Assembly: GCF_023487995.1 (NCBI RefSeq)
Contig: NZ_JAMFKN010000001.1
Span: 620,001 to 684,000, forward strand
Direction: 5' to 3'
DNA from: Thermohalobaculum sediminis
Lineage (GTDB): Bacteria; Pseudomonadota; Alphaproteobacteria; Rhodobacterales; Rhodobacteraceae
Length of the DNA stretch: 64,000 bases
A program made the position numbers and the translations under genes. Under the pieces are notes generated by a model. The model made no database searches. It worked only from the letters and a program-made list of their open reading frames with translations, and had not been told where the DNA came from. Within the stretch, counting starts at the first letter, position 1, and every line of letters begins with the position of its first letter. Positions 1 to 64,000 of this stretch are shown one piece after another.

Positions 1-2
1 CC

Positions 3-839
3 GAGGACCTCGCCAGGAAGCTCAAGCGCCTGGAGGGGCATCCCGGCGACAAGATCATCATCGTCGAGGGCATCTACTCGATGCTGGGCGACACTGCGCC
101 GCTCGCCGAGTTCGCCGCCGTCAAGCGCGAGGCGGGCGAAGGCGTCTACCTCATGGTCGACGAGGCCCATTCGCTGGGCGTGCTGGGCGAGTCGGGCCGC
201 GGCCAGTGCCAGGCCACGCATGTCGAGGACGACTGCGACTTCATCGTCGGCACCTTCTCGAAGAGCGTGGGCACGATCGGCGGTTATTGCGTCTCGAACC
301 TCGCGGGCTTCGACGCGATCCGCTCGTTCTGCCGGCCCTACATGTTCACCGCGTCGATGACGCCGGGCACCGTCTCGACCGCGCGAGCCGCCTTCCGGCG
401 AATGGCCGAGCGGCCCGAGCTGCGGGCGCGGCTCTGGTCGAACTGCTCGGCGCTCTATCGCGGCCTCGGCGATCTCGGCTTCGAGACCGGGCCCGAAGTG
501 AGCCCCGTCGTCGCCGTCAAGCTCCGGGCGCCCGAGATCGCGGTGGCGCTGTGGAACAGGCTGATCGACGAGGGCGTCTACACCAACATCGCGATCCCGC
601 CGGCCACCCCGAACGCGCTGTCGCTGCTGCGCGTGTCGGTCTCGGCCGCGCACACCGAGACGCAGATCGAGCGGGCGCTGAACATCTTCGCGTCGGTCGG
701 CGCCGAACTCGGCATCATCGAGCCCGGCGCAGGCCGCGCCGAGCGGTTCCACGTGATCACCGGAGGCGCCGCTGCCAAAGCAGGCGGGCGAACACGACCG
801 GCGCCGCAAGGGCCGGCCAGCGCCGCTGCCACGACCTGA
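3..839 (+). CDS. spt: Serine palmitoyltransferase-like PLP enzyme (5' truncated)
   Basis: The reading frame is open from base 3, so the N-terminus lies outside the window; 278 residues are visible. It belongs to the alpha-oxoamine synthase family (class I/II fold), whose members condense an amino acid with an acyl thioester. Visible are the PLP-ring Asp and His in VDEAHSLGVLG and the Schiff-base lysine in GTFSKSVGTIGG. TFSKS followed by GGYCVSN resembles serine palmitoyltransferase more than KBL or BioF. That enzyme condenses serine with palmitoyl thioester to 3-oxosphinganine, the first step of sphingolipid synthesis, in the cytosol. The lipid-kinase, phosphatidyltransferase and GNAT neighbours support this. 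The last 83 bp overlap the convergent gene on the other strand. BioF-type activity is the main alternative. Confidence 0.8.
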   Translation, partial: EDLARKLKRLEGHPGDKIIIVEGIYSMLGDTAPLAEFAAVKREAGEGVYLMVDEAHSLGVLGESGRGQCQATHVEDDCDFIVGTFSKSVGTIGGYCVSNLAGFDAIRSFCRPYMFTASMTPGTVSTARAAFRRMAERPELRARLWSNCSALYRGLGDLGFETGPEVSPVVAVKLRAPEIAVALWNRLIDEGVYTNIAIPPATPNALSLLRVSVSAAHTETQIERALNIFASVGAELGIIEPGAGRAERFHVITGGAAAKAGGRTRPAPQGPASAAATT

Positions 840-1668
840 GTTCGACGGGGCGGCCAGTGTGCCGCTCGACCTTCGAGAGCGCGTAGGCGAGGCCGCCGCG
901 GAATGTCGCGGCGGCCTTCGTCAGTCGCGCGGCATTGAGAAGCTTGCCGACCCTCCGCCGCCGCGCCCACATCCGGGCCGCCCGCGCGCGCGCCGCTGCA
1001 TCCGGCGCCGGGCTGGGCGCGATGAGCGCGGCGTGGAGCCCCCCGAAATGGGCCGGGTGCGCGTCGAGAATGGCGCCCGCGCGCCCCGCCCCCTCGACCC
1101 GCAACTCGGCGCCATAGGTCCGGGCATAGAGCGCGCCCCAGGCGCCGCGCCAGTCCGCCCCGTCGGGCGCGACATGCGCGGCCCACCAGGCCGCCGCCTC
1201 CGCCGCCGCCGCCAGCGCGTCGAGCACGGCCGCGCGCGCCGCGGCGTCGCTTGCATGGGCCAGCACCACCGGCTGCGAGAACCGCGCCCATAGAGTCGTG
1301 TCCCAGCTTTCCGCCCGCATCCGCGCGCGGAAGGCGTCGAGCCGCATCACCGCCACCTTGGCGTGAATCGCACCCGCCTGCCCCGCAAGCTCGACATGAT
1401 AGACGTTCGGCGGCATCAGCCGCCCCGCCAGCGCCGCAAGCCCCGGCCCGGACCAGTCGGCGTCGCGCGCCGTGAGGCAATAGAAGTCGAGCAGCCCTGC
1501 GGCCCCCACGTCGCGCAGCATGTTGCCGTAGAACAGGACCGCGAGCACGCCCGGCCGCGTGGCCAGATGCGCGGCCATCGCCGCAGCGTCGCCCGAAAGC
1601 GGCCGGTCCGCCGCCGCCTCGATCAGCGCGCCAACCTCCGGGCAGCGGGCCTGCCCGGCAGTGCTCAC
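757..1668 (-). CDS. Tam41-like nucleotidyltransferase
   Basis: A 303-residue protein with a GTG start whose GTGA overlaps the stop of the upstream hydroxylase gene, so the two are probably translationally coupled. Residues near 40-60 read FYGNMLRD followed by LLDFYCL, resembling the nucleotidyltransferase motif (YGS...DF) of the Tam41 phosphatidate cytidylyltransferase family. An N..HVEL stretch and a later ARFSQPVVL segment fit the same family. In mitochondria Tam41 makes CDP-diacylglycerol. Here, next to serine palmitoyltransferase and a lipid kinase, it may make a CDP-activated lipid or headgroup donor (inference). The 3' end overlaps the convergent gene by 83 bp. Assignment rests on short motifs only, and the glycine-serine motif is altered to GN. 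Confidence 0.6.
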   Translation of the reverse strand: MSTAGQARCPEVGALIEAAADRPLSGDAAAMAAHLATRPGVLAVLFYGNMLRDVGAAGLLDFYCLTARDADWSGPGLAALAGRLMPPNVYHVELAGQAGAIHAKVAVMRLDAFRARMRAESWDTTLWARFSQPVVLAHASDAAARAAVLDALAAAAEAAAWWAAHVAPDGADWRGAWGALYARTYGAELRVEGAGRAGAILDAHPAHFGGLHAALIAPSPAPDAAARARAARMWARRRRVGKLLNAARLTKAAATFRGGLAYALSKVERHTGRPVELRSWQRRWPALAAPVVFARLLWQRRLR

Positions 1669-2489
1669 TTGCGCTCGCTCATGCTTTCGAGGATCTGGTC
1701 GGCGCGCCGGGTCGCGGCCTCGAAGCGGTCCTCGAAATCCTCGATGTTCTTCTTCGGCTCCTTGTAGAAGGCCGTGAACTTCATCGCCCGGATGAAGAGC
1801 CCGGTCAGCAGCCGCGCCGGCCAGCGCATCGGCCGGTCGAAGTCGAACAGCAGGATCACCCGCTCCTCGTCGGTCTCGTTCCAGACCTCGTGTTCGTAGG
1901 TGTCGTCGAGCACGAAGACGCGGCCCGCCTCCCAGGCCCGGATCTCGTCGCCGACGCGGATGCGGCACTTCTCGCGCTCGGCGGGGATGATCAGGCCCAG
2001 ATGCGCGCGCAGGATGCCCTTGGTCACGCCCGTATGCGCCGGGATGTGGTAGCCGGGCGCGAGGATCGAGAACCACGCGGTCTGGATGTTCGGCACCCGG
2101 CTCAGGATCTCGGCCGTGACCGGCGCCTGCCGGCAATTGCGCTCGAGCCTCAGCCCGAAGCCATAGAGGATGAAGGTGCGCCAGTTCTTGGCGGTCGCGA
2201 TGCGGTATTGATCCGGCGAGATTTCCTGGAAGGCCGGGATTGCCTCGCGGAATTTGAGGATCTCGCGCGCCTCGGCCTCGATCTCGCGCCAGCGGGTCTC
2301 GAATTCGGCGAGGAAGGGGAAATGCCCGTTGCCGACGAACGGCGTCGTCGGCACGAGGCTCTGGCTCGCCTGGAAGGACGCCATCCAGCGCGTGAGCCGC
2401 TTGCCGAGGCGCTTGACGCGCTTGCGGATCGGGTGCTTCAGGGTGGCCGGTTTGGCCGCCGGCACGGGCGCGGGCTGGATCTGGTTCAT
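1665..2489 (-). CDS. Aspartyl/asparaginyl beta-hydroxylase family (LpxO-like) dioxygenase
   Basis: A 274-residue protein with a basic N-terminus and the AspH domain over roughly residues 90-240. Visible are the region with PAHTG and RAHLGLIIP and the later YEHEVWNET segment, which supply the iron-binding His residues and the 2-oxoglutarate-binding part of this Fe(II)/2-oxoglutarate dioxygenase family. Close relatives include LpxO, which 2-hydroxylates lipid A acyl chains. Inside a putative ceramide locus a 2-hydroxylation of the ceramide N-acyl chain or long-chain base is a reasonable inference but is not shown by the sequence. The stop overlaps the GTG of the following gene by 4 bp. ATG start at the beginning of the open frame. 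Confidence 0.8.
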   Translation of the reverse strand: MNQIQPAPVPAAKPATLKHPIRKRVKRLGKRLTRWMASFQASQSLVPTTPFVGNGHFPFLAEFETRWREIEAEAREILKFREAIPAFQEISPDQYRIATAKNWRTFILYGFGLRLERNCRQAPVTAEILSRVPNIQTAWFSILAPGYHIPAHTGVTKGILRAHLGLIIPAEREKCRIRVGDEIRAWEAGRVFVLDDTYEHEVWNETDEERVILLFDFDRPMRWPARLLTGLFIRAMKFTAFYKEPKKNIEDFEDRFEAATRRADQILESMSERK

Positions 2490-2534
2490 GGCGCCGTCAT
2501 AATCGCGGACGCCCGAAAAGTCGAGAAGCGGGGT

Positions 2535-3461
2535 TCAGGCGCTCGCGAACGTGAGAACCCCGCCCGCGGCGAGGCTCAGCCGGCCCTCCGGCCCCGCATC
2601 GAACCGCTCGCCATCGACCACGATATCGCCCGAAAGCCGTAGCTCGATCCGCGCCGCCCGGCCGGAACGGTAGCCCGCGCCGACCATCCAGCTGAGCGGC
2701 CGGCCCATGAGCGCGAAGGGCGCCGCAAGCGCCAGACGGCGGGCGGGCGCCGCCACGTCGAGCCAGCGCAGCGCGCCCTCTCCCCCGCCCCAGAACGGCT
2801 CGAGCCCCATCACCAGCGGCCCCGGCAAGGTGGTCACGAGCCCGGCGAAGCGGGCGCCCGCCGGCAGGGCCGTGCCATCGACCGCCAGCGCGGCCTCGAC
2901 GCCGCGCCGGATCGCCTGCGCCTCGCGGCCCATCAGCGCGCGGCGCAGCATCGAGGCGACCGCCAGCGCCACCTGCCCGCCACCGCGCGCCGCGATCTCC
3001 TCGGCCGCGAGCCGCGTACCGGTCTCGTAGACGCCCCAGCCGGCGATGAAGCCGCGCAATGTGGCCGCGCCCGCGCGCTCGATGTCGAGCACCGGCAGGT
3101 GCCGCTCGGCCAGCCGCCCGGCGCGCGCGCCCTCGACCAGCCGCGAAAGCCCCTCGGCCCCGCGCGCCGCGCCGGTCTTGCGCGCGATGAGGTTGGTATT
3201 GCCATGCGCCAGCACCGCAAGCCGCGGCGGCGTCTCGCCCCAGAGGCTGGGCAGGCGCGTCACCACCTCGCGCACCGTGCCGTCGCCGCCATCGAGGATC
3301 ATGAGGTCCACCCCGGCCGCCCGGAACTCGGCCAGCGCCGCGGACAGCGCGTCGAGATCGGCCGTCTCGCGCAGGATCACGCCCTGCGGCGGCGCGCCGG
3401 CCGTCACGCGGCGGTTGCGCGTGCTGGTGCGGTTGCGAATGAGGCCGATCGTCAGGCTCAC
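2535..3461 (-). CDS. Diacylglycerol/sphingosine/ceramide kinase-family protein
   Basis: A 308-residue member of the DAGK catalytic (LCB5/YegS) family. The N-terminus GLIRNRTSTRNRR is the usual nucleotide-binding start, and the family signature LDGGDGTVREVV (GGDGT) lies near residue 75. These cytosolic or membrane-associated enzymes phosphorylate the hydroxyl of diacylglycerol, sphingosine or ceramide. A Caulobacter ceramide kinase (CpgB) comes from this family, so the neighbourhood suggests ceramide phosphorylation; that is inference. I chose the GTG at 3461 because it forms a 4-bp GTGA overlap with the upstream stop, like the next gene pair, and gives a family-typical N-terminus. An ATG at 3476 would add five residues. 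Confidence 0.82.
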   Translation of the reverse strand: MSLTIGLIRNRTSTRNRRVTAGAPPQGVILRETADLDALSAALAEFRAAGVDLMILDGGDGTVREVVTRLPSLWGETPPRLAVLAHGNTNLIARKTGAARGAEGLSRLVEGARAGRLAERHLPVLDIERAGAATLRGFIAGWGVYETGTRLAAEEIAARGGGQVALAVASMLRRALMGREAQAIRRGVEAALAVDGTALPAGARFAGLVTTLPGPLVMGLEPFWGGGEGALRWLDVAAPARRLALAAPFALMGRPLSWMVGAGYRSGRAARIELRLSGDIVVDGERFDAGPEGRLSLAAGGVLTFASA

Positions 3462-4564
3462 GCGGCGGTCATCCATGACGCAAGCGGCCCCTTGCGCCGC
3501 GCGATCTCGGCCTGCGCCACGCGCACGAGGTGCACGGCAAAGCAGATCGCCGTCCACCATGCCACCGCGATCAGCCCCTCGCGCGGCGCGCCCGCCAGCG
3601 CAAAGCCCATGAGGATCAGCAGGTTCGGGTTGCGTCGCGCGGTGATCTCGCGGAACAGGCTGTCGAAGGGCCGCCAGATGTGCATCTCGATGCCATAGCG
3701 GGCGATGAACCAGCCTTCCTCAAGCCGCTGCGCGACATAGCCGCCGACGATCACGCCCATCACCAGCGCGAAATCCTCGACGGGCGTGCCTACGGCCGCG
3801 CAGCCCACTGCCCAGGCCCACCACCAGAAGGGCGGATGGATCAGGTCGATGCCATGGTCCAGCACGTCGCCCAGCTTCGAGGACGCGACCGTGACGCGCG
3901 CAAGCTTGCCGTCCACCGTATCAAGGAAGGTCATCGCCCAGGCCGCCACGAGGCCCGGCCCGAACTGCCCGATCCAGAACAGCCAGAAGGTCAGGATGAC
4001 CAGAGCGAGGCTCGCCCAGGTCACCTGGTTCGGCGTGATCCCCTTCAGCGCGCAGAACCGCGTGACCGCCAGCGCCGGGCGCGGCCAGACATGCTTGGTC
4101 ACGAGGTCGGTGACGCCCTTGTAGGATGCCCCGAACAGCGCGCGCTCCACCGCCACGCGATCAGAGGCCGGCATCACCAGCGGGTCGGCGCGCTTGCGCA
4201 GCTTCTGGTCGTAGCGCCCGGCCAGCCCCACGCCCGTCAGCGCCACCGCGCCCTCGGGCAGGTCCGTCGCCGCACCATGGCCCTCGACAAGCGGCAGCGC
4301 CCAGCCACGGCTTGCCCCGTCGATGCGCGCGCCGACCGCCCGGCCCTCGGCGTCCGTCAGCACGGTCCCCGGCGCGGCCGCCGCCAGCGCCGACAGCACG
4401 CTGCCGCCATAGACGTGATCGGCCCGCAGAACCACCCCGGCGTCCGTCGACGCGCCCGGCCTCAGCCCCGCGCGGGGCGCCTGCCGCGCCAGCCGCTCGC
4501 GCCCGCTCAGCCCGAAGGCCGCCTGCCCGTCGGGGCCCAGAAATGCCGCGATACCCTCTGCCAA
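3458..4564 (-). CDS. CDP-alcohol phosphatidyltransferase with N-terminal nucleotidyltransferase-like domain
   Basis: A 368-residue membrane protein. The C-terminal half holds the CDP-alcohol phosphatidyltransferase signature DG(x)2AR(x)n-G(x)3D(x)3D, seen as DTVDGKLARV followed by LGDVLDHGID, with several hydrophobic segments around it. The first ~140 residues (FGLSGRERLARQ, VVLRADHVY, TVLTDAEG) resemble a worn NTP-transferase domain, an arrangement known from fusions that make and use a CDP-polyol. The protein probably adds a phosphate-linked headgroup to a lipid at the inner membrane; acceptor and donor are unknown. The start is TTG at 4564, the only start I found after the upstream stop, so the N-terminus is uncertain. 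The gene heads the minus-strand block. Confidence 0.8.
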   Translation of the reverse strand: MAEGIAAFLGPDGQAAFGLSGRERLARQAPRAGLRPGASTDAGVVLRADHVYGGSVLSALAAAAPGTVLTDAEGRAVGARIDGASRGWALPLVEGHGAATDLPEGAVALTGVGLAGRYDQKLRKRADPLVMPASDRVAVERALFGASYKGVTDLVTKHVWPRPALAVTRFCALKGITPNQVTWASLALVILTFWLFWIGQFGPGLVAAWAMTFLDTVDGKLARVTVASSKLGDVLDHGIDLIHPPFWWWAWAVGCAAVGTPVEDFALVMGVIVGGYVAQRLEEGWFIARYGIEMHIWRPFDSLFREITARRNPNLLILMGFALAGAPREGLIAVAWWTAICFAVHLVRVAQAEIARRKGPLASWMTAA

Positions 4565-4590
4565 GGCTGCCGTTCCCTGCCCGTTCGTCC

Positions 4591-4619
4591 TTGCACGGCG
4601 CCGCTGGCGCGCCTATGGC
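4591..4619 (+). promoter_or_regulatory. Candidate sigma70-type promoter for the plus-strand lipid block
   Basis: TTGCAC (4591-4596), a 17-bp spacer and TATGGC (4614-4619) lie in the 127-bp divergent gap, about 73 bp before the metallophosphoesterase ATG. Five of six -35 positions and the TAT start of the -10 match the consensus. No promoter for the divergent minus-strand block is equally clear. Inspection only. Confidence 0.35.
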
Positions 4620-4691
4620 AGGCACGGGCGGGCGGCGCATGGACCGGCTCTTAAACCCTGCGCGCCGCCCGTGAAAGGCGGAGATTGTCCC

Positions 4692-5663
4692 ATGGACGGC
4701 GAAATCGTCCTCGCGCATCTGACCGACCCGCATCTCGACTTCGGCGCACCCCGTGGCCGCGAGTTCCTTTCGAAGCGGGCGCTGAGCTGGCTCAACTGGC
4801 GCCTCAAGCGCCGGGCGATCCAGCGTGCGGATCTCTGCGCGATGATCGTGGCCGACATCCATGCCCATGCCCCCGACCTTATCGCGATGACGGGCGACCT
4901 CGTGAACTTCGCCGTGGCCGAGGAGTTCCGCCGCGCCCGCGCCTGGCTCGACCGTCTCGGCCCGCCCGAGCGCGTGGCCGCGGTGCCCGGCAATCACGAG
5001 GCCATCGCGCCCGGCATGACGCGCGCGCTCCATGCCGCGTGGGGACCGTATCTGACCGGGCCCGACGGGCGGCCGGGCTACCCGTGGCGGCGCGACGTGG
5101 GTCCCGTCTCGATCGTCGGGGTCTCGACCGCGGCGGCCAGCCTGCCCTTCCTCGCCACAGGCGTCGTCGGCCCCGGCCAGCGCGAGCGGCTCGACGCCAT
5201 GCTCGGCGCCATCACGGCCGAGGGGCGGCTTGCGGTCATCCTGATCCACCACCCGCCCACGCCGATCACGAACCGCCGCAAGGGGCTTACCGACGGCGCG
5301 CTGGTCTGCGAGGTGATCGCGCGCCGCGGCGCGGGGCTGGTCCTGCACGGCCACACCCACAGGGCCGAGCTGTCCTGGATCGACGGCCCGGCGGGCCGCA
5401 TCCCGGTCCTCGGCGCCCCCTCCGCGAGCTGGGAGCCCGGCCCCGGCCGCGCCGGCGCCGCCTGGCGCCGCCTGCGCCTGAGGTCCGCCTTGGACGCCTG
5501 GCACCTGACGCTGGAGGAGCGCTGCGCCACCCCGGGCGGGATCGTCGCGCGCACCCCGCTTGCCTTCCGCCTGCCGCTGCCCGGTGCCGCGGCGCCGGCG
5601 CCCCTTGTGAGCGGCACCTCAGCGGCTAGAATGCCGCCCGACGCCGCGGGCGGGACAGCCTAG
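4692..5663 (+). CDS. Calcineurin-type metallophosphoesterase
   Basis: A 323-residue protein with all five metallophosphoesterase blocks in order: LTDPHLD (D-x-H) near residue 9, MTGDLVNF, PGNHE, IHHPP and LHGHTHR. No signal peptide is visible, so it is probably cytosolic. Family members hydrolyse phosphomonoesters or diesters, including UDP-diacylglucosamine (LpxH type) and cyclic nucleotides. Its place at the head of a plus-strand block with HIT, LptFG-type permease, GNAT and nucleotidyltransferase genes suggests a lipid or nucleotide-linked lipid substrate (inference). I chose ATG 4692 because AAAGGCGGAG sits 8-12 nt upstream; an in-frame GTG at 4671 is less convincing. Confidence 0.85.
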   Translation: MDGEIVLAHLTDPHLDFGAPRGREFLSKRALSWLNWRLKRRAIQRADLCAMIVADIHAHAPDLIAMTGDLVNFAVAEEFRRARAWLDRLGPPERVAAVPGNHEAIAPGMTRALHAAWGPYLTGPDGRPGYPWRRDVGPVSIVGVSTAAASLPFLATGVVGPGQRERLDAMLGAITAEGRLAVILIHHPPTPITNRRKGLTDGALVCEVIARRGAGLVLHGHTHRAELSWIDGPAGRIPVLGAPSASWEPGPGRAGAAWRRLRLRSALDAWHLTLEERCATPGGIVARTPLAFRLPLPGAAAPAPLVSGTSAARMPPDAAGGTA

Positions 5664-5704
5664 GGCGCCGCCGGCCACGCAGCCGATCGAGGCGGAGAGA
5701 CGAG

Positions 5705-6139
5705 ATGCCGAACCAGACCATCCGCAGCTTCGGCTGGCCCGATACCCACATCGCCGAAACCGATCACTGGATGGTGCTGCTGCGCCCGGCGCAGCCGACG
5801 CTGGGCGCGCTGGTGCTGGCGGCGAAGTCCGAGGCCACCGCCTGGGGCGACCTGCCGCCGCCCGCCCATGCCGATCTCGGACGCGCGGTGCCGGCGGTCG
5901 AGACCATGCTGCGCAGCGCCGTGGGCTACGAGAAGATCAACTATCTCATGCTGATGATGGTCGATCCTCACGTGCATTTTCACGTCCTGCCGCGCTATCC
6001 CGGCAGCCGAGAGGCCGAAGGGGTCGAGGTCGCCGACGCCGGCTGGCCCGGCCCGCCCGCACTGGGGCAGGCGGTCACGCCCGAGGCGGTGGAGCGCGAC
6101 CGGCTGGTGGCGCGGCTTGCCGCAGCCTGGCCCGGCTGA
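5705..6139 (+). CDS. HIT-family nucleotide hydrolase/transferase
   Basis: A 144-residue protein with the histidine triad as HVHFHVLPR near residue 95. The family cleaves or transfers nucleotidyl groups, for example AMP from dinucleoside polyphosphates or AMP-lysine. It is preceded by a GGCGGAGAGACG ribosome site and sits between the metallophosphoesterase and the permease pair. A role in recycling nucleotide by-products of headgroup transfer is conceivable, but the sequence does not show it. The substrate is unknown. Confidence 0.85.
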   Translation: MPNQTIRSFGWPDTHIAETDHWMVLLRPAQPTLGALVLAAKSEATAWGDLPPPAHADLGRAVPAVETMLRSAVGYEKINYLMLMMVDPHVHFHVLPRYPGSREAEGVEVADAGWPGPPALGQAVTPEAVERDRLVARLAAAWPG

Positions 6140-6148
6140 GGCGCCGGC

Positions 6149-7369
6149 TTGTCGCCCCTCTTCTCCCGCCGGCTGATCGACGGCTACCTGCTGAGGCTGA
6201 TGCTGCCGCGCATGGGGGCGGCGCTGGTGGTGACGCTGGTCGCGCTGCTGCTCGAGCGGATGCTGCGGCTGTTCGACCTCGTGACCGGACAGGGCGCGAC
6301 CATCGGCCCGGCTCTGGGCATGGCGATCAGCCTGGTGCCGCATTACATCGGCCTCGCGCTGCCGGCGGCCTTCTGCATCGGCGTGCTGACCTGCCTCGCC
6401 ACGCTGAGCCAACAGAACGAGGTCGATGCGCTCGAGGCCGCGGGATGGTCGCTGCGCCGGATCGGCGTGCCCTTCATCCTGTGCGCGCTGGTGCTGATGG
6501 TGCTGAGCGTGGCGCTGTTCGGCGTGATCCAGCCCTACAGCCGCTATGCCTATTACGAGATCCGCCACTCGGTCCTGACCTCGGCCTGGAACGGACGGAT
6601 CGAGCAGGGCGTGTTCGTCGAGGCGGGCGCGGATCTCACGCTGTCGGCCGCGGCGATCGACCCCACGGGGCGGGTGCTCGACCGCGTCTTCGCGGTGCAG
6701 AAGGACCTCAAGGGCGAGGTCGTGCTGACGGCGCGGCGCGGCATCGTCGTGCCCGAGGACGATGGCAAGACCGTGCGCCTGCTGCTGCGCGAAGGCGTGG
6801 CGATGACGGCCGACGGCAGCCGGCTCGACTTCGACGAGCTGACGCTCGAACGCCGTTTTCCCGCCGACGCCAATCCCTTCCGCCCGCGCGGCGATTCCGA
6901 GCGCGAGCTGACGCTGGCCGAGCTCTACACCCTCTCGCGCGGCGAAGGCGTGCTGCCGCCCGAGCCGCGCTATGCGGCCGAACTGCACGCCCGGCTGATC
7001 CGCGCCGTGTCGCTGATCGGGGTGGCGCTGCTCGCGGTGCCGCTGGGCGTCGCGCGGAAACGCTCGCCGGTCTGGCCACGCATCGCCATCGCGATCGGCG
7101 TGCTGGCTGCCTATGACAACCTCATCAAGATGGTCGAGAGCATGGCGGACTTGGGCCGCGTCGATCCGGTCCTGGGGCTGTGGGGACTGTGCGGGGCGTT
7201 CCTCGCGCTCACCGGCCTGATCTTCGTGCTGACGCCCGGACAGGGCGCACTCTCGCCGGTGCGCAGCCTGCTGCGGATGATCGACCTTGCGACCGGCGAC
7301 CTGCGGCGGATGCTGGGGCGCATCGGGCGGCGCGGGGGAGACGGCGACAAGGGCGGGGCGCCGGGATGA
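6149..7369 (+). CDS. LptF/LptG-family (YjgP/YjgQ) permease, first copy
   Basis: A 406-residue inner-membrane protein of the YjgP/YjgQ family. Two N-terminal hydrophobic segments (from LRLMLPRMGAALVVTLVALLL), a third near FILCALVLMVL, a large soluble middle part (the periplasmic beta-jellyroll of LptF/G) and three C-terminal segments match the family layout, and the length is somewhat above the usual 355-370. LptFG with LptB extracts lipopolysaccharide and hands it to LptC. Here the pair sits in a sphingolipid-type locus, which points to a dedicated second exporter (inference). The start is TTG at 6149. The stop overlaps the next ATG by 4 bp. Whether this is the genome's only LptF cannot be judged from the window. 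Confidence 0.85.
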   Translation: MSPLFSRRLIDGYLLRLMLPRMGAALVVTLVALLLERMLRLFDLVTGQGATIGPALGMAISLVPHYIGLALPAAFCIGVLTCLATLSQQNEVDALEAAGWSLRRIGVPFILCALVLMVLSVALFGVIQPYSRYAYYEIRHSVLTSAWNGRIEQGVFVEAGADLTLSAAAIDPTGRVLDRVFAVQKDLKGEVVLTARRGIVVPEDDGKTVRLLLREGVAMTADGSRLDFDELTLERRFPADANPFRPRGDSERELTLAELYTLSRGEGVLPPEPRYAAELHARLIRAVSLIGVALLAVPLGVARKRSPVWPRIAIAIGVLAAYDNLIKMVESMADLGRVDPVLGLWGLCGAFLALTGLIFVLTPGQGALSPVRSLLRMIDLATGDLRRMLGRIGRRGGDGDKGGAPG

Positions 7370-8412
7370 GGCTCGGGCTCTACCTCTCGCGGCAGGTCGG
7401 GCTCGCGGTCGCGGGGACGGGCGGGGTCCTGATGGTGCTCGCGCTGGGGCTCGACCTGCTGGACACGGCGACGGACCTGCTCGACCTCGGGGGCTTCGCC
7501 GCGCTCGCGCGCTACTCGGCGCTGCGGCTGCCGCTGATCGGCGTCACTGTGCTCCCGATCGCGGTGCTGACCGGCGGCGCGATCGCCTTCTTCGCGCTCG
7601 CCGCCCGCAGCGAACTGGTGGTGATGCGCGCGGCCGGCCTCAACACGCTGCGCCTGTTGCTGATGCTCGCGCCACTCTCGGTGCTGATCGGGATCGGCTA
7701 CGGTTTCCTGTCCGACGCCATTGCCGCGCGCGCCGAGCGGGCGCTGGTGCGCAGCTTCCCCGAACTCGTCGGCAACCCCACCGCCCGCCTCGTCTGGGCC
7801 CGCGCGCCGGACGAGATCGTGCGCATCGGCTCGGCCGAGGCCTCGGGCGGCGTGCTGTCCGACGTGTCGATCTTTGCGCTCGACGAGGGAGGCCTGATCC
7901 TCAGCCGCACCGATGCCGGGGGCGCCGTCTATCGCCGCGACGGCTGGGAGCTCACCGGCACGGTCACGGTCACCGGCATCGGTGCCGGGCACAGCGAGGC
8001 CGCCGGGCGGGTCTGGACCACCCGGCTCAGGCCCGCCGATGTCCGCACGCTGGCCGCGCGGCCCGAATTCGTCGGCGCCGACCGCGCGGCGCAGGTGCTG
8101 GCGGGCATCGCCTATGGCGCGCGCGGGGCGGCCTTCTACCAGACCCGCCTCTGGCGCGGCTGGATCGCCGCGGCGGTGCCCACGATCATGCTGCTGTTCG
8201 CGGCGGCGGCGGGCTTTGGCCTCACGCGCTCGGGCGGGCGGGGCTGGCTGGCCGCCGGAGGGGTCGCCACCGGCTTCCTGTTCATCGCGACCGACGGATT
8301 CCTGATCTCGCTGGGGGCGAGCGGGGCGATGGACCCGTTGCTCGCGGTGGTCAGCGCGCCCGCGCTGTTCGCGGGGCTGGGGCTCTGGTCCATCATCCTG
8401 CTCGAGGAATAG
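7366..8412 (+). CDS. LptF/LptG-family permease, second copy
   Basis: A 348-residue partner of the preceding permease, beginning at an ATGA overlap with its stop, so the two are likely co-translated and form a heterodimer. Hydrophobic segments lie at about residues 10-35, 55-80 and 95-120, then a soluble ~150-residue block, then three C-terminal membrane segments (from RGWIAAAVPTIMLL). This is the LptG layout. Neither an LptB-type ATPase nor LptC is encoded nearby, so the pair would borrow the housekeeping ATPase or use one encoded elsewhere. Confident for the family, inferential for the substrate. Confidence 0.85.
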   Translation: MRLGLYLSRQVGLAVAGTGGVLMVLALGLDLLDTATDLLDLGGFAALARYSALRLPLIGVTVLPIAVLTGGAIAFFALAARSELVVMRAAGLNTLRLLLMLAPLSVLIGIGYGFLSDAIAARAERALVRSFPELVGNPTARLVWARAPDEIVRIGSAEASGGVLSDVSIFALDEGGLILSRTDAGGAVYRRDGWELTGTVTVTGIGAGHSEAAGRVWTTRLRPADVRTLAARPEFVGADRAAQVLAGIAYGARGAAFYQTRLWRGWIAAAVPTIMLLFAAAAGFGLTRSGGRGWLAAGGVATGFLFIATDGFLISLGASGAMDPLLAVVSAPALFAGLGLWSIILLEE

Positions 8413-8479
8413 CGGCCTTGGCGCGGTGCGCGGCGGTCTGCTATCGCTGCGCAACACCGCAGCGAGAGCCCTCCCGGAC

Positions 8480-9616
8480 ATGCAAGCCGAGATCGAGATC
8501 CGCCCCGTCGCGACCCGCGCCGATCGCGAGGCGTTCATCCGCCTGCCGGGGCGGCTGATGGCGGGCGATCCGAACTGGGTCGAGCCCCTGCTCATCGAGC
8601 GCCGCCAGCACATCGACCCCGCGCGCAACCCCTTCTTCCGCCACGCCGAGGTGGCCCTGTGGCTGGCCCGCGAGGACGGCCGGCCGGTGGGCCGCATCAG
8701 CGCACAGCTCGACCGCCTCGCGCCCGCGGTCGAGGGGCGACGCGTCGGCTTCTGGGGGATGCCGGCGGCCCGCGACGCGGCGGTGCTGGCGCGCCTTCTC
8801 GCCACGGCCGAGGACTGGCTGCAGGCCCGCGGCGCGAGCCTCGGGCGCGGCCCCTTCTCGCTCTCGGTCAACGAGACCTCGGGCCTGCTGATCGAGGGCT
8901 TCGACACGCCGCCCTATCTGATGATGGCACATGACCCCGCCTGGATGGGCGCCGCGGTCGAGGCCTGCGGCTGGGCCAAGGGCCGCGACCTCGTGGCCTA
9001 CGAGATGGACGTCTCGCGCGGGCTGCCCGACCGGCCCCGCCGGATCGCCGAGCGCGCGCTGGCCGAAGGCGTTCGCCTGCGCCCGCTGGACCGGCGCCGC
9101 TTCGCCGACGAGATCCGCATGGTCACCGCCATCTTCAATGACGCCTGGGCCGGCAACTGGGGCTTCGTGCCGCTGACAGAGGCCGAGATCGACGCCATGG
9201 CAGCCGAGTTGAAGCCGATCCTGGACCCGGAACTCGTCCGCATCGCCGAGATCGGCGGGCAGGCCGCGGGCTTCATCGTGCTGCTGCCGAACATCAACGA
9301 GGCGATCCGCGACCTCGGTGGCCGGCTCCTCCCCTTCGGCTGGGCGAAGCTCCTGTGGCGGCTGAAGGTGCGCGGCCTGCGAACCGGCCGGGTGCCGCTG
9401 ATGGGCATCACCCGCGCAGCGGCGGGCACGGTGCTGGGCAAGGCGCTGCCGCTCCTCCTGATCTATTCGCTCGAGGAACGGGCGCGGGCACGTGGCATCG
9501 ACCGGCTGGAACTCTCGTGGCTGCTGGAGGACAACTGGCCGGTGCGCCGGCTGATCGAGTCGCTGGAAGGACGCCTGACCAAGACCTGGCGCGTCTACGA
9601 GAAGGTGCTGGCATGA
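8480..9616 (+). CDS. GNAT-fold N-acyltransferase, candidate bacterial ceramide synthase
   Basis: A 378-residue protein of the long GNAT-like family often auto-named dATP pyrophosphohydrolase or YghO-like. The N-terminal part (residues 1-180) contains PNWVEPL and the family-typical FSVNETSG-like block seen as LSVNETSGLL. The C-terminal GNAT part contains AAGFIVLLPN and an EERARARGIDRLELSW acyl-CoA-loop region. Bacterial ceramide synthase (bCerS), which N-acylates the sphingoid base, is a GNAT-family enzyme in Caulobacter. Given the serine palmitoyltransferase at the left edge, this is the best bCerS candidate in the window (inference). ATG 8480 gives a family-like start. The stop overlaps the next ATG by 4 bp. 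Confidence 0.7.
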   Translation: MQAEIEIRPVATRADREAFIRLPGRLMAGDPNWVEPLLIERRQHIDPARNPFFRHAEVALWLAREDGRPVGRISAQLDRLAPAVEGRRVGFWGMPAARDAAVLARLLATAEDWLQARGASLGRGPFSLSVNETSGLLIEGFDTPPYLMMAHDPAWMGAAVEACGWAKGRDLVAYEMDVSRGLPDRPRRIAERALAEGVRLRPLDRRRFADEIRMVTAIFNDAWAGNWGFVPLTEAEIDAMAAELKPILDPELVRIAEIGGQAAGFIVLLPNINEAIRDLGGRLLPFGWAKLLWRLKVRGLRTGRVPLMGITRAAAGTVLGKALPLLLIYSLEERARARGIDRLELSWLLEDNWPVRRLIESLEGRLTKTWRVYEKVLA

Positions 9617-10365
9617 GCTGGACCGCGCTTATCCTCGCGGGCTCGCGCGGGCCCGCCGACCCGGTGGCGCAGGCGGCGGGTGTCAGTCACAAGGCCTTCG
9701 CCGAGGTCGCCGGCCGCAGCATGATCGGGCGCGTGGCCGAGGCCCTGGCCGCCGCCGGGATAGGCCGCATCCTCGTCTCGATCGAGCCGGGCGCGCCCGC
9801 TCTCCCCGCGGGGCTCGAACGGCTCGACGCCGCGCCCTCACCCGCGCGCTCGGTCGGGGCGGCGCTGGCGGCGGCGCCGACGCCGCTTCTGGTCACCACC
9901 GCCGACCACCCGCTGCTCACGTCCGCGATGGTCGCCGACTTCCTCGCCGGTGCCGGGGCGGCGGGTGCCGATGTCTGCGCCGGCGTCGCGGTCCGCGCCG
10001 TGGTCGAGGCCGCGGGCAATCCCGCGCGCCGCACCTACCTGCGCTTTCGCGACGCCGAGGTCAGCGGCTGCAACCTGTTCGCGCTGAACACGCCCCGCGC
10101 CGCGCAGGCGGTGGCGTTCTGGAAGCGGCTGGAAGCCGAACGCAAGCGGCCATGGAAGATGGCGCTCGCCATCGGCCCGGCGACGCTTGCCGCCTATGCG
10201 GCGGGGTGGCTCACGATGGCGGGGGCGGCGCGGGCGCTGGGTCGGGCGGCGGGCTGCACCGCCGCGCTGGTCACGCTCGACCACGCCGAGGCGGCGCATG
10301 ACGTCGACAAGCCCGCCGACCTCGCCTTCGCCGAGGCGCGCCTGCGCGCCCACGCGGGCGGCTAG
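9613..10365 (+). CDS. MobA-like NTP transferase domain protein
   Basis: A 250-residue protein with the glycosyltransferase-A-like NTP-transferase fold: LILAGSRG at the N-terminus in place of LAGGxGxRxG, HKAFAEVAGRSMIGRV as the substrate-binding turn, TTADHPLL holding the metal-binding Asp, and a C-terminal HDVDKPADLAF typical of this group. Such enzymes transfer a nucleotidyl group to a phosphorylated sugar, polyol or cofactor. It is the last gene of the plus-strand lipid block (ATGA overlap with the GNAT gene), so a CDP-headgroup donor for the phosphatidyltransferase is a plausible product. Its TAG stop lies within CTAG, which also supplies the stop of the convergent gene. Confidence 0.75.
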   Translation: MSWTALILAGSRGPADPVAQAAGVSHKAFAEVAGRSMIGRVAEALAAAGIGRILVSIEPGAPALPAGLERLDAAPSPARSVGAALAAAPTPLLVTTADHPLLTSAMVADFLAGAGAAGADVCAGVAVRAVVEAAGNPARRTYLRFRDAEVSGCNLFALNTPRAAQAVAFWKRLEAERKRPWKMALAIGPATLAAYAAGWLTMAGAARALGRAAGCTAALVTLDHAEAAHDVDKPADLAFAEARLRAHAGG

Positions 10366-10832
10366 ATGCCGCTGCCGTCGTCCGGCTCGCAGCCGGGCAG
10401 GCTGCCCTCGGGCCGCGTCCAGGTCTCGGTCTTGCCCAGCAGCTTGATGCCCAGATAGGCGCGCACCTTCAGCGTGCCGTCGCCGTTCTCGTGCAGTTCG
10501 AGGTCGAAGCTCTTGCCGTCCTTGGGGTAGTAGAAGCTGCCCTCCTCCCATCCCCTGCCGTTCCGCTGGAGGCCGCTGATGACCTCGATGCCGCACCACG
10601 GCCGGTCGCGCAGCGCGGGGTCGGGGTTGTGCTCGTCGCGCTTCAGCGTGCCCTCGCTCCAGCGCGGCTTTTCGAGCCACACAATCTTGCCGCAGAGCTG
10701 CGCGCCGCAGCGGTAGAGCTCGACGCCGACCTGCTTCTTCCCGGTCAGCCAGACGCCCTCGACGCCCGCCGCGGGCGCGGTCCCGGCGCCGAGTGCGAGG
10801 GCAAGGGTGGCGATGGCGAAAAGGCGGGTCAT
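10362..10832 (-). CDS. DUF2147 secreted protein
   Basis: A 156-residue protein with a Sec signal peptide (MTRLFAIATLALALGAGTAPAA). The mature part starts GVEGVWLTGKKQ and continues with LYRCGAQLCGKIVWLE, the characteristic start and cysteine pair of DUF2147, a small beta-barrel domain of unknown function found in periplasmic proteins. Later HNPDPALRDRPWCGIEVI and WEEGSFYYPKDGK fit the same family. A GGGAGACAGGA ribosome site precedes ATG 10832. Divergently placed from the 5'-nucleotidase gene. No function can be assigned. Confidence 0.85.
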   Translation of the reverse strand: MTRLFAIATLALALGAGTAPAAGVEGVWLTGKKQVGVELYRCGAQLCGKIVWLEKPRWSEGTLKRDEHNPDPALRDRPWCGIEVISGLQRNGRGWEEGSFYYPKDGKSFDLELHENGDGTLKVRAYLGIKLLGKTETWTRPEGSLPGCEPDDGSGI

Positions 10833-10997
10833 GGTGTCCTGTCTCCCGTAGTGGCGCGGCCGGCGCACGGCGCAAAGCTGAGGGCGCTGCGGCTGCGGTT
10901 CAAGGGATGCAACGGTGCGGCGCCACGCCTCCGTCGCCGCTTGACGGCACCGCGGGGCCTTGCGACGCTCGGCCATCGTCATCCCGGAGGGGCCGCC

Positions 10998-12590
10998 ATG
11001 GCACGAACCGCACTCGCCGCCGCCGTCGCGCTGGCCGGCCTCGCCACGCCCGCGTTTGCCGACTACACGCTCACGATCCTGCACACCAATGACTTCCACA
11101 GCCGGATCGAGCCGATCAACAAGTACGACTCGGCCTGCGGCGAGAAGGACGCGGCCGAGGGAGCGTGTTTTGGCGGCTCGGCGCGGCTCGTGACCGCGAT
11201 CCGCGAGCGGCGCGCGGCGCTTCCCAACTCGATCCTCGTGGACGGCGGCGACCAGTTCCAGGGCTCGCTGTTCTACACCACCTACAAGGGCCGCGCGGCA
11301 GCCGAGCTGATGAACGCGCTGGGCTACGAGGCGATGACCGTGGGCAACCACGAGTTCGACGACGGCCCCGAGGTGCTGCGCGGCTTCATGGCGGCGGTCG
11401 AGTTCCCTGTCCTGCTGGCCAATGCCGATGTCGGTGCCGAGCCCGCGCTGGCCGATGTCCTGCGCCCCTCGGTGGTGATCGAGAAGGCGGGCCAGCGGAT
11501 TGGTCTGATCGGCCTCACGCCGGTCGAGACCGCCGAGCTCGCCTCGCCCGGCCCGAATGTCCGCTTCACCGACCCGATCCCGGCGCTCGAGGCCGAGGTG
11601 GCGCGCCTCACCGCCGACGGCATCGACAAGATCGTCGTGCTGAGCCATTCCGGCTACCGCCGCGACCTCGAGATCGCGGCCGCCGTGCCCGGTGTCGACG
11701 TGATCGTGGGCGGCCATTCCCACACGCTCCTGTCGAACGTCAGCGACAAGGCCGAGGGCCCCTACCCCACCTGGGTGGACGGCCCCGGCGGAGCCCGCGT
11801 GCCGATCGTTCAGGCCTATGCCTATGGCAAGTTTCTGGGTGAACTCACGGTCACCTGGGACGATGCGGGCCGCGTCACCGCCGCGTCGGGCGAGCCGATC
11901 CTGATGGACGGGCAAATCGCCGAGGACGGGCCGCTCAAGGCGCGCATCGCCGAGCTTGCCACGGCCTTCGACGAGATCCGCAACGAGGTCGTGGCCGAGG
12001 CCGCGGCGCCGATCGACGGCGAGCGCACCACCTGCCGCGCGGCCGAGTGCCAGATGGGCAATCTCGTGGCCGACGCGATGCTCGACCGGGTGAAGGGCCA
12101 GGGCATCCGCATCGCCATCGCCAATGGTGGCGGCCTGCGCGCCTCGATCGACGCGGGGCCCGTGACGATGGGCGAGATCCTGACCGTCCTGCCCTTCCAG
12201 AACACGCTTGCGACCTTCGCGCTCACCGGCGCCGACGTGATCGCCGCGCTCGAGAACGGCGTGAGCCAGGCCGAGCAGGGCGCGGGCCGCTTCCCTCAGG
12301 TTGCGGGCATCCGCTACACGTGGCGGCGATCGGCGCCGCCGGGTGCGCGCATCGTCGGCGTCGAGATCCGCGACGGCGACGGCTGGGTCCCGCTCGACCC
12401 TGCCGCGATCTATGGCGTCGTCTCGAACGACTATGTGCGGCGGGGCGGCGACGGCTATGCGGTCTTCGCCGAGCGTGCGATCGACGCCTACGATTTCGGC
12501 CCAGCGCTCGAGCAGGTGCTGGCCGACTACATGATCGCGGGCGGTGCCTACACGCCGGTGATCGAGGGGCGGATCACCGCGGTCGACTGA
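10998..12590 (+). CDS. Periplasmic 5'-nucleotidase / UshA-family metallophosphatase
   Basis: A 530-residue exported enzyme. Signal peptide about residues 1-20, ending in TPAFA. The N-terminal metallophosphatase domain has ILHTNDFHSRIEP (D-x-H), VDGGDQFQGS, TVGNHEFDDG, LSHSGYRRD and VGGHSHT. The C-terminal 5'-nucleotidase domain has NLVADAML, IANGGGLRASI and LTVLPFQNTL. These proteins release phosphate and nucleosides from periplasmic nucleotides, giving phosphate or purine salvage. GGAGGGG lies 6-12 nt before the ATG. It is followed by 422 bp without a confident gene. Substrate range cannot be read from the sequence. Confidence 0.93.
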   Translation: MARTALAAAVALAGLATPAFADYTLTILHTNDFHSRIEPINKYDSACGEKDAAEGACFGGSARLVTAIRERRAALPNSILVDGGDQFQGSLFYTTYKGRAAAELMNALGYEAMTVGNHEFDDGPEVLRGFMAAVEFPVLLANADVGAEPALADVLRPSVVIEKAGQRIGLIGLTPVETAELASPGPNVRFTDPIPALEAEVARLTADGIDKIVVLSHSGYRRDLEIAAAVPGVDVIVGGHSHTLLSNVSDKAEGPYPTWVDGPGGARVPIVQAYAYGKFLGELTVTWDDAGRVTAASGEPILMDGQIAEDGPLKARIAELATAFDEIRNEVVAEAAAPIDGERTTCRAAECQMGNLVADAMLDRVKGQGIRIAIANGGGLRASIDAGPVTMGEILTVLPFQNTLATFALTGADVIAALENGVSQAEQGAGRFPQVAGIRYTWRRSAPPGARIVGVEIRDGDGWVPLDPAAIYGVVSNDYVRRGGDGYAVFAERAIDAYDFGPALEQVLADYMIAGGAYTPVIEGRITAVD

Positions 12591-12642
12591 TCCGACCGCC
12601 GCCGCTCGGCGGGCGCCGCCGCGGGCGCCATCAGGCGCTGCG

Positions 12643-12667
12643 CCCCGGGCTTGACCCGGGGCCTCGC
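12643..12667. repeat. REP-like palindrome, TTGA-loop subtype
   Basis: CCCCGGGCTTGACCCGGGG followed by CCTCGC. Same build as the copies at 33999, 49366 and 60672: two GC arms around a short core, and a GGGGCCTCG tail on one side. Confidence 0.65.
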
Positions 12668-12760
12668 ATGCAGGGGCGTGACTTTGGCGAGGCTCCCGGC
12701 GAACCCCGGGGCCCATCGGCATGTTTCAAACCGCCTGCGTGCCTCGCCAGGCGCACGCGA

Positions 12761-12810
12761 CGCGCCCAGGGCAAGACGGGGGGAGTCCATTGCCGCGCGC
12801 CCAGGGCAAG
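12761..12810. repeat. 15-bp direct repeat pair
   Basis: CGCGCCCAGGGCAAG occurs at 12761-12775 and again at 12796-12810, 35 bp apart, in the gap behind the 5'-nucleotidase gene. No associated gene or recognisable site. Confidence 0.6.
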
Positions 12811-13012
12811 GCTGGGTGTCGCTCCCCGTGCGCTGCCCGCTCGCGGCGCGCAACGCCCCGGCGGGGGCGCCTAGGCTTGCCGCGCTCCGTCCCTCGAAAG
12901 CGTCCGCGGCGACGGCGGCCGCGCCTGCCCCACCGGCATGCCGGGCCGCGCCGCCGCCGCGGACGCCGAGACGGTCGCGGCGGAGCGAGCCACACGACAA
13001 AGGACCCCTGCC

Positions 13013-13315
13013 ATGACCGGACACCGCCACCCCGCCTTGCGCGCGCTCCGCCCCGCCCGTCTCGCCTGCGTTGCGGCGGCGCTCGCGCTCGGCGGCTGCG
13101 CCACGCTCGCCCCCACGCTGCAGACCGCGGCCGAGGGCGCGCGCGTCACCGCCATGACCGCAGCCGGCGGCGACGACCGCACGGCGGCCGCGCGCATCGC
13201 GCAGGGCATCGCCGCCGGTCAGGCCGCCGTCACCATCGGTTGCGCCATGATCGGCGACACGGCCGAGGTCGCCCTGTTCGAGGGCCTTCGCCGCTACTGC
13301 GCCTTCCGCCGCTGA
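13013..13315 (+). CDS. Small putative lipoprotein, unknown function
   Basis: A 100-residue protein with a lipoprotein signal: a basic N-terminus, a hydrophobic stretch ACVAAALALGG and a lipobox ending LGGC near residue 30. The mature part is Ala-rich and probably helical (TLQTAAEGARVTAMTAAGGDD), with a late GCAMIGDTAEVALFEGLRRYC segment holding two further cysteines. AAAGGA lies 9 nt before the ATG. It is convergent with the manganese permease operon, leaving only 10 bp between stops. I do not recognise the family. Confidence 0.65.
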   Translation: MTGHRHPALRALRPARLACVAAALALGGCATLAPTLQTAAEGARVTAMTAAGGDDRTAAARIAQGIAAGQAAVTIGCAMIGDTAEVALFEGLRRYCAFRR

Positions 13316-13325
13316 CGGGATGGCC

Positions 13326-14465
13326 CTACCCGCCGCCGCGCCGCCAGGGCTCGAGCAGCGCCTCCGCCGCGCGGCGGCCCTCGTCGGTCAGGCTCAGCGC
13401 CTCGCCCTCGCGCCGCACCAAGCCCGCGGCGACGCCTTCGCCCAGCACCGCGCGCGCCCGCGCCTCGCTCCAGTCGAGATGGAGCCGCAGCGCCGCAGCG
13501 ACGTTCTCCTCGCGCCGCTCAGCGCTGTCCTCATGTGTGGCCAGATGCACGACCAGCGCCCGGGTCGCGTTCTGGCGCGCCGCCCTCGCCCGGCGCATGA
13601 GCCCCGCCACCACCCCGTGGCGCGGCCCCGCCAGCACCGCGAGGCCCAGGCAGATCCCGGTCATCACCGCCATCATGCCCGAGATCGACACGTCCCAGCG
13701 CATCGCCAGCCAGTAGCCCGCGACGCTTGCGACGCCCGCGATGGTAATCCCGATCGGCACCATCCGCTCCAGCCGGTCGGTGAGCAGGTAGGCGGCCGCG
13801 GGCGGCATCACCACGAACGCGATGAACAGGATCGCCCCCACCGCGTCGAAGGCCGCCACCGCCGTGCCCGAGGTGAGGAACAGGAGCACGTAGAACAGCG
13901 CCCGCGGCGCCAGGCCCATCGCATGCGCCAGCACCGGGTCGAAGGTCGCGACCTTCAGCTCCTTCCAAAGCGCCACCACGAACACCGCGTTCACCGCCGC
14001 GACCGCCGCCATCCAGACCAGCGCCCGCGGCGCCGTCAGCCCCGCCACCTCGACCGTGTCAAGCCAGACGAAGCCGATCTCGCCCAACAGCACCGTGTGG
14101 GTGTCGATATGCACGTCCGAGGCATAGAGGTTCAGCAGCAAGACCCCCGCCGCGAACAGCGCCGGGAATACCAGCCCGATGGCCGCGTCGTTCTTCACCC
14201 GGCCGGTGGCGGCGACCAGCTCGACCAGCACCACCGTGAGCACCCCCGCGAGCGCCGCGCCCAGGATCTGCACCGGCCCCGAGATCGCGCCCGTCAGCAT
14301 CCAGACCGCGACGATGCCGAACACGATCGAATGGCTGATCGCGTCCGACAGCATCGCCGCGCGCCGAAGGATCAGAAACGGCCCCAGCAGAGCCGCGGCG
14401 GCGCCGACCAGGAACCCCGTCGCCATGATCGAGAAGGCCGGATCGTCCAGCAGCGCCTGCATCAT
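13326..14465 (-). CDS. mntD: Manganese/iron ABC transporter permease with C-terminal winged-helix-like tail
   Basis: A 379-residue permease of the ABC-3 (ZnuB/MntC/SitCD) family. About eight hydrophobic segments cover residues 1-285. Visible family features include AMLSDAISHSIVFGIV, LKVATFDPVLAHAMGL and FDAVGAILFIAFVVMPPAAA. The last ~90 residues (from RRARAARQNATRALVVHL to LSLTDEGRRAAEALL) are soluble and end like a winged-helix wing, as in metal permeases fused to DtxR-like tails. Start overlaps the upstream permease stop (ATGA). The assignment to manganese comes from the divergent mntR gene. Zinc or iron remain possible. Confidence 0.88.
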   Translation of the reverse strand: MMQALLDDPAFSIMATGFLVGAAAALLGPFLILRRAAMLSDAISHSIVFGIVAVWMLTGAISGPVQILGAALAGVLTVVLVELVAATGRVKNDAAIGLVFPALFAAGVLLLNLYASDVHIDTHTVLLGEIGFVWLDTVEVAGLTAPRALVWMAAVAAVNAVFVVALWKELKVATFDPVLAHAMGLAPRALFYVLLFLTSGTAVAAFDAVGAILFIAFVVMPPAAAYLLTDRLERMVPIGITIAGVASVAGYWLAMRWDVSISGMMAVMTGICLGLAVLAGPRHGVVAGLMRRARAARQNATRALVVHLATHEDSAERREENVAAALRLHLDWSEARARAVLGEGVAAGLVRREGEALSLTDEGRRAAEALLEPWRRGGG

Positions 14466-15739
14466 CGCGCGGCCCCCCGCGCGTCCGATCCGCCCTCGTC
14501 GGCACCCGGTCTCGCGTCCTTCGCGGCACCCGCGTCGCCGGGCATCTCCTGACCTCCGACCCCGCCTGTGCCTCGACCCGCGACTCGATCCTCGCCTGCA
14601 CCGCGATCCTCGCCGGCGCCTGGCCCCGCCATCAGCGCCTCGGCCTCGGCGCGGCCCTCGGCAGTGATCACCCAGTGCGCCCCCTCGCCCGGCATGTGGG
14701 CCGCGCGCCGCACCGCGCCCCGCGCCGCCAGCCGCGAAAGCGCGGGCGCGGTGCCGCTGCCGAAATAGGCGTCTAGCATCCCCTGCTCGGCGGGATAGTC
14801 GGGGTCGCCATGCTCGGCCGCCAGCGCTTGCATCGCGGCCAGAACCCGCCGCCCGCGCAGCGCGCGGCGCTCGGCCCGGCGCGTCATCCATTCCCACACC
14901 ACGCCTCGCCCCGGCGCCAGCAGGATCGAGACCAGCACCGCGAGCGATGCCGCCAGCACCACCAGCGGCCCGGTCGCGAGCCCACGGCCAAGGGCGCTGA
15001 TCACCGCCCCCGCGACGCCCGAGGCCATGCCGATGACCGCCGCCAGCACTACCATCGGCCCCAGCCGCGCCACCCATTGCCGTGCCGCGACCGCGGGCGC
15101 AACGATCATGGCGGCCATGAGCACGACGCCCACCATCTGAAGGCCGATCACCACCGCGACCGCGACCATCACCGTCAGCGCCGCCTCGAGCGCCACGACC
15201 GGCAGGCCCAGCGTGCGGGCGAAGACGGGGTCGAAGGTGACCAGCTTGAACTCCTTCCAGAACAGCCAGACCAAGCCCAGCGCCGCCGCCGCGAGGCCCG
15301 CCATCACCTGCACATCGCCCCGCAGCATCGCGGCCGCCTGCCCGAACAGGAAGGCCTCGAGCCCCGCCTGCCCCGCCCCGGCCCGGCGCTGGATCAGCGT
15401 CAGCAGCACGATGCCGGCCGCGAAGAAGAGGCTCAGCACCGCCCCCAGCGCCGCGTCGGTCTTGAGTCGGGTGAGCCGGGTCAGCAGCATGACGCTCAGC
15501 GCCGCAAGCGCGCCCGCGGCCAGCGCGCCCCCGAGGATCGCGCCCATGTCGCGGCTGCCCGCCCACAGGAAGCCCAGGCAGATCCCCGGCAGCGCCGCGT
15601 GGCTCAGCGTGTCGCCCATCAGCGACTGCTGGCGCAGAACGGCGAACGAGCCCAGCACGCCGGACACAACGCCCAGCACCGCAGCGCCCATCGCGACGGT
15701 CATCAGCGTGTGGTCGGAGAGGAGGGCGAGCGCGCTCAT
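14462..15739 (-). CDS. mntC: Manganese/iron ABC transporter permease with long C-terminal tail
   Basis: A 425-residue ABC-3 family permease. The membrane part (about residues 1-285) carries QQSLMGDTLSHAALPGI, FKLVTFDPVFARTLGL and MVGVVLMAAMIVAPAVAA. It is followed by ~140 residues of cytoplasmic sequence: MQALAAEHGDPDYPAEQGMLDAYF and WVITAEGRAEAEALM look like a winged-helix module, then a low-complexity Gly/Ala/Asp-rich end. With the second permease it forms the membrane channel of the manganese transporter. Four bases separate it from the ATPase gene. Typical family length is ~280-300, so the tail is a clear extension. Confidence 0.88.
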   Translation of the reverse strand: MSALALLSDHTLMTVAMGAAVLGVVSGVLGSFAVLRQQSLMGDTLSHAALPGICLGFLWAGSRDMGAILGGALAAGALAALSVMLLTRLTRLKTDAALGAVLSLFFAAGIVLLTLIQRRAGAGQAGLEAFLFGQAAAMLRGDVQVMAGLAAAALGLVWLFWKEFKLVTFDPVFARTLGLPVVALEAALTVMVAVAVVIGLQMVGVVLMAAMIVAPAVAARQWVARLGPMVVLAAVIGMASGVAGAVISALGRGLATGPLVVLAASLAVLVSILLAPGRGVVWEWMTRRAERRALRGRRVLAAMQALAAEHGDPDYPAEQGMLDAYFGSGTAPALSRLAARGAVRRAAHMPGEGAHWVITAEGRAEAEALMAGPGAGEDRGAGEDRVAGRGTGGVGGQEMPGDAGAAKDARPGADEGGSDARGAAR

Positions 15740-15743
15740 CGCC

Positions 15744-16544
15744 TCATCCAGCCGCCGCGGGGCCCTCGGCCGGCGTCTCGATCAGCGCGATCTGCCCGCC
15801 ATAGGCGCGGCGCAGGTTGGCGGCGGTGTGCACCTCGGCTACCGGGCCCTGCGCGATGACGCGCACGTTCAGGATCACCATCCAGTCGTAGTAGCGCCGC
15901 ACGGTCTGCAGGTCGTGATGCACCACGATCACCGTCCGCCCCCGGTCGCGCAGCCCCTGCAACAGCGCCACGATCGCGCGTTCGGTGGTGGCATCGACGC
16001 CGGCCATCGGCTCGTCCAGCAGGTAGAGGTCGGCCTCCTGCACCAGCGCGCGGGCCAGGAACACGCGCTGCTGCTGCCCGCCCGACAGCTGGCTGATCTG
16101 CCGCTCCGCCAGGTCGTCTATCCCCATCTGCCGCAGGGCCGCCATCGCCCGCTCGCGCGTGTCGCGCCCCGGCCGGCGCAACCAGCCCAGATGGCCGTAG
16201 CGCCCCATCATCACGACGTCGAGCGCCGTGGTCGGAAAGTCCCAATCGACCGAGCTGCGCTGCGGCACGTAGGCGACCCGCCGACGGGTCCGCGCATAGG
16301 GCTGGCCGAAGACCCGCACATGCCCCGCGGTCTTGGGCACGAGCTCGAGCACCGCCTTGATCAGGGTCGATTTGCCCGCTCCGTTCGGCCCCACGATCGC
16401 GGCCATCACTCCGGGCGGCACGTCGAGGTCGATGTCCCACAGCACCGGGCGGGCGTGGTAGCTGACCGTCAGGTCCTCGACATGCAAGGCAAGCCCCGGC
16501 TCGTGCAGCCGCGCGTCGCTCCCGCTCTCGCGCCGGAAGAACAT
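15744..16544 (-). CDS. mntB: Manganese/iron ABC transporter ATP-binding protein
   Basis: A 266-residue ABC ATPase with Walker A GPNGAGKSTL (about residue 52), Q-loop YVPQRSSVDWDFP, signature LSGGQQQRV, Walker B LYLLDEP and switch His in VHHDL. The Q-loop wording QRSSVDWDFP is typical of the metal (Mn/Zn/Fe chelate-uptake type) importer ATPases. It lies between the binding-protein gene (8 bp upstream) and the permease genes (4 bp downstream) in a four-gene operon mntABCD. ATG 16544 is the start of the open frame. Confidence 0.92.
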   Translation of the reverse strand: MFFRRESGSDARLHEPGLALHVEDLTVSYHARPVLWDIDLDVPPGVMAAIVGPNGAGKSTLIKAVLELVPKTAGHVRVFGQPYARTRRRVAYVPQRSSVDWDFPTTALDVVMMGRYGHLGWLRRPGRDTRERAMAALRQMGIDDLAERQISQLSGGQQQRVFLARALVQEADLYLLDEPMAGVDATTERAIVALLQGLRDRGRTVIVVHHDLQTVRRYYDWMVILNVRVIAQGPVAEVHTAANLRRAYGGQIALIETPAEGPAAAG

Positions 16545-16552
16545 CGCGTGCC

Positions 16553-17548
16553 TCAGCCCCCCACGCCCCAGCGCGCAGCCCAGGTGTCCAGCTCGGGCGG
16601 CAGCGCCGGGGGCGTGCCGCCCAGCGCGCCCGCGATCGCGCGAACATTGGCATGGATCATGCCGATATAGGTGCCGTCCGCCGTGCCCGCCGCACCCATC
16701 GCGTCGGCATAGAGCTCGGCCCCCACCCGAACCTCGTGCCCCTCGCCACGCGCGGCCTCGATCACCGCCTCGACGGTGCGCGGGCTGATCGTCGATTCGA
16801 CGAACAGTGCGGGGATGCCGCGCGCGACCACGAGATCGACCACCGCCCGGATGTCGCCGATCCCGGCCTCGCTCTCGGTCGAGACGCCCTGGATGCCGAC
16901 CACCTCGATGCCGTAGGCGCGGCCGAAATAGGCGAAGGCGTCATGCGCCGTCACCAGCACGCGCGCCCCCTCTGGGATCGAGGCCACCGCCTCGCGCGTC
17001 CAGACGTCAAGCGCCAGCAGCGCCGTCTCGAGCGCCCCCGCCCGCGCCGCCATCTCGGCCGCGCAGCCGGGCGCAAGCCCGCCCAGCGCCCCGGCGACCA
17101 CCCCCGGCACGCGTGCCCACAAGGCCGCGTCCATCCAGACATGGGGGTCCACGCCATAGCCCTCGCCGGTCAGGATGCGATCGCCCTCGGGCACCGCGCG
17201 CTCGGCCACCGCGACGGTGGCGACGCGGCCCGAAAGCCGTTCGAGCACCTCGCCCAACTGCCCCTCGAGGTAGAGTCCGCTGTAGAGGATCGCGTCCGCC
17301 TGCGAGAGCCGGCCCACATCGCCCGCGCTGGGCTTGTAGAGATGCGGGTCGATTCCCGGCCCCATCATCACCGTGACCTCGGCGCAGGCGCCCGCCACCT
17401 CGGCGGCAAGGTCGCCGATCATGCCGGTCGTCGCCACCACCTTGAGCGGCTCGGCGGCGGCGGCCATGGGCCCGCCCGCGACGGCCATAGACAGGAGGGC
17501 CGCGCCTGCGGCCCGTCGCAACATCGGGAAGTGGTCCTCAGTGGACAT
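16553..17548 (-). CDS. mntA: Manganese ABC transporter substrate-binding protein (MntA/ZnuA cluster A-I)
   Basis: A 331-residue periplasmic metal-binding protein. The signal peptide covers about residues 1-31 (LRRAAGAALLSMAVAGG...AAAA). Metal-site features of the cluster A-I family are visible: GIDPHLYKPSAGDV (first His), GVDPHVWMD (second His), FVESTISPRTV (Glu) and LYADAMG (Asp). There is no His-rich loop such as zinc-type ZnuA proteins have, which together with two His, one Glu and one Asp favours manganese. ATG 17548 has GAGACGAG upstream. First gene of the operon, transcribed away from mntR with palindromic DNA between. Confidence 0.9.
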   Translation of the reverse strand: MSTEDHFPMLRRAAGAALLSMAVAGGPMAAAAEPLKVVATTGMIGDLAAEVAGACAEVTVMMGPGIDPHLYKPSAGDVGRLSQADAILYSGLYLEGQLGEVLERLSGRVATVAVAERAVPEGDRILTGEGYGVDPHVWMDAALWARVPGVVAGALGGLAPGCAAEMAARAGALETALLALDVWTREAVASIPEGARVLVTAHDAFAYFGRAYGIEVVGIQGVSTESEAGIGDIRAVVDLVVARGIPALFVESTISPRTVEAVIEAARGEGHEVRVGAELYADAMGAAGTADGTYIGMIHANVRAIAGALGGTPPALPPELDTWAARWGVGG

Positions 17549-17606
17549 GGTGATCTCGTCTCTCCCATCGGGCTCCCACGGTCCGCCAAGAGCTAGGCAC
17601 CGGCTC

Positions 17607-17617
17607 AAATTTCGTCA
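17607..17617. promoter_or_regulatory. Candidate MntR half-site
   Basis: AAATTTCGTCA, reading TGACGAAATTT on the other strand. It matches half of the palindrome at 17638-17654 (TGACAAAATTT) and lies about 60 bp before the mntA start. Confidence 0.4.
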
Positions 17618-17637
17618 ACTGGCTTTTATTTTCAGCT

Positions 17638-17654
17638 TGACCTAAATTTTGTCA
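17638..17654. promoter_or_regulatory. Candidate MntR operator palindrome
   Basis: TGACCTAAATTTTGTCA is an imperfect inverted repeat: TGAC and GTCA arms around an AAATTT core. It is an AT-rich site in very GC-rich DNA, centred between the divergent mntA and mntR genes, 36 bp before the mntR start. TTGACC at 17637 could also act as a -35 box towards mntR. MntR/DtxR proteins bind such short palindromes and repress uptake genes when manganese is plentiful. Confidence 0.55.
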
Positions 17655-17689
17655 GGGTTCAATGCATCCGGCAGAGACCGGAGAGCGCC

Positions 17690-18130
17690 ATGCCCGAATC
17701 CCGCCCCCGCCCGCCTGTGCTGCGCGAGGCGACCCGACAGGCCCGCAGCTTCGAGCGGGTGCGCGAGGCCCACCAGCGCGAGGTGGCCGAGGATTACGTG
17801 GAACTGATCGCCGACCTGATCGACGTGACCGGCGAAGCTCGCGCCGTCGACCTCGCGGCGCGCCTCGGCGTGACGAATGCGACGGTGAACGCGGCGCTGA
17901 ACCGCCTCGCCCGCGAGGGGCTGCTGACGCGCCAGCGCTACCGCTCGATCTTCCTGACGGCGGAGGGGCGCCGGCTGGCCGAGGAAGCCCGCGCCCGCCA
18001 CCGCATCGTGCGCGACGCGCTGGTCAAGCTGGGCGTGGATCCCGAGACCGCCGAGATCGACGCCGAGGGCATCGAACACCACATCAGCGCGCGCACGCTG
18101 GCGGCGCTGAGGCGGTTGCTCGAGGGGTAG
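17690..18130 (+). CDS. mntR: Manganese-responsive regulator MntR (DtxR family)
   Basis: A 146-residue DtxR-family protein. The N-terminal winged helix (about residues 35-85) has AVDLAARLGVTNATVNAALNRLAREGLL as helix-turn-helix and YRSIFLTAEG as wing. The dimerisation/metal domain follows, with ARHRIVRDALVKLGVDPETAEIDAEGIEHHIS providing the usual Glu/His metal ligands. It has no SH3 domain, which is the MntR rather than the DtxR build. It probably represses mntABCD under high manganese. Ribosome site GGAGAG before ATG 17690. Confidence 0.92.
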   Translation: MPESRPRPPVLREATRQARSFERVREAHQREVAEDYVELIADLIDVTGEARAVDLAARLGVTNATVNAALNRLAREGLLTRQRYRSIFLTAEGRRLAEEARARHRIVRDALVKLGVDPETAEIDAEGIEHHISARTLAALRRLLEG

Positions 18131-18181
18131 CGGGTGCCGTCCGGCACGGGCCCCCGGCAGGTCACAAGCCTGGGAGACGCC

Positions 18182-18517
18182 TCACTCGGGCAGCGTCACC
18201 TCGAACCGGATCGAGGCATACCAGGCCGCGAGGTCCGAGATGTCCTCGTCGCTCAGGTCCTTGGCGATCACACTCATGATCTCGTGCTCGCGCTTGCCGG
18301 ACCGGAAGGCCTTGAGCTGCGTCTCGAGATAGACCGAGCTCTCGCCCGCTATGTGCGGCGCGATCGGGATCTTGGCGACCCCGTCGATGCCGTGGCAGAC
18401 GGCGCATTGCTTCGCCTTGACCTTGCCGGCGGCGGCATCGGCCGCAGCGGCGGGCTCGGCAAGGGCGGCAAGCGCAATCACGGCCATGCCGGCCGGCAGA
18501 AGGCGGGTCAGGATCAT
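18182..18517 (-). CDS. Small periplasmic c-type cytochrome
   Basis: A 111-residue protein with a signal peptide (residues 1-25, ending AAAA) and one haem site CAVCHG at about residues 38-43. The likely axial Met sits in HEIMSVIAKDLSDEDI, and the C-terminal helix is DLAAWYAS. This is the class I cytochrome c553/c4-half layout. It lies downstream of the sorbosone-dehydrogenase-like gene on the same strand with strong hairpins between, so it is a likely electron acceptor for that enzyme (inference). Confidence 0.88.
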   Translation of the reverse strand: MILTRLLPAGMAVIALAALAEPAAAADAAAGKVKAKQCAVCHGIDGVAKIPIAPHIAGESSVYLETQLKAFRSGKREHEIMSVIAKDLSDEDISDLAAWYASIRFEVTLPE

Positions 18518-18568
18518 CGTCTCTCTCGTCGGGATGCGAATCGGCGGGATCGCGGTCAGCCGGGAGCG

Positions 18569-18626
18569 CGAGGGGTCCGCCGGTCCCCTCGGCGCCGGAA
18601 CCCTCCCGCGCGCGGGCGCGGGAGGG
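18569..18626 (-). promoter_or_regulatory. Two intercistronic GC hairpins
   Basis: CGAGGGG/CCCCTCG (18569-18575 with 18585-18591) and CCCTCCCGCGC/GCGCGGGAGGG (18601-18611 with 18616-18626) form two strong stem-loops between the dehydrogenase stop and the cytochrome start. No T-run follows either, so mRNA processing or partial termination is more likely than a plain terminator. Confidence 0.5.
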
Positions 18627-18639
18627 CGGGATGCGGGCC

Positions 18640-19887
18640 TCAGCCGCCCGTGTAGGCGATGCGGTAGAGCGCGCCCGCCAGGTCGTCCGACACGATGATC
18701 GACCCGTCGGGAAGCTGCGCCACGTCCACGGGGCGGCCCAGATACTCGCCGTCCCCGGTCAGCCAGCCTTCCGCGAAGGGCTCCATCGTGGCCGATCCGT
18801 CCTCGCCGATGAAGGTCACCATGACCCGCGCGCCGACCGGCTGGGTGCGGTTCCACGAGCCGTGCTGGGCCGAGAAGATCGCGTTCTTGTACTTCGCCGG
18901 GAACTGCTTGCCGGTGTAGAACATCATGCCCAGATCGGCCGCATGGGCCACGGTCTCGACCGCGGGCATCACCACGTCGAAGGGCACTTCCTGGCCCTCG
19001 TATTCCTTGGTCCGCACCGAGCCGCCACCATACCACGGATGCCCGAAATGCTGGCCCATCGCAGTCTGGTGGTTCAGCTCGCCGGGCGGGATGTCATCGC
19101 CCATGCCGTCGACCTGGTTGTCGGTCCACCACAGCTCGCCGGTCTCGGGATGGAAGTCCTGGCCGACCGAGTTGCGCACGCCATAGGTATACACCTCGCG
19201 GCCCGTGCCGTCGGTGTTGAGCCGGATGATGCCGCCGATCCCGACCTCGCGGTAGAGGTCGAGCTTCTCGGGCGGCGCCACGTTGAAGGGCTGGCCCAGC
19301 GAGATGTAGAGCTTGCCGTCCGGCCCCACGTCGCAGACCCGGGCGGTGTGGTTGTAGCTCGCCTCGTCGGGCGGGATCAGGTTGCCCTCGGCGACCACGT
19401 TGAAGGCGGCGACGTCGGGGCTCTCGTAGAAGAACTCTGCCGCCGGGAACACCAGCACGCGGTTCTGCTCGGCGATGTAGAGGAAGCCGTCCTTCGAGAA
19501 GCAGGGCCCGTTCGGGATGGTGAAGTCGAGCGAGGGGGCGAAGTCCTTCACCTCGTCGGCCACGCGGTCCTTGTCGCGGTCGGTGACGGCCCAGACCTTG
19601 GTCTTGCGGGTGCCGACGAAGGTGACGATGCCCTGCGGCCCCACCGCGATGTGCCGAGCGTCGGGCACCAGCGCGTAGAGCGAGATCTCGAAGCCCGCGG
19701 GCAGCTTGATCGACTTGAGCGTCTCGCGAATCTGTTCGGCCTGCGGGCCGCCCTGGTCGATATAGGTGAACTCGGTCACGCCGGTGGACTTGAACTGGCC
19801 AAGCTTCTCGAGGTTCGACTGCGCGGCGGCCGGCACGGTGGCGAGCGCGGCAAGCGCGGTCGCCGCTAGCAACGATCTCAGCATCAT
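18640..19887 (-). CDS. Periplasmic PQQ-type sugar (sorbosone) dehydrogenase-family protein
   Basis: A 415-residue exported beta-propeller protein (signal peptide residues 1-22, ending PAAA) of the glucose/sorbosone dehydrogenase family. Visible are IAVGPQGIVTFVGTR, NHTARVCDVGPDGKLYISLGQP, GVRNSVGQDFHPETGELWWTDNQ and AQHGSWNRTQPVG, blocks typical of the L-sorbosone dehydrogenase group. PQQ is the usual cofactor of characterised members, but many members are untested. The natural substrate is unknown. It is probably co-transcribed with the following cytochrome c. Two adjacent ATGs (19887, 19884); GGGGAGGAAG lies just upstream, and the second has the better spacing. Confidence 0.82.
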   Translation of the reverse strand: MMLRSLLAATALAALATVPAAAQSNLEKLGQFKSTGVTEFTYIDQGGPQAEQIRETLKSIKLPAGFEISLYALVPDARHIAVGPQGIVTFVGTRKTKVWAVTDRDKDRVADEVKDFAPSLDFTIPNGPCFSKDGFLYIAEQNRVLVFPAAEFFYESPDVAAFNVVAEGNLIPPDEASYNHTARVCDVGPDGKLYISLGQPFNVAPPEKLDLYREVGIGGIIRLNTDGTGREVYTYGVRNSVGQDFHPETGELWWTDNQVDGMGDDIPPGELNHQTAMGQHFGHPWYGGGSVRTKEYEGQEVPFDVVMPAVETVAHAADLGMMFYTGKQFPAKYKNAIFSAQHGSWNRTQPVGARVMVTFIGEDGSATMEPFAEGWLTGDGEYLGRPVDVAQLPDGSIIVSDDLAGALYRIAYTGG

Positions 19888-20029
19888 CTTCCTCCCCTGA
19901 TCCGCGGGCAGACCCGTGGCCGCCCGTCGCGCGACACTAAAACGCAGAATCAGCGGTCAGTAAAGCAGACCAATCGCGCCAATTGAGCGGCCCTGGGGCC
20001 GCGAGGCATCTCGGGCCGCGAAAGCGGAA

Positions 20030-20052
20030 GGCCCGCCCCGTGGGGACGGGCC
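20030..20052 (-). terminator. Candidate terminator after the FAS1-RTX gene
   Basis: GGCCCGCCCC (20030-20039) pairs with GGGGACGGGCC (20042-20052), 29 bp beyond the stop of the minus-strand FAS1-RTX gene. On the minus strand CTTCCGCTTTCG follows, only weakly T-rich. Confidence 0.45.
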
Positions 20053-20080
20053 GGAGGGGGCCTCGCAAGCCCGCAATGGC

Positions 20081-21640
20081 TCAGAAAACGAAGGCATCCT
20101 CGCCCAGTTCCAGCATCGGGCGGCCCGCAAGCGTGATCGAGTTCCCGAAGCCGTCGCTGATGACGGTCGCGCCATGTGCGTGGGTGATCGTGAGATCCCC
20201 GATCCCGTCGACGCCGCCATGCCCCGAGAAGTCGAGCACATCGCCCCCCTGCGGTCGGAAATCCTCGATCACGTCATGACCGAAGCCGTCGCCGAAGACG
20301 AAACGATCGCCGCCGACGCCGCCGCTCAGGAGGTCGTTGCCGGCACCGCCCTCGATCACGTCGCGCCCGCCGAAGCCGCGCAGCACGTCGTCACCCGCGC
20401 CGCCCGACAGCACGTCGTTGCCCTGATTGCCGTGCAGCCGATCGTCGCCCTCGCCGCCCCAGAGGACGTCGTCGCCCCTGCCGCCGATCACGAGATCGTC
20501 ACCGTCGCCCGCGAACACCACCTGATCGCCGCGCAGCCCAAGCAACTTGTCGCCGCCGGTGGTGCCGACCAGAACATCGCCGTCCTGCCCGCCGCGCAGC
20601 GGCAGCCCACCCTCCCCGGCGAACAGGAAGCGCTGGCCGTCGACGTCGATCTCGCCCGGCAGATCGGCCGGGATCAGCACGCCGTCGATGACGTGCACGA
20701 TGCCGTTCGACGCCTGGATGTCGGTGGCGACAAGCCCCGGGTCCGCGAGGTCGGGCTCGTTGTCGATCAGCGTGCCCGTCCCGGCATCGACCCCGAAGCT
20801 CGCCCCCAGAAGCGTCGTGACCTCGCCCTGCGCCACGACCTGCGACAGCTGCTGCGCGCCGGCCGAGACATGGTAGAGCAGCACGTCCGTCAGCAGCCCC
20901 ACCGCGTCGCCGCCGTTCAGCGCCCCCAGCACGGTCAGGATGTAGCTGAGGGCCCCCGCCTCGTCCGACCCGCCATAGCCGAGGTCGCCCGCCAGCGCGA
21001 CGAAGGCGCCATCGGTCGGCGCAAAGACGGTGAGGTCGGCGCCCGGGTCATCCAGCGCGCCCACGAGGCCCGCCGCCTTCACCGCCGCCAGCAGCATGTC
21101 GAAGTCGCCGGCGTCCGTGTCGAAGCCCTCGCCGCTCTGCGCCACGATCCCGGCGATGCTGGGCGCGTCATTGCCCGGCAGGTCCACCGGCAGCAGCACC
21201 CGGTCGATCACGTGCACGATGCCGTTCGTCGCCGCCATGTCGGTGGCGATCAGCGAGGGGTCCGCGAGATCCGGCTCGAGATCCTGCAGGACCGGCAGGT
21301 CGATCGTGATCGCCTCGCCCGCCAGGGTGTCGATGCTGGCGAGCGCCGAGACCGCCGCCGCATCCTTCGCACCGGCCGAGACGTGATAGAGCAGCACCTG
21401 CTCCAGCACCGCCGCATCGACATTGGCGAGCAGGAAGCCGAGCGCCCCCGCCTCGTCGGTGCCGGCGAAGCCGAGATCCTGAGCCAGCTGCACGAACGCC
21501 GCATCCGTGGGCGCAAAGACGGTGAAATCCCCCGCTGGGTCGTCGAGAACCGCGTCGAGGCCGAAGGCCGCGAGCGCCTGGGCCAGAAGCTCGAAATCCG
21601 CCGAGCTCTCGGCGATTCCGGTGATCGTGTCCGATGCCAT
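20081..21640 (-). CDS. Secreted protein with two FAS1 (fasciclin) domains and C-terminal RTX repeats
   Basis: A 519-residue protein with no Sec signal. FAS1 domain 1 covers about residues 5-145 and domain 2 about 165-325. Each shows [11 protein letters not shown]- or [11 protein letters not shown]-type H1 motifs, LLYHVSAGA, and the H2-type [13 protein letters not shown] or [13 protein letters not shown]. From about residue 345 there are RTX calcium-binding nonapeptides ([36 protein letters not shown]), then a C-terminal region ending in hydrophobic VF, the build of a type I secretion signal. It is probably an extracellular adhesin or matrix protein. ATG 21640 has GGGAGAG 8 nt upstream. No secretion ABC genes lie nearby. 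Confidence 0.9.
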
Positions 21641-21661
21641 GTGCCGAACTCTCCCGAAAAT

Positions 21662-21680
21662 GCCGGGCAATGCCCCCGGC
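21662..21680 (-). terminator. Leader hairpin upstream of the FAS1-RTX gene
   Basis: On the minus strand GCCGGG-GGCATTG-CCCGGC is followed directly by ATTTTC and then the GGGAGAG ribosome site. It may terminate transcription coming from the upstream aldolase gene or act as a leader attenuator. Confidence 0.4.
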
Positions 21681-21784
21681 CATCCCGGCGCGAGTTAGCG
21701 GCGACGGCGCCGCCGCACAGCGCAGGCACGAGCTTTTCCTGGATTTTTCTCTCTGTGGTTGCCGCTTCCAAAGCCCCGAACGGC

Positions 21785-22438
21785 TCAGGCCTTGAGGCCG
21801 TAATCCGCGAAGGCGGCCAGCGCCTCGTCGATCTCGGCGCGGCCCAGGATCACCGGCTGTCCGATGGTCCGGGCGATCCAGTACTGCCGCGCCAGCGCCT
21901 CGAGCTCGACCGCGCGCCACATGGCGCGCGCCAGCGTGTCGCCCAGCACGATCATGCCGTGATTGGCCAGCAGGCAGGCGGTGCGCCCCGCCATCGCTGC
22001 GACCGCGAGGTCGGCGAGCTCAGCCGAGCCGAAGCGGGCATAGCCCGCGCAGCGCACGTTCTCGCCCCCGAAAGCTGCGACCATGTAGTGGCAGGCCGGA
22101 ATCTCGTGCCGCAGGATCGCAAGCGCCGTGCAATGCGCGGGATGCGCGTGCACCACGGCCTGCGCATCGGGCCGAGCGTTCAGCAGCCGCTGGTGGAAAC
22201 GCCATTCGGTCGAGGGCCTGAGCGGCCCCTCCCATGCCCCCTCGGGGTCGTCGAGCGCGACCGAGGCGATCATGCCCGGCTCCATCGTCTCGTAGGGCAC
22301 GCCCGAAGGGGTGATCATCATCCGGTCGCCCAGGCGCGCCGATATGTTGCCCGAGGTACCCTGGTTGATGCCGGCCGCGTTCATCTCGCGGGCCCGCGCC
22401 ACGATCTCGCGCCTCAGCGCATCTTCCGCCTTGCCCAT
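21785..22438 (-). CDS. Class II aldolase/adducin-family protein
   Basis: A 217-residue protein of the class II (zinc) aldolase/adducin family, like L-fuculose-phosphate aldolase. Visible are NQGTSGNISAR (substrate phosphate loop), MMITPSGVPYETM, the first zinc His pair in VVHAHPAHCTALA, and the later zinc His in LLANHGMIVLGDTL. The family splits or epimerises phospho-sugars or, in degradation modules, decarboxylates or cleaves 4-carbon hydroxy acids. It is the last gene of the TRAP/CoA-transferase block. ATG 22438 was chosen because GGGAGGC precedes it. Substrate unknown. Confidence 0.88.
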   Translation of the reverse strand: MGKAEDALRREIVARAREMNAAGINQGTSGNISARLGDRMMITPSGVPYETMEPGMIASVALDDPEGAWEGPLRPSTEWRFHQRLLNARPDAQAVVHAHPAHCTALAILRHEIPACHYMVAAFGGENVRCAGYARFGSAELADLAVAAMAGRTACLLANHGMIVLGDTLARAMWRAVELEALARQYWIARTIGQPVILGRAEIDEALAAFADYGLKA

Positions 22439-22451
22439 GGCCTGCCTCCCG

Positions 22452-22497
22452 CCTTGCCCGGCGCGCAGGGTGCGCCGGGGGCGCCCGGCGGGCAAGG
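22452..22497 (-). promoter_or_regulatory. Intercistronic hairpin
   Basis: CCTTGCCC (22452-22459) pairs with GGGCAAGG (22490-22497), enclosing further GGCGC/GCGCC pairing. It lies between the CoA-transferase stop and the aldolase ribosome site on the minus strand. Confidence 0.45.
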
Positions 22498-22501
22498 GGG
22501 G

Positions 22502-23695
22502 TCAGGCGGCGATGGCGGCACCGCTGCCGATCATCGCCTCGATCTCGGCCGGGGCATAGCCCGCCTCGGCAAGGATCTCACGCGTGTGCTGGCCCAAAAG
22601 CGGCGCGGGCCGGGTCGACCCCCCCGGCGTGGCCGAGAATTTCACCGGCAGCCCGATCGCCTCGACCCGGCCCGCCACGGGATGGTCGGTCGCCACCACC
22701 ATGTCGCGCGCCCGGGTCTGCGGGTCGGCATGCATCTGGCGCACGTCCAGCACCGGGCCTGCCGGCAGGCCGCCCGCGTCAAACTCGGCCAGCCACGCGG
22801 CGGTGGGGCGGGTGCGCAGGATGGCGTTGAGCGCGGCCTCGAGCTCGACACGGTGCGCCATCCGCTCGGCATTGGTCGCAAACCGCGGGTCGGCCGCAAG
22901 CCCGGGCGCGCCCAGGATCGCCACCAGCCGCTCCCAGTTGCGCTGGTTGGCGGCGCCGACATTGACCCAGCCGTCTGCCGTCTCGAAGGCCTGGTAGGGC
23001 GCGTTTAGGGGATGCGCCGAGCCCATCGGCCCCGGCGCCTCGCCGGTCGCGAACGCGATGGCCGACTGCCAGTAGGTGTGCGTGATCGCGGCCTCGAACA
23101 GCGAGGTGTCCACCACCTGTCCCTGCCCGGTCCGCAGCTTGTGGGCGTAGGCTGCCGACACGCCCATCGCGGCGAGGATGCCGGCGGTGATGTCCGACAC
23201 CGGCGCGCCCACCTTCACCGGCGGGCGTCCCGTACCTTCGCCGGTGATCGACATCAGCCCCGACATGCCCTGCGCGATCAGATCGAAGCCGCCGCGGTCG
23301 GCATAGGGCCCCGAGCGCCCGAAGCCGGAGATCGAGACGTATATGAGGCCCGGGTTTTCCGCCCTGAGGCTCTCGTAGCCGAGCCCCAGCTTCTCCATCG
23401 TGCCGGCGCGGTAGTTCTCGATCACCACGTCCGCCCCGCGCAGCAGGCGGCGCAGCGCGTCCGCAGCCTCCGGCGCCTTGAGGTCCAGCGCCAGCCCCCG
23501 CTTGCCGCGGTTCATCATCATGTAGGCGGCGCTCTCGCCATTGATCTGCGGCGGCACCATGCGGCGGGTGTCGTCGCCGTTCGGCTTTTCCAGCTTGATG
23601 ACGTCCGCGCCCATGTCCGCGAGCATCAGGCCGCAGACCGGCCCCGCCATGACATGCGCAAGCTCGACGACGCGGCAGCCCACCAGCGGCCCCAT
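22502..23695 (-). CDS. Class III (CaiB/BaiF) CoA-transferase
   Basis: A 397-residue family III CoA-transferase. Visible are LVGCRVVELAHVMAGPV at the N-terminus, DVIKLEKPNGDDTR, NRGKRGLALDLK, the catalytic Asp region DLIAQGMSGLMSITG and PVSDITAGILAAMGV. Such enzymes move CoA from one acid to another, commonly from succinyl-CoA. It lies one base from the enoyl-CoA hydratase gene, so the two probably handle one acyl-CoA in sequence: activation, then hydration, dehydration or cleavage. The substrate cannot be told from sequence. Confidence 0.92.
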   Translation of the reverse strand: MGPLVGCRVVELAHVMAGPVCGLMLADMGADVIKLEKPNGDDTRRMVPPQINGESAAYMMMNRGKRGLALDLKAPEAADALRRLLRGADVVIENYRAGTMEKLGLGYESLRAENPGLIYVSISGFGRSGPYADRGGFDLIAQGMSGLMSITGEGTGRPPVKVGAPVSDITAGILAAMGVSAAYAHKLRTGQGQVVDTSLFEAAITHTYWQSAIAFATGEAPGPMGSAHPLNAPYQAFETADGWVNVGAANQRNWERLVAILGAPGLAADPRFATNAERMAHRVELEAALNAILRTRPTAAWLAEFDAGGLPAGPVLDVRQMHADPQTRARDMVVATDHPVAGRVEAIGLPVKFSATPGGSTRPAPLLGQHTREILAEAGYAPAEIEAMIGSGAAIAA

Positions 23696-23696
23696 C

Positions 23697-24476
23697 TCAG
23701 CGCCCCTTCCAGTCCGGCGCGCGCTTGGCGAGGAACGCCTCCATCCCCTCGCGGAAATCGGCGGACATGTAGGTCATCAGGATCAGGTCTGCGTCCTCGG
23801 CCTCGGGCCCGTGGTAGAAGGCGCGCCTCAGCCCCTCCTTGGTCGCGCGCAGGGTCAGCGGCGCGTGGGTGGCCAAGAGGGCGGCAAGCTCGCGCGCCCG
23901 CGCGGCCAAGGCGTCGGCATCCGTCAGCACCTCGCTCACCAGCCCGATGGCCTTCGCCTCCTCGGCCTCGATCAGGCGCGCTGTCAGCAGGATCTCGCGC
24001 GTCCGCGCGGGGCCGAGAAGTGCCGCAAGCCGCGCGAGATTGCCGACCGACAGGCAGTTGCCCAGCGTCCGCGCGATGGGGAAGCCGAACTTGAGGCGCT
24101 GATCCGAAATGCGCAGGTCGCAGCAAGCGGCAATCGCCGCACCGCCCCCGGTGCAGGCGCCGGTGATCGCGGCGATGGTGGGCAGCGGGCAGGCCTCGAT
24201 GGCCTTGAGCACGCCGTCCATCTTCTTCTCGTAGCCCAGCGCGTCCTCGTCGGTCGCGAAGCCCCGGAACTGCGTCATGTCGGTCCCGGCGGCGAAGGCC
24301 CTGCCGCCCGCCCCCTGCACGATGATCGCCTTGACCGAGCCGTCGGTCGGCGCCTCGGCGCAGATCCGCGCGAGCCCTTCGTACATCGCGAAGGTCAGCG
24401 CGTTGCGGCTCTCGGGCCGGTTGAAGGTGACGGTCGCGATGCCGTCCTCGAGAGTGTGGATCAACTCGTCGGTCAT
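23697..24476 (-). CDS. Enoyl-CoA hydratase/isomerase family protein
   Basis: A 259-residue crotonase-fold protein. N-terminal GIATVTFNRPESRNAL; oxyanion-hole blocks GGRAFAAGTDMTQFRG (near residues 55-70) and AITGACTGGGAAIAACCDLRISD (near 105-125). The position equivalent to Glu144 of rat hydratase falls in ARLAALLGPARTREILLTARLIEAEEA; only the second family Glu is obvious there, so isomerase, hydrolase or lyase chemistry is also possible. It sits between the CoA-transferase gene and a TRAP transporter, in the same direction. Confidence 0.88.
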   Translation of the reverse strand: MTDELIHTLEDGIATVTFNRPESRNALTFAMYEGLARICAEAPTDGSVKAIIVQGAGGRAFAAGTDMTQFRGFATDEDALGYEKKMDGVLKAIEACPLPTIAAITGACTGGGAAIAACCDLRISDQRLKFGFPIARTLGNCLSVGNLARLAALLGPARTREILLTARLIEAEEAKAIGLVSEVLTDADALAARARELAALLATHAPLTLRATKEGLRRAFYHGPEAEDADLILMTYMSADFREGMEAFLAKRAPDWKGR

Positions 24477-24503
24477 CTCGCCTCCGGCATGGGTCTGGCG
24501 CCG

Positions 24504-24549
24504 CCCTCCCCCCTTCTGGGGGAGGGATGGGCAGCGGGCCTCGGCCCGC
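24504..24549 (-). promoter_or_regulatory. Two tandem intercistronic hairpins
   Basis: CCCTCCCCC/GGGGGAGGG (24504-24526) and GCGGGCC/GGCCCGC (24534-24549) sit in the 76-bp gap between the dctM stop and the hydratase start on the minus strand. Confidence 0.45.
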
Positions 24550-24552
24550 CCC

Positions 24553-25833
24553 TCAGCGGTAGAAATACTCCACCAGGAACATCGGGATCGCCGGGATGTA
24601 GGTGCACATCATCAGCACCAGCAGCAGCACCAGGATGAACCAGATGTTGACCTTCGACACGTCCCAGATGTTCGCCCGGGCGATCGAGCAGGCGGTGATC
24701 AGCACCGAGGCGACGGGCGGCGTCTGCTGCCCAATGGCCAGGTTCAGCGTCACCACCAGCCCGAAATGGATCGGGTCGATCCCCGCTGCCTGAATCAGCG
24801 GGATGACGATCGGCACCACCAGGATGATCGCCGCCGCCGAGTGCAGGAAGAACCCGATGATCAGGAAGAAGATGTTGAGGATGAACAGGATCATCCACTT
24901 GTTCGAGGTGAGGTCTAGGATGCCCTGCGCCAGTTCCTGCGGCAGCTGCGCCCGCGTCAGGAACCCGCCCATCACGACGGATGCGGCAACCAGCAGCATC
25001 ACCACCGCCGTCTGCATGCCCCCGTCCAGCATCGCGCGCTTCAGGTGCCGGAAGTCGATCTGGTTGTACCAGAGGCCCACCATCAAGGCCGCCAGCACCG
25101 CCAGCCCCGCGGCTTCGGTCGCCGTGACGAAGCCGCCGAAGATGCCGCCGAGGATGATGATGGGCAGCGAGAAGGCCGGCAGCGCGTCGACGAAGGTCTC
25201 GCGCAAGCGGGGCATGTTGAAGGCTTCCTCGGTCGGCAGGTTGTAGCGCCGCGCGAAGACGTAGGCCACGAACATCAACCCCGCCGCGCCCAGAAGACCG
25301 GGAACGAAGCCCGCCACGAAAAGCTGCTCGACCGACGTTCCCGCCGAGGTGGCATAGAGGATCATCGGGATCGAGGGTGGAATGATGATGGCGAGCGACG
25401 CCGAGGACGAGGTGACGGCGGCCGCCAGCGGCCCGGAATAGCCGCGCTTCTTCATCTGCGGAATAAGCACCGAGCCCATCGCCGCGACATCCGCCACCGC
25501 CGAGCCCGAGATCTCGGCAAAGAACAGCGACACGCCGATATTGACCATCGCGAGCCCGCCGCGAACGAAGCCGATCAACGCGGTGACGAAGTTGATCAGC
25601 CGGTCGGTGACGCCTCCCGCGTTCATGATCGCGCCCGCCAGCACGAACATCGGGATGGCGATCAGCGAGAACTTGGTCGAGCCGTCGTACATGTCGAGCG
25701 CGATGGTCACCAGGCTGCCCCAGCCCTCGTAGGCCAGGAGCCCGAAGATGCCACCCACTGCCAGCGCCACCGCGATCGGCACGTTGAGGCAGATCATCGC
25801 GACGATGGCGATCACGATCCCCAGCATCAGCAT
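24553..25833 (-). CDS. dctM: TRAP transporter large permease (DctM/SiaM family)
   Basis: A 426-residue membrane protein of the TRAP-DctM family. It has about 11-12 hydrophobic segments, with family blocks FSLIAIPMFVLAGAIM, FFAEISGSAVADVAAMG, IIIPPSIPMILYA, and a C-terminal IVIPLIQAAGIDPIHFGLVV followed by NLAIGQQTPPVASVL. This is the sodium-driven transport subunit. One base separates it from dctQ. The substrate of this TRAP system is unknown; the surrounding genes suggest a small hydroxy- or dicarboxylic acid. Confidence 0.93.
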   Translation of the reverse strand: MLMLGIVIAIVAMICLNVPIAVALAVGGIFGLLAYEGWGSLVTIALDMYDGSTKFSLIAIPMFVLAGAIMNAGGVTDRLINFVTALIGFVRGGLAMVNIGVSLFFAEISGSAVADVAAMGSVLIPQMKKRGYSGPLAAAVTSSSASLAIIIPPSIPMILYATSAGTSVEQLFVAGFVPGLLGAAGLMFVAYVFARRYNLPTEEAFNMPRLRETFVDALPAFSLPIIILGGIFGGFVTATEAAGLAVLAALMVGLWYNQIDFRHLKRAMLDGGMQTAVVMLLVAASVVMGGFLTRAQLPQELAQGILDLTSNKWMILFILNIFFLIIGFFLHSAAAIILVVPIVIPLIQAAGIDPIHFGLVVTLNLAIGQQTPPVASVLITACSIARANIWDVSKVNIWFILVLLLVLMMCTYIPAIPMFLVEYFYR

Positions 25834-25834
25834 G

Positions 25835-26377
25835 TCAGTTGGCCCCCGCCTTCTTCATCTCGGTTGCGACCTCTTCCTCGATCTCGGCATGCTCGAGCGA
25901 GACCCCACGGATGGTCATGCTCCAGTAGTGCGGCAGGCTCAGAAGCTCCGCGACGATGAACAGCACCGCTCCGATCGGGATCACCGACTGGGTGAACTGC
26001 ACCGGCACCCATCGCAGCGAGATCAGCCGGTCGCCTTCCAGCACCGCCAGCACCTCCATGCCCGCCCAGGCGAGCGCGGCGAAGAAGCCGATCACGATGA
26101 TCTCGGCCATCACCACCGCCACCATCCGGGTGCGGCGCGACAGCGACAGCAGCACCGTGTCGAAGCCGATATGCCGCCGCTTCAACGCCGCGAGCGCCGA
26201 GCCGTAATAGGTGATCCAGGCCAACATGATCGCCGCCACCTCGTCGTACCAGGAGAAGGACGAGCCGGCGATCCGGTAGAGCACGGCGACGACAACGACC
26301 AACGTGAGGGCGATCATCAGGAAGATGACCACCCATTCGAGCAGCCATTCCAGTGTGCGCGAGACGGCAGAGAGCAT
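25835..26377 (-). CDS. dctQ: TRAP transporter small permease (DctQ)
   Basis: A 180-residue protein with four hydrophobic segments (EWLLEWVVIFLMIALTLVVVVAVLY, a block containing WITYYGSALAA, MVAVVMAEIIVIGFFAALAW, and a last near IPIGAVLFIVAELL). The SFSWYDEVAAIMLAWITY block in the first loop is typical of DctQ. It forms the inner-membrane complex with DctM. A 168-bp gap with a strong hairpin separates it from the dctP gene upstream. Confidence 0.9.
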   Translation of the reverse strand: MLSAVSRTLEWLLEWVVIFLMIALTLVVVVAVLYRIAGSSFSWYDEVAAIMLAWITYYGSALAALKRRHIGFDTVLLSLSRRTRMVAVVMAEIIVIGFFAALAWAGMEVLAVLEGDRLISLRWVPVQFTQSVIPIGAVLFIVAELLSLPHYWSMTIRGVSLEHAEIEEEVATEMKKAGAN

Positions 26378-26470
26378 GTTCGTGGCTTTCGGAAAGGGTC
26401 GGGCGGAGAAGCTCGGGACGCCAAGGCGCCTGCAAGTCCGGTCGGGCCGCGCGCGGCCCTGCAGTCATGC

Positions 26471-26495
26471 CCTCCTCCGCGCGGCGCGGAGGAGG
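26471..26495 (-). promoter_or_regulatory. Intercistronic hairpin between dctP and dctQ
   Basis: CCTCCTCCGCGC (26471-26482) is complementary to GCGCGGAGGAGG (26484-26495). No T-run follows on the minus strand. Such structures behind binding-protein genes commonly stabilise the upstream message. Confidence 0.5.
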
Positions 26496-26545
26496 GGCTT
26501 CTTCGGGCCGGCGTCAGCGGCGAGCGCCGTGCCGGGCCCGGCGCG

Positions 26546-27520
26546 TCACGAGCCGGCCGCGAGCGAGCGGATCTTCTCGACCAGCTCCGGGCCGCCATCG
26601 ACCGTGGCCGCGAACTCGTCGTAGATCGGCTTCGAGGCGGCGACGAAGGCCGCATTGTCGGCCTCGTTCACCGCGACGCCCGCGTCCTTGATGACCTGCA
26701 GCAGGTCGGTCTCGAACTGTGCCGCGATCTCGTAGACCTTGTCGCGGGTCGACTGGCCGCAATTCAGGAGCGCTGTCTGCACATCCTCGGGCAGCGCCGA
26801 GAAATGCTTGTCCGACACCAGCACATAGCCCGGCGTGTAGACGTGGCCGGTGATCGAGAGATACTTCTGCACCTCCTGGAACTTGGCCGAGGCGATCTGG
26901 GCGTAGGGGTTCTCCTGCCCGTCCATCACGCCGGTCTGCAGCGCCGTGAACACCTCCGAGAAGGCAAGCGGCGTGGGGTTCGCACCGTAGAGCTGGAACA
27001 TCTTCACCCGCCACGCGCCCGAGGGCGTGCGCAGCTTGATGCCCTTGAGATCGTCCGGCACGTTGATCGGCCGGACGTTGTTGGTGATGTGGCGGAAGCC
27101 GTTCTCCATCAGGCCGATGATGCGGTAGCCGTTCTTCTGCGCCGCCGCCTGGAAGGTGGGCTCCATCTCGGCCCAGACGCGCTTCATGTGCTCGCGGTCC
27201 TTGATGATGTAGGGCATCTCGAAGACACCGAAGGTGTCATCGACCGAGGACATGATCGACGAGGGCAGCGCGAACTGCACCTGGCCGAGCTTGAGCTTCT
27301 GCAGAAGCTCCTTGTCGTTGCCGAGCTGCGACGAGCCGAACACCACCACCTCGGCCTTGTCGCCCAGCGCCGCGTTCGAGCACGAGGCGAAGGCCTCGGC
27401 GCTCGCCTGGAACAGCGAGCCCGGCTCGCCGACATGGCCGAACTTGAGCTCTTGCGCGGACGCCGCGGTGCCGAGCCCCGCCGCAAGCGCCACGCCGGCC
27501 AGAAGCGTCGAAATCTTCAT
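26546..27520 (-). CDS. dctP: TRAP transporter substrate-binding protein (DctP)
   Basis: A 324-residue periplasmic binding protein. Signal peptide residues 1-22 (KISTLLAGVALAAGLGTAASA). Mature start ELKFGHVGEPGSLFQASAEAFA. The conserved ligand-binding Arg region KLRTPSGAWRVKMFQLYGANPTPLAFSEVFTALQTGVMDGQENP is present; this Arg normally pairs with a substrate carboxylate, so an organic acid is expected. GGGAGGAGACAAGC ribosome site before ATG 27520. First gene of the transporter trio and probably of the operon running to the aldolase gene. Confidence 0.93.
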   Translation of the reverse strand: MKISTLLAGVALAAGLGTAASAQELKFGHVGEPGSLFQASAEAFASCSNAALGDKAEVVVFGSSQLGNDKELLQKLKLGQVQFALPSSIMSSVDDTFGVFEMPYIIKDREHMKRVWAEMEPTFQAAAQKNGYRIIGLMENGFRHITNNVRPINVPDDLKGIKLRTPSGAWRVKMFQLYGANPTPLAFSEVFTALQTGVMDGQENPYAQIASAKFQEVQKYLSITGHVYTPGYVLVSDKHFSALPEDVQTALLNCGQSTRDKVYEIAAQFETDLLQVIKDAGVAVNEADNAAFVAASKPIYDEFAATVDGGPELVEKIRSLAAGS

Positions 27521-27617
27521 GCTTGTCTCCTCCCTTTCAGGGACGGGCCGCGCCCATCCGGTTCCCTTCGGCCCGGGGTCTTGTGAACGCGCCCCGGTGT
27601 CCTTCCCTCGTCCGACT

Positions 27618-28802
27618 TCAGGCCGCCGCGTTCGCGCCGGCCGCGCCGTTTCCGGTCAGATGGCGCATTGCCGCCATCACGCCCCCCTTCTGGTGGGGGA
27701 CGCCCGCCAGTTCCAGGCCCATCTCGACGCCCGAAAGCGTGCCCATGAGCATGAGATCGTTGAAATCGCCCAGGTGTCCGATGCGGAACACCTTGTCCGC
27801 GACCTTCGACAGCCCGTTGCCCAGCGACATGTCGAAGGCGTCGAGCGTGACGCGCCGGAAGCGGTCGGCCGAATGGCCCTCTGGCATCATCACGGCCGTC
27901 AGCACGTTCGAGCGGTGCCGCGGCTCGGCGCAGAGGATCTCGAGCCCCCAGTGCTCGACCGCCGCGCGCGCCGCGCCTGCAAGCCGTGCGTGACGGGCAA
28001 AGACATTGTCGAGCCCCTCCGTGAGCAGCATGTCGATGGCCTCGTTCAAGCCATAGAGCATCAGCGAGGCGGGGGTATAGGGGAAATAGCCCTTCTCGTT
28101 CGGGCCCCTCATGTCCTCCCAGTCCCAGTAGGAGCGCGGCAGGGTCGCGCGCTTGCGCGCCTCCCACGCCTTCGCGCCGACGGCGTTGAAGCTGAGGCCG
28201 GGGGGCAGCATCAGCCCCTTCTGGCTGCCCGTGACCGCGACATCGATGCCCCACTCGTCGAAGCGGAAGTCGATCGAGGCAAGCCCGGAGATCGTGTCAA
28301 CCATCAGGAGCGCGGGGTGTCCGGCCTCGTCGATCGCCTTCCGGATCTCGGGGATCTGGGTGACCGAGCCCGTCGAGGTCTCGTTGTGCACGACGCAGAC
28401 CGCCCTGATCTCGTGCGCCTTGTCGGCGCGCAGGCGCTCGGCGATGGCCACGGGGTCGGCGCCGTGGCGCCAGTCGCCGACGATCGCCTCGGGCCGCAGG
28501 CCCAGCTTGCGCGCCATGTTGGTCCAGAGGAACGCGAAATGCCCGGTCTCGTACATCAGCACCCGGTCGCCGGGCGAGCAGGTGTTTGCCAGCGCCGCCT
28601 CCCACGCCCCGGTGCCCGAGGCGGGATAGATCACCACGTCCTGCTTCGTCTTGAAGATCTTCTTCATGCCATCGAGCGCCTTGGCGCCGATGTCACCGAA
28701 GCCCGGCCCGCGATGGTCCGGCACCGGCTGGTCCATGGCGCGCAGGATCCGGTCGGGCGTGTTCGAGGGTCCCGGGATCTGGAGGAAATGTCTGCCGGCC
28801 AT
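27618..28802 (-). CDS. Class V aminotransferase, serine-glyoxylate aminotransferase-like
   Basis: A 394-residue PLP enzyme. N-terminus GRHFLQIPGPSNTPDRILRA and DHRGPGF are typical of serine-glyoxylate/alanine-glyoxylate aminotransferases (SgaA/AGXT). The PLP Asp is in LLMVDTISGLASIDF and the Schiff-base Lys in VTGSQKGLMLPPGL. It transfers an amino group from serine (or another amino acid) to glyoxylate, giving hydroxypyruvate and glycine. In a Rhodobacterales catabolic block it could supply or remove glyoxylate. ATG 28802 was chosen over longer frames because the product matches family N-termini. It is divergent from the YdiJ-like gene. Confidence 0.88.
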   Translation of the reverse strand: MAGRHFLQIPGPSNTPDRILRAMDQPVPDHRGPGFGDIGAKALDGMKKIFKTKQDVVIYPASGTGAWEAALANTCSPGDRVLMYETGHFAFLWTNMARKLGLRPEAIVGDWRHGADPVAIAERLRADKAHEIRAVCVVHNETSTGSVTQIPEIRKAIDEAGHPALLMVDTISGLASIDFRFDEWGIDVAVTGSQKGLMLPPGLSFNAVGAKAWEARKRATLPRSYWDWEDMRGPNEKGYFPYTPASLMLYGLNEAIDMLLTEGLDNVFARHARLAGAARAAVEHWGLEILCAEPRHRSNVLTAVMMPEGHSADRFRRVTLDAFDMSLGNGLSKVADKVFRIGHLGDFNDLMLMGTLSGVEMGLELAGVPHQKGGVMAAMRHLTGNGAAGANAAA

Positions 28803-28866
28803 GGCCTGTCCCCTTGGTAAGGTCGATCTGCACCCTTGCCCGTCTGCCGCGGGCTCGGTAAGGATT

Positions 28867-28881
28867 TGTATACAGAATACA
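28867..28881. promoter_or_regulatory. Candidate GntR-type operator
   Basis: TGTATACAGAATACA contains TGTAT and ATACA arms 5 bp apart and an 8-bp perfect palindrome TGTATACA (28867-28874). It is AT-rich in a GC-rich gap, between the divergent aminotransferase and FAD/Fe-S dehydrogenase genes, 19 bp before the latter's ATG. The GntR gene at the end of that unit is the obvious candidate regulator. Confidence 0.5.
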
Positions 28882-28899
28882 GATCGGGACAGCCTGTCA

Positions 28900-31848
28900 A
28901 TGACTCGTATCACGGTTTCGGAAGATGTTGCGCTGCCCCGCAAGCTGCGCGCGGCGGTGACGGGCGAGGTGATGGGCGACGCCTTCTCGCGCGGACGCTA
29001 TGCGACAGATGCCTCGATCTACCAGATGATGCCGAAGGCCGTCGTCGTGCCGCGCAGCATGGACGACGTGATCGCGACGATGCAGGTGGCGCGCGAGGCG
29101 GGCGTGCCGGTCCTGCCACGCGGCGGCGGCACCTCGCAATGCGGGCAGACGGTGAACGAGGCGGTAGTGCTCGACCTCTCGAAGCACCTCAACCGAATCG
29201 TGTCGGTGGACCCCGAACGCCGCGAGGCGGTGGTCGAGCCGGGACTGGTGCTCGATCATCTCAACGCCGCGCTGAAATCCCATGGGCTGTGGTATCCGGT
29301 CGATGTCTCGACCTCGTCCCGCGCGACGCTGGGGGGGATGACGGCCAACAACTCCTGCGGCTCGCGCTCGCTGCGCTATGGCACCTCGCGCGACAACGTG
29401 GCGTCCATCGACGCGATCCTCGCCGACGGCACCCGCGCGACCTTCGGCGAGCTGCAGCCGGGCGCGAACACGGGCGCAACCGGGGGCCGGGTCCCGGACC
29501 TGATCCGGGACCTCCTTGCCCTGGGCGAGCGCGAAGCGGCCGAGATCGCCGCGCGCTTCCCCGATGTCTATCGGCGCGTCGGCGGCTACAACCTCGACGC
29601 GCTGGTCCCGAACGGGAGGCCGGTGAACCTCGCGCACCTGCTGGTTGGGTCGGAGGGGACTCTGGCATTCTCCGAGCGCATCACGCTCAAGCTCTCGCCC
29701 CTGCCGCGGAACAAGGTGCTGGGGGTCTGCCATTTCCCCAGCTTCTACAAGGCGATGGACGCGGCCCAGCATCTCGTCAAGCTCGACCCCACTGCGATCG
29801 AGCTGGTCGATGCCACCATGATCGCGCTGGCACGTGACATCCCGATCTTCCGCCCCGTGGTCGAGGAATTCGTCCGCGGCGAGCCAGCGGCGCTGCTGAT
29901 CGTCGAGTTCGCCGAGGATGACCAGGCCGAGAACCTTCGCCGCCTCGCGGCGCTCCACGACCTGATGGCCGATCTGGGCTTCCGCTGGGACGACCCCGGC
30001 AAGCAGCCCGGCGGCGTGGTCGAAGCCATCGACCCCGCCTTCCAGTCGCGCATCATCGAGGTCCGCAAGCAGGGCCTCAACATCATGATGAGCATGAAAT
30101 CCGAGGGGAAGCCCGTGAGCTTCGTCGAGGACTGCTGCGTGCGCCTGCCCGACCTCGCCGACTACACCGACCGCCTGACTGCGATCTTCCGCAAGCACGG
30201 CACCGACGGCACCTGGTATGCCCATGCCTCGGTCGGCACGCTGCATGTGCGCCCGGTGCTGAACCTGAAACAGGACCTCGGCGTGCGCACGATGCGCGCC
30301 ATCGCCGAGGAAGCCTTCGCGATGGTCCGCGAATACAAGGGCAGCCATTCGGGCGAACATGGCGACGGCATCGTTCGGTCCGAGTTCCACCGCCAGATGT
30401 TCGGCGAGCGCATCGTCGCGGCCTTCGAGGAGGTCAAGGACCGCTTCGACCCCGCGGGGCTGATGAATCCCGGCAAGATCGTGCGCCCGCCCCTCATGGA
30501 CGACCGCAGCCTGATGCGCTTCGACCCCGACTACGCGGTGCCCGAGCTTGCCACCGTGTTCCGCTGGGAGGGCCACCACGGCGCCGGCCGCGGCTTTCAG
30601 GGCGCGGTCGAGATGTGCAACAACAACGGCGCCTGCCGAAAGACGCTCGACGGCGCGATGTGTCCAAGTTACCGCGTAACTTTCAACGAGCGCGACCTGA
30701 CCCGAGGGCGGGCGAACACCCTGCGCCTCGCCATCTCGGGCCAGCTTGGCCCCGACGCCTTCACCGCGCCCGAGATGGCCGAGACCATGAAGCTCTGCGT
30801 CTCGTGCAAGGCGTGCCGGCGCGAGTGCCCCACCGGCGTCGACATGGCGAAGATGAAGATCGAGGTGCAAAGCGCCCGCGCCCGCCGCCACGGCGTCCCA
30901 TTGCGCGAGCGGCTGATCGCCGAGATGCCGCGCTACGCCCGCCTCGCCGCGGCGCTCGCGCCGCTCGCGAACCTGCGCAACCGCGTGCCCGTGCTGCGCC
31001 GCCTGATGGAGCGAACAACTGGCCTCGCCGCCGAGCGCGACCTGCCGGAATGGCGGCGCGACTGGTTCCGCACGACAAGCACGGCCTCCGAGATGGCGGC
31101 GGCGGATGTCGTCCTCTTCGCCGACTGCTTTAACCGCCACTTCGAGCCCGGGAACCTGCGCGCGGCCGAGACCGTGCTGAAACGCGCGGGGCTCAGGGTC
31201 GCCCATGCCACCGCCCCGGACGGCGCTCGCCCGCTCTGCTGCGGCCGCACCTATCTCGCGGCCGGGATGGCGGCCGAGGCCAAGGCCGAAATGGCCCGCA
31301 CTGCGGCGGCCCTGCGCCCGGCGCTGGCGAACGGCGCGGCCGTGGTGGGGCTCGAGCCCTCGTGCCTCCTGACCTTCCGCGACGAGGCGCCGGCGCTTCT
31401 GGACGACTGGAGCGCCGAGGACGGCGCCCGCATCATGCTGTTCGAAGAATTCCTAGCCGCCCGCGCGGCCGAGGGGCGGCTCGACCTGCCCCTCGCGCCG
31501 CTCCCGGCCCGGATCGCGCTGCTGCACGGACATTGCCACCAGAAGGCGTTCAACGTCATGGGGCCGGTGCAGAAGGTCCTGGGCCTGATCCCCGGCCTCA
31601 AGGTCGAGCTGATCGCGTCATCGTGTTGCGGCATGGCCGGCGCCTTCGGCTATCAGGCGGAAACGCTGGCCGCCAGCCGCGCCATGGCGGAGCTGAGCCT
31701 GCTGCCGAAGGTGCGCGCGGCGGCCGATGACGCTATCGTCGTGGCCGATGGCACCTCGTGCCGCCACCAGATCGCCGAAGGCGCGGGCCGGCAGGCGCTG
31801 CATGTGGCGCGGGTGCTGGCCGAAAGCTCGGAAAGGGCGCTGACGTGA
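28900..31848 (+). CDS. FAD-linked and Fe-S dehydrogenase, YdiJ-like (D-2-hydroxyacid oxidising)
   Basis: A 982-residue two-module enzyme. The N-terminal half (about 1-540) is a FAD-PCMH oxidase of the GlcD/D-lactate dehydrogenase type: LPRGGGTSQCGQTVN, GGMTANNSCGSRSLRYG, HLLVGSEGTLAF and GEHGDGIVRSEF. The C-terminal half has a ferredoxin part with CVSCKACRRECPTGVDM (plus CNNNGAC...CPSY) and two CCG-type blocks, ending GHCHQKAF and SSCCGMAGAFGY. The same order occurs in YdiJ, a D-2-hydroxyglutarate dehydrogenase. It would oxidise a D-2-hydroxy acid and pass electrons to the respiratory chain. The substrate is inferred only from the family. ATG 28900 begins a family-like N-terminus. Confidence 0.88.
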   Translation: MTRITVSEDVALPRKLRAAVTGEVMGDAFSRGRYATDASIYQMMPKAVVVPRSMDDVIATMQVAREAGVPVLPRGGGTSQCGQTVNEAVVLDLSKHLNRIVSVDPERREAVVEPGLVLDHLNAALKSHGLWYPVDVSTSSRATLGGMTANNSCGSRSLRYGTSRDNVASIDAILADGTRATFGELQPGANTGATGGRVPDLIRDLLALGEREAAEIAARFPDVYRRVGGYNLDALVPNGRPVNLAHLLVGSEGTLAFSERITLKLSPLPRNKVLGVCHFPSFYKAMDAAQHLVKLDPTAIELVDATMIALARDIPIFRPVVEEFVRGEPAALLIVEFAEDDQAENLRRLAALHDLMADLGFRWDDPGKQPGGVVEAIDPAFQSRIIEVRKQGLNIMMSMKSEGKPVSFVEDCCVRLPDLADYTDRLTAIFRKHGTDGTWYAHASVGTLHVRPVLNLKQDLGVRTMRAIAEEAFAMVREYKGSHSGEHGDGIVRSEFHRQMFGERIVAAFEEVKDRFDPAGLMNPGKIVRPPLMDDRSLMRFDPDYAVPELATVFRWEGHHGAGRGFQGAVEMCNNNGACRKTLDGAMCPSYRVTFNERDLTRGRANTLRLAISGQLGPDAFTAPEMAETMKLCVSCKACRRECPTGVDMAKMKIEVQSARARRHGVPLRERLIAEMPRYARLAAALAPLANLRNRVPVLRRLMERTTGLAAERDLPEWRRDWFRTTSTASEMAAADVVLFADCFNRHFEPGNLRAAETVLKRAGLRVAHATAPDGARPLCCGRTYLAAGMAAEAKAEMARTAAALRPALANGAAVVGLEPSCLLTFRDEAPALLDDWSAEDGARIMLFEEFLAARAAEGRLDLPLAPLPARIALLHGHCHQKAFNVMGPVQKVLGLIPGLKVELIASSCCGMAGAFGYQAETLAASRAMAELSLLPKVRAAADDAIVVADGTSCRHQIAEGAGRQALHVARVLAESSERALT

Positions 31849-32525
31849 ACGAGACCTTCACCCCGATCCAGCGACTCTTGCCCGACGCGCTCAGCGACCG
31901 GCTGCGCGAGATGATCGTCGAGGGCGCGCTCGTGCCGGGCGCCAAGATAAACGAGCGCGAGCTTTGCGAGGCCTTCGGCGTCTCGCGCACGCCACTGCGC
32001 GAGGCAGTGCAGGCGCTGGCCAAGGAGGGCCTGATCCAGATCACGCCGCGGCGCGGCGCGCGGGTAGCGCCGATGACGGTGGCCGACCTCGACGAGGTGT
32101 TCCCGATCATGGGCGCGCTCGAGGCGCTTGCGGGCGAGCTTGCCTGCGCACGGATCGCGCCAAACCAGGTGGCCGAGATCCGGGTGCTCCACGATGCCAT
32201 GGTCGCGGCCTACCGGCGCGGCGATCGCCACAGCTATTTCCAGCTGAACGAGGAGATCCACGACCGCATCTTCAAGGCCGCGGGCAACCAGACGCTGATC
32301 CAGATGCGCCGCAGCCTCGCGGCCCGGGTGCGGCGCGCGCGCTTCCGCGCGAACCTCTCGCCCCAGCGCTGGGAGAAGGCGGTGGCCGAGCACGAACAGA
32401 TCGTCGCGGCGCTGGAGGCCGCGGACGGGCCCCGCCTTGGGCGCCTTCTGCGCGATCACCTTGCCGGCAAACTGGAGACGGTTCGCGCGGCGATCCTTGC
32501 CGAGGCCGCCGAGGCCGAGGACTGA
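31845..32525 (+). CDS. GntR-family (FCD/FadR-type) transcriptional regulator
   Basis: A 226-residue protein. The N-terminal winged helix (about residues 10-75) has LREMIVEGALVPGAKINERELCEAFGVSRTPLREAVQALAKEGLI-type sequence, the classic GntR helix-turn-helix. The C-terminal FCD domain has the metal-site residues in VLHDAMVAAYRRGD, LNEEIHDRIFKAAGN and EHEQIVAALEAAD. The GTG start overlaps the upstream stop (GTGA), so it is co-expressed with the dehydrogenase and probably controls this divergent catabolic locus through the palindrome at 28867-28881. FCD regulators sense organic acids. Confidence 0.93.
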   Translation: MNETFTPIQRLLPDALSDRLREMIVEGALVPGAKINERELCEAFGVSRTPLREAVQALAKEGLIQITPRRGARVAPMTVADLDEVFPIMGALEALAGELACARIAPNQVAEIRVLHDAMVAAYRRGDRHSYFQLNEEIHDRIFKAAGNQTLIQMRRSLAARVRRARFRANLSPQRWEKAVAEHEQIVAALEAADGPRLGRLLRDHLAGKLETVRAAILAEAAEAED

Positions 32526-32532
32526 CCCCGCC

Positions 32533-32847
32533 TCAGGCGCAGTTGCGGCAGCGCGGCGCGTGGGGGACGAGGTCGAGGCGCTCCTCGGCGATCTCCTCGC
32601 CGCAGTTGACGCAGATGCCATAGGCGCCGTCCTCGACGCGCTTGAGCGCGGCCTCGATCATGCGGATCTCGGCCATCCCGGCCTGGCCCAGCCCTTCCAG
32701 CACCTCGTCGCCCTCGCGCTCGGTGGCGCGCTCCTCGAAATCCGCGGGCGCGGGCGCGTCGAGCTGCGCCTCGACCCCGGTGACGCGGGCCGTAAGTTCG
32801 GCAAGGCGCGCCCTCAGGCGTGCTTCGTAGTGGCTGACATCCTTCAC
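32533..32847 (-). CDS. DksA/TraR-family C4 zinc-finger protein
   Basis: A 104-residue protein with an N-terminal helical hairpin (HYEARLRARLAELTARVTGVEAQL) and a C-terminal C4 zinc finger CVNCGEEI...CRNC. The finger is preceded by RMIEAALKRVEDGAYGIC, the family signature. It is shorter than DksA (~150), so closer to the small DksA-like proteins of alphaproteobacteria that bind the RNA-polymerase secondary channel. The coiled-coil tip Asp-Ala pair is not obvious. GTG 32847 was chosen because GAGGAG precedes it by 8 nt. It is convergent with the GntR gene. Confidence 0.85.
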   Translation of the reverse strand: MKDVSHYEARLRARLAELTARVTGVEAQLDAPAPADFEERATEREGDEVLEGLGQAGMAEIRMIEAALKRVEDGAYGICVNCGEEIAEERLDLVPHAPRCRNCA

Positions 32848-33041
32848 GCGGCGCTCCTCTCCCTCGCTCGGGGTGCGCGGGCGGGGCCGCGCGGCACGGT
32901 CCACAGCCTAAGCCGAACCTCGCCACCGAAGGAAGCCCCAAGCGGATGCGGCCCGCGCGGCAGGCCCCGCTTCCGCAGCCGCCACGATGGTGTAAGACTG
33001 CCCCCCGAGCCGCCCGGCGGGCGGCGGCGAGGGAGCAGGAC

Positions 33042-33794
33042 ATGACATTCTCGATCGTTGCGCGCGACCCGGCATCGGGCCATCTCGGCGTGGCCGTGGC
33101 CAGCCGCTTCTTCGCCGTGGGGGCGCTGGTGCCCCATATCCGGCCGGGCCGCGCGGCGGTGGCGACGCAGGCCTTCATCAGCCCGCTCTGGGGTATCGAG
33201 GCGGCCGACCGGCTGGCGGCGGGCGAGGCGTCGGACGCCGTGATCGCCGATCTGACCGCGCGCGATGCGGGGGCCGCGAACCGCCAGATCCACATGATCG
33301 ACGGCACGGGCCGGATCGCCGCCTTCACCGGGGGCAAATGCGTGGACTGGGCCGGGCATGGCGCGGGCGAGAACGTCTCGGTCGCGGGCAACATGCTGGC
33401 GGGGCCGCAGGTGCTCGAGGCGGTGCTGGCGGCGTGGCAGGACGCGGGCGCCCTGCCCTTCCCGGAACGCTTCATGACGGCGATGGAGGCGGGCGAGGCC
33501 GCGGGCGGCGACAAGCGCGGCACGCAGGCTGCGGCGCTGCGGATCCACCGGGGCGAGGTCTATCCCTGGATCGACCTGCGGGCCGACGACCATCCCGACC
33601 CTCTGGCCGAGCTGCGCCGCCTCTGGGACGTGGCGCATGAGCGCTTCCTGCACTTCGCCGAGAACATGCCGACGGAAGCGAACATCTCGGGCACCACCGA
33701 CCGGACGGAACTCGATGCCCGCATCCTCGCCGAGGAACGCCGCCGCGCCGCGGCCGGCATCCCGTCGCGCTCCTTCGCCACCCCCTTGATCTGA
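33042..33794 (+). CDS. DUF1028 family protein (Ntn-hydrolase-like)
   Basis: A 250-residue protein starting MTFSIVARDPASGHLGVAVAS, the standard DUF1028 start. Further family blocks are GRAAVATQAFISP, RQIHMIDGTGRIAAFTG and AGENVSVAGNMLAGP. DUF1028 proteins resemble N-terminal nucleophile hydrolases and often sit in peptide or amide degradation clusters, but no activity is firmly known. GAGGGAGCAGGAC ribosome site before ATG 33042. Stands alone here, followed by a repeat-rich gap. Confidence 0.88.
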   Translation: MTFSIVARDPASGHLGVAVASRFFAVGALVPHIRPGRAAVATQAFISPLWGIEAADRLAAGEASDAVIADLTARDAGAANRQIHMIDGTGRIAAFTGGKCVDWAGHGAGENVSVAGNMLAGPQVLEAVLAAWQDAGALPFPERFMTAMEAGEAAGGDKRGTQAAALRIHRGEVYPWIDLRADDHPDPLAELRRLWDVAHERFLHFAENMPTEANISGTTDRTELDARILAEERRRAAAGIPSRSFATPLI

Positions 33795-33835
33795 CGGAGG
33801 GGGCGGCTGCGCGCCCCGCGCGACTCGCCCCGATG

Positions 33836-33862
33836 CCCCGGCCGCCGAGACGGGGCCTCGCC
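33836..33862. repeat. REP-like palindrome, degenerate copy
   Basis: CCCCGGCCGCCGAGACGGGG followed by CCTCGCC; one arm has a mismatch compared with the copy at 33887. Confidence 0.5.
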
Positions 33863-33886
33863 AGCACCGCCCGCCCTCCGTCTCGG

Positions 33887-33910
33887 CCCCGGCCTCCGAG
33901 CCGGGGCCTC
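33887..33910. repeat. REP-like palindrome, CCTCCGAG-core subtype
   Basis: CCCCGGCCTCCGAGCCGGGG followed by CCTC. Nearly identical copy at 44168. Confidence 0.65.
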
Positions 33911-33998
33911 CCTGTCGCGCTTCACGGCGAGAACACCGTGGCGTTGCGCTGCCGCAGCCCCGAGCCGGGTTTCGCCACACCACCCGCCCCCCTCGCTG

Positions 33999-34022
33999 CC
34001 CCGGGTTCGACCCGGGGCCTCG
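33999..34022. repeat. REP-like palindrome, TTCGA-core subtype
   Basis: CCCCGGGTTCGACCCGGGG followed by CCTCG; perfect arms. The TTCGA core imitates a tRNA T-loop but no tRNA surrounds it. Confidence 0.65.
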
Positions 34023-34040
34023 TCAACATCACGCGCGGCG

Positions 34041-34065
34041 CGAGGCCTCGGCTCGGAGGCCGGGG
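34041..34065. repeat. REP-like palindrome, inverted copy
   Basis: CGAGG at the left, then CCTCGGCTCGGAGGCCGGGG: the opposite orientation to 33887, together forming an inverted pair. Confidence 0.6.
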
Positions 34066-34125
34066 AAGCGCGGCGTTGCGCACCGGGCGCGATCGGCCGG
34101 CCGCGCGCCGCGCGCAACGCCGGTG

Positions 34126-34881
34126 TCAGCCCCCCGCCGCGCGCCCCGCCGCATAGGCGTCGAGTCGCCGCCCCAGCGCGCCCACGCCGGCATGGAGCGC
34201 GACCGTCATCAGCGCCAGCACGATCAGCGCCGCGAACATGAGGTCCGTCTTGGCGCGCCCGTTCGCCAGCAGCATCAGGTACCCGAGCCCCTGCGAGGCC
34301 CCCACCCATTCCCCGATCACTGCGCCGATCGGCGCATAGACCGCCGCCAGCCGCAGCCCCGAGGCGAAGGCCGGCAGCGCCGCGGGAAGGCGCAGAAACA
34401 GCAGCGTCCGGGCGCGCCCGGCCCCCATGGTGCGGGCGAGATCGAGCAGGCCCGGGTCCGTGCGCCTCAACCCGTCGAGAAAGGCCGAGGCGACCGGGAA
34501 ATAGATGATGAGCAGCGTCATCGCGATCTTCGACCAGATCCCGTAGCCCAGCCACAGCGTGAGCAGCGGCGCGAGCGCGAAGACCGGCACCGCCTGCGTG
34601 AACACCAGCACCGGCATCACCGCGCGGGCAAGCCGGGGCGCCGCCATCAGCTGCACCGCCGTCAGCGCCCCCAGCGCCGAGCCCAGCACGATGCCCGCCA
34701 GCACCTCGGCCGCCGTCACCGTGAAATGCTGCGCCAGCAGCAGGCGCGCGTCCCACAGCGCCACGGCCACCCGCCCCGGTCCCGGCAGGATGAAGGGCGG
34801 CACGCCCGTGGCCCAGACCAGCGCTTGCCACAGCGCGATGGCGACCGCCGCGACGCCGAGGATACCCGCGACCCGGCTCAC
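34126..34881 (-). CDS. thiX: Thiamin-precursor ABC transporter permease (ThiX-like)
   Basis: A 251-residue permease of the SsuC/TauC-like BPD family, with about six hydrophobic segments (IAGVAAVAIALWQ-like start to LIVLALMTVALHAG). The EAA loop reads ARTMGAGRARTLLFLRLPAALPAFASGLR. With thiY and thiZ it would import the pyrimidine breakdown product (formylaminopyrimidine/HMP) for thiamin salvage. GTG start overlaps the ATPase stop (GTGA). It is the last gene of the TPP-riboswitch operon. Confidence 0.85.
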   Translation of the reverse strand: MSRVAGILGVAAVAIALWQALVWATGVPPFILPGPGRVAVALWDARLLLAQHFTVTAAEVLAGIVLGSALGALTAVQLMAAPRLARAVMPVLVFTQAVPVFALAPLLTLWLGYGIWSKIAMTLLIIYFPVASAFLDGLRRTDPGLLDLARTMGAGRARTLLFLRLPAALPAFASGLRLAAVYAPIGAVIGEWVGASQGLGYLMLLANGRAKTDLMFAALIVLALMTVALHAGVGALGRRLDAYAAGRAAGG

Positions 34882-35627
34882 CGCGCGGCCTCCGCCGCCA
34901 CGCCATCGGGCGCGCGCAGCGCCGCCAGAAGGGCTGCCTGCGTCTCCAGCGTCTCGCGCGCCCCCGGCTCGCGGATCGGCGGGCTCGCGGGCGCGGGGAA
35001 CGGGCGCAGGCCCGCTTCGGTCATCACATGGATCGCGTGGCCCAGCCGCGCCGCCTCGGCGGGGTCGTGGGTGACCATCAGCACCGTGCGCCCGGCCAGC
35101 ACGCGGAACGCAAGCTCCTGCATCTCGGCCCGCGTGCGCGCGTCGAGCGCCGAGAAGGGCTCGTCCAGCAGCGCCACGGGCCGGTCCTCCATCAGCGTGC
35201 GCGCGAGCGCCACGCGCTGGCGCATCCCCCCCGACAGCGCCGCCGGGCGCTTCTCGCGGTGGCCGGCGAGGCCCACCTCGCCGATAAGGCGCTCGACCCG
35301 CGCGGGATCTGCCCGCTCGCCCCTCAGCCGCGCGCCGAGGCCGATATTGCCCGCCACATCCAGCCACGGCGCCAGCAGGTCGGTCTGCCCCATCCAGGCG
35401 ATCCGCCCCGCCAGCGGCGCGCCATCCGTGGTCGTGATAGCGCCGTCGAGCCGCCCGCCCGCGTCGAGCCCGGCGATGAGGCGCAAGAGCGTCGATTTCC
35501 CCACGCCCGATGGGCCCAGCAGGCAGGTCCAGCGCCCGGCCTCCACCGCAAGGTCGATTCCGTCGATGGCATAGCCGCCGCCGAAATCGAGCCTGCCCGC
35601 GATGCGGATGCCGGGCGCGGGGGTCAC
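34878..35627 (-). CDS. thiZ: Thiamin-precursor ABC transporter ATP-binding protein (ThiZ-like)
   Basis: A 249-residue ABC ATPase with Walker A GPSGVGKSTLLRLIAG, Q-loop WMGQTDLL, signature LSGGMRQRVALAR, Walker B VALLDEPFSALD and switch VTHDPAEA. The Q-loop MGQTDLLLPW-like wording (MGQTDLLAPW) is typical of the ThiZ-type ATPase in Rhizobiales and Rhodobacterales thiamin-salvage operons. GTG start overlaps the tenA stop (GTGA). Confidence 0.87.
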   Translation of the reverse strand: MTPAPGIRIAGRLDFGGGYAIDGIDLAVEAGRWTCLLGPSGVGKSTLLRLIAGLDAGGRLDGAITTTDGAPLAGRIAWMGQTDLLAPWLDVAGNIGLGARLRGERADPARVERLIGEVGLAGHREKRPAALSGGMRQRVALARTLMEDRPVALLDEPFSALDARTRAEMQELAFRVLAGRTVLMVTHDPAEAARLGHAIHVMTEAGLRPFPAPASPPIREPGARETLETQAALLAALRAPDGVAAEAAR

Positions 35628-36310
35628 GGATGCCCCCGCAACCCCATGTCCCAGAAGCCCACTTCCAGCCGCGTCGCCGTGGCGAAGCGCCGGCACAGCG
35701 CGGGCCAGCGGGGCGAGGCCTCGGGCGCCGCGCCCAGCCGCGCGGCGGCGGCGGCGTCGATCAGCCCGCCCACCTCGGCGCAGACTGACTGATACTCCTC
35801 CCCACCATAGGTGCCGATCCAGTCGGCATAGGCGTCCGACGTGGCCTCGCGCGCCAGCCGCGCGCCGATCTCGCCATAGCCCAGCACGCAGGGCGCAAGC
35901 GCCGCCATCAGGTCGAGGAAATCGCCCGAAAGCCCCGCGTCGATCACGAAGCGGGTGTAGGCGAGGTTCTCGGGCGCCTCCTCGGCCGCGAACAGCGCAT
36001 CCTCGGTGATCCCGGCCTTGGCGCAGGTCTCGACATGCAGCCGCATCTCGTGATTGACCAGCGCATCCACGGTGGCCGCGGCGGTGCGCATCTCGGCAAG
36101 GCTGCCCGCCTTCACCACCGCCAGCGCCCAGGCGCGCGAGAAATGCACCAGGAACACGTAGTCCTGCACCAGGTAATGCATGAAGGCCGCGCGCGGCAGG
36201 GCGCCGGTGCGCAACCCCTCGACAAAGGCGTGGCGGGTGTACGCCGCCCAGTCGGGCGTGGCCTCGCGCCAGCCTGCGAAGACCCCGCTGTCGAAATCGG
36301 GGGCCGTCAT
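35624..36310 (-). CDS. tenA: Thiaminase II / aminopyrimidine aminohydrolase TenA
   Basis: A 228-residue TenA/PQQC-fold protein, all helical. It carries HAFVEGLRTGALPRAAFMHYLVQDYVFL, the N-terminal TenA signature, the active-site Cys in LAPCVLGYGEIG, and the catalytic Glu region YGGEEYQSVC. TenA hydrolyses aminomethyl-aminopyrimidine to HMP for re-use in thiamin synthesis, fitting the adjacent ThiXYZ importer. ATGA overlap with the upstream binding-protein gene. Confidence 0.93.
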   Translation of the reverse strand: MTAPDFDSGVFAGWREATPDWAAYTRHAFVEGLRTGALPRAAFMHYLVQDYVFLVHFSRAWALAVVKAGSLAEMRTAAATVDALVNHEMRLHVETCAKAGITEDALFAAEEAPENLAYTRFVIDAGLSGDFLDLMAALAPCVLGYGEIGARLAREATSDAYADWIGTYGGEEYQSVCAEVGGLIDAAAAARLGAAPEASPRWPALCRRFATATRLEVGFWDMGLRGHP

Positions 36311-37242
36311 TTCGCCCCCACGTCGATGGCGATCTCGCCGACCGGCTTGACCTCCGAAATCAGCCCGCCGTCCTTCAGGAACGCCTCGAAGCGCGCATAG
36401 CGCCCGGCGTCGAGCGCCGCGGGCCGCAGCGCGAAGCGCGGGATCGTGTCCACCCACGCCCGGCGGTTCAGCTCGTCGTCGAGTTCCGCCGCCGTGCCCC
36501 TGAAGATCTCCCACGATTCCTCGGGATTGTTGACGATGAACTGCGTCGCAAGCTCGGTCGCGGCGAGGAAGCGGGCGATCAGGTTGCTGTCCAGCCCCTC
36601 GGCGCGGGCGACGTAGATCAGCTCGTCATAGGCGGGGACGCCCTCCTCCTCGATGAAGAAGCAGCGGCCCTTCACGCCCTCGATGTCCATCTGGTTCAGC
36701 TCGAAATTGCGGTAGGCGCCGATCACCGCATCCACCTGCCCCGACATGAGCGAGGGCGAGAGAGACCAGTTGACGTTCACCAGCTCGATATCCGCCAGCG
36801 TCATGCCGTGGCGCTCGAGGATCGCGCCCAAGAGCGCCTCCTCGACGCCCCCCACGGAAAAGCCGAGCTTGCCGCCCTTCAGATCCGCAATCGACTTGAT
36901 CGGCCCGTCCGCCAGCACCAGAAGGCAGCTGAGGGGCGTCGCCACCAGCGTGCCCACGCGCACCAGCCCCAGCCCCTCATGCACCTGAAGATGGAGCTGC
37001 GGCTGATATGACACCGCCAGGTCCGCCTTGCCCGCTGCCACCAGCTTCGGCGGGTCCGAGGGGTCGGCGGGCGGGATGATCTCGACCTCCAACCCCTGCG
37101 CCGCGAAATACCCCTTCTCCTGCGCCACGATGATGGGGCCATGGTCGGGATTGATGAACCAGTCGAGGATCAGCGTCAGCTTGTCGGCCGCCGCCGCGGG
37201 CGTGGCGATCAGAAGGGCGGCGAGAAGGGCGATCAGGCGCAT
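36307..37242 (-). CDS. thiY: Pyrimidine-precursor ABC transporter binding protein (ThiY, NMT1-like)
   Basis: A 311-residue periplasmic protein, signal peptide residues 1-19 (LIALLAALLIATPAAA), mature start DKLTLILDWFINPDHGPIIVAQEKGYF, the signature of ThiY/NMT1-like proteins. GVEEALLGAILERHG and DAVIGAYRNFELNQMDIEG are further family blocks. It binds formylaminopyrimidine or a related HMP derivative. The protein is encoded downstream of thiE and immediately before tenA, so synthesis and salvage genes share one transcript. Confidence 0.93.
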   Translation of the reverse strand: MRLIALLAALLIATPAAAADKLTLILDWFINPDHGPIIVAQEKGYFAAQGLEVEIIPPADPSDPPKLVAAGKADLAVSYQPQLHLQVHEGLGLVRVGTLVATPLSCLLVLADGPIKSIADLKGGKLGFSVGGVEEALLGAILERHGMTLADIELVNVNWSLSPSLMSGQVDAVIGAYRNFELNQMDIEGVKGRCFFIEEEGVPAYDELIYVARAEGLDSNLIARFLAATELATQFIVNNPEESWEIFRGTAAELDDELNRRAWVDTIPRFALRPAALDAGRYARFEAFLKDGGLISEVKPVGEIAIDVGAK

Positions 37243-37253
37243 CGGTCACTCCG

Positions 37254-37871
37254 TCATGCGTTGGGGCGAACAGTCGGGCGGGTGGCGGCAACCCATTGCC
37301 GGGTGCGCGCCTCGGGGGCGGGGTTGAGCAGGATGTCGGTGACGACCGAGAGCACGTCGGCCCCCGCCGCCAGCACGGGGGCCGCGCGCTCGACCGTCAG
37401 CCCGCCGATGGCGACGAGCGGGATCTCCCCCACCCGGCGCTTCCAGCCAGTGACGCGGTCGAGCCCCTGCGGCGCCCATTTCATCTGCTTGAGGATCGTG
37501 GGATAGACCGGCCCAAGTGCGACGTAATCGGGCTCGAGGCTCAGCGCGCGGTCGAGTTCGGCATCGTCATGGGTCGAGACCCCCAGCCGGATGCCGGCGC
37601 GGCGGATCGCGGGCACGTCCGCCGCATCCAGATCCTCCTGCCCCAGATGCACGAAGTCGCAGCCCGTCTCGATGGCAAGCTGCCAGTAATCATTGACCAC
37701 CAGCACCGCCCCCGCGGCGCGGCACAGGTCGCGCGCCGCCACGATCTGCGCGCGCAGCGCATCCTCGGGCCGGTCCTTCACGCGCAACTGCACCAGCTTC
37801 ACCCCCTGCGGCAGCAGGCGGGGCAGCCAGGCGGCATCATCGACGATCGGGTAGAACGGATCGAGCGTCAT
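37254..37871 (-). CDS. thiE: Thiamine-phosphate synthase ThiE
   Basis: A 205-residue TIM-barrel protein. [17 protein letters not shown] (pyrophosphate/pyrimidine site), [54 protein letters not shown] and [11 protein letters not shown] match ThiE. It couples HMP-pyrophosphate with the thiazole phosphate carboxylate. ATG overlaps the thiG stop (ATGA). Slightly shorter than usual (~210-220) but all motifs are present. Confidence 0.95.
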
Positions 37872-38641
37872 CCCAGGAACGCCTTTCCCATCACCGGGGT
37901 CGAGGGGGCGGCCATGTCGCGCGGCTCCATCGGGTCGGCCTCGCAGGCCAGCCGCCCCGCCTCGACTGCGCGCGCAAACGCCCGCGCCATCGCCACCGGG
38001 TCGCCCGCCTTGGCGACCGCGGTGTTCAGCAGCACTGCGTCGAACCCCATCTCCATGGCGCGGGCGGCATGCGAGGGCAGCCCGATCCCGGCATCGATCA
38101 CCAGCGTCACATCGGGGAAATGCGCCCGCATCGTGCGCAGCCCGTAGGGGTTCACCAGCCCCTGCCCCGAGCCGATGGGCGCGCCCCAAGGCATCAGCAC
38201 CTCGCAGCCCGCATCGACCAGACGGCGCGCGGCCACGAGGTCCTCGGTCGTGTAGGGGAACACCTTGAAGCCGTCGGCGATCAGGATTCGCGCGGCCTCG
38301 ACCAGCCCGAACAGGTCGGGTTGCAGCGTGTCCTCCTCGCCGATCACCTCGAGCTTGATCCAGTCGGTGCCGAACACCTCGCGCGCCATCTGCGCGGTGG
38401 TCACCGCCTCGCGCACGCTGTGGCACCCCGCGGTGTTGGGCAGGACGCGCACGCCAAGGGCGCGGATCATCTCCCAGAACGCCTGCCCCGCCCGCGCCTC
38501 GGCCGCCTCGCGCCTCAGCGACACGGTGACGATGCCCGCGCCCGATGCCCGCACCGCCTCGGCCAGGATGGCAGGCGAGGGGTATAGCGCCGTGCCCAGC
38601 ATCAGGCGGCTTTCCACCGCGGTGCCGTAGAAGGTTGCCAT
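37868..38641 (-). CDS. thiG: Thiazole synthase ThiG
   Basis: A 257-residue TIM-barrel enzyme. The catalytic Lys lies in [17 protein letters not shown]. Other signatures are [42 protein letters not shown] and [27 protein letters not shown]. It makes the thiazole ring from deoxyxylulose phosphate, ThiS-thiocarboxylate and the glycine imine made by ThiO. It follows thiS by 3 bp. Confidence 0.96.
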
Positions 38642-38644
38642 GCC

Positions 38645-38842
38645 TCAGCCTCCCTGCAGGGGTGCAAGAACTTCCAGCCGGTCGCCCTCGCGCAGCGCGA
38701 CGCCCGCGCGCGCGTCGCGGGGCACGAAGTCGCCGTTCACGGCGGTCGCGACATGCGCGCCGCCATAGCCGAGCTCGGCCAGCGCCGCCTCGAGCGTCGC
38801 GGCCGCGACCGCGCGCGGCTCACCGTTGAGGATGATCGTCAT
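38645..38842 (-). CDS. thiS: Sulfur-carrier protein ThiS
   Basis: A 65-residue ubiquitin-like protein. It begins MTIILNGEPRAV, contains VATAVNGDFVPRDARAGVAL and GDRLEVLAPLQGG, and ends in the obligatory Gly-Gly that is adenylated and thiocarboxylated. The gene starts 23 bp inside the end of thiO. No thiF is present in the window, so the activating enzyme is encoded elsewhere. Confidence 0.95.
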   Translation of the reverse strand: MTIILNGEPRAVAAATLEAALAELGYGGAHVATAVNGDFVPRDARAGVALREGDRLEVLAPLQGG

Positions 38843-39863
38843 GCAGCCACTCCGATGGATGATTGGCCCCCAGCGCCACGGCGGCGGCCTCGGCGGCGAC
38901 GGAGGGCCCCAGCAGGAAGCCATGGCGGTAGAGCCCGTTGACATGCAGCCGCCCGCCCGCGCGCACCACGCGCGGCAGGTTGTCGGGGAAGGCCGGGCGG
39001 GCATCGACGCCGATCTCGAGGATCTCGGCCTCGGCGAAGGCCGGGTGCAGCGCATAGGCCGCGCCCAGCAGTTCCAGCATCGAGCGCGCGGTGATGCGGT
39101 GCCGGTCGCCGCTCTCGATCATCGTGGCGCCCAGCATGTAGACGCCCTCGCCGCGCGGGACGATGTAGATGGGCCAGCGCGGGTGCAACAGGCGCACCGG
39201 GCGAGTGAGCGCCACCTCGGGGCTGCGGATCACCAGCATCTCGCCCTTGACGCCGCGCAGGTCCGCCAGTCGGTCGGCGGCGGCGAGGCCGCGGCAGTCG
39301 ATCACCTGATCCGCGGGCGGGGCGTCGGCCATGTCGGTGCCCCAGCGGATCTCGGCGCCCGCCTCGGCCAGCCGGGTCAGCAGCGCCGCCGTCGCCTTGC
39401 GCGGGTCGAGATGGGCCTCTTCGACGAAGAACAGCCCGCGCGCGAAGCGGCCCGCGAGGTCGGGCTCGAGTTCCGCGATGCGCGCCCCGTCCACCGCCTC
39501 GTGCCCCGAGGTGCGCCGCGCGAAGCGGGCAAGCTCGCCCTGATCGCGCCCCGGCGCCACGACCAGCGTGCCCGCGCGGGTGATGCCGCTGGCATGGCGC
39601 TCCCACCAGTCGGCGGCGCGGCGGCCATGGGTAAGCACGGGTTCCTCGGCACTCTCGCGCTCGCAGAAGGGCGCGAGCATTCCGCCCGCCCACCACGAAC
39701 AGGACGCGGCTCCCGGCCCCGGCGCGCGGTCGATCACGGTCACCCGCGCGCCGCGCGCCGCGAGTTCTGTGGCGGTGCACAGCCCCGCGACGCCCGCGCC
39801 GATCACCAGCACGTGGGGCCGCCCGGCCCCGCCGCCGTCCGCGATGTCGTCCAGTCGCGCCAA
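38820..39863 (-). CDS. thiO: Glycine oxidase ThiO
   Basis: A 347-residue FAD-dependent amine oxidase. The N-terminal Rossmann motif HVLVIGAGVAGLCTATELAARG starts near residue 17. SWWAGGMLAPFCERES and the late LHVNGLYRHGFLLGP are typical of ThiO. It oxidises glycine to the imine used by ThiG. There is no ATG in a sensible position. I chose TTG 39863 because GGCGGAGG lies about 5-7 nt upstream and the distance to the FAD motif is family-like. A longer frame would run into the riboswitch. First gene of the thiamin operon. Confidence 0.88.
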   Translation of the reverse strand: MARLDDIADGGGAGRPHVLVIGAGVAGLCTATELAARGARVTVIDRAPGPGAASCSWWAGGMLAPFCERESAEEPVLTHGRRAADWWERHASGITRAGTLVVAPGRDQGELARFARRTSGHEAVDGARIAELEPDLAGRFARGLFFVEEAHLDPRKATAALLTRLAEAGAEIRWGTDMADAPPADQVIDCRGLAAADRLADLRGVKGEMLVIRSPEVALTRPVRLLHPRWPIYIVPRGEGVYMLGATMIESGDRHRITARSMLELLGAAYALHPAFAEAEILEIGVDARPAFPDNLPRVVRAGGRLHVNGLYRHGFLLGPSVAAEAAAVALGANHPSEWLHDDHPQR

Positions 39864-39930
39864 ACGCGCCTCCGCCCTGCGCGACCGGCGCGGGGGAGAC
39901 GGGCAGCGTCCTTGAGCCTGAAGGCGATAC

Positions 39931-40020
39931 CCGTTCCCTACGCCGGTCTTACCCGGATCAGGTTCGATGGGTTCGCGCGGTCCCGCGCGTCTCAGCCGAA
40001 GCACCCCAACGGTGCGCCCC
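39931..40020 (-). ncRNA. TPP riboswitch (THI element)
   Basis: On the minus strand the element runs GGGGCGCACC...GGGGTGC, then the universal CTGAGA in TTCGGCTGAGACGC, then ACCC...GAACCTGATCCGGGTAA and ACCGGCGTAGGGAACGG, the classic thi-box. It lies 68 bp before the thiO start and should lower expression of the whole thiOSGE-thiY-tenA-thiZX transcript when thiamin pyrophosphate is plentiful. Further upstream, TTGCGT-N16-GATATG on the minus strand (about 40021-40050) is a possible promoter. Confidence 0.95.
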
Positions 40021-40132
40021 GCATATCATCGCGGGGTGGTGGGACGCAAGGGCAAGCGGGGGTGGAGAAGCGTCGGGGTGGCGGGAGGGGATCGGGGCGG
40101 GTTCCCCGAGGTCGTTGGGCGAGCGGCTCCGG

Positions 40133-40157
40133 CGAGGCCCCGGCTTGGAGGCCGGGG
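40133..40157. repeat. REP-like palindrome, inverted copy
   Basis: CGAGG then CCCCGGCTTGGAGGCCGGGG. It pairs in opposite orientation with the copy at 40228. Confidence 0.65.
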
Positions 40158-40227
40158 CAGCGCGTCTTCGAGAAGTCACAGCGATTGCCGAGCCCGTGAA
40201 AGTGCGACACCCGCCGCCCCTCGCTGT

Positions 40228-40252
40228 CCCGGCCTCCAAGCCGGGGCCTCGC
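40228..40252. repeat. REP-like palindrome
   Basis: CCCGGCCTCCAAGCCGGGG followed by CCTCGC; the core CCTCCAAG is the exact complement of the core at 40133. Confidence 0.65.
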
Positions 40253-40357
40253 GATGTCAGGCGCCCCCGCCGACAAGAGGGTCCACGTTCACGCCGCCTG
40301 TGCCCGGAATGGGCCCCGTGCCCGACCCGGGACCGCCTGCTGCCACAGCACGTCCGC

Positions 40358-42325
40358 TCAATGCGCCGCGCGCGCCTCGGCCCGCTCGGCGCTGACTTTC
40401 TCTGCCTCCTTGCCGTAGAGCTCCTGATAGTGGTCGAAGGCGTGGTCGAAATGCCCAACGCCCTGCGTCACCGACCGCAACTGCCCCGCCAGGTCCCCCA
40501 GCGCCGAGCCCGGCAGGAGCGCCCGGAATACGTCCCAGCCCTTGGCCTCGGGGTCGCGGTCGAAGCCCAGCACCTGCCCCTTCAGCGCCGAGACCACCGG
40601 CACCAGTGCGCCCGAGAACACCGAAGGGACGTGGAAGCGCACCTCGTGATAGGGCTGCAGCAGCACCGACACGCCTTGCGCCAGCCCCTCGGCCACGCCC
40701 GCGCGCCCGGCGATACGGAAGGCCATGTCCGAGCTGTCGACCGAATGGTGCTGCCCGTCGGTCAGCGTCACCCGCACATCGACGACCGGAAACCCCAGCG
40801 GCCCGCGCGCCGTCGCATCCTCGGCCCCCGCCCCGACCGCGGGGATGTAGTTGCGCGGCACCGCGCCCCCTTTCACCACCTCGTCGAACACGAAGCCCGC
40901 GCCGCGGCCGTTCGGCTCGACGGTCAGCTTGACGTCGGCGAACTGCCCGGCGCCGCCGGTCTGCTTGCGGTGGCGGTGATGCACCTCGGCCCGGCGGGTG
41001 ATGGTCTCGCGGTAGACCGGGGGGACCGGCTGCTCGACCGTCTCGACACCGAACACGCCCGCCAGCGTCTCGCGCAGGCAGCGCAGGTGGATGGGCCCCT
41101 GCGTCTCGACCCGCTGGCCGCCGGTCTCGGGGTCCTGGCTCACATGCACCGAGCGATCGTCCGCAGCGATTCGCGCCAGCGCGGTCGACAGTTTCACGTC
41201 GTCGCGCTCGTTCACCGGCGCGAGGATGCAGGCGATCTGACCCGCCGCGGGCGCCGACCAGTCGGGCGGCGGCAGCGCGGCGTCGCGGGTCAGCAGGCCC
41301 GCCCCCGGCAGATGGTCGGACTTGACCGCAGCGGCGAGTCCGCCAGCGGGCACCTCGGACACCGCGCCCGCGCGGTCGCTGCCGGCATCGACCAGCGAGC
41401 CGAGGCTCGCGCCCCCCAGCATCACCGAGGGCCTGACCCCCTCGGCCAGCGCCCGCAGCCAGATCGTGCGCCCGACATGACGGCGGTGGCGGGCGTGGAA
41501 GGTTGCCGCCATCAGGGGGGCCTTCGTCCCCGCGCCCTCTGCCAGCCGCGCCGCCAGCGCCTCGACCTGCGGCGCCTCGTGGCGCAGCGCCTTGGCGAGC
41601 CGCACGATCCCGTTGCCATGCCCGGCCGAGCCGATGAGGCAGGGGATCACCCGGTTCTCGGCCAGCACCCGCGCGGCGATGCCGAAGACCGGTCCGCCCT
41701 CGGGTTCGCGGTCCTCGATAATCTGCTCCAGCAGCCAGTCGTCGAAATCGGCCAGGTGCTCCAGCAGTTCGACGCGCGCCTCGTGCTCGCGCTCCTCGAT
41801 CTCGGGCGGCAGCGCGATCAGCGCCGATGGCTCGCCCTCGCGGTATTTCCAGGCGCGCTCGGAGATCAGGTCGACCGCGCCCACCACCTTGTCGCCCTCG
41901 CGGATCGGCACCTGCCGCAGGCAGATCACGTGGTTCGCGTAGTCCTGCAACCCCGCCACGATGTCGCGCACCCGGGCGGTCGCCTCATCCATGCGGTTGA
42001 TGAACAGGATCGCGGGCACGCCCGCCGCCTCGACCGCGCGCAGGTAGGGCGCCGCCAGCACCGCCTGCGCAGGGTCGGGCGAGACGCAGAGGATCACGGC
42101 ATCGGCCACCGTCAACGCGTTCACGCTCTCCTGCAGGAACTCGATCGAGCCGGGGCAGTCGATCGCCCACCAGGGCTCACCCGACCAGTTGAAGCCGACG
42201 ACACGAGGGTCGGCCGGGGTGGGCGCGGCGCCGGGCGGGCTCTGGCCCTCGAGCCGGCAAAAGCGATCGACCAAGGCCGACTTGCCGGTGCCGGGCGCAC
42301 CGATGACCGCCACGCATCGCGCCAT
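40358..42325 (-). CDS. EF-G paralogue with degenerate GTPase motifs
   Basis: A 655-residue protein with EF-G layout: GTPase domain (1-260), domain II (about 265-360), III, IV (with RAEVHHRHRKQTGGAGQFADV) and V (AEGLAQGVSVLLQPYHEVRFHVPS). Domain IV and V blocks are EF-G-like. The P-loop is GAPGTGKSAL. Switch II reads DCPGSIEF where active EF-G has DTPGH, so the catalytic His is Ser. The switch I RGIT motif is not seen. G4 is INRMD instead of NKMD. It is probably not the housekeeping translocase; a specialised or slow GTPase is likely. GGGAGAG precedes ATG 42325. Transcribed alone. Confidence 0.85.
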   Translation of the reverse strand: MARCVAVIGAPGTGKSALVDRFCRLEGQSPPGAAPTPADPRVVGFNWSGEPWWAIDCPGSIEFLQESVNALTVADAVILCVSPDPAQAVLAAPYLRAVEAAGVPAILFINRMDEATARVRDIVAGLQDYANHVICLRQVPIREGDKVVGAVDLISERAWKYREGEPSALIALPPEIEEREHEARVELLEHLADFDDWLLEQIIEDREPEGGPVFGIAARVLAENRVIPCLIGSAGHGNGIVRLAKALRHEAPQVEALAARLAEGAGTKAPLMAATFHARHRRHVGRTIWLRALAEGVRPSVMLGGASLGSLVDAGSDRAGAVSEVPAGGLAAAVKSDHLPGAGLLTRDAALPPPDWSAPAAGQIACILAPVNERDDVKLSTALARIAADDRSVHVSQDPETGGQRVETQGPIHLRCLRETLAGVFGVETVEQPVPPVYRETITRRAEVHHRHRKQTGGAGQFADVKLTVEPNGRGAGFVFDEVVKGGAVPRNYIPAVGAGAEDATARGPLGFPVVDVRVTLTDGQHHSVDSSDMAFRIAGRAGVAEGLAQGVSVLLQPYHEVRFHVPSVFSGALVPVVSALKGQVLGFDRDPEAKGWDVFRALLPGSALGDLAGQLRSVTQGVGHFDHAFDHYQELYGKEAEKVSAERAEARAAH

Positions 42326-42625
42326 GACATCTCTCCCCTGTTTTCTGTTCTGTCTGCCGTCCCGTATCCCGTTCGCATCCCCTTCCGCGCGCCGCGCAAG
42401 CGCCCGGTCGGGCATCCAGTAAAGCGCGCGGCGCGGCGGTTGAACACCCCCCATGGCGGCGCGCGCGGCTTGATCCGGGGGGCGTGCCGGGGCTATGGAC
42501 TGGTGGAACAGCGGGCGCGTCCGACCTGACGGCCCGCGGCCTGCCGCGCGCATCCGATCGGCGCCCGACAGGGAAGCACCGAGCCACCCGGCCCGCCACC
42601 GCCTGACCCGACGAGGAGACCCATC
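42326..42625. other. Divergent intergenic region
   Basis: 300 bp between the divergent EF-G-like and semialdehyde dehydrogenase genes. It must hold promoters for both, but I see no convincing -35/-10 pair and no gene. It contains GC-rich inverted segments only. Confidence 0.4.
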
Positions 42626-44101
42626 ATGCTGGACCGCACCGATCTCAAGCAGTCGCTCGGCGACCCGTCGCTCCTGACCGACAAGGCCTTCGTCGCAGGC
42701 GAATGGGTGGGCGCGGGCTCGGGGCCGACCCTCCCCGTGACCAACCCCTCGACCGGCGCGAAGATCGTCGACCTGCCCGACCTCGGCGTTGCCGAGACGC
42801 GGCGCGCCATCGACGCGGCCGAAGCCGCGCAGAAGGACTGGGCCGCCCGCACCGGCAAGGAGCGCGCCGCCGTCCTGCGCAAGTGGTACGACCTGATGAT
42901 CGCGAATGCCGACGACCTCGCCGCGATCCTGACCGCCGAGATGGGCAAGCCCTTCGCCGAGGCCAAGGGCGAGATCATGTATGGCGCAAGCTTCATCGAG
43001 TGGTTCGCCGAGGAGGCCAAGCGCGTCTATGGCGACATCATCCCCGGCCATCAGCGCGACAAGCGCCTCGTCGTGCTCAAGCAGCCGGTGGGCGTCGTCG
43101 CCTCGATCACGCCGTGGAACTTCCCCAACGCCATGATCGCCCGCAAGGTTGGCCCCGCGCTCGCCGTGGGCTGCACCTTCATCTCGAAGCCCGCCAAGCA
43201 GACGCCGCTCTCGGCGCTCGCCATGGCCGTGCTGGCGGAACGCGCGGGCGTGCCGAAGGGCGTTCTCTCGGTCGTCACCTCGGCCTCGTCCTCGAAGATC
43301 GGCGAGGAGTTCTGCGCGAATCCCAAGGTGCGCAAGCTCACCTTCACCGGCTCGACCGAGGTGGGCCGCATCCTGATGCGCCAGGCCGCCGACCAGATCA
43401 TGAAGACCTCGATGGAGCTGGGCGGCAACGCGCCCTTCATCGTGTTCGACGACGCCGATCTCGACGCCGCGGTCGAGGGCGCAATGATGTCCAAGTACCG
43501 CAACAACGGCCAGACCTGCGTCTGCGCCAACCGCATCTACGTGCAGGCCGGCGTCTATGACGCCTTCGCCGAGAAGCTGGTCGCGGCAGTCCGCAAGATG
43601 AAGGTCGGCGACGGATTCGAGGAGGGCGTGACCACCGGCCCGCTGATCGACATGGCGGCCGTGGCAAAGGTCGAGGAGCACATTGCCGACGCAGTCTCGA
43701 AGGGCGCGAAGATCGCCACGGGCGGCAAGCGCCATGAACTCGGCGGCTCGTTCTTCCAGCCCACGGTGCTCACCGGCGTCACACCCGACATGGCGGTGAC
43801 GCGGGAGGAAACCTTCGGCCCCGTGGCGCCCCTTTTCCGCTTCGAGAACGAGGCGGACGTGATCGCCCAGGCCAACGACACGATCTTCGGCCTCGCCTCC
43901 TACTTCTACGCCCGCGATCTCGGTCGCGTCTGGCGCGTGGCCGAGGCGCTGGAATACGGCATCGTCGGCATCAACACCGGCATCATCTCGACCGAGGTCG
44001 CCCCCTTCGGCGGCGTCAAGCAGTCCGGCACGGGGCGCGAGGGCTCGAAATACGGCTGCGACGACTATCTCGAGATCAAGTACATGTGCATGGGCATCTG
44101 A
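42626..44101 (+). CDS. gabD: NAD(P)-dependent succinate/glutarate-semialdehyde dehydrogenase
   Basis: A 491-residue aldehyde dehydrogenase. Visible are ITPWNFPNAMIARKVGPAL, the cofactor loop FTGSTEVGRILM, the general-base Glu in MELGGNAPFIVF, and the nucleophile in NNGQTCVCANRIYVQ. These blocks are those of the GabD/DavD group, which oxidises succinate semialdehyde to succinate or glutarate semialdehyde to glutarate. Because a lysine 2-monooxygenase-like gene, an amidase, a CoA-transferase and glutaryl-CoA dehydrogenase lie 6-13 kb away, glutarate semialdehyde is a plausible substrate (inference). GAGGAGACC precedes the ATG. Confidence 0.93.
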   Translation: MLDRTDLKQSLGDPSLLTDKAFVAGEWVGAGSGPTLPVTNPSTGAKIVDLPDLGVAETRRAIDAAEAAQKDWAARTGKERAAVLRKWYDLMIANADDLAAILTAEMGKPFAEAKGEIMYGASFIEWFAEEAKRVYGDIIPGHQRDKRLVVLKQPVGVVASITPWNFPNAMIARKVGPALAVGCTFISKPAKQTPLSALAMAVLAERAGVPKGVLSVVTSASSSKIGEEFCANPKVRKLTFTGSTEVGRILMRQAADQIMKTSMELGGNAPFIVFDDADLDAAVEGAMMSKYRNNGQTCVCANRIYVQAGVYDAFAEKLVAAVRKMKVGDGFEEGVTTGPLIDMAAVAKVEEHIADAVSKGAKIATGGKRHELGGSFFQPTVLTGVTPDMAVTREETFGPVAPLFRFENEADVIAQANDTIFGLASYFYARDLGRVWRVAEALEYGIVGINTGIISTEVAPFGGVKQSGTGREGSKYGCDDYLEIKYMCMGI

Positions 44102-44458
44102 GCCCGGCCTGCACTGATCGCATCCCAGTGCCGGGCGCCGCGCCGCCCCGGCCAGAGAACACCGCCGCCCCGGCCTCCGAGCCGGGGCATCGCGGTGCTC
44201 GCACGGTCCATGAGCGCCGTGGCCCGGCCCGAACGCAGCGCTTCCCCGGGTCGCGCAGCCACGCAGCCCTGACGGCCGAGCCGGGACCTCGCTGGCCCCG
44301 CTTCGCCCGACGCGCCGCCGCAATCGCCAGCGCATCCTTCTCGATGCCCACCAAGCTGTCGCCCCCGGCGCCCCGCGGGGGCGACGTCCGGTTCGACGGG
44401 GGCTCGATGCCCTGGCCGAACCGATCCCGGAGCACGGGACCGCCGCACCGTCCCGGCG
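44102..44458. other. Intergenic region with REP-like repeats
   Basis: 357 bp between convergent genes. It holds a clear REP-like palindrome at 44168 and a decayed one near 44273 (GCCGAGCCGGGACCTCGC). No gene is supported. Confidence 0.55.
44168..44193. repeat. REP-like palindrome
   Basis: CCCCGGCCTCCGAGCCGGGG followed by CATCGC; same core as 33887. Confidence 0.65.
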
Positions 44459-45061
44459 TCACAGCCGTGGCGCCACCGCATAGCCCGCGCGCAGGACCGC
44501 CACGCTCGGCGCCGGGGTCAGAACCTCGGCCAAACCCCGCGGCAGGGCGCGGGCGGGCCCATAGCCACCCGCCGCGCGCCAAGGCAGCAAGGCGCCGCGC
44601 CAGGTCAGCGCGGGGCCATCCTCGGCGCGCAGGAACACCCCATCCGGCAGAAAGGCGGCCTCGACCCGGTGCGTTACCTGCCGCCGGTCGCGCGTCACCC
44701 GGGCCCGATGCAGCACCCGGTCGCGCTCCGCCGGCCCCATGCCCGGCAGCCCCGCCGCCTCCCAGGCCGCCATGAAGCGGCGGTAGTCGGCATGGCGGCA
44801 CTCGCCGCAGGGACGGTGCCCGGCCGCGAGCGCCACCGCCTCGTCCCAGAAGAACAGCGCGGTCCAGCGCCCCGGCGGCATGATCGGCCGGTGGCGGCCG
44901 CGGAAATCGGTGAGACAGCAGACCCAGTTCGGGTGCCGCCACCGCGCCACGCCCAATCGCTCTTCGTCATCGTGCAGGCAGCCGCGATTGCCGGTGAACC
45001 CACCGCGCCAGGGGGCCGCTAAGATCTCGCCGGTCGGGATGACGCGATTTTGGTGTGGCAT
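44459..45061 (-). CDS. Conserved-looking protein of unknown function
   Basis: A 200-residue protein without signal or membrane segments. It begins with MPHQNRVIPTGE and contains a Cys/His patch HRPCGECRHADYRRF (about residues 82-96), a further pair CLHDD and VCCLTDF near residues 28-50, and several Trp residues (PNWVCCL, RWTALFFWDE). The middle is rich in Arg. The CGECRH patch suggests metal binding, but the residue spacing matches no family I know. ATG 45061 starts the part with non-random composition. It is 44 bp downstream of the small receiver-like gene, same strand. I do not recognise it. Confidence 0.65.
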   Translation of the reverse strand: MPHQNRVIPTGEILAAPWRGGFTGNRGCLHDDEERLGVARWRHPNWVCCLTDFRGRHRPIMPPGRWTALFFWDEAVALAAGHRPCGECRHADYRRFMAAWEAAGLPGMGPAERDRVLHRARVTRDRRQVTHRVEAAFLPDGVFLRAEDGPALTWRGALLPWRAAGGYGPARALPRGLAEVLTPAPSVAVLRAGYAVAPRL

Positions 45062-45105
45062 GCCCTGCCTCACGCGAAGGCCGGTATCAGCGGCAAGGAC
45101 TGCGA

Positions 45106-45441
45106 TCAGCCCGGCGAATGGGCGTGGCTTCGGTGCAGGCCGGCCTCGACCAGTCGGCGGACGAAGGGCGCCATGCCCTCGGGCCCCGAGGCGCGGTCCT
45201 TGACGAAAATGCACAGGTCCGGCCGCCGCCGCGCGATCACGCCGATCAGCTCGCCCCGGATCGCGTCGTCGAGCCCCGCGCCCATGATGACGCTCTCGAT
45301 GCGCGGCTCGGCCTCGAGCTGGCGGATCACTTCCTCGCGGTTATGGGCACCAAGCCATTGCACCGGCAGATGCTCGAGCTCCCGCGCGACATTGGCGACG
45401 ATGTTGGGCAGGCGCCCCACAAGAAGCACGATGGATTTCAT
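45106..45441 (-). CDS. Small Rossmann/receiver-like protein, function unknown
   Basis: A 111-residue alpha/beta protein. MKSIVLLVGRLPNIVANVARELE, then VQWLGAHNREEVIRQLE, then ESVIMGAGLDDAIRGELIGVIARRRPD and LCIFVKDRASGPEGMAPFVRRLVE repeat a strand-helix pattern like a response-regulator receiver. The usual phospho-acceptor Asp after strand 3 is replaced (VIMGAG), so it would not be a normal receiver. GGGAGGGCGAA precedes ATG 45441. It is a stand-alone domain with no DNA-binding part. Confidence 0.7.
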   Translation of the reverse strand: MKSIVLLVGRLPNIVANVARELEHLPVQWLGAHNREEVIRQLEAEPRIESVIMGAGLDDAIRGELIGVIARRRPDLCIFVKDRASGPEGMAPFVRRLVEAGLHRSHAHSPG

Positions 45442-45553
45442 TTCGCCCTCCCTTGCGGTCGATGCGAAGGCAACAGTAGCACATTGCCCGGGTCCCGGCC
45501 TCACATCGCGCCGCCGTTGCCGGTGCGGCTCGGGGCGAGGGACCCGCCGGGCG

Positions 45554-46756
45554 TCAGCCCAGGCCTGCCTCGGCCGCGATGGCCGCGCGCGACTTCCTCG
45601 CCCGCTCGGTCGCCGACTTGAGCTGCCCGCAGGCCGCGAGGATGTCCTCGCCCCGCGGCGTGCGCACCGGGCTCGCATAGCCCGCGCGGTTGACGATCTC
45701 GGCAAACGCCTCGATCCGCGCCCAGTCCGAGCGTTCGTAAGAAGCGCCCGGCCAGGGGTTGAAGGGGATCAGGTTGATCTTCGCGGGGATGCCCGCGATC
45801 AGCTTGACCAGACGCTTCGCGTCCGCGTCTGAATCGTTCACGCCCTTGAGCATCACATACTCGAAGGTGATCCGCTCGGCGTTCGACAGGCGCGGATAGG
45901 CTCGGCAGGCCGCGAGCAGCTCCTTGATCGGCCACTTCTTGTTGATCGGCACCAGCACGTCGCGCACCTCGTCGGTGGTGGCGTGCAGGCTGATGGCGAG
46001 CAGCGTCCCCGCCTCGCCCCCCCAGCGCGGGATCTCGGGCACCACGCCCGAGGTGGACAGCGTGATCCGCCGGCGCGACAGGCTCAGCCCCTCGCCGTCC
46101 ATCGCGATCAGCATGGCGTCGCGGACGTTGTCGGCGTTGTAGAGCGGCTCGCCCATCCCCATCAGCACGATGTTGGAAATCAGCCGCCGCTCGGGCGGGC
46201 GCTCGCCAGCCTTGGGCCATTCGCCCAGGTCGTCGCGCGCCACCAGGATCTGGCCGACGATCTCGGCCGCCGTGAGGTTGCGCACTAGCTTTTGCGTCCC
46301 CGTGTGGCAGAAGGTGCAGGTCAGCGTGCAGCCCACCTGAGACGAGACGCATAGCGTTCCGCGATCCTCCTCGGGGATGTAGACCGCCTCGACCTCGTGG
46401 CCGCCGGCGATGCGCAGCAGGTATTTGCGCGTACCGTCGCGGCTCAGCTGGCGGGTCACGATCTCGGGCCGATCGACCGTGAAGGCCGCCGCCAGATCGG
46501 CACGGAACCCCTTGGCGAGGTTCGTCATCGCCTCGAAGTCCGACACCCCGCGCTGGTAGATCCACTGCCACAGCTGGCCCGCGCGCATCTTCGCCTGGCC
46601 CACGTCGACCCCCGCCTCGACCAGCGCCGCCCGCAGCGCGGGCCGGGTGAGGCCAACCAGGTTGACGCGCCCATCGCCCACCGTGCGCCGCGGCAGGGTG
46701 GCGAAGTCCGGCTGGATCGCCGTGGCTTTCGGTCGTTCGGTGGCGGTGCCGGTCAT
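45554..46756 (-). CDS. rlmN: Dual-specificity RNA methyltransferase RlmN
   Basis: A 400-residue radical SAM enzyme. The Fe-S/SAM motif [11 protein letters not shown] (CxxxCxxC) lies near residue 130, after [52 protein letters not shown] and the C-terminal [16 protein letters not shown] (with the methyl-carrying Cys) are RlmN signatures. It C2-methylates A2503 of 23S rRNA and A37 of some tRNAs. ATG 46756 starts the frame; length is typical. Confidence 0.96.
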
Positions 46757-46851
46757 CTCGCGTCAGTCCCGTCAGGCGCGGACATCGGCGTCCCGCGCGC
46801 GCAACAGATAGTGGCCCTTCCCCGTCGGAGAAAGGCCGGTCGTCCTGCCGC

Positions 46852-46871
46852 GGGCCCGCGGGCGCGGGCCC
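46852..46871 (-). terminator. Hairpin between ialB and rlmN
   Basis: GGGCCCGC (46852-46859) pairs with GCGGGCCC (46864-46871) directly behind the ialB-like stop on the minus strand. No T-run follows. Confidence 0.35.
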
Positions 46872-46875
46872 ATCC

Positions 46876-47409
46876 TCAGCCGCAGCGGGCCTGCGCCGCC
46901 TCCAGCGCCGCCGTGAAGCCCAGCAGCGAGAAGGTGTCGACCGTGGTGGTCCCGCGCGACGACGTGCCGCGCAGCTCGATCTGCGAGCCCGCCCGGAACA
47001 CGCCGATCGCCCTCGCATCCTCGTCGGGCGACTTGAACCAGGCGTTCTCGCCGTCGGTGAACATCGTCAGCGTCGACGAGCCCACCTTGGCCTCGACGTT
47101 CGAGCCGGGGCGGAAGGGATAGCCCGCGATGTAGGACACCTCGTTCTTCACCCCGTCGGCCGGACGCACGGCCACCATCAGGAAGATGTCGCCGCGCCTC
47201 ACCTCGACCTGCTGCCCGCCCCGCAGCGCCACCGTCTTGAGGGGCTGCGACACGATCCAGCACACCTTGGCGCCCTCGCCCGCCGCCTCGAAGACCGACC
47301 AGTCGCGCTTGGCATCGACACGGGTGTGGGTCTGAGCTTCCGCGGGCGAGACGTACGCCAGCCCGCACACCGCCAGCGCCAGCACTCCCGCCTTCAGGAA
47401 ATTCATCAT
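46876..47409 (-). CDS. Invasion-associated locus B (IalB) family exported protein
   Basis: A 177-residue protein with a signal peptide (NFLKAGVLALAVCGLAYVSPAEA). The mature domain has AKRDWSVFEAAGEGAKVCWIVSQP, IFLMVAVRPADGVKNEVSYIAGYPF and AWFKSPDEDARAIGVFRAGSQIELRGTSSRGTTTVDTFSL, ending with a C-terminal cysteine. This pattern matches the alphaproteobacterial IalB domain, a periplasmic beta-sandwich. The exact function is unknown despite the name. Two ATGs (47409, 47406). Divergent from the ECF sigma gene. Confidence 0.85.
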   Translation of the reverse strand: MMNFLKAGVLALAVCGLAYVSPAEAQTHTRVDAKRDWSVFEAAGEGAKVCWIVSQPLKTVALRGGQQVEVRRGDIFLMVAVRPADGVKNEVSYIAGYPFRPGSNVEAKVGSSTLTMFTDGENAWFKSPDEDARAIGVFRAGSQIELRGTSSRGTTTVDTFSLLGFTAALEAAQARCG

Positions 47410-47631
47410 GCTCGCCTCGTAGCTGTCTTTCTCGTGGGGTCTTTTCCGCCCCATCGAGGGTAAGTTTCGGATCAGTGTTTGTTCCGCAGAGGGTTTCACC
47501 ATACTCTAGGAGCGGTGCAGAATTCCACCCCGAGGTCGAGACTGGCTGCACTTCGCGTCGAGCACCGGCGACGCTCAGACCGGAACCGCGCCACTGCGGC
47601 CTCGGCCGACGACCCTGAGAGGCGGGCGCGT

Positions 47632-48270
47632 GTGAGCGACGACGCGGCGACTGCGGGAAGCACGAATGGCGGCCGGAGCCCCGGCGGCCCCGCAACCCCG
47701 CTTGCCGGCGCCCCCGACGAGGCGCTGATCCTCGCAATCGCCGCACACCGCTCGCGCGAGGCCTTCGCCGCGCTGTTCGGGCGCTATGCGGGCCGGGTCA
47801 AGGCGTTCCTGCTGCGCTCCGGCGCCAGTCACGACGAGGCCGAGGACGGCGCGCAGGAGGTCATGGTCACCCTCTGGCGCCGGGCCGAGACCTTCGACCC
47901 CGCGCTCGCCGGCGCCGCGACATGGATCTTCACCATCGCCCGCAACAAGCGCATTGACATGATGCGCCGCGCCCGGCGTCCCGCGCCCGACCCCGAGGAC
48001 CCGCATTTCCGCCCCGACGACGAGGCAGGCGCCGAGACCCGCCTGTCGGGCCGCGAGCGCGACGCCCGCGTGCGCGCCGCCCTTGCCCGGCTCTCCGAGG
48101 ACCAGCTCACCGTGGTGCGTCTTGCCTTCTTCGCGGGTCTCAGCCATGCCGAGATCGCCGAGCGGCTCGAAACTCCGCTCGGCACCGTGAAGTCGCGCCT
48201 GCGCCTGTCGTTCCGGCGGCTGCGCGACGAGCTGGGCGAGAGCTTTGCCGAGGAACTGCGCGATGACTGA
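47632..48270 (+). CDS. ECF-type RNA polymerase sigma factor
   Basis: A 212-residue sigma-70 family group IV factor. Region 2: AFAALFGRYAGRVKAFLLRSGASHDEAEDGAQEVMVTLWRRA and TWIFTIARNKRIDMMRR. Region 4: RLSEDQLTVVRLAFFAGLSHAEIAERLETPLGTVKSRLRLSFRRLRDEL. It resembles the RpoE/ChrR-type (ECF11/26) group of Rhodobacter, which governs singlet-oxygen or oxidative stress. An anti-sigma ChrR gene would be expected to overlap its 3' end, but an asparaginase gene is there instead. GTG 47632 was chosen for GAGAGGCGG upstream. A Ser/Gly/Ala-rich N-terminal lead of ~25 residues is longer than usual. Confidence 0.9.
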   Translation: MSDDAATAGSTNGGRSPGGPATPLAGAPDEALILAIAAHRSREAFAALFGRYAGRVKAFLLRSGASHDEAEDGAQEVMVTLWRRAETFDPALAGAATWIFTIARNKRIDMMRRARRPAPDPEDPHFRPDDEAGAETRLSGRERDARVRAALARLSEDQLTVVRLAFFAGLSHAEIAERLETPLGTVKSRLRLSFRRLRDELGESFAEELRDD

Positions 48271-49330
48271 GAACGCCACTCACCTGCTGCACCGCCCCGG
48301 CGGGCTGCACGACCACCGCGCCACGGGGATGGAGGCCTCGCCCGTGCTGGCCGAGGTCTGGCGCGGCCCCGTGCTGGAATGCGTCCACCGCGGCGCCGTC
48401 GCCATCTGCCGCCCCGACGGCGAACTGGTCGAGGCCTGGGGCGAGCCTCGCCGCGTGATCCTGCCGCGCTCGGCCTGCAAGATGATCCAGGGCCTGCCGC
48501 TGGTCGAATCGGGCGCGGCCGATCGCTGGGGCCTGACGGCCGAGCACCTCGCGCTGGCCTGCGCCTCGCACGCTGGCGCGGCGGTGCACACCGCGCTCGC
48601 CCGCGACTGGCTGGCGACGCTGGGGCTTTCTGACGACGACCTGCGCTGCGGCGCACACGCGCCCTATGACACCGTCGCCCGACACGGCTTGCGCGAGCGG
48701 CACCAGCGCCCCTGCCAGGTGCACAACAACTGCTCGGGCAAGCATTGCGGCTTCCTGACCGTCAACGCCCATCTGGGCGGCGACCCCGAATACGTGGACC
48801 CCGACCACCCGGTGCAGCGCGCCGTTCGCGCCGCGACCGAGGAGGTCTGCGACGAGACCGTAACGGCCTTCGCCATCGACGGCTGCTCGGCTCCCAACTT
48901 CGCCGTGACGCTGAAGGGCCTCGCGACCGCCATGGCCCGCTTTGCCCGGCCGGCCGAGGGTTTCCGCGGTATCCGCGCCGAGGCCGCGACGCGCCTGCGC
49001 GACGCCATGGCCGCGCACCCCGTCCTCGTGTCGGGCGAGGGGCGCCCCACCACCACGCTGATCCGCGCCATGGGCGGCCGCAGCGTGATCAAGTCGGGCG
49101 CCGAGGCCGTGTTCGTGGGCATCCTGCCAGAACAGGGCCTCGGTATCGCGCTCAAGATCGACGACGGCGGAACCCGCGGCGCCGAGGCAGCGATCGCCGC
49201 CCTCCTCGTCCGCCACGGCGCGCTGGATGCACACGACCCGGCCTTCCGCCTTTACGCCGACCACCCCATCGAGAACCGCCGCGGCATCGTCCACGGGCAT
49301 CTGAGGGCGGCCGAAACGCTGTTCGACTGA
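48263..49330 (+). CDS. Asparaginase, AnsA_II (rhizobial thermolabile) family
   Basis: A 355-residue protein of the asparaginase II family, unrelated to AnsB. Visible are LAEVWRGPVLECVHRG, the Ser-x-x-Lys in LPRSACKMIQGLP, ALACASHAG, HNNCSGKHCGFL (active-site region), DGCSAPNFAVTL and GRSVIKSGAEAVF. It hydrolyses asparagine to aspartate and ammonia. ATG 48263 overlaps the sigma-factor stop by 8 bp. An internal ATG at 48329, just before the conserved start, is the alternative; the 22 residues in between look unlike the family. Confidence 0.9.
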   Translation: MTENATHLLHRPGGLHDHRATGMEASPVLAEVWRGPVLECVHRGAVAICRPDGELVEAWGEPRRVILPRSACKMIQGLPLVESGAADRWGLTAEHLALACASHAGAAVHTALARDWLATLGLSDDDLRCGAHAPYDTVARHGLRERHQRPCQVHNNCSGKHCGFLTVNAHLGGDPEYVDPDHPVQRAVRAATEEVCDETVTAFAIDGCSAPNFAVTLKGLATAMARFARPAEGFRGIRAEAATRLRDAMAAHPVLVSGEGRPTTTLIRAMGGRSVIKSGAEAVFVGILPEQGLGIALKIDDGGTRGAEAAIAALLVRHGALDAHDPAFRLYADHPIENRRGIVHGHLRAAETLFD

Positions 49331-49365
49331 CCCGCGCGCGCCCCGCGGCCTACCGCCTGACCGGG

Positions 49366-49392
49366 CCCCGGGCCTGACCCGGGGCCGCCTCG
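49366..49392. repeat. REP-like palindrome
   Basis: CCCCGGGCCTGACCCGGGG followed by CCGCCTCG; same subtype as 12643, between convergent stops. Confidence 0.6.
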
Positions 49393-49410
49393 CCCCCAAC
49401 TCCTTTCACG

Positions 49411-49450
49411 CCAAGTGATTCCATAAACAGATTAAATTCAATAATTTACG
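49411..49450. other. AT-rich island between convergent genes
   Basis: The segment CCAAGTGATTCCATAAACAG and the following ATTAAATTCAATAATTTACG is about 70% A+T within DNA of roughly 70% G+C. It contains an AAATT-CAAT-AATTT inverted repeat. It lies between the asparaginase and exporter stops, where no promoter is required. It may be a small-RNA promoter or a relic; nothing can be decided from the sequence. Confidence 0.5.
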
Positions 49451-49471
49451 CCATGGCCACGCGCGAAAGCC

Positions 49472-50392
49472 TCACCCCGGCCCGCCCTCCCGCGCCGCCC
49501 GCGCCGCGACCTTCGCCCGCTCCATCGCCACCCATTCGCGCCAGATCGCGTAAAGCCCGGCGCCGACGATCATCGCCATGCCGATCAGCGCCACCGGGTC
49601 GAACGGCTCGCCGAACAGCGTCCAGCCCATCGCCGTCGCGAACACCATCTGCAGATAGATGAAGGGCTGGATGCGCACCGCCTCGGTCGCGTCCAGTGCC
49701 CGGATCAGGCAGTAGTGCCCGGCCATCCCGGTGACGCACAGCACGCCGAGCCACGCCCAGTCGGCAGGCAGCATCGGAGTCCAGAAGAACGGCCCCACCG
49801 CCGTCACCGCCACCGCGCCTGCGACGCCCGTGTAGAAGAACGCCGGCCGGGCCGAGCCATCGGCCTTCGCCACCATCCGCGTCAGCACCGAATAGAAGCC
49901 GAACAGGAACGACGAGCCGACCGCGATCAGGGCGTAGGGGTCGAACACCCCCGCGCCGGGCCGCAGGATCACAAGGATCCCCAGGAACCCCACGCCCACC
50001 GCCGCTAGGCGCCGCCAGCCCACCATCTCGCCCAAGAGCGGGATCGCCATGAGCGTCGCCACCAGCGGATGCAGCGCGAAGATCGCATGCGTGGGTCCCA
50101 GCCCGATCAGGTCGAAGCTGGTCACGATCACCCAGATCTGGAACACCAGCAGCACGCCCCGGAACACCTGCGTGAGCGGCATCTTGGTGCGCCACGCCCC
50201 CCGGATACCGCCCGGGCTGCGCACGGCCATCGCGATCACGAAGGCCGCGAAGAACCAGTAGCGGATCATCACGAAGAATGGCACCGGGTAGGACTGCGCG
50301 AGGTGCTTCGAGATGCCGTCCTGCACCGCGAAGAGTGCCACCGCCATGAGGACGAACCGGATGCCCCGCGCGGGGTCCGAGACGCCGCTCAC
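49472..50392 (-). CDS. DMT-superfamily (EamA) transporter
   Basis: A 306-residue membrane protein with ten predicted segments in two EamA halves (about residues 12-140 and 150-290). FVLMAVALFAVQDGISKHLAQSYPVPFFVMIRY and MLPADWAWLGVLCVTGMAGHYCLIRAL are typical. These proteins export amino acids or metabolites. GTG overlaps the CoA-transferase stop (GTGA), so it is the last gene of the lysine-type operon and may export an intermediate or an excess amino acid. Confidence 0.9.
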   Translation of the reverse strand: MSGVSDPARGIRFVLMAVALFAVQDGISKHLAQSYPVPFFVMIRYWFFAAFVIAMAVRSPGGIRGAWRTKMPLTQVFRGVLLVFQIWVIVTSFDLIGLGPTHAIFALHPLVATLMAIPLLGEMVGWRRLAAVGVGFLGILVILRPGAGVFDPYALIAVGSSFLFGFYSVLTRMVAKADGSARPAFFYTGVAGAVAVTAVGPFFWTPMLPADWAWLGVLCVTGMAGHYCLIRALDATEAVRIQPFIYLQMVFATAMGWTLFGEPFDPVALIGMAMIVGAGLYAIWREWVAMERAKVAARAAREGGPG

Positions 50393-51567
50393 GAGGCGCC
50401 CCGCTCCGCCGCGTCCAGTTCCGCGCGGACCTCGGCATCGTGCTGGCCCAGTCCCGGCGCCGCGCGCTCGAGCGCGAGGCCGCTGTCCGAGAAGGCCATC
50501 GGGCTGCGCACCCCCGGCACGCCCTCGACCTCGATCCGCATGCCGCGGTGCAGGATCTGCGGGTCGGCGAACACGTCCTCGAGCCGGTTGATCGGCCCCG
50601 CGGGCACGCCCGCCGCCTCGAGCCCGGCCAGCATCTGGTCGCGCGGGCGGGTGCGCGTCGCGGCCTCGATCAGCGGCACGATCTCGGCCCGGGCCGCCAC
50701 GCGCAGCGCGTTCGACGCGAAGCGCGGGTCGGGGGCAAGTTTCTCGAGCCCCAGCACCGCGCACATCCGCCGGAACTGCCCCTCGTTGCCGACCGCGATG
50801 ATGATGTGCCCGTCCGACGCCGGGAACACCTGGTAAGGCACGATGTTCGGATGCGCGTTGCCCAGCCGGCGCGGGCTGATGCCCGTGGCGAGGTAGTTCA
50901 TCGCCTGGTTCGCAAGCACCCCGGTCATCGCGTCCATCAGGCTCATGTCGATGTGCTGGCCGCGCCCCGTTTGCTCGCGCACCCTCAGCGCCGCCTGGAT
51001 CGCGATGACGCCATAAAGCCCGGTGAAGATGTCGGCAAACGCCACCCCGATCTTCTGCGGCGCCCCGTCCGGCTCGCCGGTCAGGTCCATGATCCCGCCC
51101 ATGCCCTGGATCATGAAGTCATAGCCCGCCTGGTGCGCCCGCGGCCCGTCCTGCCCGAAGCCCGTGACCGAACAGTAGATCAGCCGCGGATTGACCGCCG
51201 AGAGCGCCGCGTAATCGAGCCCGTATTTCGTCAGGCCCCCGACCTTGAAGTTCTCGATCAGCACGTCCGCCCGCGCGACCAGCCGGCGCACGAACCCGGC
51301 CCCCTGCTCGGTGCGGAAATCCGCTGTGACCGACCGCTTGCCACGGTTGGCCGAGTGGAAATAGGCGGCCGAGCGGTCCACCCGCCCGTCGGGCAGGGTG
51401 CGCTCGATGAAGGGCGGGCCCCAGCCGCGGGTGTCGTCACCCTCCGGCGCCTCGACCTTGATCACGTCAGCGCCAAGATCCGCCAGCGTCTGCCCGATCC
51501 ACGGCCCCGCGAGGATGCGCGCAAGCTCGACCACCCTCAACCCCCGCAGGGGCGCCGTTCCCGTCAT
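50389..51567 (-). CDS. Class III CoA-transferase, candidate glutarate CoA-transferase
   Basis: A 392-residue CaiB/BaiF CoA-transferase. LRGLRVVELARILAGPWIGQTLADLGADVIKVE, GDDTRGWGPPF, ANRGKRSVTADF and the catalytic Asp block YDFMIQGMGGIMDLTG are present. GWGPPF and SAAYFHSANRGKRS wording resembles the succinate/glutarate CoA-transferase (C7orf10/GcdG) subgroup. Together with glutaryl-CoA dehydrogenase and the amino-acid monooxygenase pair it would activate glutarate (inference). ATG 51567 has AAGGGGA upstream. ATG 51582 overlaps the previous stop and would add five residues. Confidence 0.88.
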   Translation of the reverse strand: MTGTAPLRGLRVVELARILAGPWIGQTLADLGADVIKVEAPEGDDTRGWGPPFIERTLPDGRVDRSAAYFHSANRGKRSVTADFRTEQGAGFVRRLVARADVLIENFKVGGLTKYGLDYAALSAVNPRLIYCSVTGFGQDGPRAHQAGYDFMIQGMGGIMDLTGEPDGAPQKIGVAFADIFTGLYGVIAIQAALRVREQTGRGQHIDMSLMDAMTGVLANQAMNYLATGISPRRLGNAHPNIVPYQVFPASDGHIIIAVGNEGQFRRMCAVLGLEKLAPDPRFASNALRVAARAEIVPLIEAATRTRPRDQMLAGLEAAGVPAGPINRLEDVFADPQILHRGMRIEVEGVPGVRSPMAFSDSGLALERAAPGLGQHDAEVRAELDAAERGAS

Positions 51568-51578
51568 GCCCGTCCCCT

Positions 51579-53237
51579 TCATTCCGGCAACGCCACGGGC
51601 CCGCGCTCGGCCCACAGATCTCCCGGCCCCGGATTGCCCGGGACGCTGTCGCCGCCCATGTGCCGCACCACGCCCCAGACCGCGTTGAGCGCGGTCTGCA
51701 CCGCGCCCTCGACCCAGGCCGGCGTCCACGAGATGTCGTCCCCCGCGAGGAACAGCCCCCGCTCGTCGGGCGGCAGGGCGCCTTGCACGAAATGCCCGAA
51801 CATGCGGTGGTTGTAGCGGTAATGCCCCGGCAGCGCGCCCTTGAAGGCGCCCAGGAAATGCGGGTCGGCCTCCCAGCTCACGGTGATCGGGTCGCCGACG
51901 ATGTGGCCGCGGATGTCGACGCCGGGGTAGATCTTCTCGAGCGCCGAGAGCGCCAGCTCCACCCGCCGCTCGACCGGCAGGGGCAGCATCTTCAGCGCGT
52001 CCGACATCCACGAATAGGTGAGGCAGATCACGCCCGGCTGGTCCGGCCCGGTCTCGAACAGATAGGTCCCCCGCGTCATCCGGTCGGTCAGCGTCATCGA
52101 CATGACCTCGCGCCCGGTCTCGGGGTCGCGGTCGCGCCAGAACGGGCGGTCGACCATGACGAAGGTCTTCGAGGACTGCATGTAGCGCGTCCGGTCAAGC
52201 GCCATCCACATCTTATGGCTGAACAGCCGCTCCTCGGTCTCGATGGCGGTGGTGAGCAACCAGCTCTGGCAGGTCGCCACCACCGCGTCGAAGCGGTCCA
52301 GCCGCCCCCAGCGGTCGCTCACCTCGATCCGCCCGTCGTCCGCCCGCGCCAACCGCACCACGCCCGGCCGCGGCGCACCGGCGTGGAGGCCCGCCAGCGA
52401 CACCTCGCCCCAGTGCCGCGCCGCCACGCGGCGGGTCCACAGCCCCCGCGGCACCTGCTCGACCCCGCCCACGAAGAACCTCTGGTTCTCGTCGCAGCCG
52501 GTGACGTTGACGCGCAGGATTTCCAGCATCGAGTTCGGGAAGTCCGAATCCCATCCCCCGGTGCCGAAGCCGACCTGCCCGAACACCTCGCGGTGGCGGA
52601 AGCTCAGCCGCTGGAAGGCGCGGGAATGGGTCACGAAGTCGTAGAAGGTCCGCTCGTCCCAGTCGCGCACGATCGGGTCCCAGATCGCCTTGATCCGCAC
52701 CCAGTCGCGTGCCCGGATCGCGGCCTGAAGGTCGGAAAACCGCGCCCCCTGCTCCAGGGCCGCGTTATAGGCTTCAGCCACCTCGCGAAACAGCGGCGGC
52801 AGGTCGGAGAGCGTCTGCGCGTAGTGCTTCTCGCCCTCCAGCTCGATCACCGTCGAGCCCGCGGCCGGCGTCAGCGGGTTGGGGAAGGGCCGCGTTTCCA
52901 AGCCCAGCATGTCGGCGTAATGCCAGAAGCCGGCGGACGACTCCGGGAAGCGCATGCCGCCCAGCTCCGCCACCACGTCCCCCGCGCCCTCGAAGGGCTG
53001 CGAGCGCAGCCGCCCGCCAAGCTGCGAGGCCTCGTAGACCACCGGCCGCAGCCCGAGGCGCATCAACTCGAAGGCCACGACCATCCCGGCCATGCCTGCG
53101 CCGATGATCGCGACGGGCCGACCCATCGCCTCGCCCGGCACTTGCCCCAGCCCCCGCGGCGAGGAAAGCCAGTCGTCATAGGCAAAGGGAAAATCCGGCC
53201 CGAACATCGTCAGGCGCGGCGCATCCGTGGGGCTCAT
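51579..53237 (-). CDS. davB: Flavin amino-acid 2-monooxygenase (DavB-like)
   Basis: A 552-residue flavin amine oxidase. The Rossmann motif PVAIIGAGMAGMVVAFELMRLG starts near residue 41. YEASQLGGRLRS and MRFPESSAGFWHYADMLGL give the arginine clamp of the substrate carboxylate. FLAGDDISWTPAWVEGAVQTALNAV is the C-terminal FAD block. Tryptophan, phenylalanine, arginine and lysine 2-monooxygenases share this build and oxidatively decarboxylate the amino acid to an amide. Lysine is favoured by the downstream glutarate genes, as in Pseudomonas DavB. The ATG overlaps the amidase stop (ATGA). Confidence 0.82.
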   Translation of the reverse strand: MSPTDAPRLTMFGPDFPFAYDDWLSSPRGLGQVPGEAMGRPVAIIGAGMAGMVVAFELMRLGLRPVVYEASQLGGRLRSQPFEGAGDVVAELGGMRFPESSAGFWHYADMLGLETRPFPNPLTPAAGSTVIELEGEKHYAQTLSDLPPLFREVAEAYNAALEQGARFSDLQAAIRARDWVRIKAIWDPIVRDWDERTFYDFVTHSRAFQRLSFRHREVFGQVGFGTGGWDSDFPNSMLEILRVNVTGCDENQRFFVGGVEQVPRGLWTRRVAARHWGEVSLAGLHAGAPRPGVVRLARADDGRIEVSDRWGRLDRFDAVVATCQSWLLTTAIETEERLFSHKMWMALDRTRYMQSSKTFVMVDRPFWRDRDPETGREVMSMTLTDRMTRGTYLFETGPDQPGVICLTYSWMSDALKMLPLPVERRVELALSALEKIYPGVDIRGHIVGDPITVSWEADPHFLGAFKGALPGHYRYNHRMFGHFVQGALPPDERGLFLAGDDISWTPAWVEGAVQTALNAVWGVVRHMGGDSVPGNPGPGDLWAERGPVALPE

Positions 53238-54025
53238 GAAGTGCTCCGGTAGAGCGCGGGTCGCAACTCGCCGAGATAGTCGATCGCCGCCCGGCGCCGC
53301 ACGATGGCGAGGCGGTCGAGATCGGCCACCACCAGCGCCTCGCCCTCGCCCGCGCGGGCCAGGTCCTCGCCATCCGGCCCCGCCACGCAGGACCGTGCGC
53401 AGTAGCGGATCGCGCCCTCGGCACCGGTGTAGTTGGCATAGGCGACGTAGATGCCGTTCTCCTCGGCCCGTGCCGGCACGAGGCGCAGGGGCACCGAGCG
53501 GTAGGGCTCCATGTTGGCCGTCGGCACGAGGATCAGCTCCGCCCCGGCCCGCGCCAACGCCCGCGCGACTTCCGGGAACTCGATGTCGAAGCAGATCGCC
53601 AGCCCCACCCGCCAGCCCTCGAGCTCGACGATTGGCGAGAGCGCATCACCCGCCAGGAACTGCGCCCGGTCGATCTCGTCGAACAGATGCGTCTTGGCGT
53701 AATCCGCCAGCGTGTCGCCATTGGCCGAGATGAGCGCCGCAGAATTGCGCGCGCCGCCACCAGCCGCCTCGGGGTAGCCGAAGGCGATGGCAAGCCCTGC
53801 CTCGCGCGCGATGGCGGCAACCGCCTTGTGGTATTCGCCGCCGCGCGGCCGGGCGAGCCGCGCGCAGGCCTCGCACCCGATGGCATAGCCGGTCAGCGCC
53901 ATCTCGGGCGTCACCAAGAGCGCCGCGCCCTGCCCCGCCGCATCATGCGCCACGGCACGCAGCCGTGCGAGCCCCTCGCCCGCGTCCGCCGCGACCGGCA
54001 CCGTCTGCCAAAGCGCAATCCGCAT
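53234..54025 (-). CDS. davA: Nitrilase-family amidase (DavA-like)
   Basis: A 263-residue carbon-nitrogen hydrolase. The Glu-Lys-Cys triad is visible: Glu in [10 protein letters not shown] (about residue 41), Lys in [12 protein letters not shown], Cys in [10 protein letters not shown]. Most similar in build to 5-aminovaleramidase/aliphatic amidases of the branch that includes DavA. It directly precedes the amino-acid monooxygenase gene with a 4-bp overlap, so it should hydrolyse the amide made by that enzyme: 5-aminovaleramide to 5-aminovalerate if the amino acid is lysine. With tryptophan the product would be indole-3-acetate. Confidence 0.85.
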
Positions 54026-54097
54026 GAGTGTCGCCCCCCGACGGCGAAGCCGGCGGCGGTCCGGGCGGGGCTCGATGCCCCGCCCGGACCGGCCCGC

Positions 54098-55309
54098 TCA
54101 GAAGAACGCCTGAAGGCCCGTCTGCGCGCGGCCCAGGATCAGCGCGTGGATGTCGTGCGTGCCCTCGTAGGTGTTTACCGTCTCGAGGTTCATCATGTGC
54201 CGGATCACCTGGAAATCCTGGCTGATGCCGTTGCCGCCATGCATGTCGCGGGCGTGGCGCGCGATCTCCAGCGCCTTGCCGCAGTTGTTGCGCTTGACGA
54301 TCGAGATCATCTCCGGCGCCTCGCGGTGCTCGTCCATCAGCCGGCCGACGCGCAAGGACCCCTGCAGGCCCAGCGCGATCTCGGTCTGCATGTCCGCGAG
54401 CTTCTTCTGGAACAGCTGCGTCTGTGCCAGCGGCTTGCCGAACTGCTTGCGGTCGAGCCCGTATTGCCGCGCCGCATGCCAGCAGAACTCGGCCGCCCCC
54501 ATCACGCCCCAGGAAATGCCGTAGCGCGCGCGGTTGAGGCATCCGAAGGGACCCTTCAGCCCCTGCACGTTGGGCAGCAGCGCGTCCTCGCCCACCTCGA
54601 CGTCCTGCATCACGATCTCACCGGTGATCGAGGCGCGAAGCGACAGCTTCCCCTCGATCTTGGGCGCCGAGAGACCCTTCATGCCCTTCTCCAGCACGAA
54701 GCCGCGGATCTCGCCGCCATGCGCCTCTGACTTCGCCCAGACGACGAAGACGTCCGCGATCGGCGCGTTCGAGATCCACATCTTGGACCCGTTCAGCACA
54801 TAGCCGCCCTGAACCTGCGTCGCGACCGTCTTCATGCCGCCGGGGTCCGAGCCCGCATCCGGCTCGGTCAGCCCGAAGCAGCCGATGAACTCGCCCGAGG
54901 CGAGCTTGGGCAGGTATTTCTTCCGCTGCTCCTCCGACCCGTAGGCATGGATCGGGAACATTACCAGCGAGGACTGCACCGACATCATCGACCGATAGCC
55001 CGAATCGATGCGCTCGACCTCGCGCGCGATCAGGCCGTAGGAGACGTATCCCACTCCCGCGCCGCCGTATTCCTCGGGGATGGTGGGGCCTAGAAGGCCC
55101 AGCTCGCCCATCTCGCGGAAGATGCCCGCGTCGCTCTGCTCCTTCGCGTAGGCCTCGATTACCCGGGGCGCCAGCTTCTCCTCGGCATAGGCGCGGGCGG
55201 TGTCGCGCACCATCCGCTCCTCCTCGGTCAACTGGTCCTCCAGCAGGAACGGGTCGTCCCAGACGAATCTCTGCCGCGCGGCGGGCCGGATCGGCGCCTC
55301 GGTGTTCAT
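54098..55309 (-). CDS. gcdH: Glutaryl-CoA dehydrogenase
   Basis: A 403-residue acyl-CoA dehydrogenase. [28 protein letters not shown] is the signature N-terminus of Gcd[20 protein letters not shown] and [24 protein letters not shown] follow. The catalytic base region is near [28 protein letters not shown], with the Glu in TYEGT. It oxidatively decarboxylates glutaryl-CoA to crotonyl-CoA and CO2, passing electrons to ETF and ETF-QO (encoded at 60718-62406). GGAGGACGCC precedes ATG 55309. Confidence 0.95.
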
Positions 55310-55452
55310 GGCGTCCTCCATGTGTTCGTTGGCCGCGACACTACCGCCGCGGCCCGCGCGGGGCAACGCGCAAGGGGGAGGCCCATGTCGTACCCCGCCA
55401 TGCGCGAATAGCGATTGCCCGCGGCGCCCGCGCCCGGCTAGTGTCCCCCGCC

Positions 55453-55887
55453 ATGACCGCTCCGCGCCCCTCCCTCTGGCCCGACGACATCCCACGCTGG
55501 CCGCGCCTTCTCCTGGCCATGCTGATCGCGCCCGCGATCCTCGTGGCGCTGGGGGCGGGGCTCAGCTTCGTGATCGCCGGCGCGAGCGAGGAGACGCGCG
55601 AAGGCACGATGGCGGTCACGCGCAATGCCACCATCACCTTCGCCGTTCTGGCCGGGCTTCTGCTGCTGCTCGCGGGACTGCCGGGGGTCGCCACCCTCTG
55701 GGCGCTGGGCGAGCGGCGGGTGTTCGCGTGGTCGGTGGCGGGGGCGGTGCTGGGGGCTGCGGCCTCGGCCCTGCTGGGTCTCGCGCAACATGGTCAGGTG
55801 ACGCCGGCAGGGCTCGCCGTGGGCACCGTGTTCTGCTGGCTCATGTTCCTACTGATCCGCGCCATCGCCGGGATCAGAACGCGCTGA
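55453..55887 (+). CDS. Small membrane protein of unknown function
   Basis: A 144-residue protein with four hydrophobic segments ([66 protein letters not shown] and [20 protein letters not shown]). No family motif is recognised. ATG 55453 is used; a GTG at 55441 is in frame. Its last 14 bp overlap the end of the convergent gene. Confidence 0.65.
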
Positions 55888-56419
55888 GCGCCGGTGCGCC
55901 GCGGGCGCCGGGCCGGCTCCAGACGGCGTAGCGCCCTGGCGCCTCGCGCCGCAGCGCGGCCGCCGCGGCAAGCTCGCTGAAGCCCGGCAGCGCGGCGAAG
56001 GCGCCGATCAGCCCCTCGGCCCCCTTCGCCGCGGCGGGGATCACCATGACCCGCCCGTCCTCGACCGTGAGCCGCCACAGCGTGCCCACGCCGCGCGCCG
56101 GCACGAACACCTCGACCCGCGCGATCAGGTCGAGATCGGCTACCCCGCCCGCCAGTGGCCCGAAATAGCGGATCTCGCGCTCGCGGATCTCGACCAGCCC
56201 CGGCGCCTCGCCCGCCCGCGCGCTCAGGCCCCGCGCGACGGCCGAGCGCAGCCACAGCGCCGCCAGCACCGCACCGAGGGCCGCGAACCAGCCCAGCACG
56301 TCGCCCCGCCCGATCAGCCGCGCCGCCTCGACGGCGGCGATGACGGCAAGCGCCCCCGCCACCGCGCTTTCCGCCCAGCGGACGATCACCGCGCGCGCCG
56401 CGGGCCGTATGAAGCTCAC
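55874..56419 (-). CDS. Membrane-anchored protein of unknown function
   Basis: A 181-residue protein with two N-terminal hydrophobic segments (AGALAVIAAVEAARLIG and LGWFAALGAVLAALWL) and a soluble C-terminal part with LVEIREREIRYFGPLAGGVADLDLIARVEVF, a PH-like (bPH2-type) beta pattern. It starts at GTG 56419 in a GTGA overlap with rsmE, so it is co-transcribed. Function unknown. Confidence 0.7.
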   Translation of the reverse strand: MSFIRPAARAVIVRWAESAVAGALAVIAAVEAARLIGRGDVLGWFAALGAVLAALWLRSAVARGLSARAGEAPGLVEIREREIRYFGPLAGGVADLDLIARVEVFVPARGVGTLWRLTVEDGRVMVIPAAAKGAEGLIGAFAALPGFSELAAAAALRREAPGRYAVWSRPGARGAPALSAF

Positions 56420-57153
56420 CGCCAGTCCCCCAGCACGGCCTGCCAGATCGCAAGCGCCGCCACCGCGGCCGTGTCGGCCCGCAGGATGCGCGGCCCAAGG
56501 CTTGCCGCATGGGCAAAGGGCAGCCCGCGCAGCCGCTCGGCCTCCTCGGGCGCGAAGCCGCCTTCCGGCCCTGTCAGCACGGCCCAGGGCCCCTGCCCCG
56601 CCGCGCGCAGCACCTCGGCCGCCGGGGCGCCCGTGCCGGTCTCGTCGCAGAACAGGATGCGCCGCGCCCCGTCCCAGCCGTCGAGGAGCCGCGACAGCGC
56701 CACCGGCTCGGCCACCTCGGGCACGCTCAGCAAACCGCACTGCTCGGCCGCCTCGACCGCGTGCGCGCGAAGGCGCTCGAGGTTGACGCGCTCGGAGTTG
56801 GTGAAGCGGGTGAAGACCGGCACGAGGCGGCGGCAGCCCATCTCGCAGGCCTTCTCGGCGATGAAGTCGGTGCGCGCCTTTTTGACCGGCGCGAACATCA
56901 GCCACAGGTCGGGCGGCGCGTCCTGCGCCCGCACGCGCCCGACCATCTGCAGAGCGCCGCCGCGCCGGCCCGCCTCGGTCACCTCGGCCAGCCACTCGCC
57001 GTCGCGGCCGTTGAACGCGAGGATGCGCGCGCCCTGCCCCTGCCGCATCACCGCAAAGAGGTAATGCGCCTGCTCGCGCGACAGCTCGGCCCTGACGCCC
57101 GCGGCCAGCGGCGCGTCGAGATAGAGCCTGATTTTCGCGCCGTCCTGTGCCAT
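56416..57153 (-). CDS. rsmE: 16S rRNA (uracil-1498-N3)-methyltransferase RsmE
   Basis: A 245-residue SPOUT-class methyltransferase. REQAHYLFAVMRQGQGARILAFNGRDGEWLAEV is the N-terminal PUA-like domain. KKARTDFIAEKACEMGCRRLVPVFTRFTN, EAAEQCGLLSVPEV, the knot motif VLTGPEGGFAPEEAERL and SLGPRILRADTAAVAALAIWQ are the SPOUT signatures. It N3-methylates U1498 of 16S rRNA. ATG 57153 was chosen because GGCGAG precedes it and an upstream ATG (57165) would overlap the divergent ubiA start. Confidence 0.95.
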   Translation of the reverse strand: MAQDGAKIRLYLDAPLAAGVRAELSREQAHYLFAVMRQGQGARILAFNGRDGEWLAEVTEAGRRGGALQMVGRVRAQDAPPDLWLMFAPVKKARTDFIAEKACEMGCRRLVPVFTRFTNSERVNLERLRAHAVEAAEQCGLLSVPEVAEPVALSRLLDGWDGARRILFCDETGTGAPAAEVLRAAGQGPWAVLTGPEGGFAPEEAERLRGLPFAHAASLGPRILRADTAAVAALAIWQAVLGDWR

Positions 57154-57163
57154 AGCTCGCCCC

Positions 57164-58114
57164 ATGGATGAGGCATCAGCTAACACCCCGCGCAGCGCCG
57201 CGCAAACGGTCGCGGATGCGGTCAGCGGCAACTGGGTCGACACCCTCGCGCCCGAGGGCTGGCGGCCCTATCTGCGGCTGAGCCGCGCCGACAGGCCGAT
57301 CGGGACGTGGCTGCTCTACATCCCCTGCCTCTGGGCCGTGGCGCTGGCGGCGGGAGCCACTGGCTGGCGGCTCGTGGATCTCTGGCTCATCGCAGGGTCG
57401 GGCATCGGCGCGTTCCTCATGCGCGGCGCCGGCTGCACCTGGAACGACATCCAGGATCGCGACTTCGACGCCAAGGTCACGCGCACCCGCTCGCGCCCCA
57501 TCCCCTCGGGCGCGGTGACGGTGACTCGCGCCGTGGCGTGGATGGTGGCGCAGGCACTGGCGGCCTTCCTGATCCTGCTTACCTTCAACTGGACCGCGAT
57601 CGGCTGGGGCATCGCGTCGCTGGTGTTCGTGGCGATCTACCCCTTCGCCAAGCGCTTCACCTGGTGGCCGCAGGTCTTTCTTGGCCTCGCCTTCAACTGG
57701 GGGGCGCTGCTGCTCTGGGTCGCGCATACCGGCTCGATCGGACTGCCGGCGGTGCTGCTGTATCTGGCGGGCATTGCCTGGACGCTGCATTACGACACGA
57801 TCTATGCCCATCAGGACCGCGAGGACGACGCGCTGATCGGCGTGAAGTCCACCGCGCGGCTGTTCGGCGCGGCGACCCCCGGCTGGCTGTGGGGCTTCGC
57901 CAATGCCGCCATCGTGCTGGCGGCGGCCGCGGTCCTGACGGCGGGGGGCGGGCCGCTCGGCTTCCTCGGCGTCGCCGCGTTCGGTGCGCACATGGCGTGG
58001 CAGATCCTGCGCCTCAGGATGGACGACCCGGCGCGCTGCCTCGCGCTGTTCCGGGCGACCCGCTGGGGCGGGCTTGCGCTGTTCGCGGGTCTGGTGGCCG
58101 ACAGCCTGATGTAA
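57164..58114 (+). CDS. ubiA: 4-hydroxybenzoate polyprenyltransferase UbiA
   Basis: A 316-residue membrane prenyltransferase with about eight hydrophobic segments. The first Asp-rich motif is NDIQDRDFDAKVTRTRSRPIPSG and the second is YDTIYAHQDREDDALIGVKSTA. It attaches the polyprenyl chain to 4-hydroxybenzoate in ubiquinone synthesis. It is divergent from rsmE with only 10 bp between starts, so the promoters must overlap the genes. Convergent with the DUF3422 gene, with five bases between stops. Confidence 0.95.
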   Translation: MDEASANTPRSAAQTVADAVSGNWVDTLAPEGWRPYLRLSRADRPIGTWLLYIPCLWAVALAAGATGWRLVDLWLIAGSGIGAFLMRGAGCTWNDIQDRDFDAKVTRTRSRPIPSGAVTVTRAVAWMVAQALAAFLILLTFNWTAIGWGIASLVFVAIYPFAKRFTWWPQVFLGLAFNWGALLLWVAHTGSIGLPAVLLYLAGIAWTLHYDTIYAHQDREDDALIGVKSTARLFGAATPGWLWGFANAAIVLAAAAVLTAGGGPLGFLGVAAFGAHMAWQILRLRMDDPARCLALFRATRWGGLALFAGLVADSLM

Positions 58115-58119
58115 GCGCG

Positions 58120-59430
58120 TCAGTGGTGGCGGGTGATGCGCTTGCGGACGCGCCGCACCGACCATGCGACCGCCGCGATGACCGGCAGTGCCGCAACCGC
58201 GATCAGCGTGGTCTTGTCGATGCCCGCAAGCTTGGCCGCGGGTGCGAGGATGTAGCCGAGCAGGCTCACCGCGTAATAGCTGATGGCGACGACCGACAGG
58301 CCCTCGACCGTCTCCTGCAGCCGCAGCGCCATGTCGGCCCGCGCGTCCATCGAGGCGAGCAGCTTCTGATTCTGCGACTCGACCGCGACATCGACGCGGG
58401 TGCGCAGCAGGTCCGCGATCCGGCTCGCCCGCGTCGCAAGATCCGCAAGCCGCCCCGCGGTGGCATGGCAGGTCCGCATCGCCGGGTCGTAGCGGCGCAT
58501 CATGAACTCCGAGAACAGCTGCCGGCCCATCAGCCGTTCCTCGCGCAGGTTCTCGATGCGCTGGTGCACGATTGCCTCGTAGGCGCGCGCCGCGCCGAAG
58601 CGGAAGGCGGTGGCAGCCGACAGCGCCTCGATCTCGGCCGAGAGCGCGGTCAGCTGGTCGAGGATCGCCTGCTCGGGGGCCGAGCGGTCGCTCGATGCCA
58701 CCAGCCGGATCAGGTCGGTCAGCTCGCGGTCGATCTGGTTGAGCCGCCGCGCCGCGTCGCGCGCGATCGGCAGGGCGAGCATCGACAGGATGCGGTAGTT
58801 CTCGATCTCGATCAGCCGCTGCACCGCGCGGCCGATGCGGCGGTCGCCCACCTCGCCATGCAGGACAAGCGCGAAGCGGGTGAAGCCGCCCTCGTGGATG
58901 CGGAAGTCGCCGATCGCGAGCCCCGCCCCGTCCAGCACCCGCGCCGCCACCATGCTCTCGCGCGAGAAGGCGCGGGCCAGTGGGCCATCGAGTGCCGCCA
59001 CCGCCGCGTCGAAGTCGGCCACGCTCAGGAGCTCGATCTCGACGGCCGCGACCACCTTGCCGGGCGCCTGCGCCAGCCAGTCCGAGGGCAGGTGCTCGAT
59101 CAGGGCGGGGGCGAACAGCGTCTCGGCGGGACCGCTCTCGAACAGCGTGTAGCTCACGAACTCGGTGTGCCGCTCCCATTTCAGGCGGAAGCGACCCAGA
59201 TCAGCGAAGTAGTGGTTTGCGTCGGGCGCGGGATGGGGCGCGCCGTGCCGGTCGATCAGCGCCGTCAGATGCGCGCGGTCGGCGGCGGGATCGCGCTCGG
59301 CGGCGTTCTCGGTCTGCTTGAAGGCGATCATCAGCACCCGCCCGGGCGCGTCCGTGGGCGTGAAAGGCCGGGCGTGCAGCTCGTTCGTCAGCGCGAAGCG
59401 CCGCGGATGGTTGTCGAGCACGCTCTTCAT
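58120..59430 (-). CDS. DUF3422 family membrane protein
   Basis: A 436-residue protein. Soluble N-terminal domain starts DNHPRRFALTNELHARPF, the DUF3422 signature, with FADLGRFRLKWERHTEFVSYTLF. A helical region follows (RRLNQIDRELTDLIRLVASS, AEIEALSAATAFRFGAARAYEAIV). Two C-terminal membrane segments (VVAISYYAVSLLGYIL, TLIAVAALPVIAAVAWSV) are followed by a basic tail. This is an alphaproteobacterial family of unknown function with CorA-like overall layout. GGAGGTGGGACG precedes ATG 59430. Confidence 0.9.
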   Translation of the reverse strand: MKSVLDNHPRRFALTNELHARPFTPTDAPGRVLMIAFKQTENAAERDPAADRAHLTALIDRHGAPHPAPDANHYFADLGRFRLKWERHTEFVSYTLFESGPAETLFAPALIEHLPSDWLAQAPGKVVAAVEIELLSVADFDAAVAALDGPLARAFSRESMVAARVLDGAGLAIGDFRIHEGGFTRFALVLHGEVGDRRIGRAVQRLIEIENYRILSMLALPIARDAARRLNQIDRELTDLIRLVASSDRSAPEQAILDQLTALSAEIEALSAATAFRFGAARAYEAIVHQRIENLREERLMGRQLFSEFMMRRYDPAMRTCHATAGRLADLATRASRIADLLRTRVDVAVESQNQKLLASMDARADMALRLQETVEGLSVVAISYYAVSLLGYILAPAAKLAGIDKTTLIAVAALPVIAAVAWSVRRVRKRITRHH

Positions 59431-59744
59431 CGTCCCACCTCCGGCGGCGCAGGGCCATACGACCGCGGCACACCATAGCGGCACGCCGGCGCCGCGCCAG
59501 CACCCTTCTGCCGCACCCCGCCTGCCGGGCCGTTCATGCCGGGCAGCATTGCCGCCGCAGCCCGAGGTGCGCCGCCGTCGCGGGCCTCGCCCGGGACCAC
59601 CTTCACGCCCGACGCGGGCTCGCCGCACGCCGCGCGCGACGTTCCCGAATCATGCGGATTGGTATCGTCCGGCCTTCGGGCGGCTGTCCCGAAGGACCCA
59701 GCGCGCGCGGCGCCGGCAGGGGCCGCCATCGCCCGCGGGGCCTC
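59431..59744. other. Intergenic region behind the TPR-methyltransferase gene
   Basis: 314 bp containing the candidate terminator at 59673 and the leader of the DUF3422 gene. No gene is supported; open frames here are GC artefacts. Confidence 0.45.
59673..59695 (-). terminator. Candidate terminator hairpin
   Basis: CCTTCGGG (59673-59680) pairs with CCCGAAGG (59688-59695), 50 bp behind the methyltransferase stop on the minus strand. No T-run follows. Confidence 0.4.
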
Positions 59745-60560
59745 TCAGCCCTCCAGGCGCGCGATCACCAGGTGGCCGGGCACCGGCACACCTTCCTCGT
59801 AGCGCACGGTGATGGGCTCGATGCTCTCGATGGCGAACCCCGCCCCGGCCAGCGCCGCGCGCAGGTAGCCCTCGGAATGGGCGAAGCGGTGCCGCGGGCC
59901 GACCGTCCAGGGCTGCCCTGCGAACGCCGCCTCCGCCAGCGTCTCGGTCGAGAAGGCGAACAGCCCGCCGGGCTCGAGGTTCTTGGCGGCGCCCGCGAGC
60001 AGCGCCTCGACCCCGCCCAGATAGGGCAGGACGTCGGCGGCGACGATCAGGTCGAAAGGCGCATTGTCCTCCTCGTCCTCGGCGGCGAGGAACTCGGCCA
60101 CGTCGCCCACATAGAGATCGTCGTAGAGCCCCTTGTCCTCGGCAACGCCCAGCATCCCTTCGGACAGGTCCACCCCCGCGATGTAGCCCGCGGCCGCCCC
60201 CAGCGCCTCGGCCACCAGCCCGGTGCCGCAGCCGAGGTCGAGCACGCGCGCGAAGCGCAGCCCGGCGAGACGCGCCGCGATCAGCCCCGGCACGCCATAG
60301 CCGAGGCGGTCCACGAGGATGCCCTCGAAGGCCTCGGCCTGCTGGTCGAACAGGGTCGCGACATAGGCCGCCGGCGCCCCGTCCGGCGCCGCGCCCCGCC
60401 CAAGCGCCGCCAGCCGCACCGCGGCACCCCCATGGTCGGCGGGGTCGAGCGCCAGCACCTCGCGGTAGGCCGCTGCCGCCTCGTCGTGCCGGCCCGCCTT
60501 CTCGAGCGCGAGCGCGCGGTTGTAGGCGCGGGCAAGGGGCGTGTCGTCGTCGCTGGTCAT
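59745..60560 (-). CDS. TPR-containing SAM-dependent methyltransferase
   Basis: A 271-residue protein. A short TPR segment (residues 8-45, ARAYNRALALEKAGRHDEAAAAYREVLALDP) precedes a class I methyltransferase domain with motif I VLDLGCGTGLVAEAL, motif II IAGVDLSEGMLGVA and motif IV FDLIVAADVLPYLGG. The order occurs in small-molecule or protein methyltransferases of alphaproteobacteria. The substrate is unknown. It is divergently placed from nothing and followed by a terminator-like hairpin. Confidence 0.85.
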   Translation of the reverse strand: MTSDDDTPLARAYNRALALEKAGRHDEAAAAYREVLALDPADHGGAAVRLAALGRGAAPDGAPAAYVATLFDQQAEAFEGILVDRLGYGVPGLIAARLAGLRFARVLDLGCGTGLVAEALGAAAGYIAGVDLSEGMLGVAEDKGLYDDLYVGDVAEFLAAEDEEDNAPFDLIVAADVLPYLGGVEALLAGAAKNLEPGGLFAFSTETLAEAAFAGQPWTVGPRHRFAHSEGYLRAALAGAGFAIESIEPITVRYEEGVPVPGHLVIARLEG

Positions 60561-60671
60561 GGTCCGTCGCCTCGGAGGGGGCACCGCCCGGCAGCCGGGG
60601 GCAGGTTCGGCCGCAGAGATCCCGCAGCGCCGCGGCGGCGTCAAGCGGCGCGCGTGCCGAAAGAACAAAGT

Positions 60672-60692
60672 GGCCTCGGGTCAAGCCCGGGG
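60672..60692. repeat. REP-like palindrome, inverted copy
   Basis: GGCCTCGGGTCAAGCCCGGGG is the reverse complement of the 12643 copy with one or two changes. Confidence 0.55.
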
Positions 60693-60717
60693 CCCGACCG
60701 ATTGGCGGCGGTTCGCC

Positions 60718-62406
60718 TCACATGTTCGGATAGTTCGGCCCGTCACCGCCCTGCGGCACCGTCCAGACGATGTTCTGGGCAGGGTCCTTGATGTCGCAGG
60801 TCTTGCAGTGCACGCAGTTCTGGAAGTTGATCTGGAACCGCGGGTTCGAGCCGTCGTCGTCGCGCACCACCTCGTAGACCCCGGCGGGGCAGTAGCGTTG
60901 CGCGGGCTCGGCATATTTCGGCAGATTGTCGGAGATCGGGATCTCGGGGTCCACCAGCTTCAGATGCGCGGGCTGGCTTTCCTCGTGGTTGGTGAAGCTG
61001 AACGCCACGTTCGTGAGACGGTCGAAGCTGAGCACCCCGTCGGGCTTGGGGTAGTCGATCGGCGCGAACCGCTTGGCCCGGCCCGTGGCTTCCGCGTCCG
61101 TCTTGCCATGCGCGAGCGTGCCAAGCGGGTTGAGCCCGCTGAGCCGGGGGCCCAAACCCAGCTTCGCGCTGAGGTTCGCCGCCCACATGTCGAACCCGCC
61201 AAGCGCCAGCGACGCCGCCATCCCGTATTTCGACCACAGGGGCTTCACGTTCCGGACCGGGCGCAGGTCGGCCATGATCGGGCCGGTCCTGACCGACTCC
61301 TCGTAGGCCGCAAGCTCGTCCGAGGCCCGTCCCGCCTGCAATGCCTCCCACGCTGCTTCCGCCGCCGCCTTGCCCGACAGCATCGCGTTGTGGTTGCCCT
61401 TGATGCGCGGCACGTTGACCATGCCGGCCGAGCAGCCCAGCAGCGCGCCGCCAGGGAAGGTCAGCTTCGGCAACGACTGCCAGCCGCCCTCCGAGATCGC
61501 CCGCGCGCCATAGGCCACGCGCTTGCCCCCCTCCAGCACCCTGGCCACCAGCGGATGGTGCTTGAAGCGCTGGAACTCCATGTAGGGGTAGAGATGCGGG
61601 TTCTCGTAGTTCAGGTGGACGACGAAGCCGACATAGACCTGGTTGTTCTCGAGGTGGTACATGAACGAGCCGCCGCCAGCATTCCCGCCCAGCGGCCAGC
61701 CCATGGTGTGGGTGACCTGGCCGGGGCGATGATGCTCGGGCTTCACCTCCCACAGCTCCTTAATGCCGAGGCCGTATTTCTGGACGTCACAGTCCTTCGC
61801 GAGGCCGTATTTCGCGATGATCTGCTTGGCGAGGCTGCCGCGCACGCCCTCGGCGATCATCACGTACTTGCCGTGAAGCTCCATGCCGGGCTCGTAGTTC
61901 GGGCCCGGCTTGCCGTCCTTGCCGAGGCCGAACTCACCCGCGACGACGCCCCTGACCTCGCCATTGTCGCCGGTCACCAGCGCCGAGGCGGCCATGCCGG
62001 GGAAGATCTCGACGCCCAGCGCCTCGGCCTGTTCCGCGAGCCAGCGGCAGACACTGCCCATCGACACGATGTATGTGCCGTGGTTCGACATCAGCGGCGG
62101 CATCAGGAAGTTGGGCAGGCGAAGCTGCCCGGCCTCGCCCAGCACGTAGAAACGATCCTCGCTCACGGGCGTGTTGAGCGGCGCGCCCTTGGCCTTCCAG
62201 TCCGGAATCAGCGCGTCGAGGCCCGAGGGGTCGAGCACCGCGCCCGACAGGATATGCGCCCCGACCTCGGAGCCCTTCTCCAGCACCACGACCGACACAT
62301 CGTCGCCGCCAAGCTGCTTGAGCCGGATCGCAGCACTCAGCCCGGCCGGGCCCGCGCCCACGATCACGACGTCATATTCGACGGATTCGCGTGTCATCTC
62401 GGTCAT
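60718..62406 (-). CDS. Electron transfer flavoprotein-ubiquinone oxidoreductase
   Basis: A 562-residue membrane-associated enzyme. FAD motif VVIVGAGPAGLSAAIRLKQLG at the start. LPNFLMPPLMSNHGTYIVSMG, GMELHGKYVMIAEGVRGSLAKQI and GCSAGMVNVPRIKGNHNAMLSGK follow. The C-terminal ferredoxin domain has CPAGVYEV and NCVHCKTCDIKDPAQNI, the single [4Fe-4S] cluster. It passes electrons from ETF to ubiquinone and thus serves glutaryl-CoA dehydrogenase and beta-oxidation. The start could be ATG 62406, ATG 62397 or GTG 62418; none has a strong ribosome site. Confidence 0.96.
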   Translation of the reverse strand: MTEMTRESVEYDVVIVGAGPAGLSAAIRLKQLGGDDVSVVVLEKGSEVGAHILSGAVLDPSGLDALIPDWKAKGAPLNTPVSEDRFYVLGEAGQLRLPNFLMPPLMSNHGTYIVSMGSVCRWLAEQAEALGVEIFPGMAASALVTGDNGEVRGVVAGEFGLGKDGKPGPNYEPGMELHGKYVMIAEGVRGSLAKQIIAKYGLAKDCDVQKYGLGIKELWEVKPEHHRPGQVTHTMGWPLGGNAGGGSFMYHLENNQVYVGFVVHLNYENPHLYPYMEFQRFKHHPLVARVLEGGKRVAYGARAISEGGWQSLPKLTFPGGALLGCSAGMVNVPRIKGNHNAMLSGKAAAEAAWEALQAGRASDELAAYEESVRTGPIMADLRPVRNVKPLWSKYGMAASLALGGFDMWAANLSAKLGLGPRLSGLNPLGTLAHGKTDAEATGRAKRFAPIDYPKPDGVLSFDRLTNVAFSFTNHEESQPAHLKLVDPEIPISDNLPKYAEPAQRYCPAGVYEVVRDDDGSNPRFQINFQNCVHCKTCDIKDPAQNIVWTVPQGGDGPNYPNM

Positions 62407-62594
62407 GGGGCGGTCCACTCTCTTGCGGCATGGGTGAGGTGAGGGCGTCCCGAGTCGGGATAGCCGCCCCTCCCCGGCAGGTCAATCCGATCCGGGGCGC
62501 GCCGAGCCGGGCGGGCACGAGTCATCGCCCTGATGCCAGTGGCCGCGGCAACCGATCCATGCCATGGTGCGCCCCGGCCGCAAGGGGAGATACG

Positions 62595-64000
62595 ATGACT
62601 GCCGACCGCTGCCGCGTGCTCATGATCCACGCCTGGTTCGCCGACGACAGTTTCTGGAACTACCGCGCGACCTGCGGGCTGGTGGGGGCGAAGTATCCCG
62701 CGCCCCCGCTCAACCTCATCACCGTGGCCGCGATGCTGCCGCAGGAATGGGAGTTCCGGCTGATCGACGAGAATGTCGAGGAACTCACTGACGAGGCGCT
62801 CGACTGGGCCGACCTCGTGCTGTGTGGGGGCATGCTGCCGCAGCGCCCGCGCACGCTGCGCGCGATCGAGCGGGCGCAGGCCCGGGCCAAGCCCGTCCTG
62901 ATCGGCGGGCCCGACACGACCTCGAGCCCGGCCGTCTACGCCCATTGCGAGTTCCAGCTGATCGGCGAGGCCGAGGGCACGCTCGACCGCTTCGTCGCCG
63001 ACTGGCGCGCGGGCCTGCGCCGCGGCGTCTACGAGGCGCCGAAGTTCGCGGCCGACATCACCACGACGCCGGTGCCGCGCTACGACCTGCTGCGCAAGGG
63101 CGCCTATATCGAGCTGAGCCTGCAATTCTCGCGCGGCTGCCCGTTCCTCTGCGAGTTCTGCGACATCATCGAGCTGTATGGCCGCAAGCCGCGGACCAAG
63201 ACGGCGGCGCAGGTGCTGGCCGAGCTCGACGCAATCCACGCCACCGGCCATCGCGGCATCGTCGATTTCGTCGACGACAACCTGATCGGCAACAAGAAGG
63301 CGGTGAAGGCGGTCCTGCCCGAGGTCATCGCCTGGCAGAAGGCGCGCGGCTATCCCTTCCAGTTCACCACCGAGGCCTCGCTCAATCTCGCCGACGACGC
63401 CGAGTTCCTCGAACTGATGCGCGCGGCCAAGTTCATGGCGATCTTCGTCGGCATCGAGAGCCCCGACCCCGACGTGCTGGCGGCCATGCAGAAGAAGCAG
63501 AACACCCGCCGCAACATCGCCGAGAGCATCCACCGCATCTACGCCGCGGGGATCGCCGTGGTAGGCGGCTTCATCGTGGGTTTCGACAACGAGAAACGGA
63601 GCGTCGCGGACGACCTCGTCGAGCTGATCGAGGAGGCCGCGATCTCGGTGGCGATGATCGGCCTCCTCGTCGCGCTGCCAAGCACCCAGCTCGAGCGCCG
63701 GCTCGCGCGAGAGGGGCGGCTCCATACCCTCGACCACACCGAGATCGAGGAGGAGTTCCTGCAGGGCGACCAGTGCACGCAGGGGCTCAACTTCGACACG
63801 CTGCGCCCGCGCGAGGAGGTGCTGGCCGACTACCGCTCGGTGGTCGCGCGCGCCTATGCGCCCGAGGCGTTCTTCGGCCGGATGCGCCGGATGGTCGACC
63901 TTCTCGACATGTCGGGCCCGAACGGCAGGCTGCACCGCGCGAGCGTCGTCCACGAGACGCGGCAGTTCCTCGCACTGATGTGGAACGTCACCTGGAAGCG
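62595..64000 (+). CDS. B12-binding radical SAM protein (3' truncated)
   Basis: 468 residues are visible and the frame runs off the window. The N-terminal cobalamin-binding fold starts CRVLMIHAWFADDSFWNY, with LVLCGGMLPQRPRTLRAI and LIGGPDTTSSPAVY. The radical SAM motif is SRGCPFLCEFCDIIELYGRKPRTK (CxxxCxxC), followed by VDFVDDNLIGNKKAVK, FQFTTEASLNLADD and GIESPDPDVLAAM. The CDI..YGRKPR.K wording is typical of the group with a C-terminal DUF4070 domain that includes the hopanoid C2-methylase HpnP. Whether it methylates a lipid is unknown. GGGGAGA lies 7-11 nt before the ATG. Confidence 0.88.
   Translation, partial: MTADRCRVLMIHAWFADDSFWNYRATCGLVGAKYPAPPLNLITVAAMLPQEWEFRLIDENVEELTDEALDWADLVLCGGMLPQRPRTLRAIERAQARAKPVLIGGPDTTSSPAVYAHCEFQLIGEAEGTLDRFVADWRAGLRRGVYEAPKFAADITTTPVPRYDLLRKGAYIELSLQFSRGCPFLCEFCDIIELYGRKPRTKTAAQVLAELDAIHATGHRGIVDFVDDNLIGNKKAVKAVLPEVIAWQKARGYPFQFTTEASLNLADDAEFLELMRAAKFMAIFVGIESPDPDVLAAMQKKQNTRRNIAESIHRIYAAGIAVVGGFIVGFDNEKRSVADDLVELIEEAAISVAMIGLLVALPSTQLERRLAREGRLHTLDHTEIEEEFLQGDQCTQGLNFDTLRPREEVLADYRSVVARAYAPEAFFGRMRRMVDLLDMSGPNGRLHRASVVHETRQFLALMWNVTWK

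Follow-up and report, generated by a model that had tools for sequence, protein, structure and literature searches.

A probable Caulobacter-type phosphosphingolipid locus with a putative ceramide hydroxylase in Thermohalobaculum sediminis

The window analyzed here, a 64,000-nucleotide stretch of the Thermohalobaculum sediminis genome, probably contains, together with about 4.1 kb to its left, a phosphosphingolipid locus of the Caulobacter type with an added ceramide hydroxylation step. The observations that bear on this reading are gene identity, gene order, co-occurrence, conserved catalytic residues, and the modeled fold of CpgC. The whole sphingolipid gene set of the initial annotation is present at positions 3-10365. 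The serine palmitoyltransferase (SPT), GNAT protein, DAGK-family kinase, CDP-alcohol transferase, AspH-type hydroxylase, metallophosphoesterase, and LptF/G proteins named there all have family matches; its HIT protein stays under the Pfam cut-off, and its second nucleotidyltransferase (757-1668) is recognized by a structure model only. The genes are as follows.

1-839, plus strand: 3' part of spt (last 278 codons in the window; the whole 437-aa gene is L007:15526-16839)
757-1668, minus strand: cpgC (CC_1161) counterpart, Tam41-like nucleotidyltransferase, predicted CTP:ceramide-1-phosphate cytidylyltransferase; GTG start
1665-2489, minus strand: AspH-fold Fe(II)/2OG hydroxylase that is proposed to act on ceramide (PF05118, 1.5e-51); overlaps cpgC by 4 bases
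2535-3476, minus strand: cpgB (CC_1160) counterpart, DAGK-family ceramide kinase (PF00781, DAGK_cat, 1.1e-8), positioned as in relatives; the ATG at 3476 is a chosen, not a proven, start
3458-4564, minus strand: cpgA (CC_1159) counterpart, CDP-alcohol phosphatidyltransferase (PF01066, 2e-10) extended by an extra N-terminal region; motif DTVDGKLARVTVASSKLGDVLD at residue 215
4671-5663, plus strand: CC_1158 counterpart, metallophosphoesterase (PF00149, 1e-11); start at GTG 4671 or ATG 4692
5705-6139, plus strand: HIT-like protein at the CC_1157 position (PF01230, 20.2 bits, below the cut-off of 21.5); recurs in relatives' clusters
6149-7369, plus strand: lptF2 (PF03739, LptF_LptG, 2.3e-57)
7366-8412, plus strand: lptG2 (PF03739, 1e-41)
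8480-9616, plus strand: bCerS (CC_1154) counterpart, GNAT ceramide synthase (PF00583, 1.1e-5); recurs in clusters at 36-87% identity; no PDB relative at E <= 1
9613-10365, plus strand: CC_1153 counterpart, MobA/CofC-like nucleotidyltransferase (PF12804, NTP_transf_3, 9.6e-12); overlaps bCerS by 4 bases

Directly upstream of the window lie aasR, cerR, a CpgD-like cytidylyltransferase gene, and acpR. An acyl carrier protein, its synthetase, and an NAD-dependent reductase had been predicted at this place, and acpR, aasR, and cerR fill these three roles. The acpR gene is 49 bases ahead of spt and aasR ends 2.4 kb ahead of it, which gives spt the neighboring cognate AcpR and AasR genes that we require of an SPT; AasR scores 708 bits with the fatty acyl-AMP ligase model (cut-off 600). 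A CDP-glycerol glycerophosphotransferase-like gene also occurs just upstream, at L007:10027-11193 (PF04464, 18.1 bits, below the cut-off of 22.1).

The upstream and window genes match the Caulobacter crescentus CC_1152-CC_1168 locus, which serves the synthesis of ceramide phosphoglycerates (CPG/CPG2), nearly in order, as that locus is described in the available text of PMC11324152 and PMC12275187. Counterparts of aasR, cerR, acpR, spt, cpgC, cpgB, and cpgA follow the published order, as do those of CC_1158, CC_1157, lptF2, lptG2, bCerS, and CC_1153, where orthology is assigned by gene order, family, and published description and not by direct alignment of the proteins. A Wzx-like flippase gene is close to the locus in both organisms. 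Unlike in Caulobacter, an AspH-type hydroxylase gene is inserted here between cpgC and cpgB, and the CpgD-like gene is located between cerR and acpR. Because of this match, the suggestion that the gene set is richer than that of Caulobacter does not hold. The same portions of the two papers describe a ceramide kinase, a CDP-alcohol transferase, several nucleotidyltransferases, a phosphoesterase, and LptC2/F2/G2 genes in Caulobacter, and the surplus is the AspH-type hydroxylase. The Caulobacter synthesis genes and the activities of CpgB and CpgD have been demonstrated by others. The cluster genes are found together again in relatives at 22-92% identity, and chance is therefore no explanation of the cluster.

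From these genes we infer every reaction proposed for this organism and, likewise, the chemistry of its product. AasR would load a fatty acid onto AcpR, and SPT would condense the AcpR-bound acyl group with serine. N-acylation by bCerS and reduction by CerR would give dihydroceramide, which the kinase CpgB would convert to ceramide-1-phosphate. CpgC probably combines ceramide-1-phosphate with CTP to make CDP-ceramide. CpgD would supply CDP-glycerate, and CpgA, acting with the CofC-like enzyme and the phosphoesterase, could produce CPG2, which the second LptF/LptG pair may export towards the outer membrane. The AspH-fold Fe(II)/2-oxoglutarate enzyme would hydroxylate the ceramide, with C2 of the N-acyl chain as the most likely site, and would replace the DesA-type CC_0202 that is encoded elsewhere in the Caulobacter genome and credited with N-acyl hydroxylation there (available text of PMC11324152 and PMC12275187).

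The modeled fold of CpgC suggests that it is probably a Tam41-like CDP-lipid synthase acting on ceramide-1-phosphate. The window protein has no Pfam or NCBIfam match, its profile gives a weak nucleotidyltransferase match in the PDB (E = 0.014), and one of 19 CpgC members has a Pfam match (Polbeta, 0.0049). Its AlphaFold model (pLDDT 88.6, pTM 0.88) matches the fold of Tam41, the mitochondrial CDP-DAG synthase, over most of the chain, which is what we ask of a Tam41-like protein. The top four PDB matches are all Tam41 (E = 5.5e-5 to 3.9e-4), with TM scores of 0.45-0.52 and 243-298 aligned columns according to Foldseek alone. The proteins differ in that they share 12-15% identity by the same alignments and in that the substrate of CpgC is presumed to be ceramide-1-phosphate. 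The S of the YGS motif is replaced by N in the window protein, and its gene overlaps the convergent spt by 83 bases. CDP-ceramide formation would provide a fold-based hypothesis for a protein whose mechanism is left unidentified in the available text of PMC12275187.

The headgroup could be a CDP-polyol-derived group other than phosphoglycerate, such as phosphoinositol or phosphoglycerol, but we regard this as unlikely. CpgA weakly matches the models for archaetidylinositol synthase (43.9 bits, cut-off 180) and PI-phosphate synthase (40.5 bits, cut-off 170), and the PF04464-like gene just upstream would be in keeping with such a headgroup. However, the upstream NTP transferase keeps nine CpgD active-site residues in order. 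Residues Gly12, Arg16, Asn90, Asn110, Gly111, Met147, Lys161, Ser170, and Trp201 of CpgD, as given in the available text of PMC13228409, correspond by eye to G10, R14, N87, N106, G107, M142, K156, S166, and W197 here, with shifts of -2 to -5. Furthermore, all eleven counterparts that we take to define a CPG/CPG2 locus (five ceramide and six headgroup genes, assigned by family and order) are present in one region. The anionic, CDP-activated headgroup proposed at first would be compatible with CPG or CPG2.

The AspH-fold enzyme is proposed to be a dedicated ceramide hydroxylase, probably acting at C2 of the N-acyl chain. OlsC and LpxO, its relatives, hydroxylate lipid acyl chains, which makes C2 of the N-acyl chain the most likely site. 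The gene sits in the ceramide kinase/cpgC operon, and the order kinase-AspH-cpgC with the 4-base overlap is shared by the window and Thermohalobaculum xanthum. Membership in the AspH-fold Fe(II)/2OG enzymes is indicated by PF05118 together with conserved residues that we take to be metal- and 2OG-binding: H163, H200, R210, D195, and D196 are kept in 99 of 99 homologues and H152 in 98 of them. These residues were counted per column after a first motif pattern, which matched 78 of the 99 rows, was judged too strict. The HTG and DDxxEHEVW stretches also align with AspH in the PDB (5apa, E = 1.5e-25).

Homologues of the hydroxylase at E <= 1e-45 are found in exactly four of the 198 family genomes, the same four in which SPT occurs (Fisher p = 1.6e-8, and 8e-7 when the window's own genome is left out, both ignoring kinship). 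Of the 385 genomes of the class sample, 12 have a homologue at this threshold, and 10 of the 12 are SPT-positive (p = 2e-8, and 1.4e-7 when the window's genome is excluded, again ignoring kinship). The two genomes without SPT, G341 and G527, have distant homologues, and the one in G527 is OlsC-like (400 bits). Close homologues (E <= 1e-65, a limit chosen after the list was seen) occur in eight class genomes, all SPT-positive (p = 3.4e-8, ignoring kinship). The class sample has 48 SPT-positive genomes, and since the other 40 have no close homologue, hydroxylation would be an accessory step.

Somewhat less probable even than a different headgroup is that this enzyme is an ordinary OlsC- or LpxO-like hydroxylase of ornithine lipid or lipid A that is in the locus by coincidence. 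OlsC (NF052565) and LpxO (NF033391) are its nearest named families and share its PF05118 domain and conserved histidines and arginine, and PF13444 (OlsB-family) matches are found in 14 of 15 genomes tested, including that of the window, which also has lpxC. However, its scores of 221.6 and 111.6 bits reach roughly one half and one quarter of the respective curated cut-offs (450 and 500), and it tracks SPT: none of the 194 SPT-less family genomes has a homologue (E <= 1e-45), although 191 of them have lpxC. Genome G113 has the hydroxylase and SPT but no lpxC, G402 (92% complete) likewise has both genes and lacks a match to PF13444 (OlsB-type), and G296 has a true OlsC (455 bits) plus a separate hydroxylase paralogue (232 bits with the OlsC model). 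Ornithine lipid was dropped as the obvious substrate on the evidence of G402 and G296. The enzyme is a candidate for bacterial ceramide hydroxylation; Caulobacter becomes colistin-resistant when it loses this step, according to the available text of PMC11324152. Among the matches listed in a literature search by title, none ties an AspH/LpxO/OlsC-type hydroxylase to bacterial sphingolipids.

The left-edge enzyme was proposed to be a true SPT, and the searches bear this out. It scores 617.9 bits with NCBIfam NF047599 (serine palmitoyltransferase; cut-off 500), the single cut-off that it passes among the models matched, while the bioF (304 bits, cut-off 426) and glycine C-acetyltransferase (272 bits, cut-off 460) models fall below theirs. 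Its best ten PDB sequences are all SPTs (top 2x8u, E = 1.6e-127), compared with E = 9.1e-56 for the best 2-amino-3-ketobutyrate CoA ligase, and the BioF and KBL identities were dropped on these scores and matches. It is highly improbable that the enzyme makes the product of BioF, KBL, or a cysteate-using sulfonolipid enzyme, which belong to the same fold family with three more distant members in this genome, since the cysteate-C-fatty acyltransferase 28eh matches at only 8.4e-50 and acpR, aasR, cerR, bCerS, and the kinase adjoin spt.

The description of the locus as unexpected in Rhodobacterales stands in part. SPT (E <= 1e-110) is rare in the family, occurring in 4 of 198 sampled genomes (one genome per genus), but it is present in four of five genomes of the window's genus, and sphingolipid loci also exist in Roseovarius and Maritimibacter. 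In the class sample, SPT occurs in 48 of the 385 genomes. The family's SPTs form two groups that lie apart in the SPT tree, and the hydroxylase is found in both. At 80 named loci, with DNA up to 10 kb on each side, at least one of 14 cluster genes is present at 55 (L119 and L133 on a 25-26% aasR match alone) and at least two of the seven genes that are most specific are present at 45; the other 25 loci lack cluster genes, in some cases (L070, L074, L137, L138) over long flanks. A plasmid search finds SPT in 23 records (less than 60% identity in the 15 matches listed) and the hydroxylase in 10, all below 60% identity. The literature matches listed include no title that deals with sphingolipids in Rhodobacteraceae or Roseovarius. 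The locus would indicate phosphosphingolipids in a family for which they were unexpected on chemotaxonomic grounds, as the available text of PMC7179689 (2020) states that their presence "appears to be restricted to Sphingomonadales". This restriction is already exceeded by the Caulobacter work and by Rhodothalassium salexigens, in which, according to the available text of PMC11762602, dihydroceramides have been measured and which has an spt gene and "a sphingolipid/fatty acid hydroxylase" whose family is not stated.

The LptF/G pair of the window is the second in its genome and comes in addition to a canonical pair, as we would expect of a dedicated sphingolipid Lpt pair. There are four PF03739 matches each in G000, G001, and G066 and two each in the SPT-less relatives G004, G006, and G009. 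The idea that the window genome is LPS-less was dropped because lpxC is present. Across the family, lpxC loss has no significant link with SPT (p = 0.08; 1 of 4 SPT-positive genomes and 3 of 194 SPT-negative ones). G113 is a closed Rhodobacteraceae genome in which the LPS genes lpxC, lptF/G, and lptD were examined, and its LptF/G pair is its only one. The 35 kb covered in G113 shows no counterparts of the cpgA, HIT, CofC-like, CpgD-like, aasR, and cerR genes. A wider proposal, for and against which we judge the chances to be equal, is that the AspH-fold subfamily is a dedicated ceramide hydroxylase common to many sphingolipid-making Alphaproteobacteria (Rhodobacterales, Hyphomonadaceae/Robiginitomaculaceae, and Hyphomicrobiales) and was gained more than once with SPT, and that in G113 a sphingolipid carried by LptF2/G2 and LptD fully replaces LPS. 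G113 offers a natural setting in which to ask whether sphingolipids can be the sole cargo of Lpt.

The sphingolipid locus in the window (positions 620001-684000 of contig 11, in a genome of 4.31 Mb) is a real and complete phosphosphingolipid locus of the ceramide phosphoglycerate (CPG) type, known in kind and rare in the collection's family f1, which includes G066. All genes named in the initial annotation were located, and its left-edge enzyme is indeed a serine palmitoyltransferase (SPT), which passes the curated cut-off and has a PDB match. Left of base 1, where the annotation proposed to look, lie aasR, cerR, an NTP transferase gene and acpR in that order, followed by spt. The genes in the window form two runs.

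minus strand: cpgA-cpgB-aspH-cpgC, with cpgA and cpgB overlapping by 19 bases (using the ATG chosen for cpgB), a 45-base gap between cpgB and aspH, and aspH overlapping cpgC by 4 bases
1665-2489, minus strand: aspH, the AspH-fold hydroxylase
plus strand: phosphoesterase-HIT-lptF2-lptG2-bCerS-CofC-like, with 4-base overlaps at lptF2/lptG2 and bCerS/CofC-like

The locus is also present in G001, a genome of the same genus (296,701-base contig), and in Thermohalobaculum xanthum M0105 of the named collection.

The Caulobacter cluster CC_1152-CC_1168, as described in excerpts of PMC11324152, comprises aasR, cerR, acpR, spt, CC_1161, the ceramide kinase CC_1160, the CDP-alcohol transferase CC_1159, the phosphoesterase CC_1158, CC_1157, LptF2/G2, CerS, CC_1153, CC_1152, LptC2 and a flippase. 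Compared by this published description, the window locus has the same gene order, with a CpgD-like gene between cerR and acpR and the hydroxylase as surplus. G471, from another family, carries the set from aasR through the CofC-like gene in window order plus a flippase gene, and has neither a CpgD-like gene nor the hydroxylase within the 35 kb fetched. Because G471 and Caulobacter share this gene set and order, the earlier view that the locus is richer than that of Caulobacter fails, and the hydroxylase is what remains as surplus. G375 has a rearranged version in the part fetched.

CpgC gave no family match. The four best PDB matches of its AlphaFold model (built from 18 sequences; pLDDT 88.6, pTM 0.88) are all Tam41 CDP-DAG synthase, which agrees with the InterPro CDP-DAG synthase domain noted for CC_1161 (excerpts of PMC11324152), so CDP-ceramide would be the likeliest intermediate made via CpgC. 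By visual comparison, the CpgD-like protein has counterparts, in the same order, of nine active-site residues published for CpgD in PMC13228409 (excerpts).

The hydroxylase matches PF05118 in a Pfam search and the PDB AspH structure 5apa at 1.5e-25. Its columns H163, H200, R210, D195 and D196 are invariant across 99 homologues, and H152 is kept in 98. Assignment as OlsC (221.6 bits, cut-off 450) or LpxO (111.6 bits, cut-off 500) fails. When ten homologues were scored separately on the OlsC model as matched stretches, one passed (a second copy in G296, 455 bits); that of G527 reached 400 bits and the remaining eight 188-254. G003, of the window genus, has a second copy at L050:10845-11630 (66% to the window's) with no sphingolipid gene found nearby except a weak 34% cerR match.

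SPT and the hydroxylase each occur in 4 of 198 family-sample genomes, the same four. In the class sample of 385, SPT occurs in 48 and the hydroxylase (E<=1e-45) in 12, ten of them SPT-positive; the association was assessed by Fisher tests that ignore kinship among genomes. The order kinase-hydroxylase-cpgC is conserved in G000 (the window genome), G001, G003, G066, G113, L075 and L139. In loci of the Roseovarius, Hellea and Robiginitomaculum type, the hydroxylase is mostly found 0.8-3.8 kb beyond the point where a CpgD-like, TagF-like or flippase gene begins; in other families it adjoins spt directly (G402) or lies near the cluster (G405, G324). The fetched DNA of the best 80 of 519 confirmed named loci was scored for 14 cluster genes at E<=1e-6: 55 loci have one or more of them, 51 have one of the seven specific ones and 45 have two or more of those seven. 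The other 25 have none of the 14 in the fetched DNA; many are on short contigs, and L070, L074, L137 and L138 are not.

In a quick SPT tree of 47 rows, drawn from 35 of the 54 SPT-positive genomes and from 12 of the 14 named loci attempted, the family SPTs fall into two separate groups. The first contains the window genus, G066 and G113; the second contains G143, Roseovarius and Maritimibacter and lies close to Henriciella and Robiginitomaculum. Three label changes are forced, one of them owing to the absence of a family label on L075 and L139, which adjoin G113. The simplest reading of this sequence tree, not the sole one, is that SPT arrived twice in the family. The hydroxylase occurs in both groups, which speaks against kinship alone, and its presence at E<=1e-65 requires four changes over the 35 genomes, where G402, G427, G296 and G395 were included because they are hydroxylase-positive, and G281 (two partial matches, 45-49%) and G346 (one distant match) were counted as negative.

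By analogy with OlsC and LpxO, the hydroxylase would act at C2 of an acyl chain, and its natural target within this locus would be the N-acyl chain of ceramide. Modification of the sphingoid base instead is a conceivable alternative. In Caulobacter, N-acyl hydroxylation is credited to the DesA-type CC_0202, whose mutant is colistin-resistant (excerpts of PMC11324152); the AspH-fold enzyme is unrelated to it and would be a replacement. This accessory enzyme probably represents a bacterial ceramide hydroxylase of a new type.

LptF/G occurs twice in the window genome: besides the pair in the sphingolipid locus, a second lies within about 1-3 kb of the lptD match on contig 38. Each of the SPT-less genomes G004, G006 and G009 has a single pair. 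G113, a closed genome with the SPT locus and hydroxylase (L015, L016), carries its sole LptF/G pair inside the sphingolipid locus, far from lptD, a pattern that fits LptF2/G2 serving the sphingolipid. It has no lpxC match, the only closed genome among the four of 198 family genomes without one, and is a candidate for replacement of LPS by sphingolipid, with lipid A loss read from lpxC alone. The SPT-positive draft G002 (98% completeness) also has no lpxC match; across the sample, lpxC loss and SPT show no significant tie.

Several further genes flank the locus.

L007:10027-11193, left of the window and divergent from aasR: CDP-glycerol glycerophosphotransferase-like gene (PF04464, 18.1 bits, under the cut-off)
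L007:5833-10036, left of aasR: flippase-like gene (PF01943) and two uncharacterised genes, 69-82% to G001
window 10491-12590, just right of the locus: open reading frame for a 5'-nucleotidase-like secreted phosphoesterase (from translation)
window 13326-16544, minus strand, right of the locus: two permease genes and an ATPase gene of the metal-type ABC transporter kind (from translations)

The PF04464-like gene might take part in headgroup transfer. Its homologues adjoin aasR in G471 and G375 and the hydroxylase in the loci L081, L082, L097 and L108.
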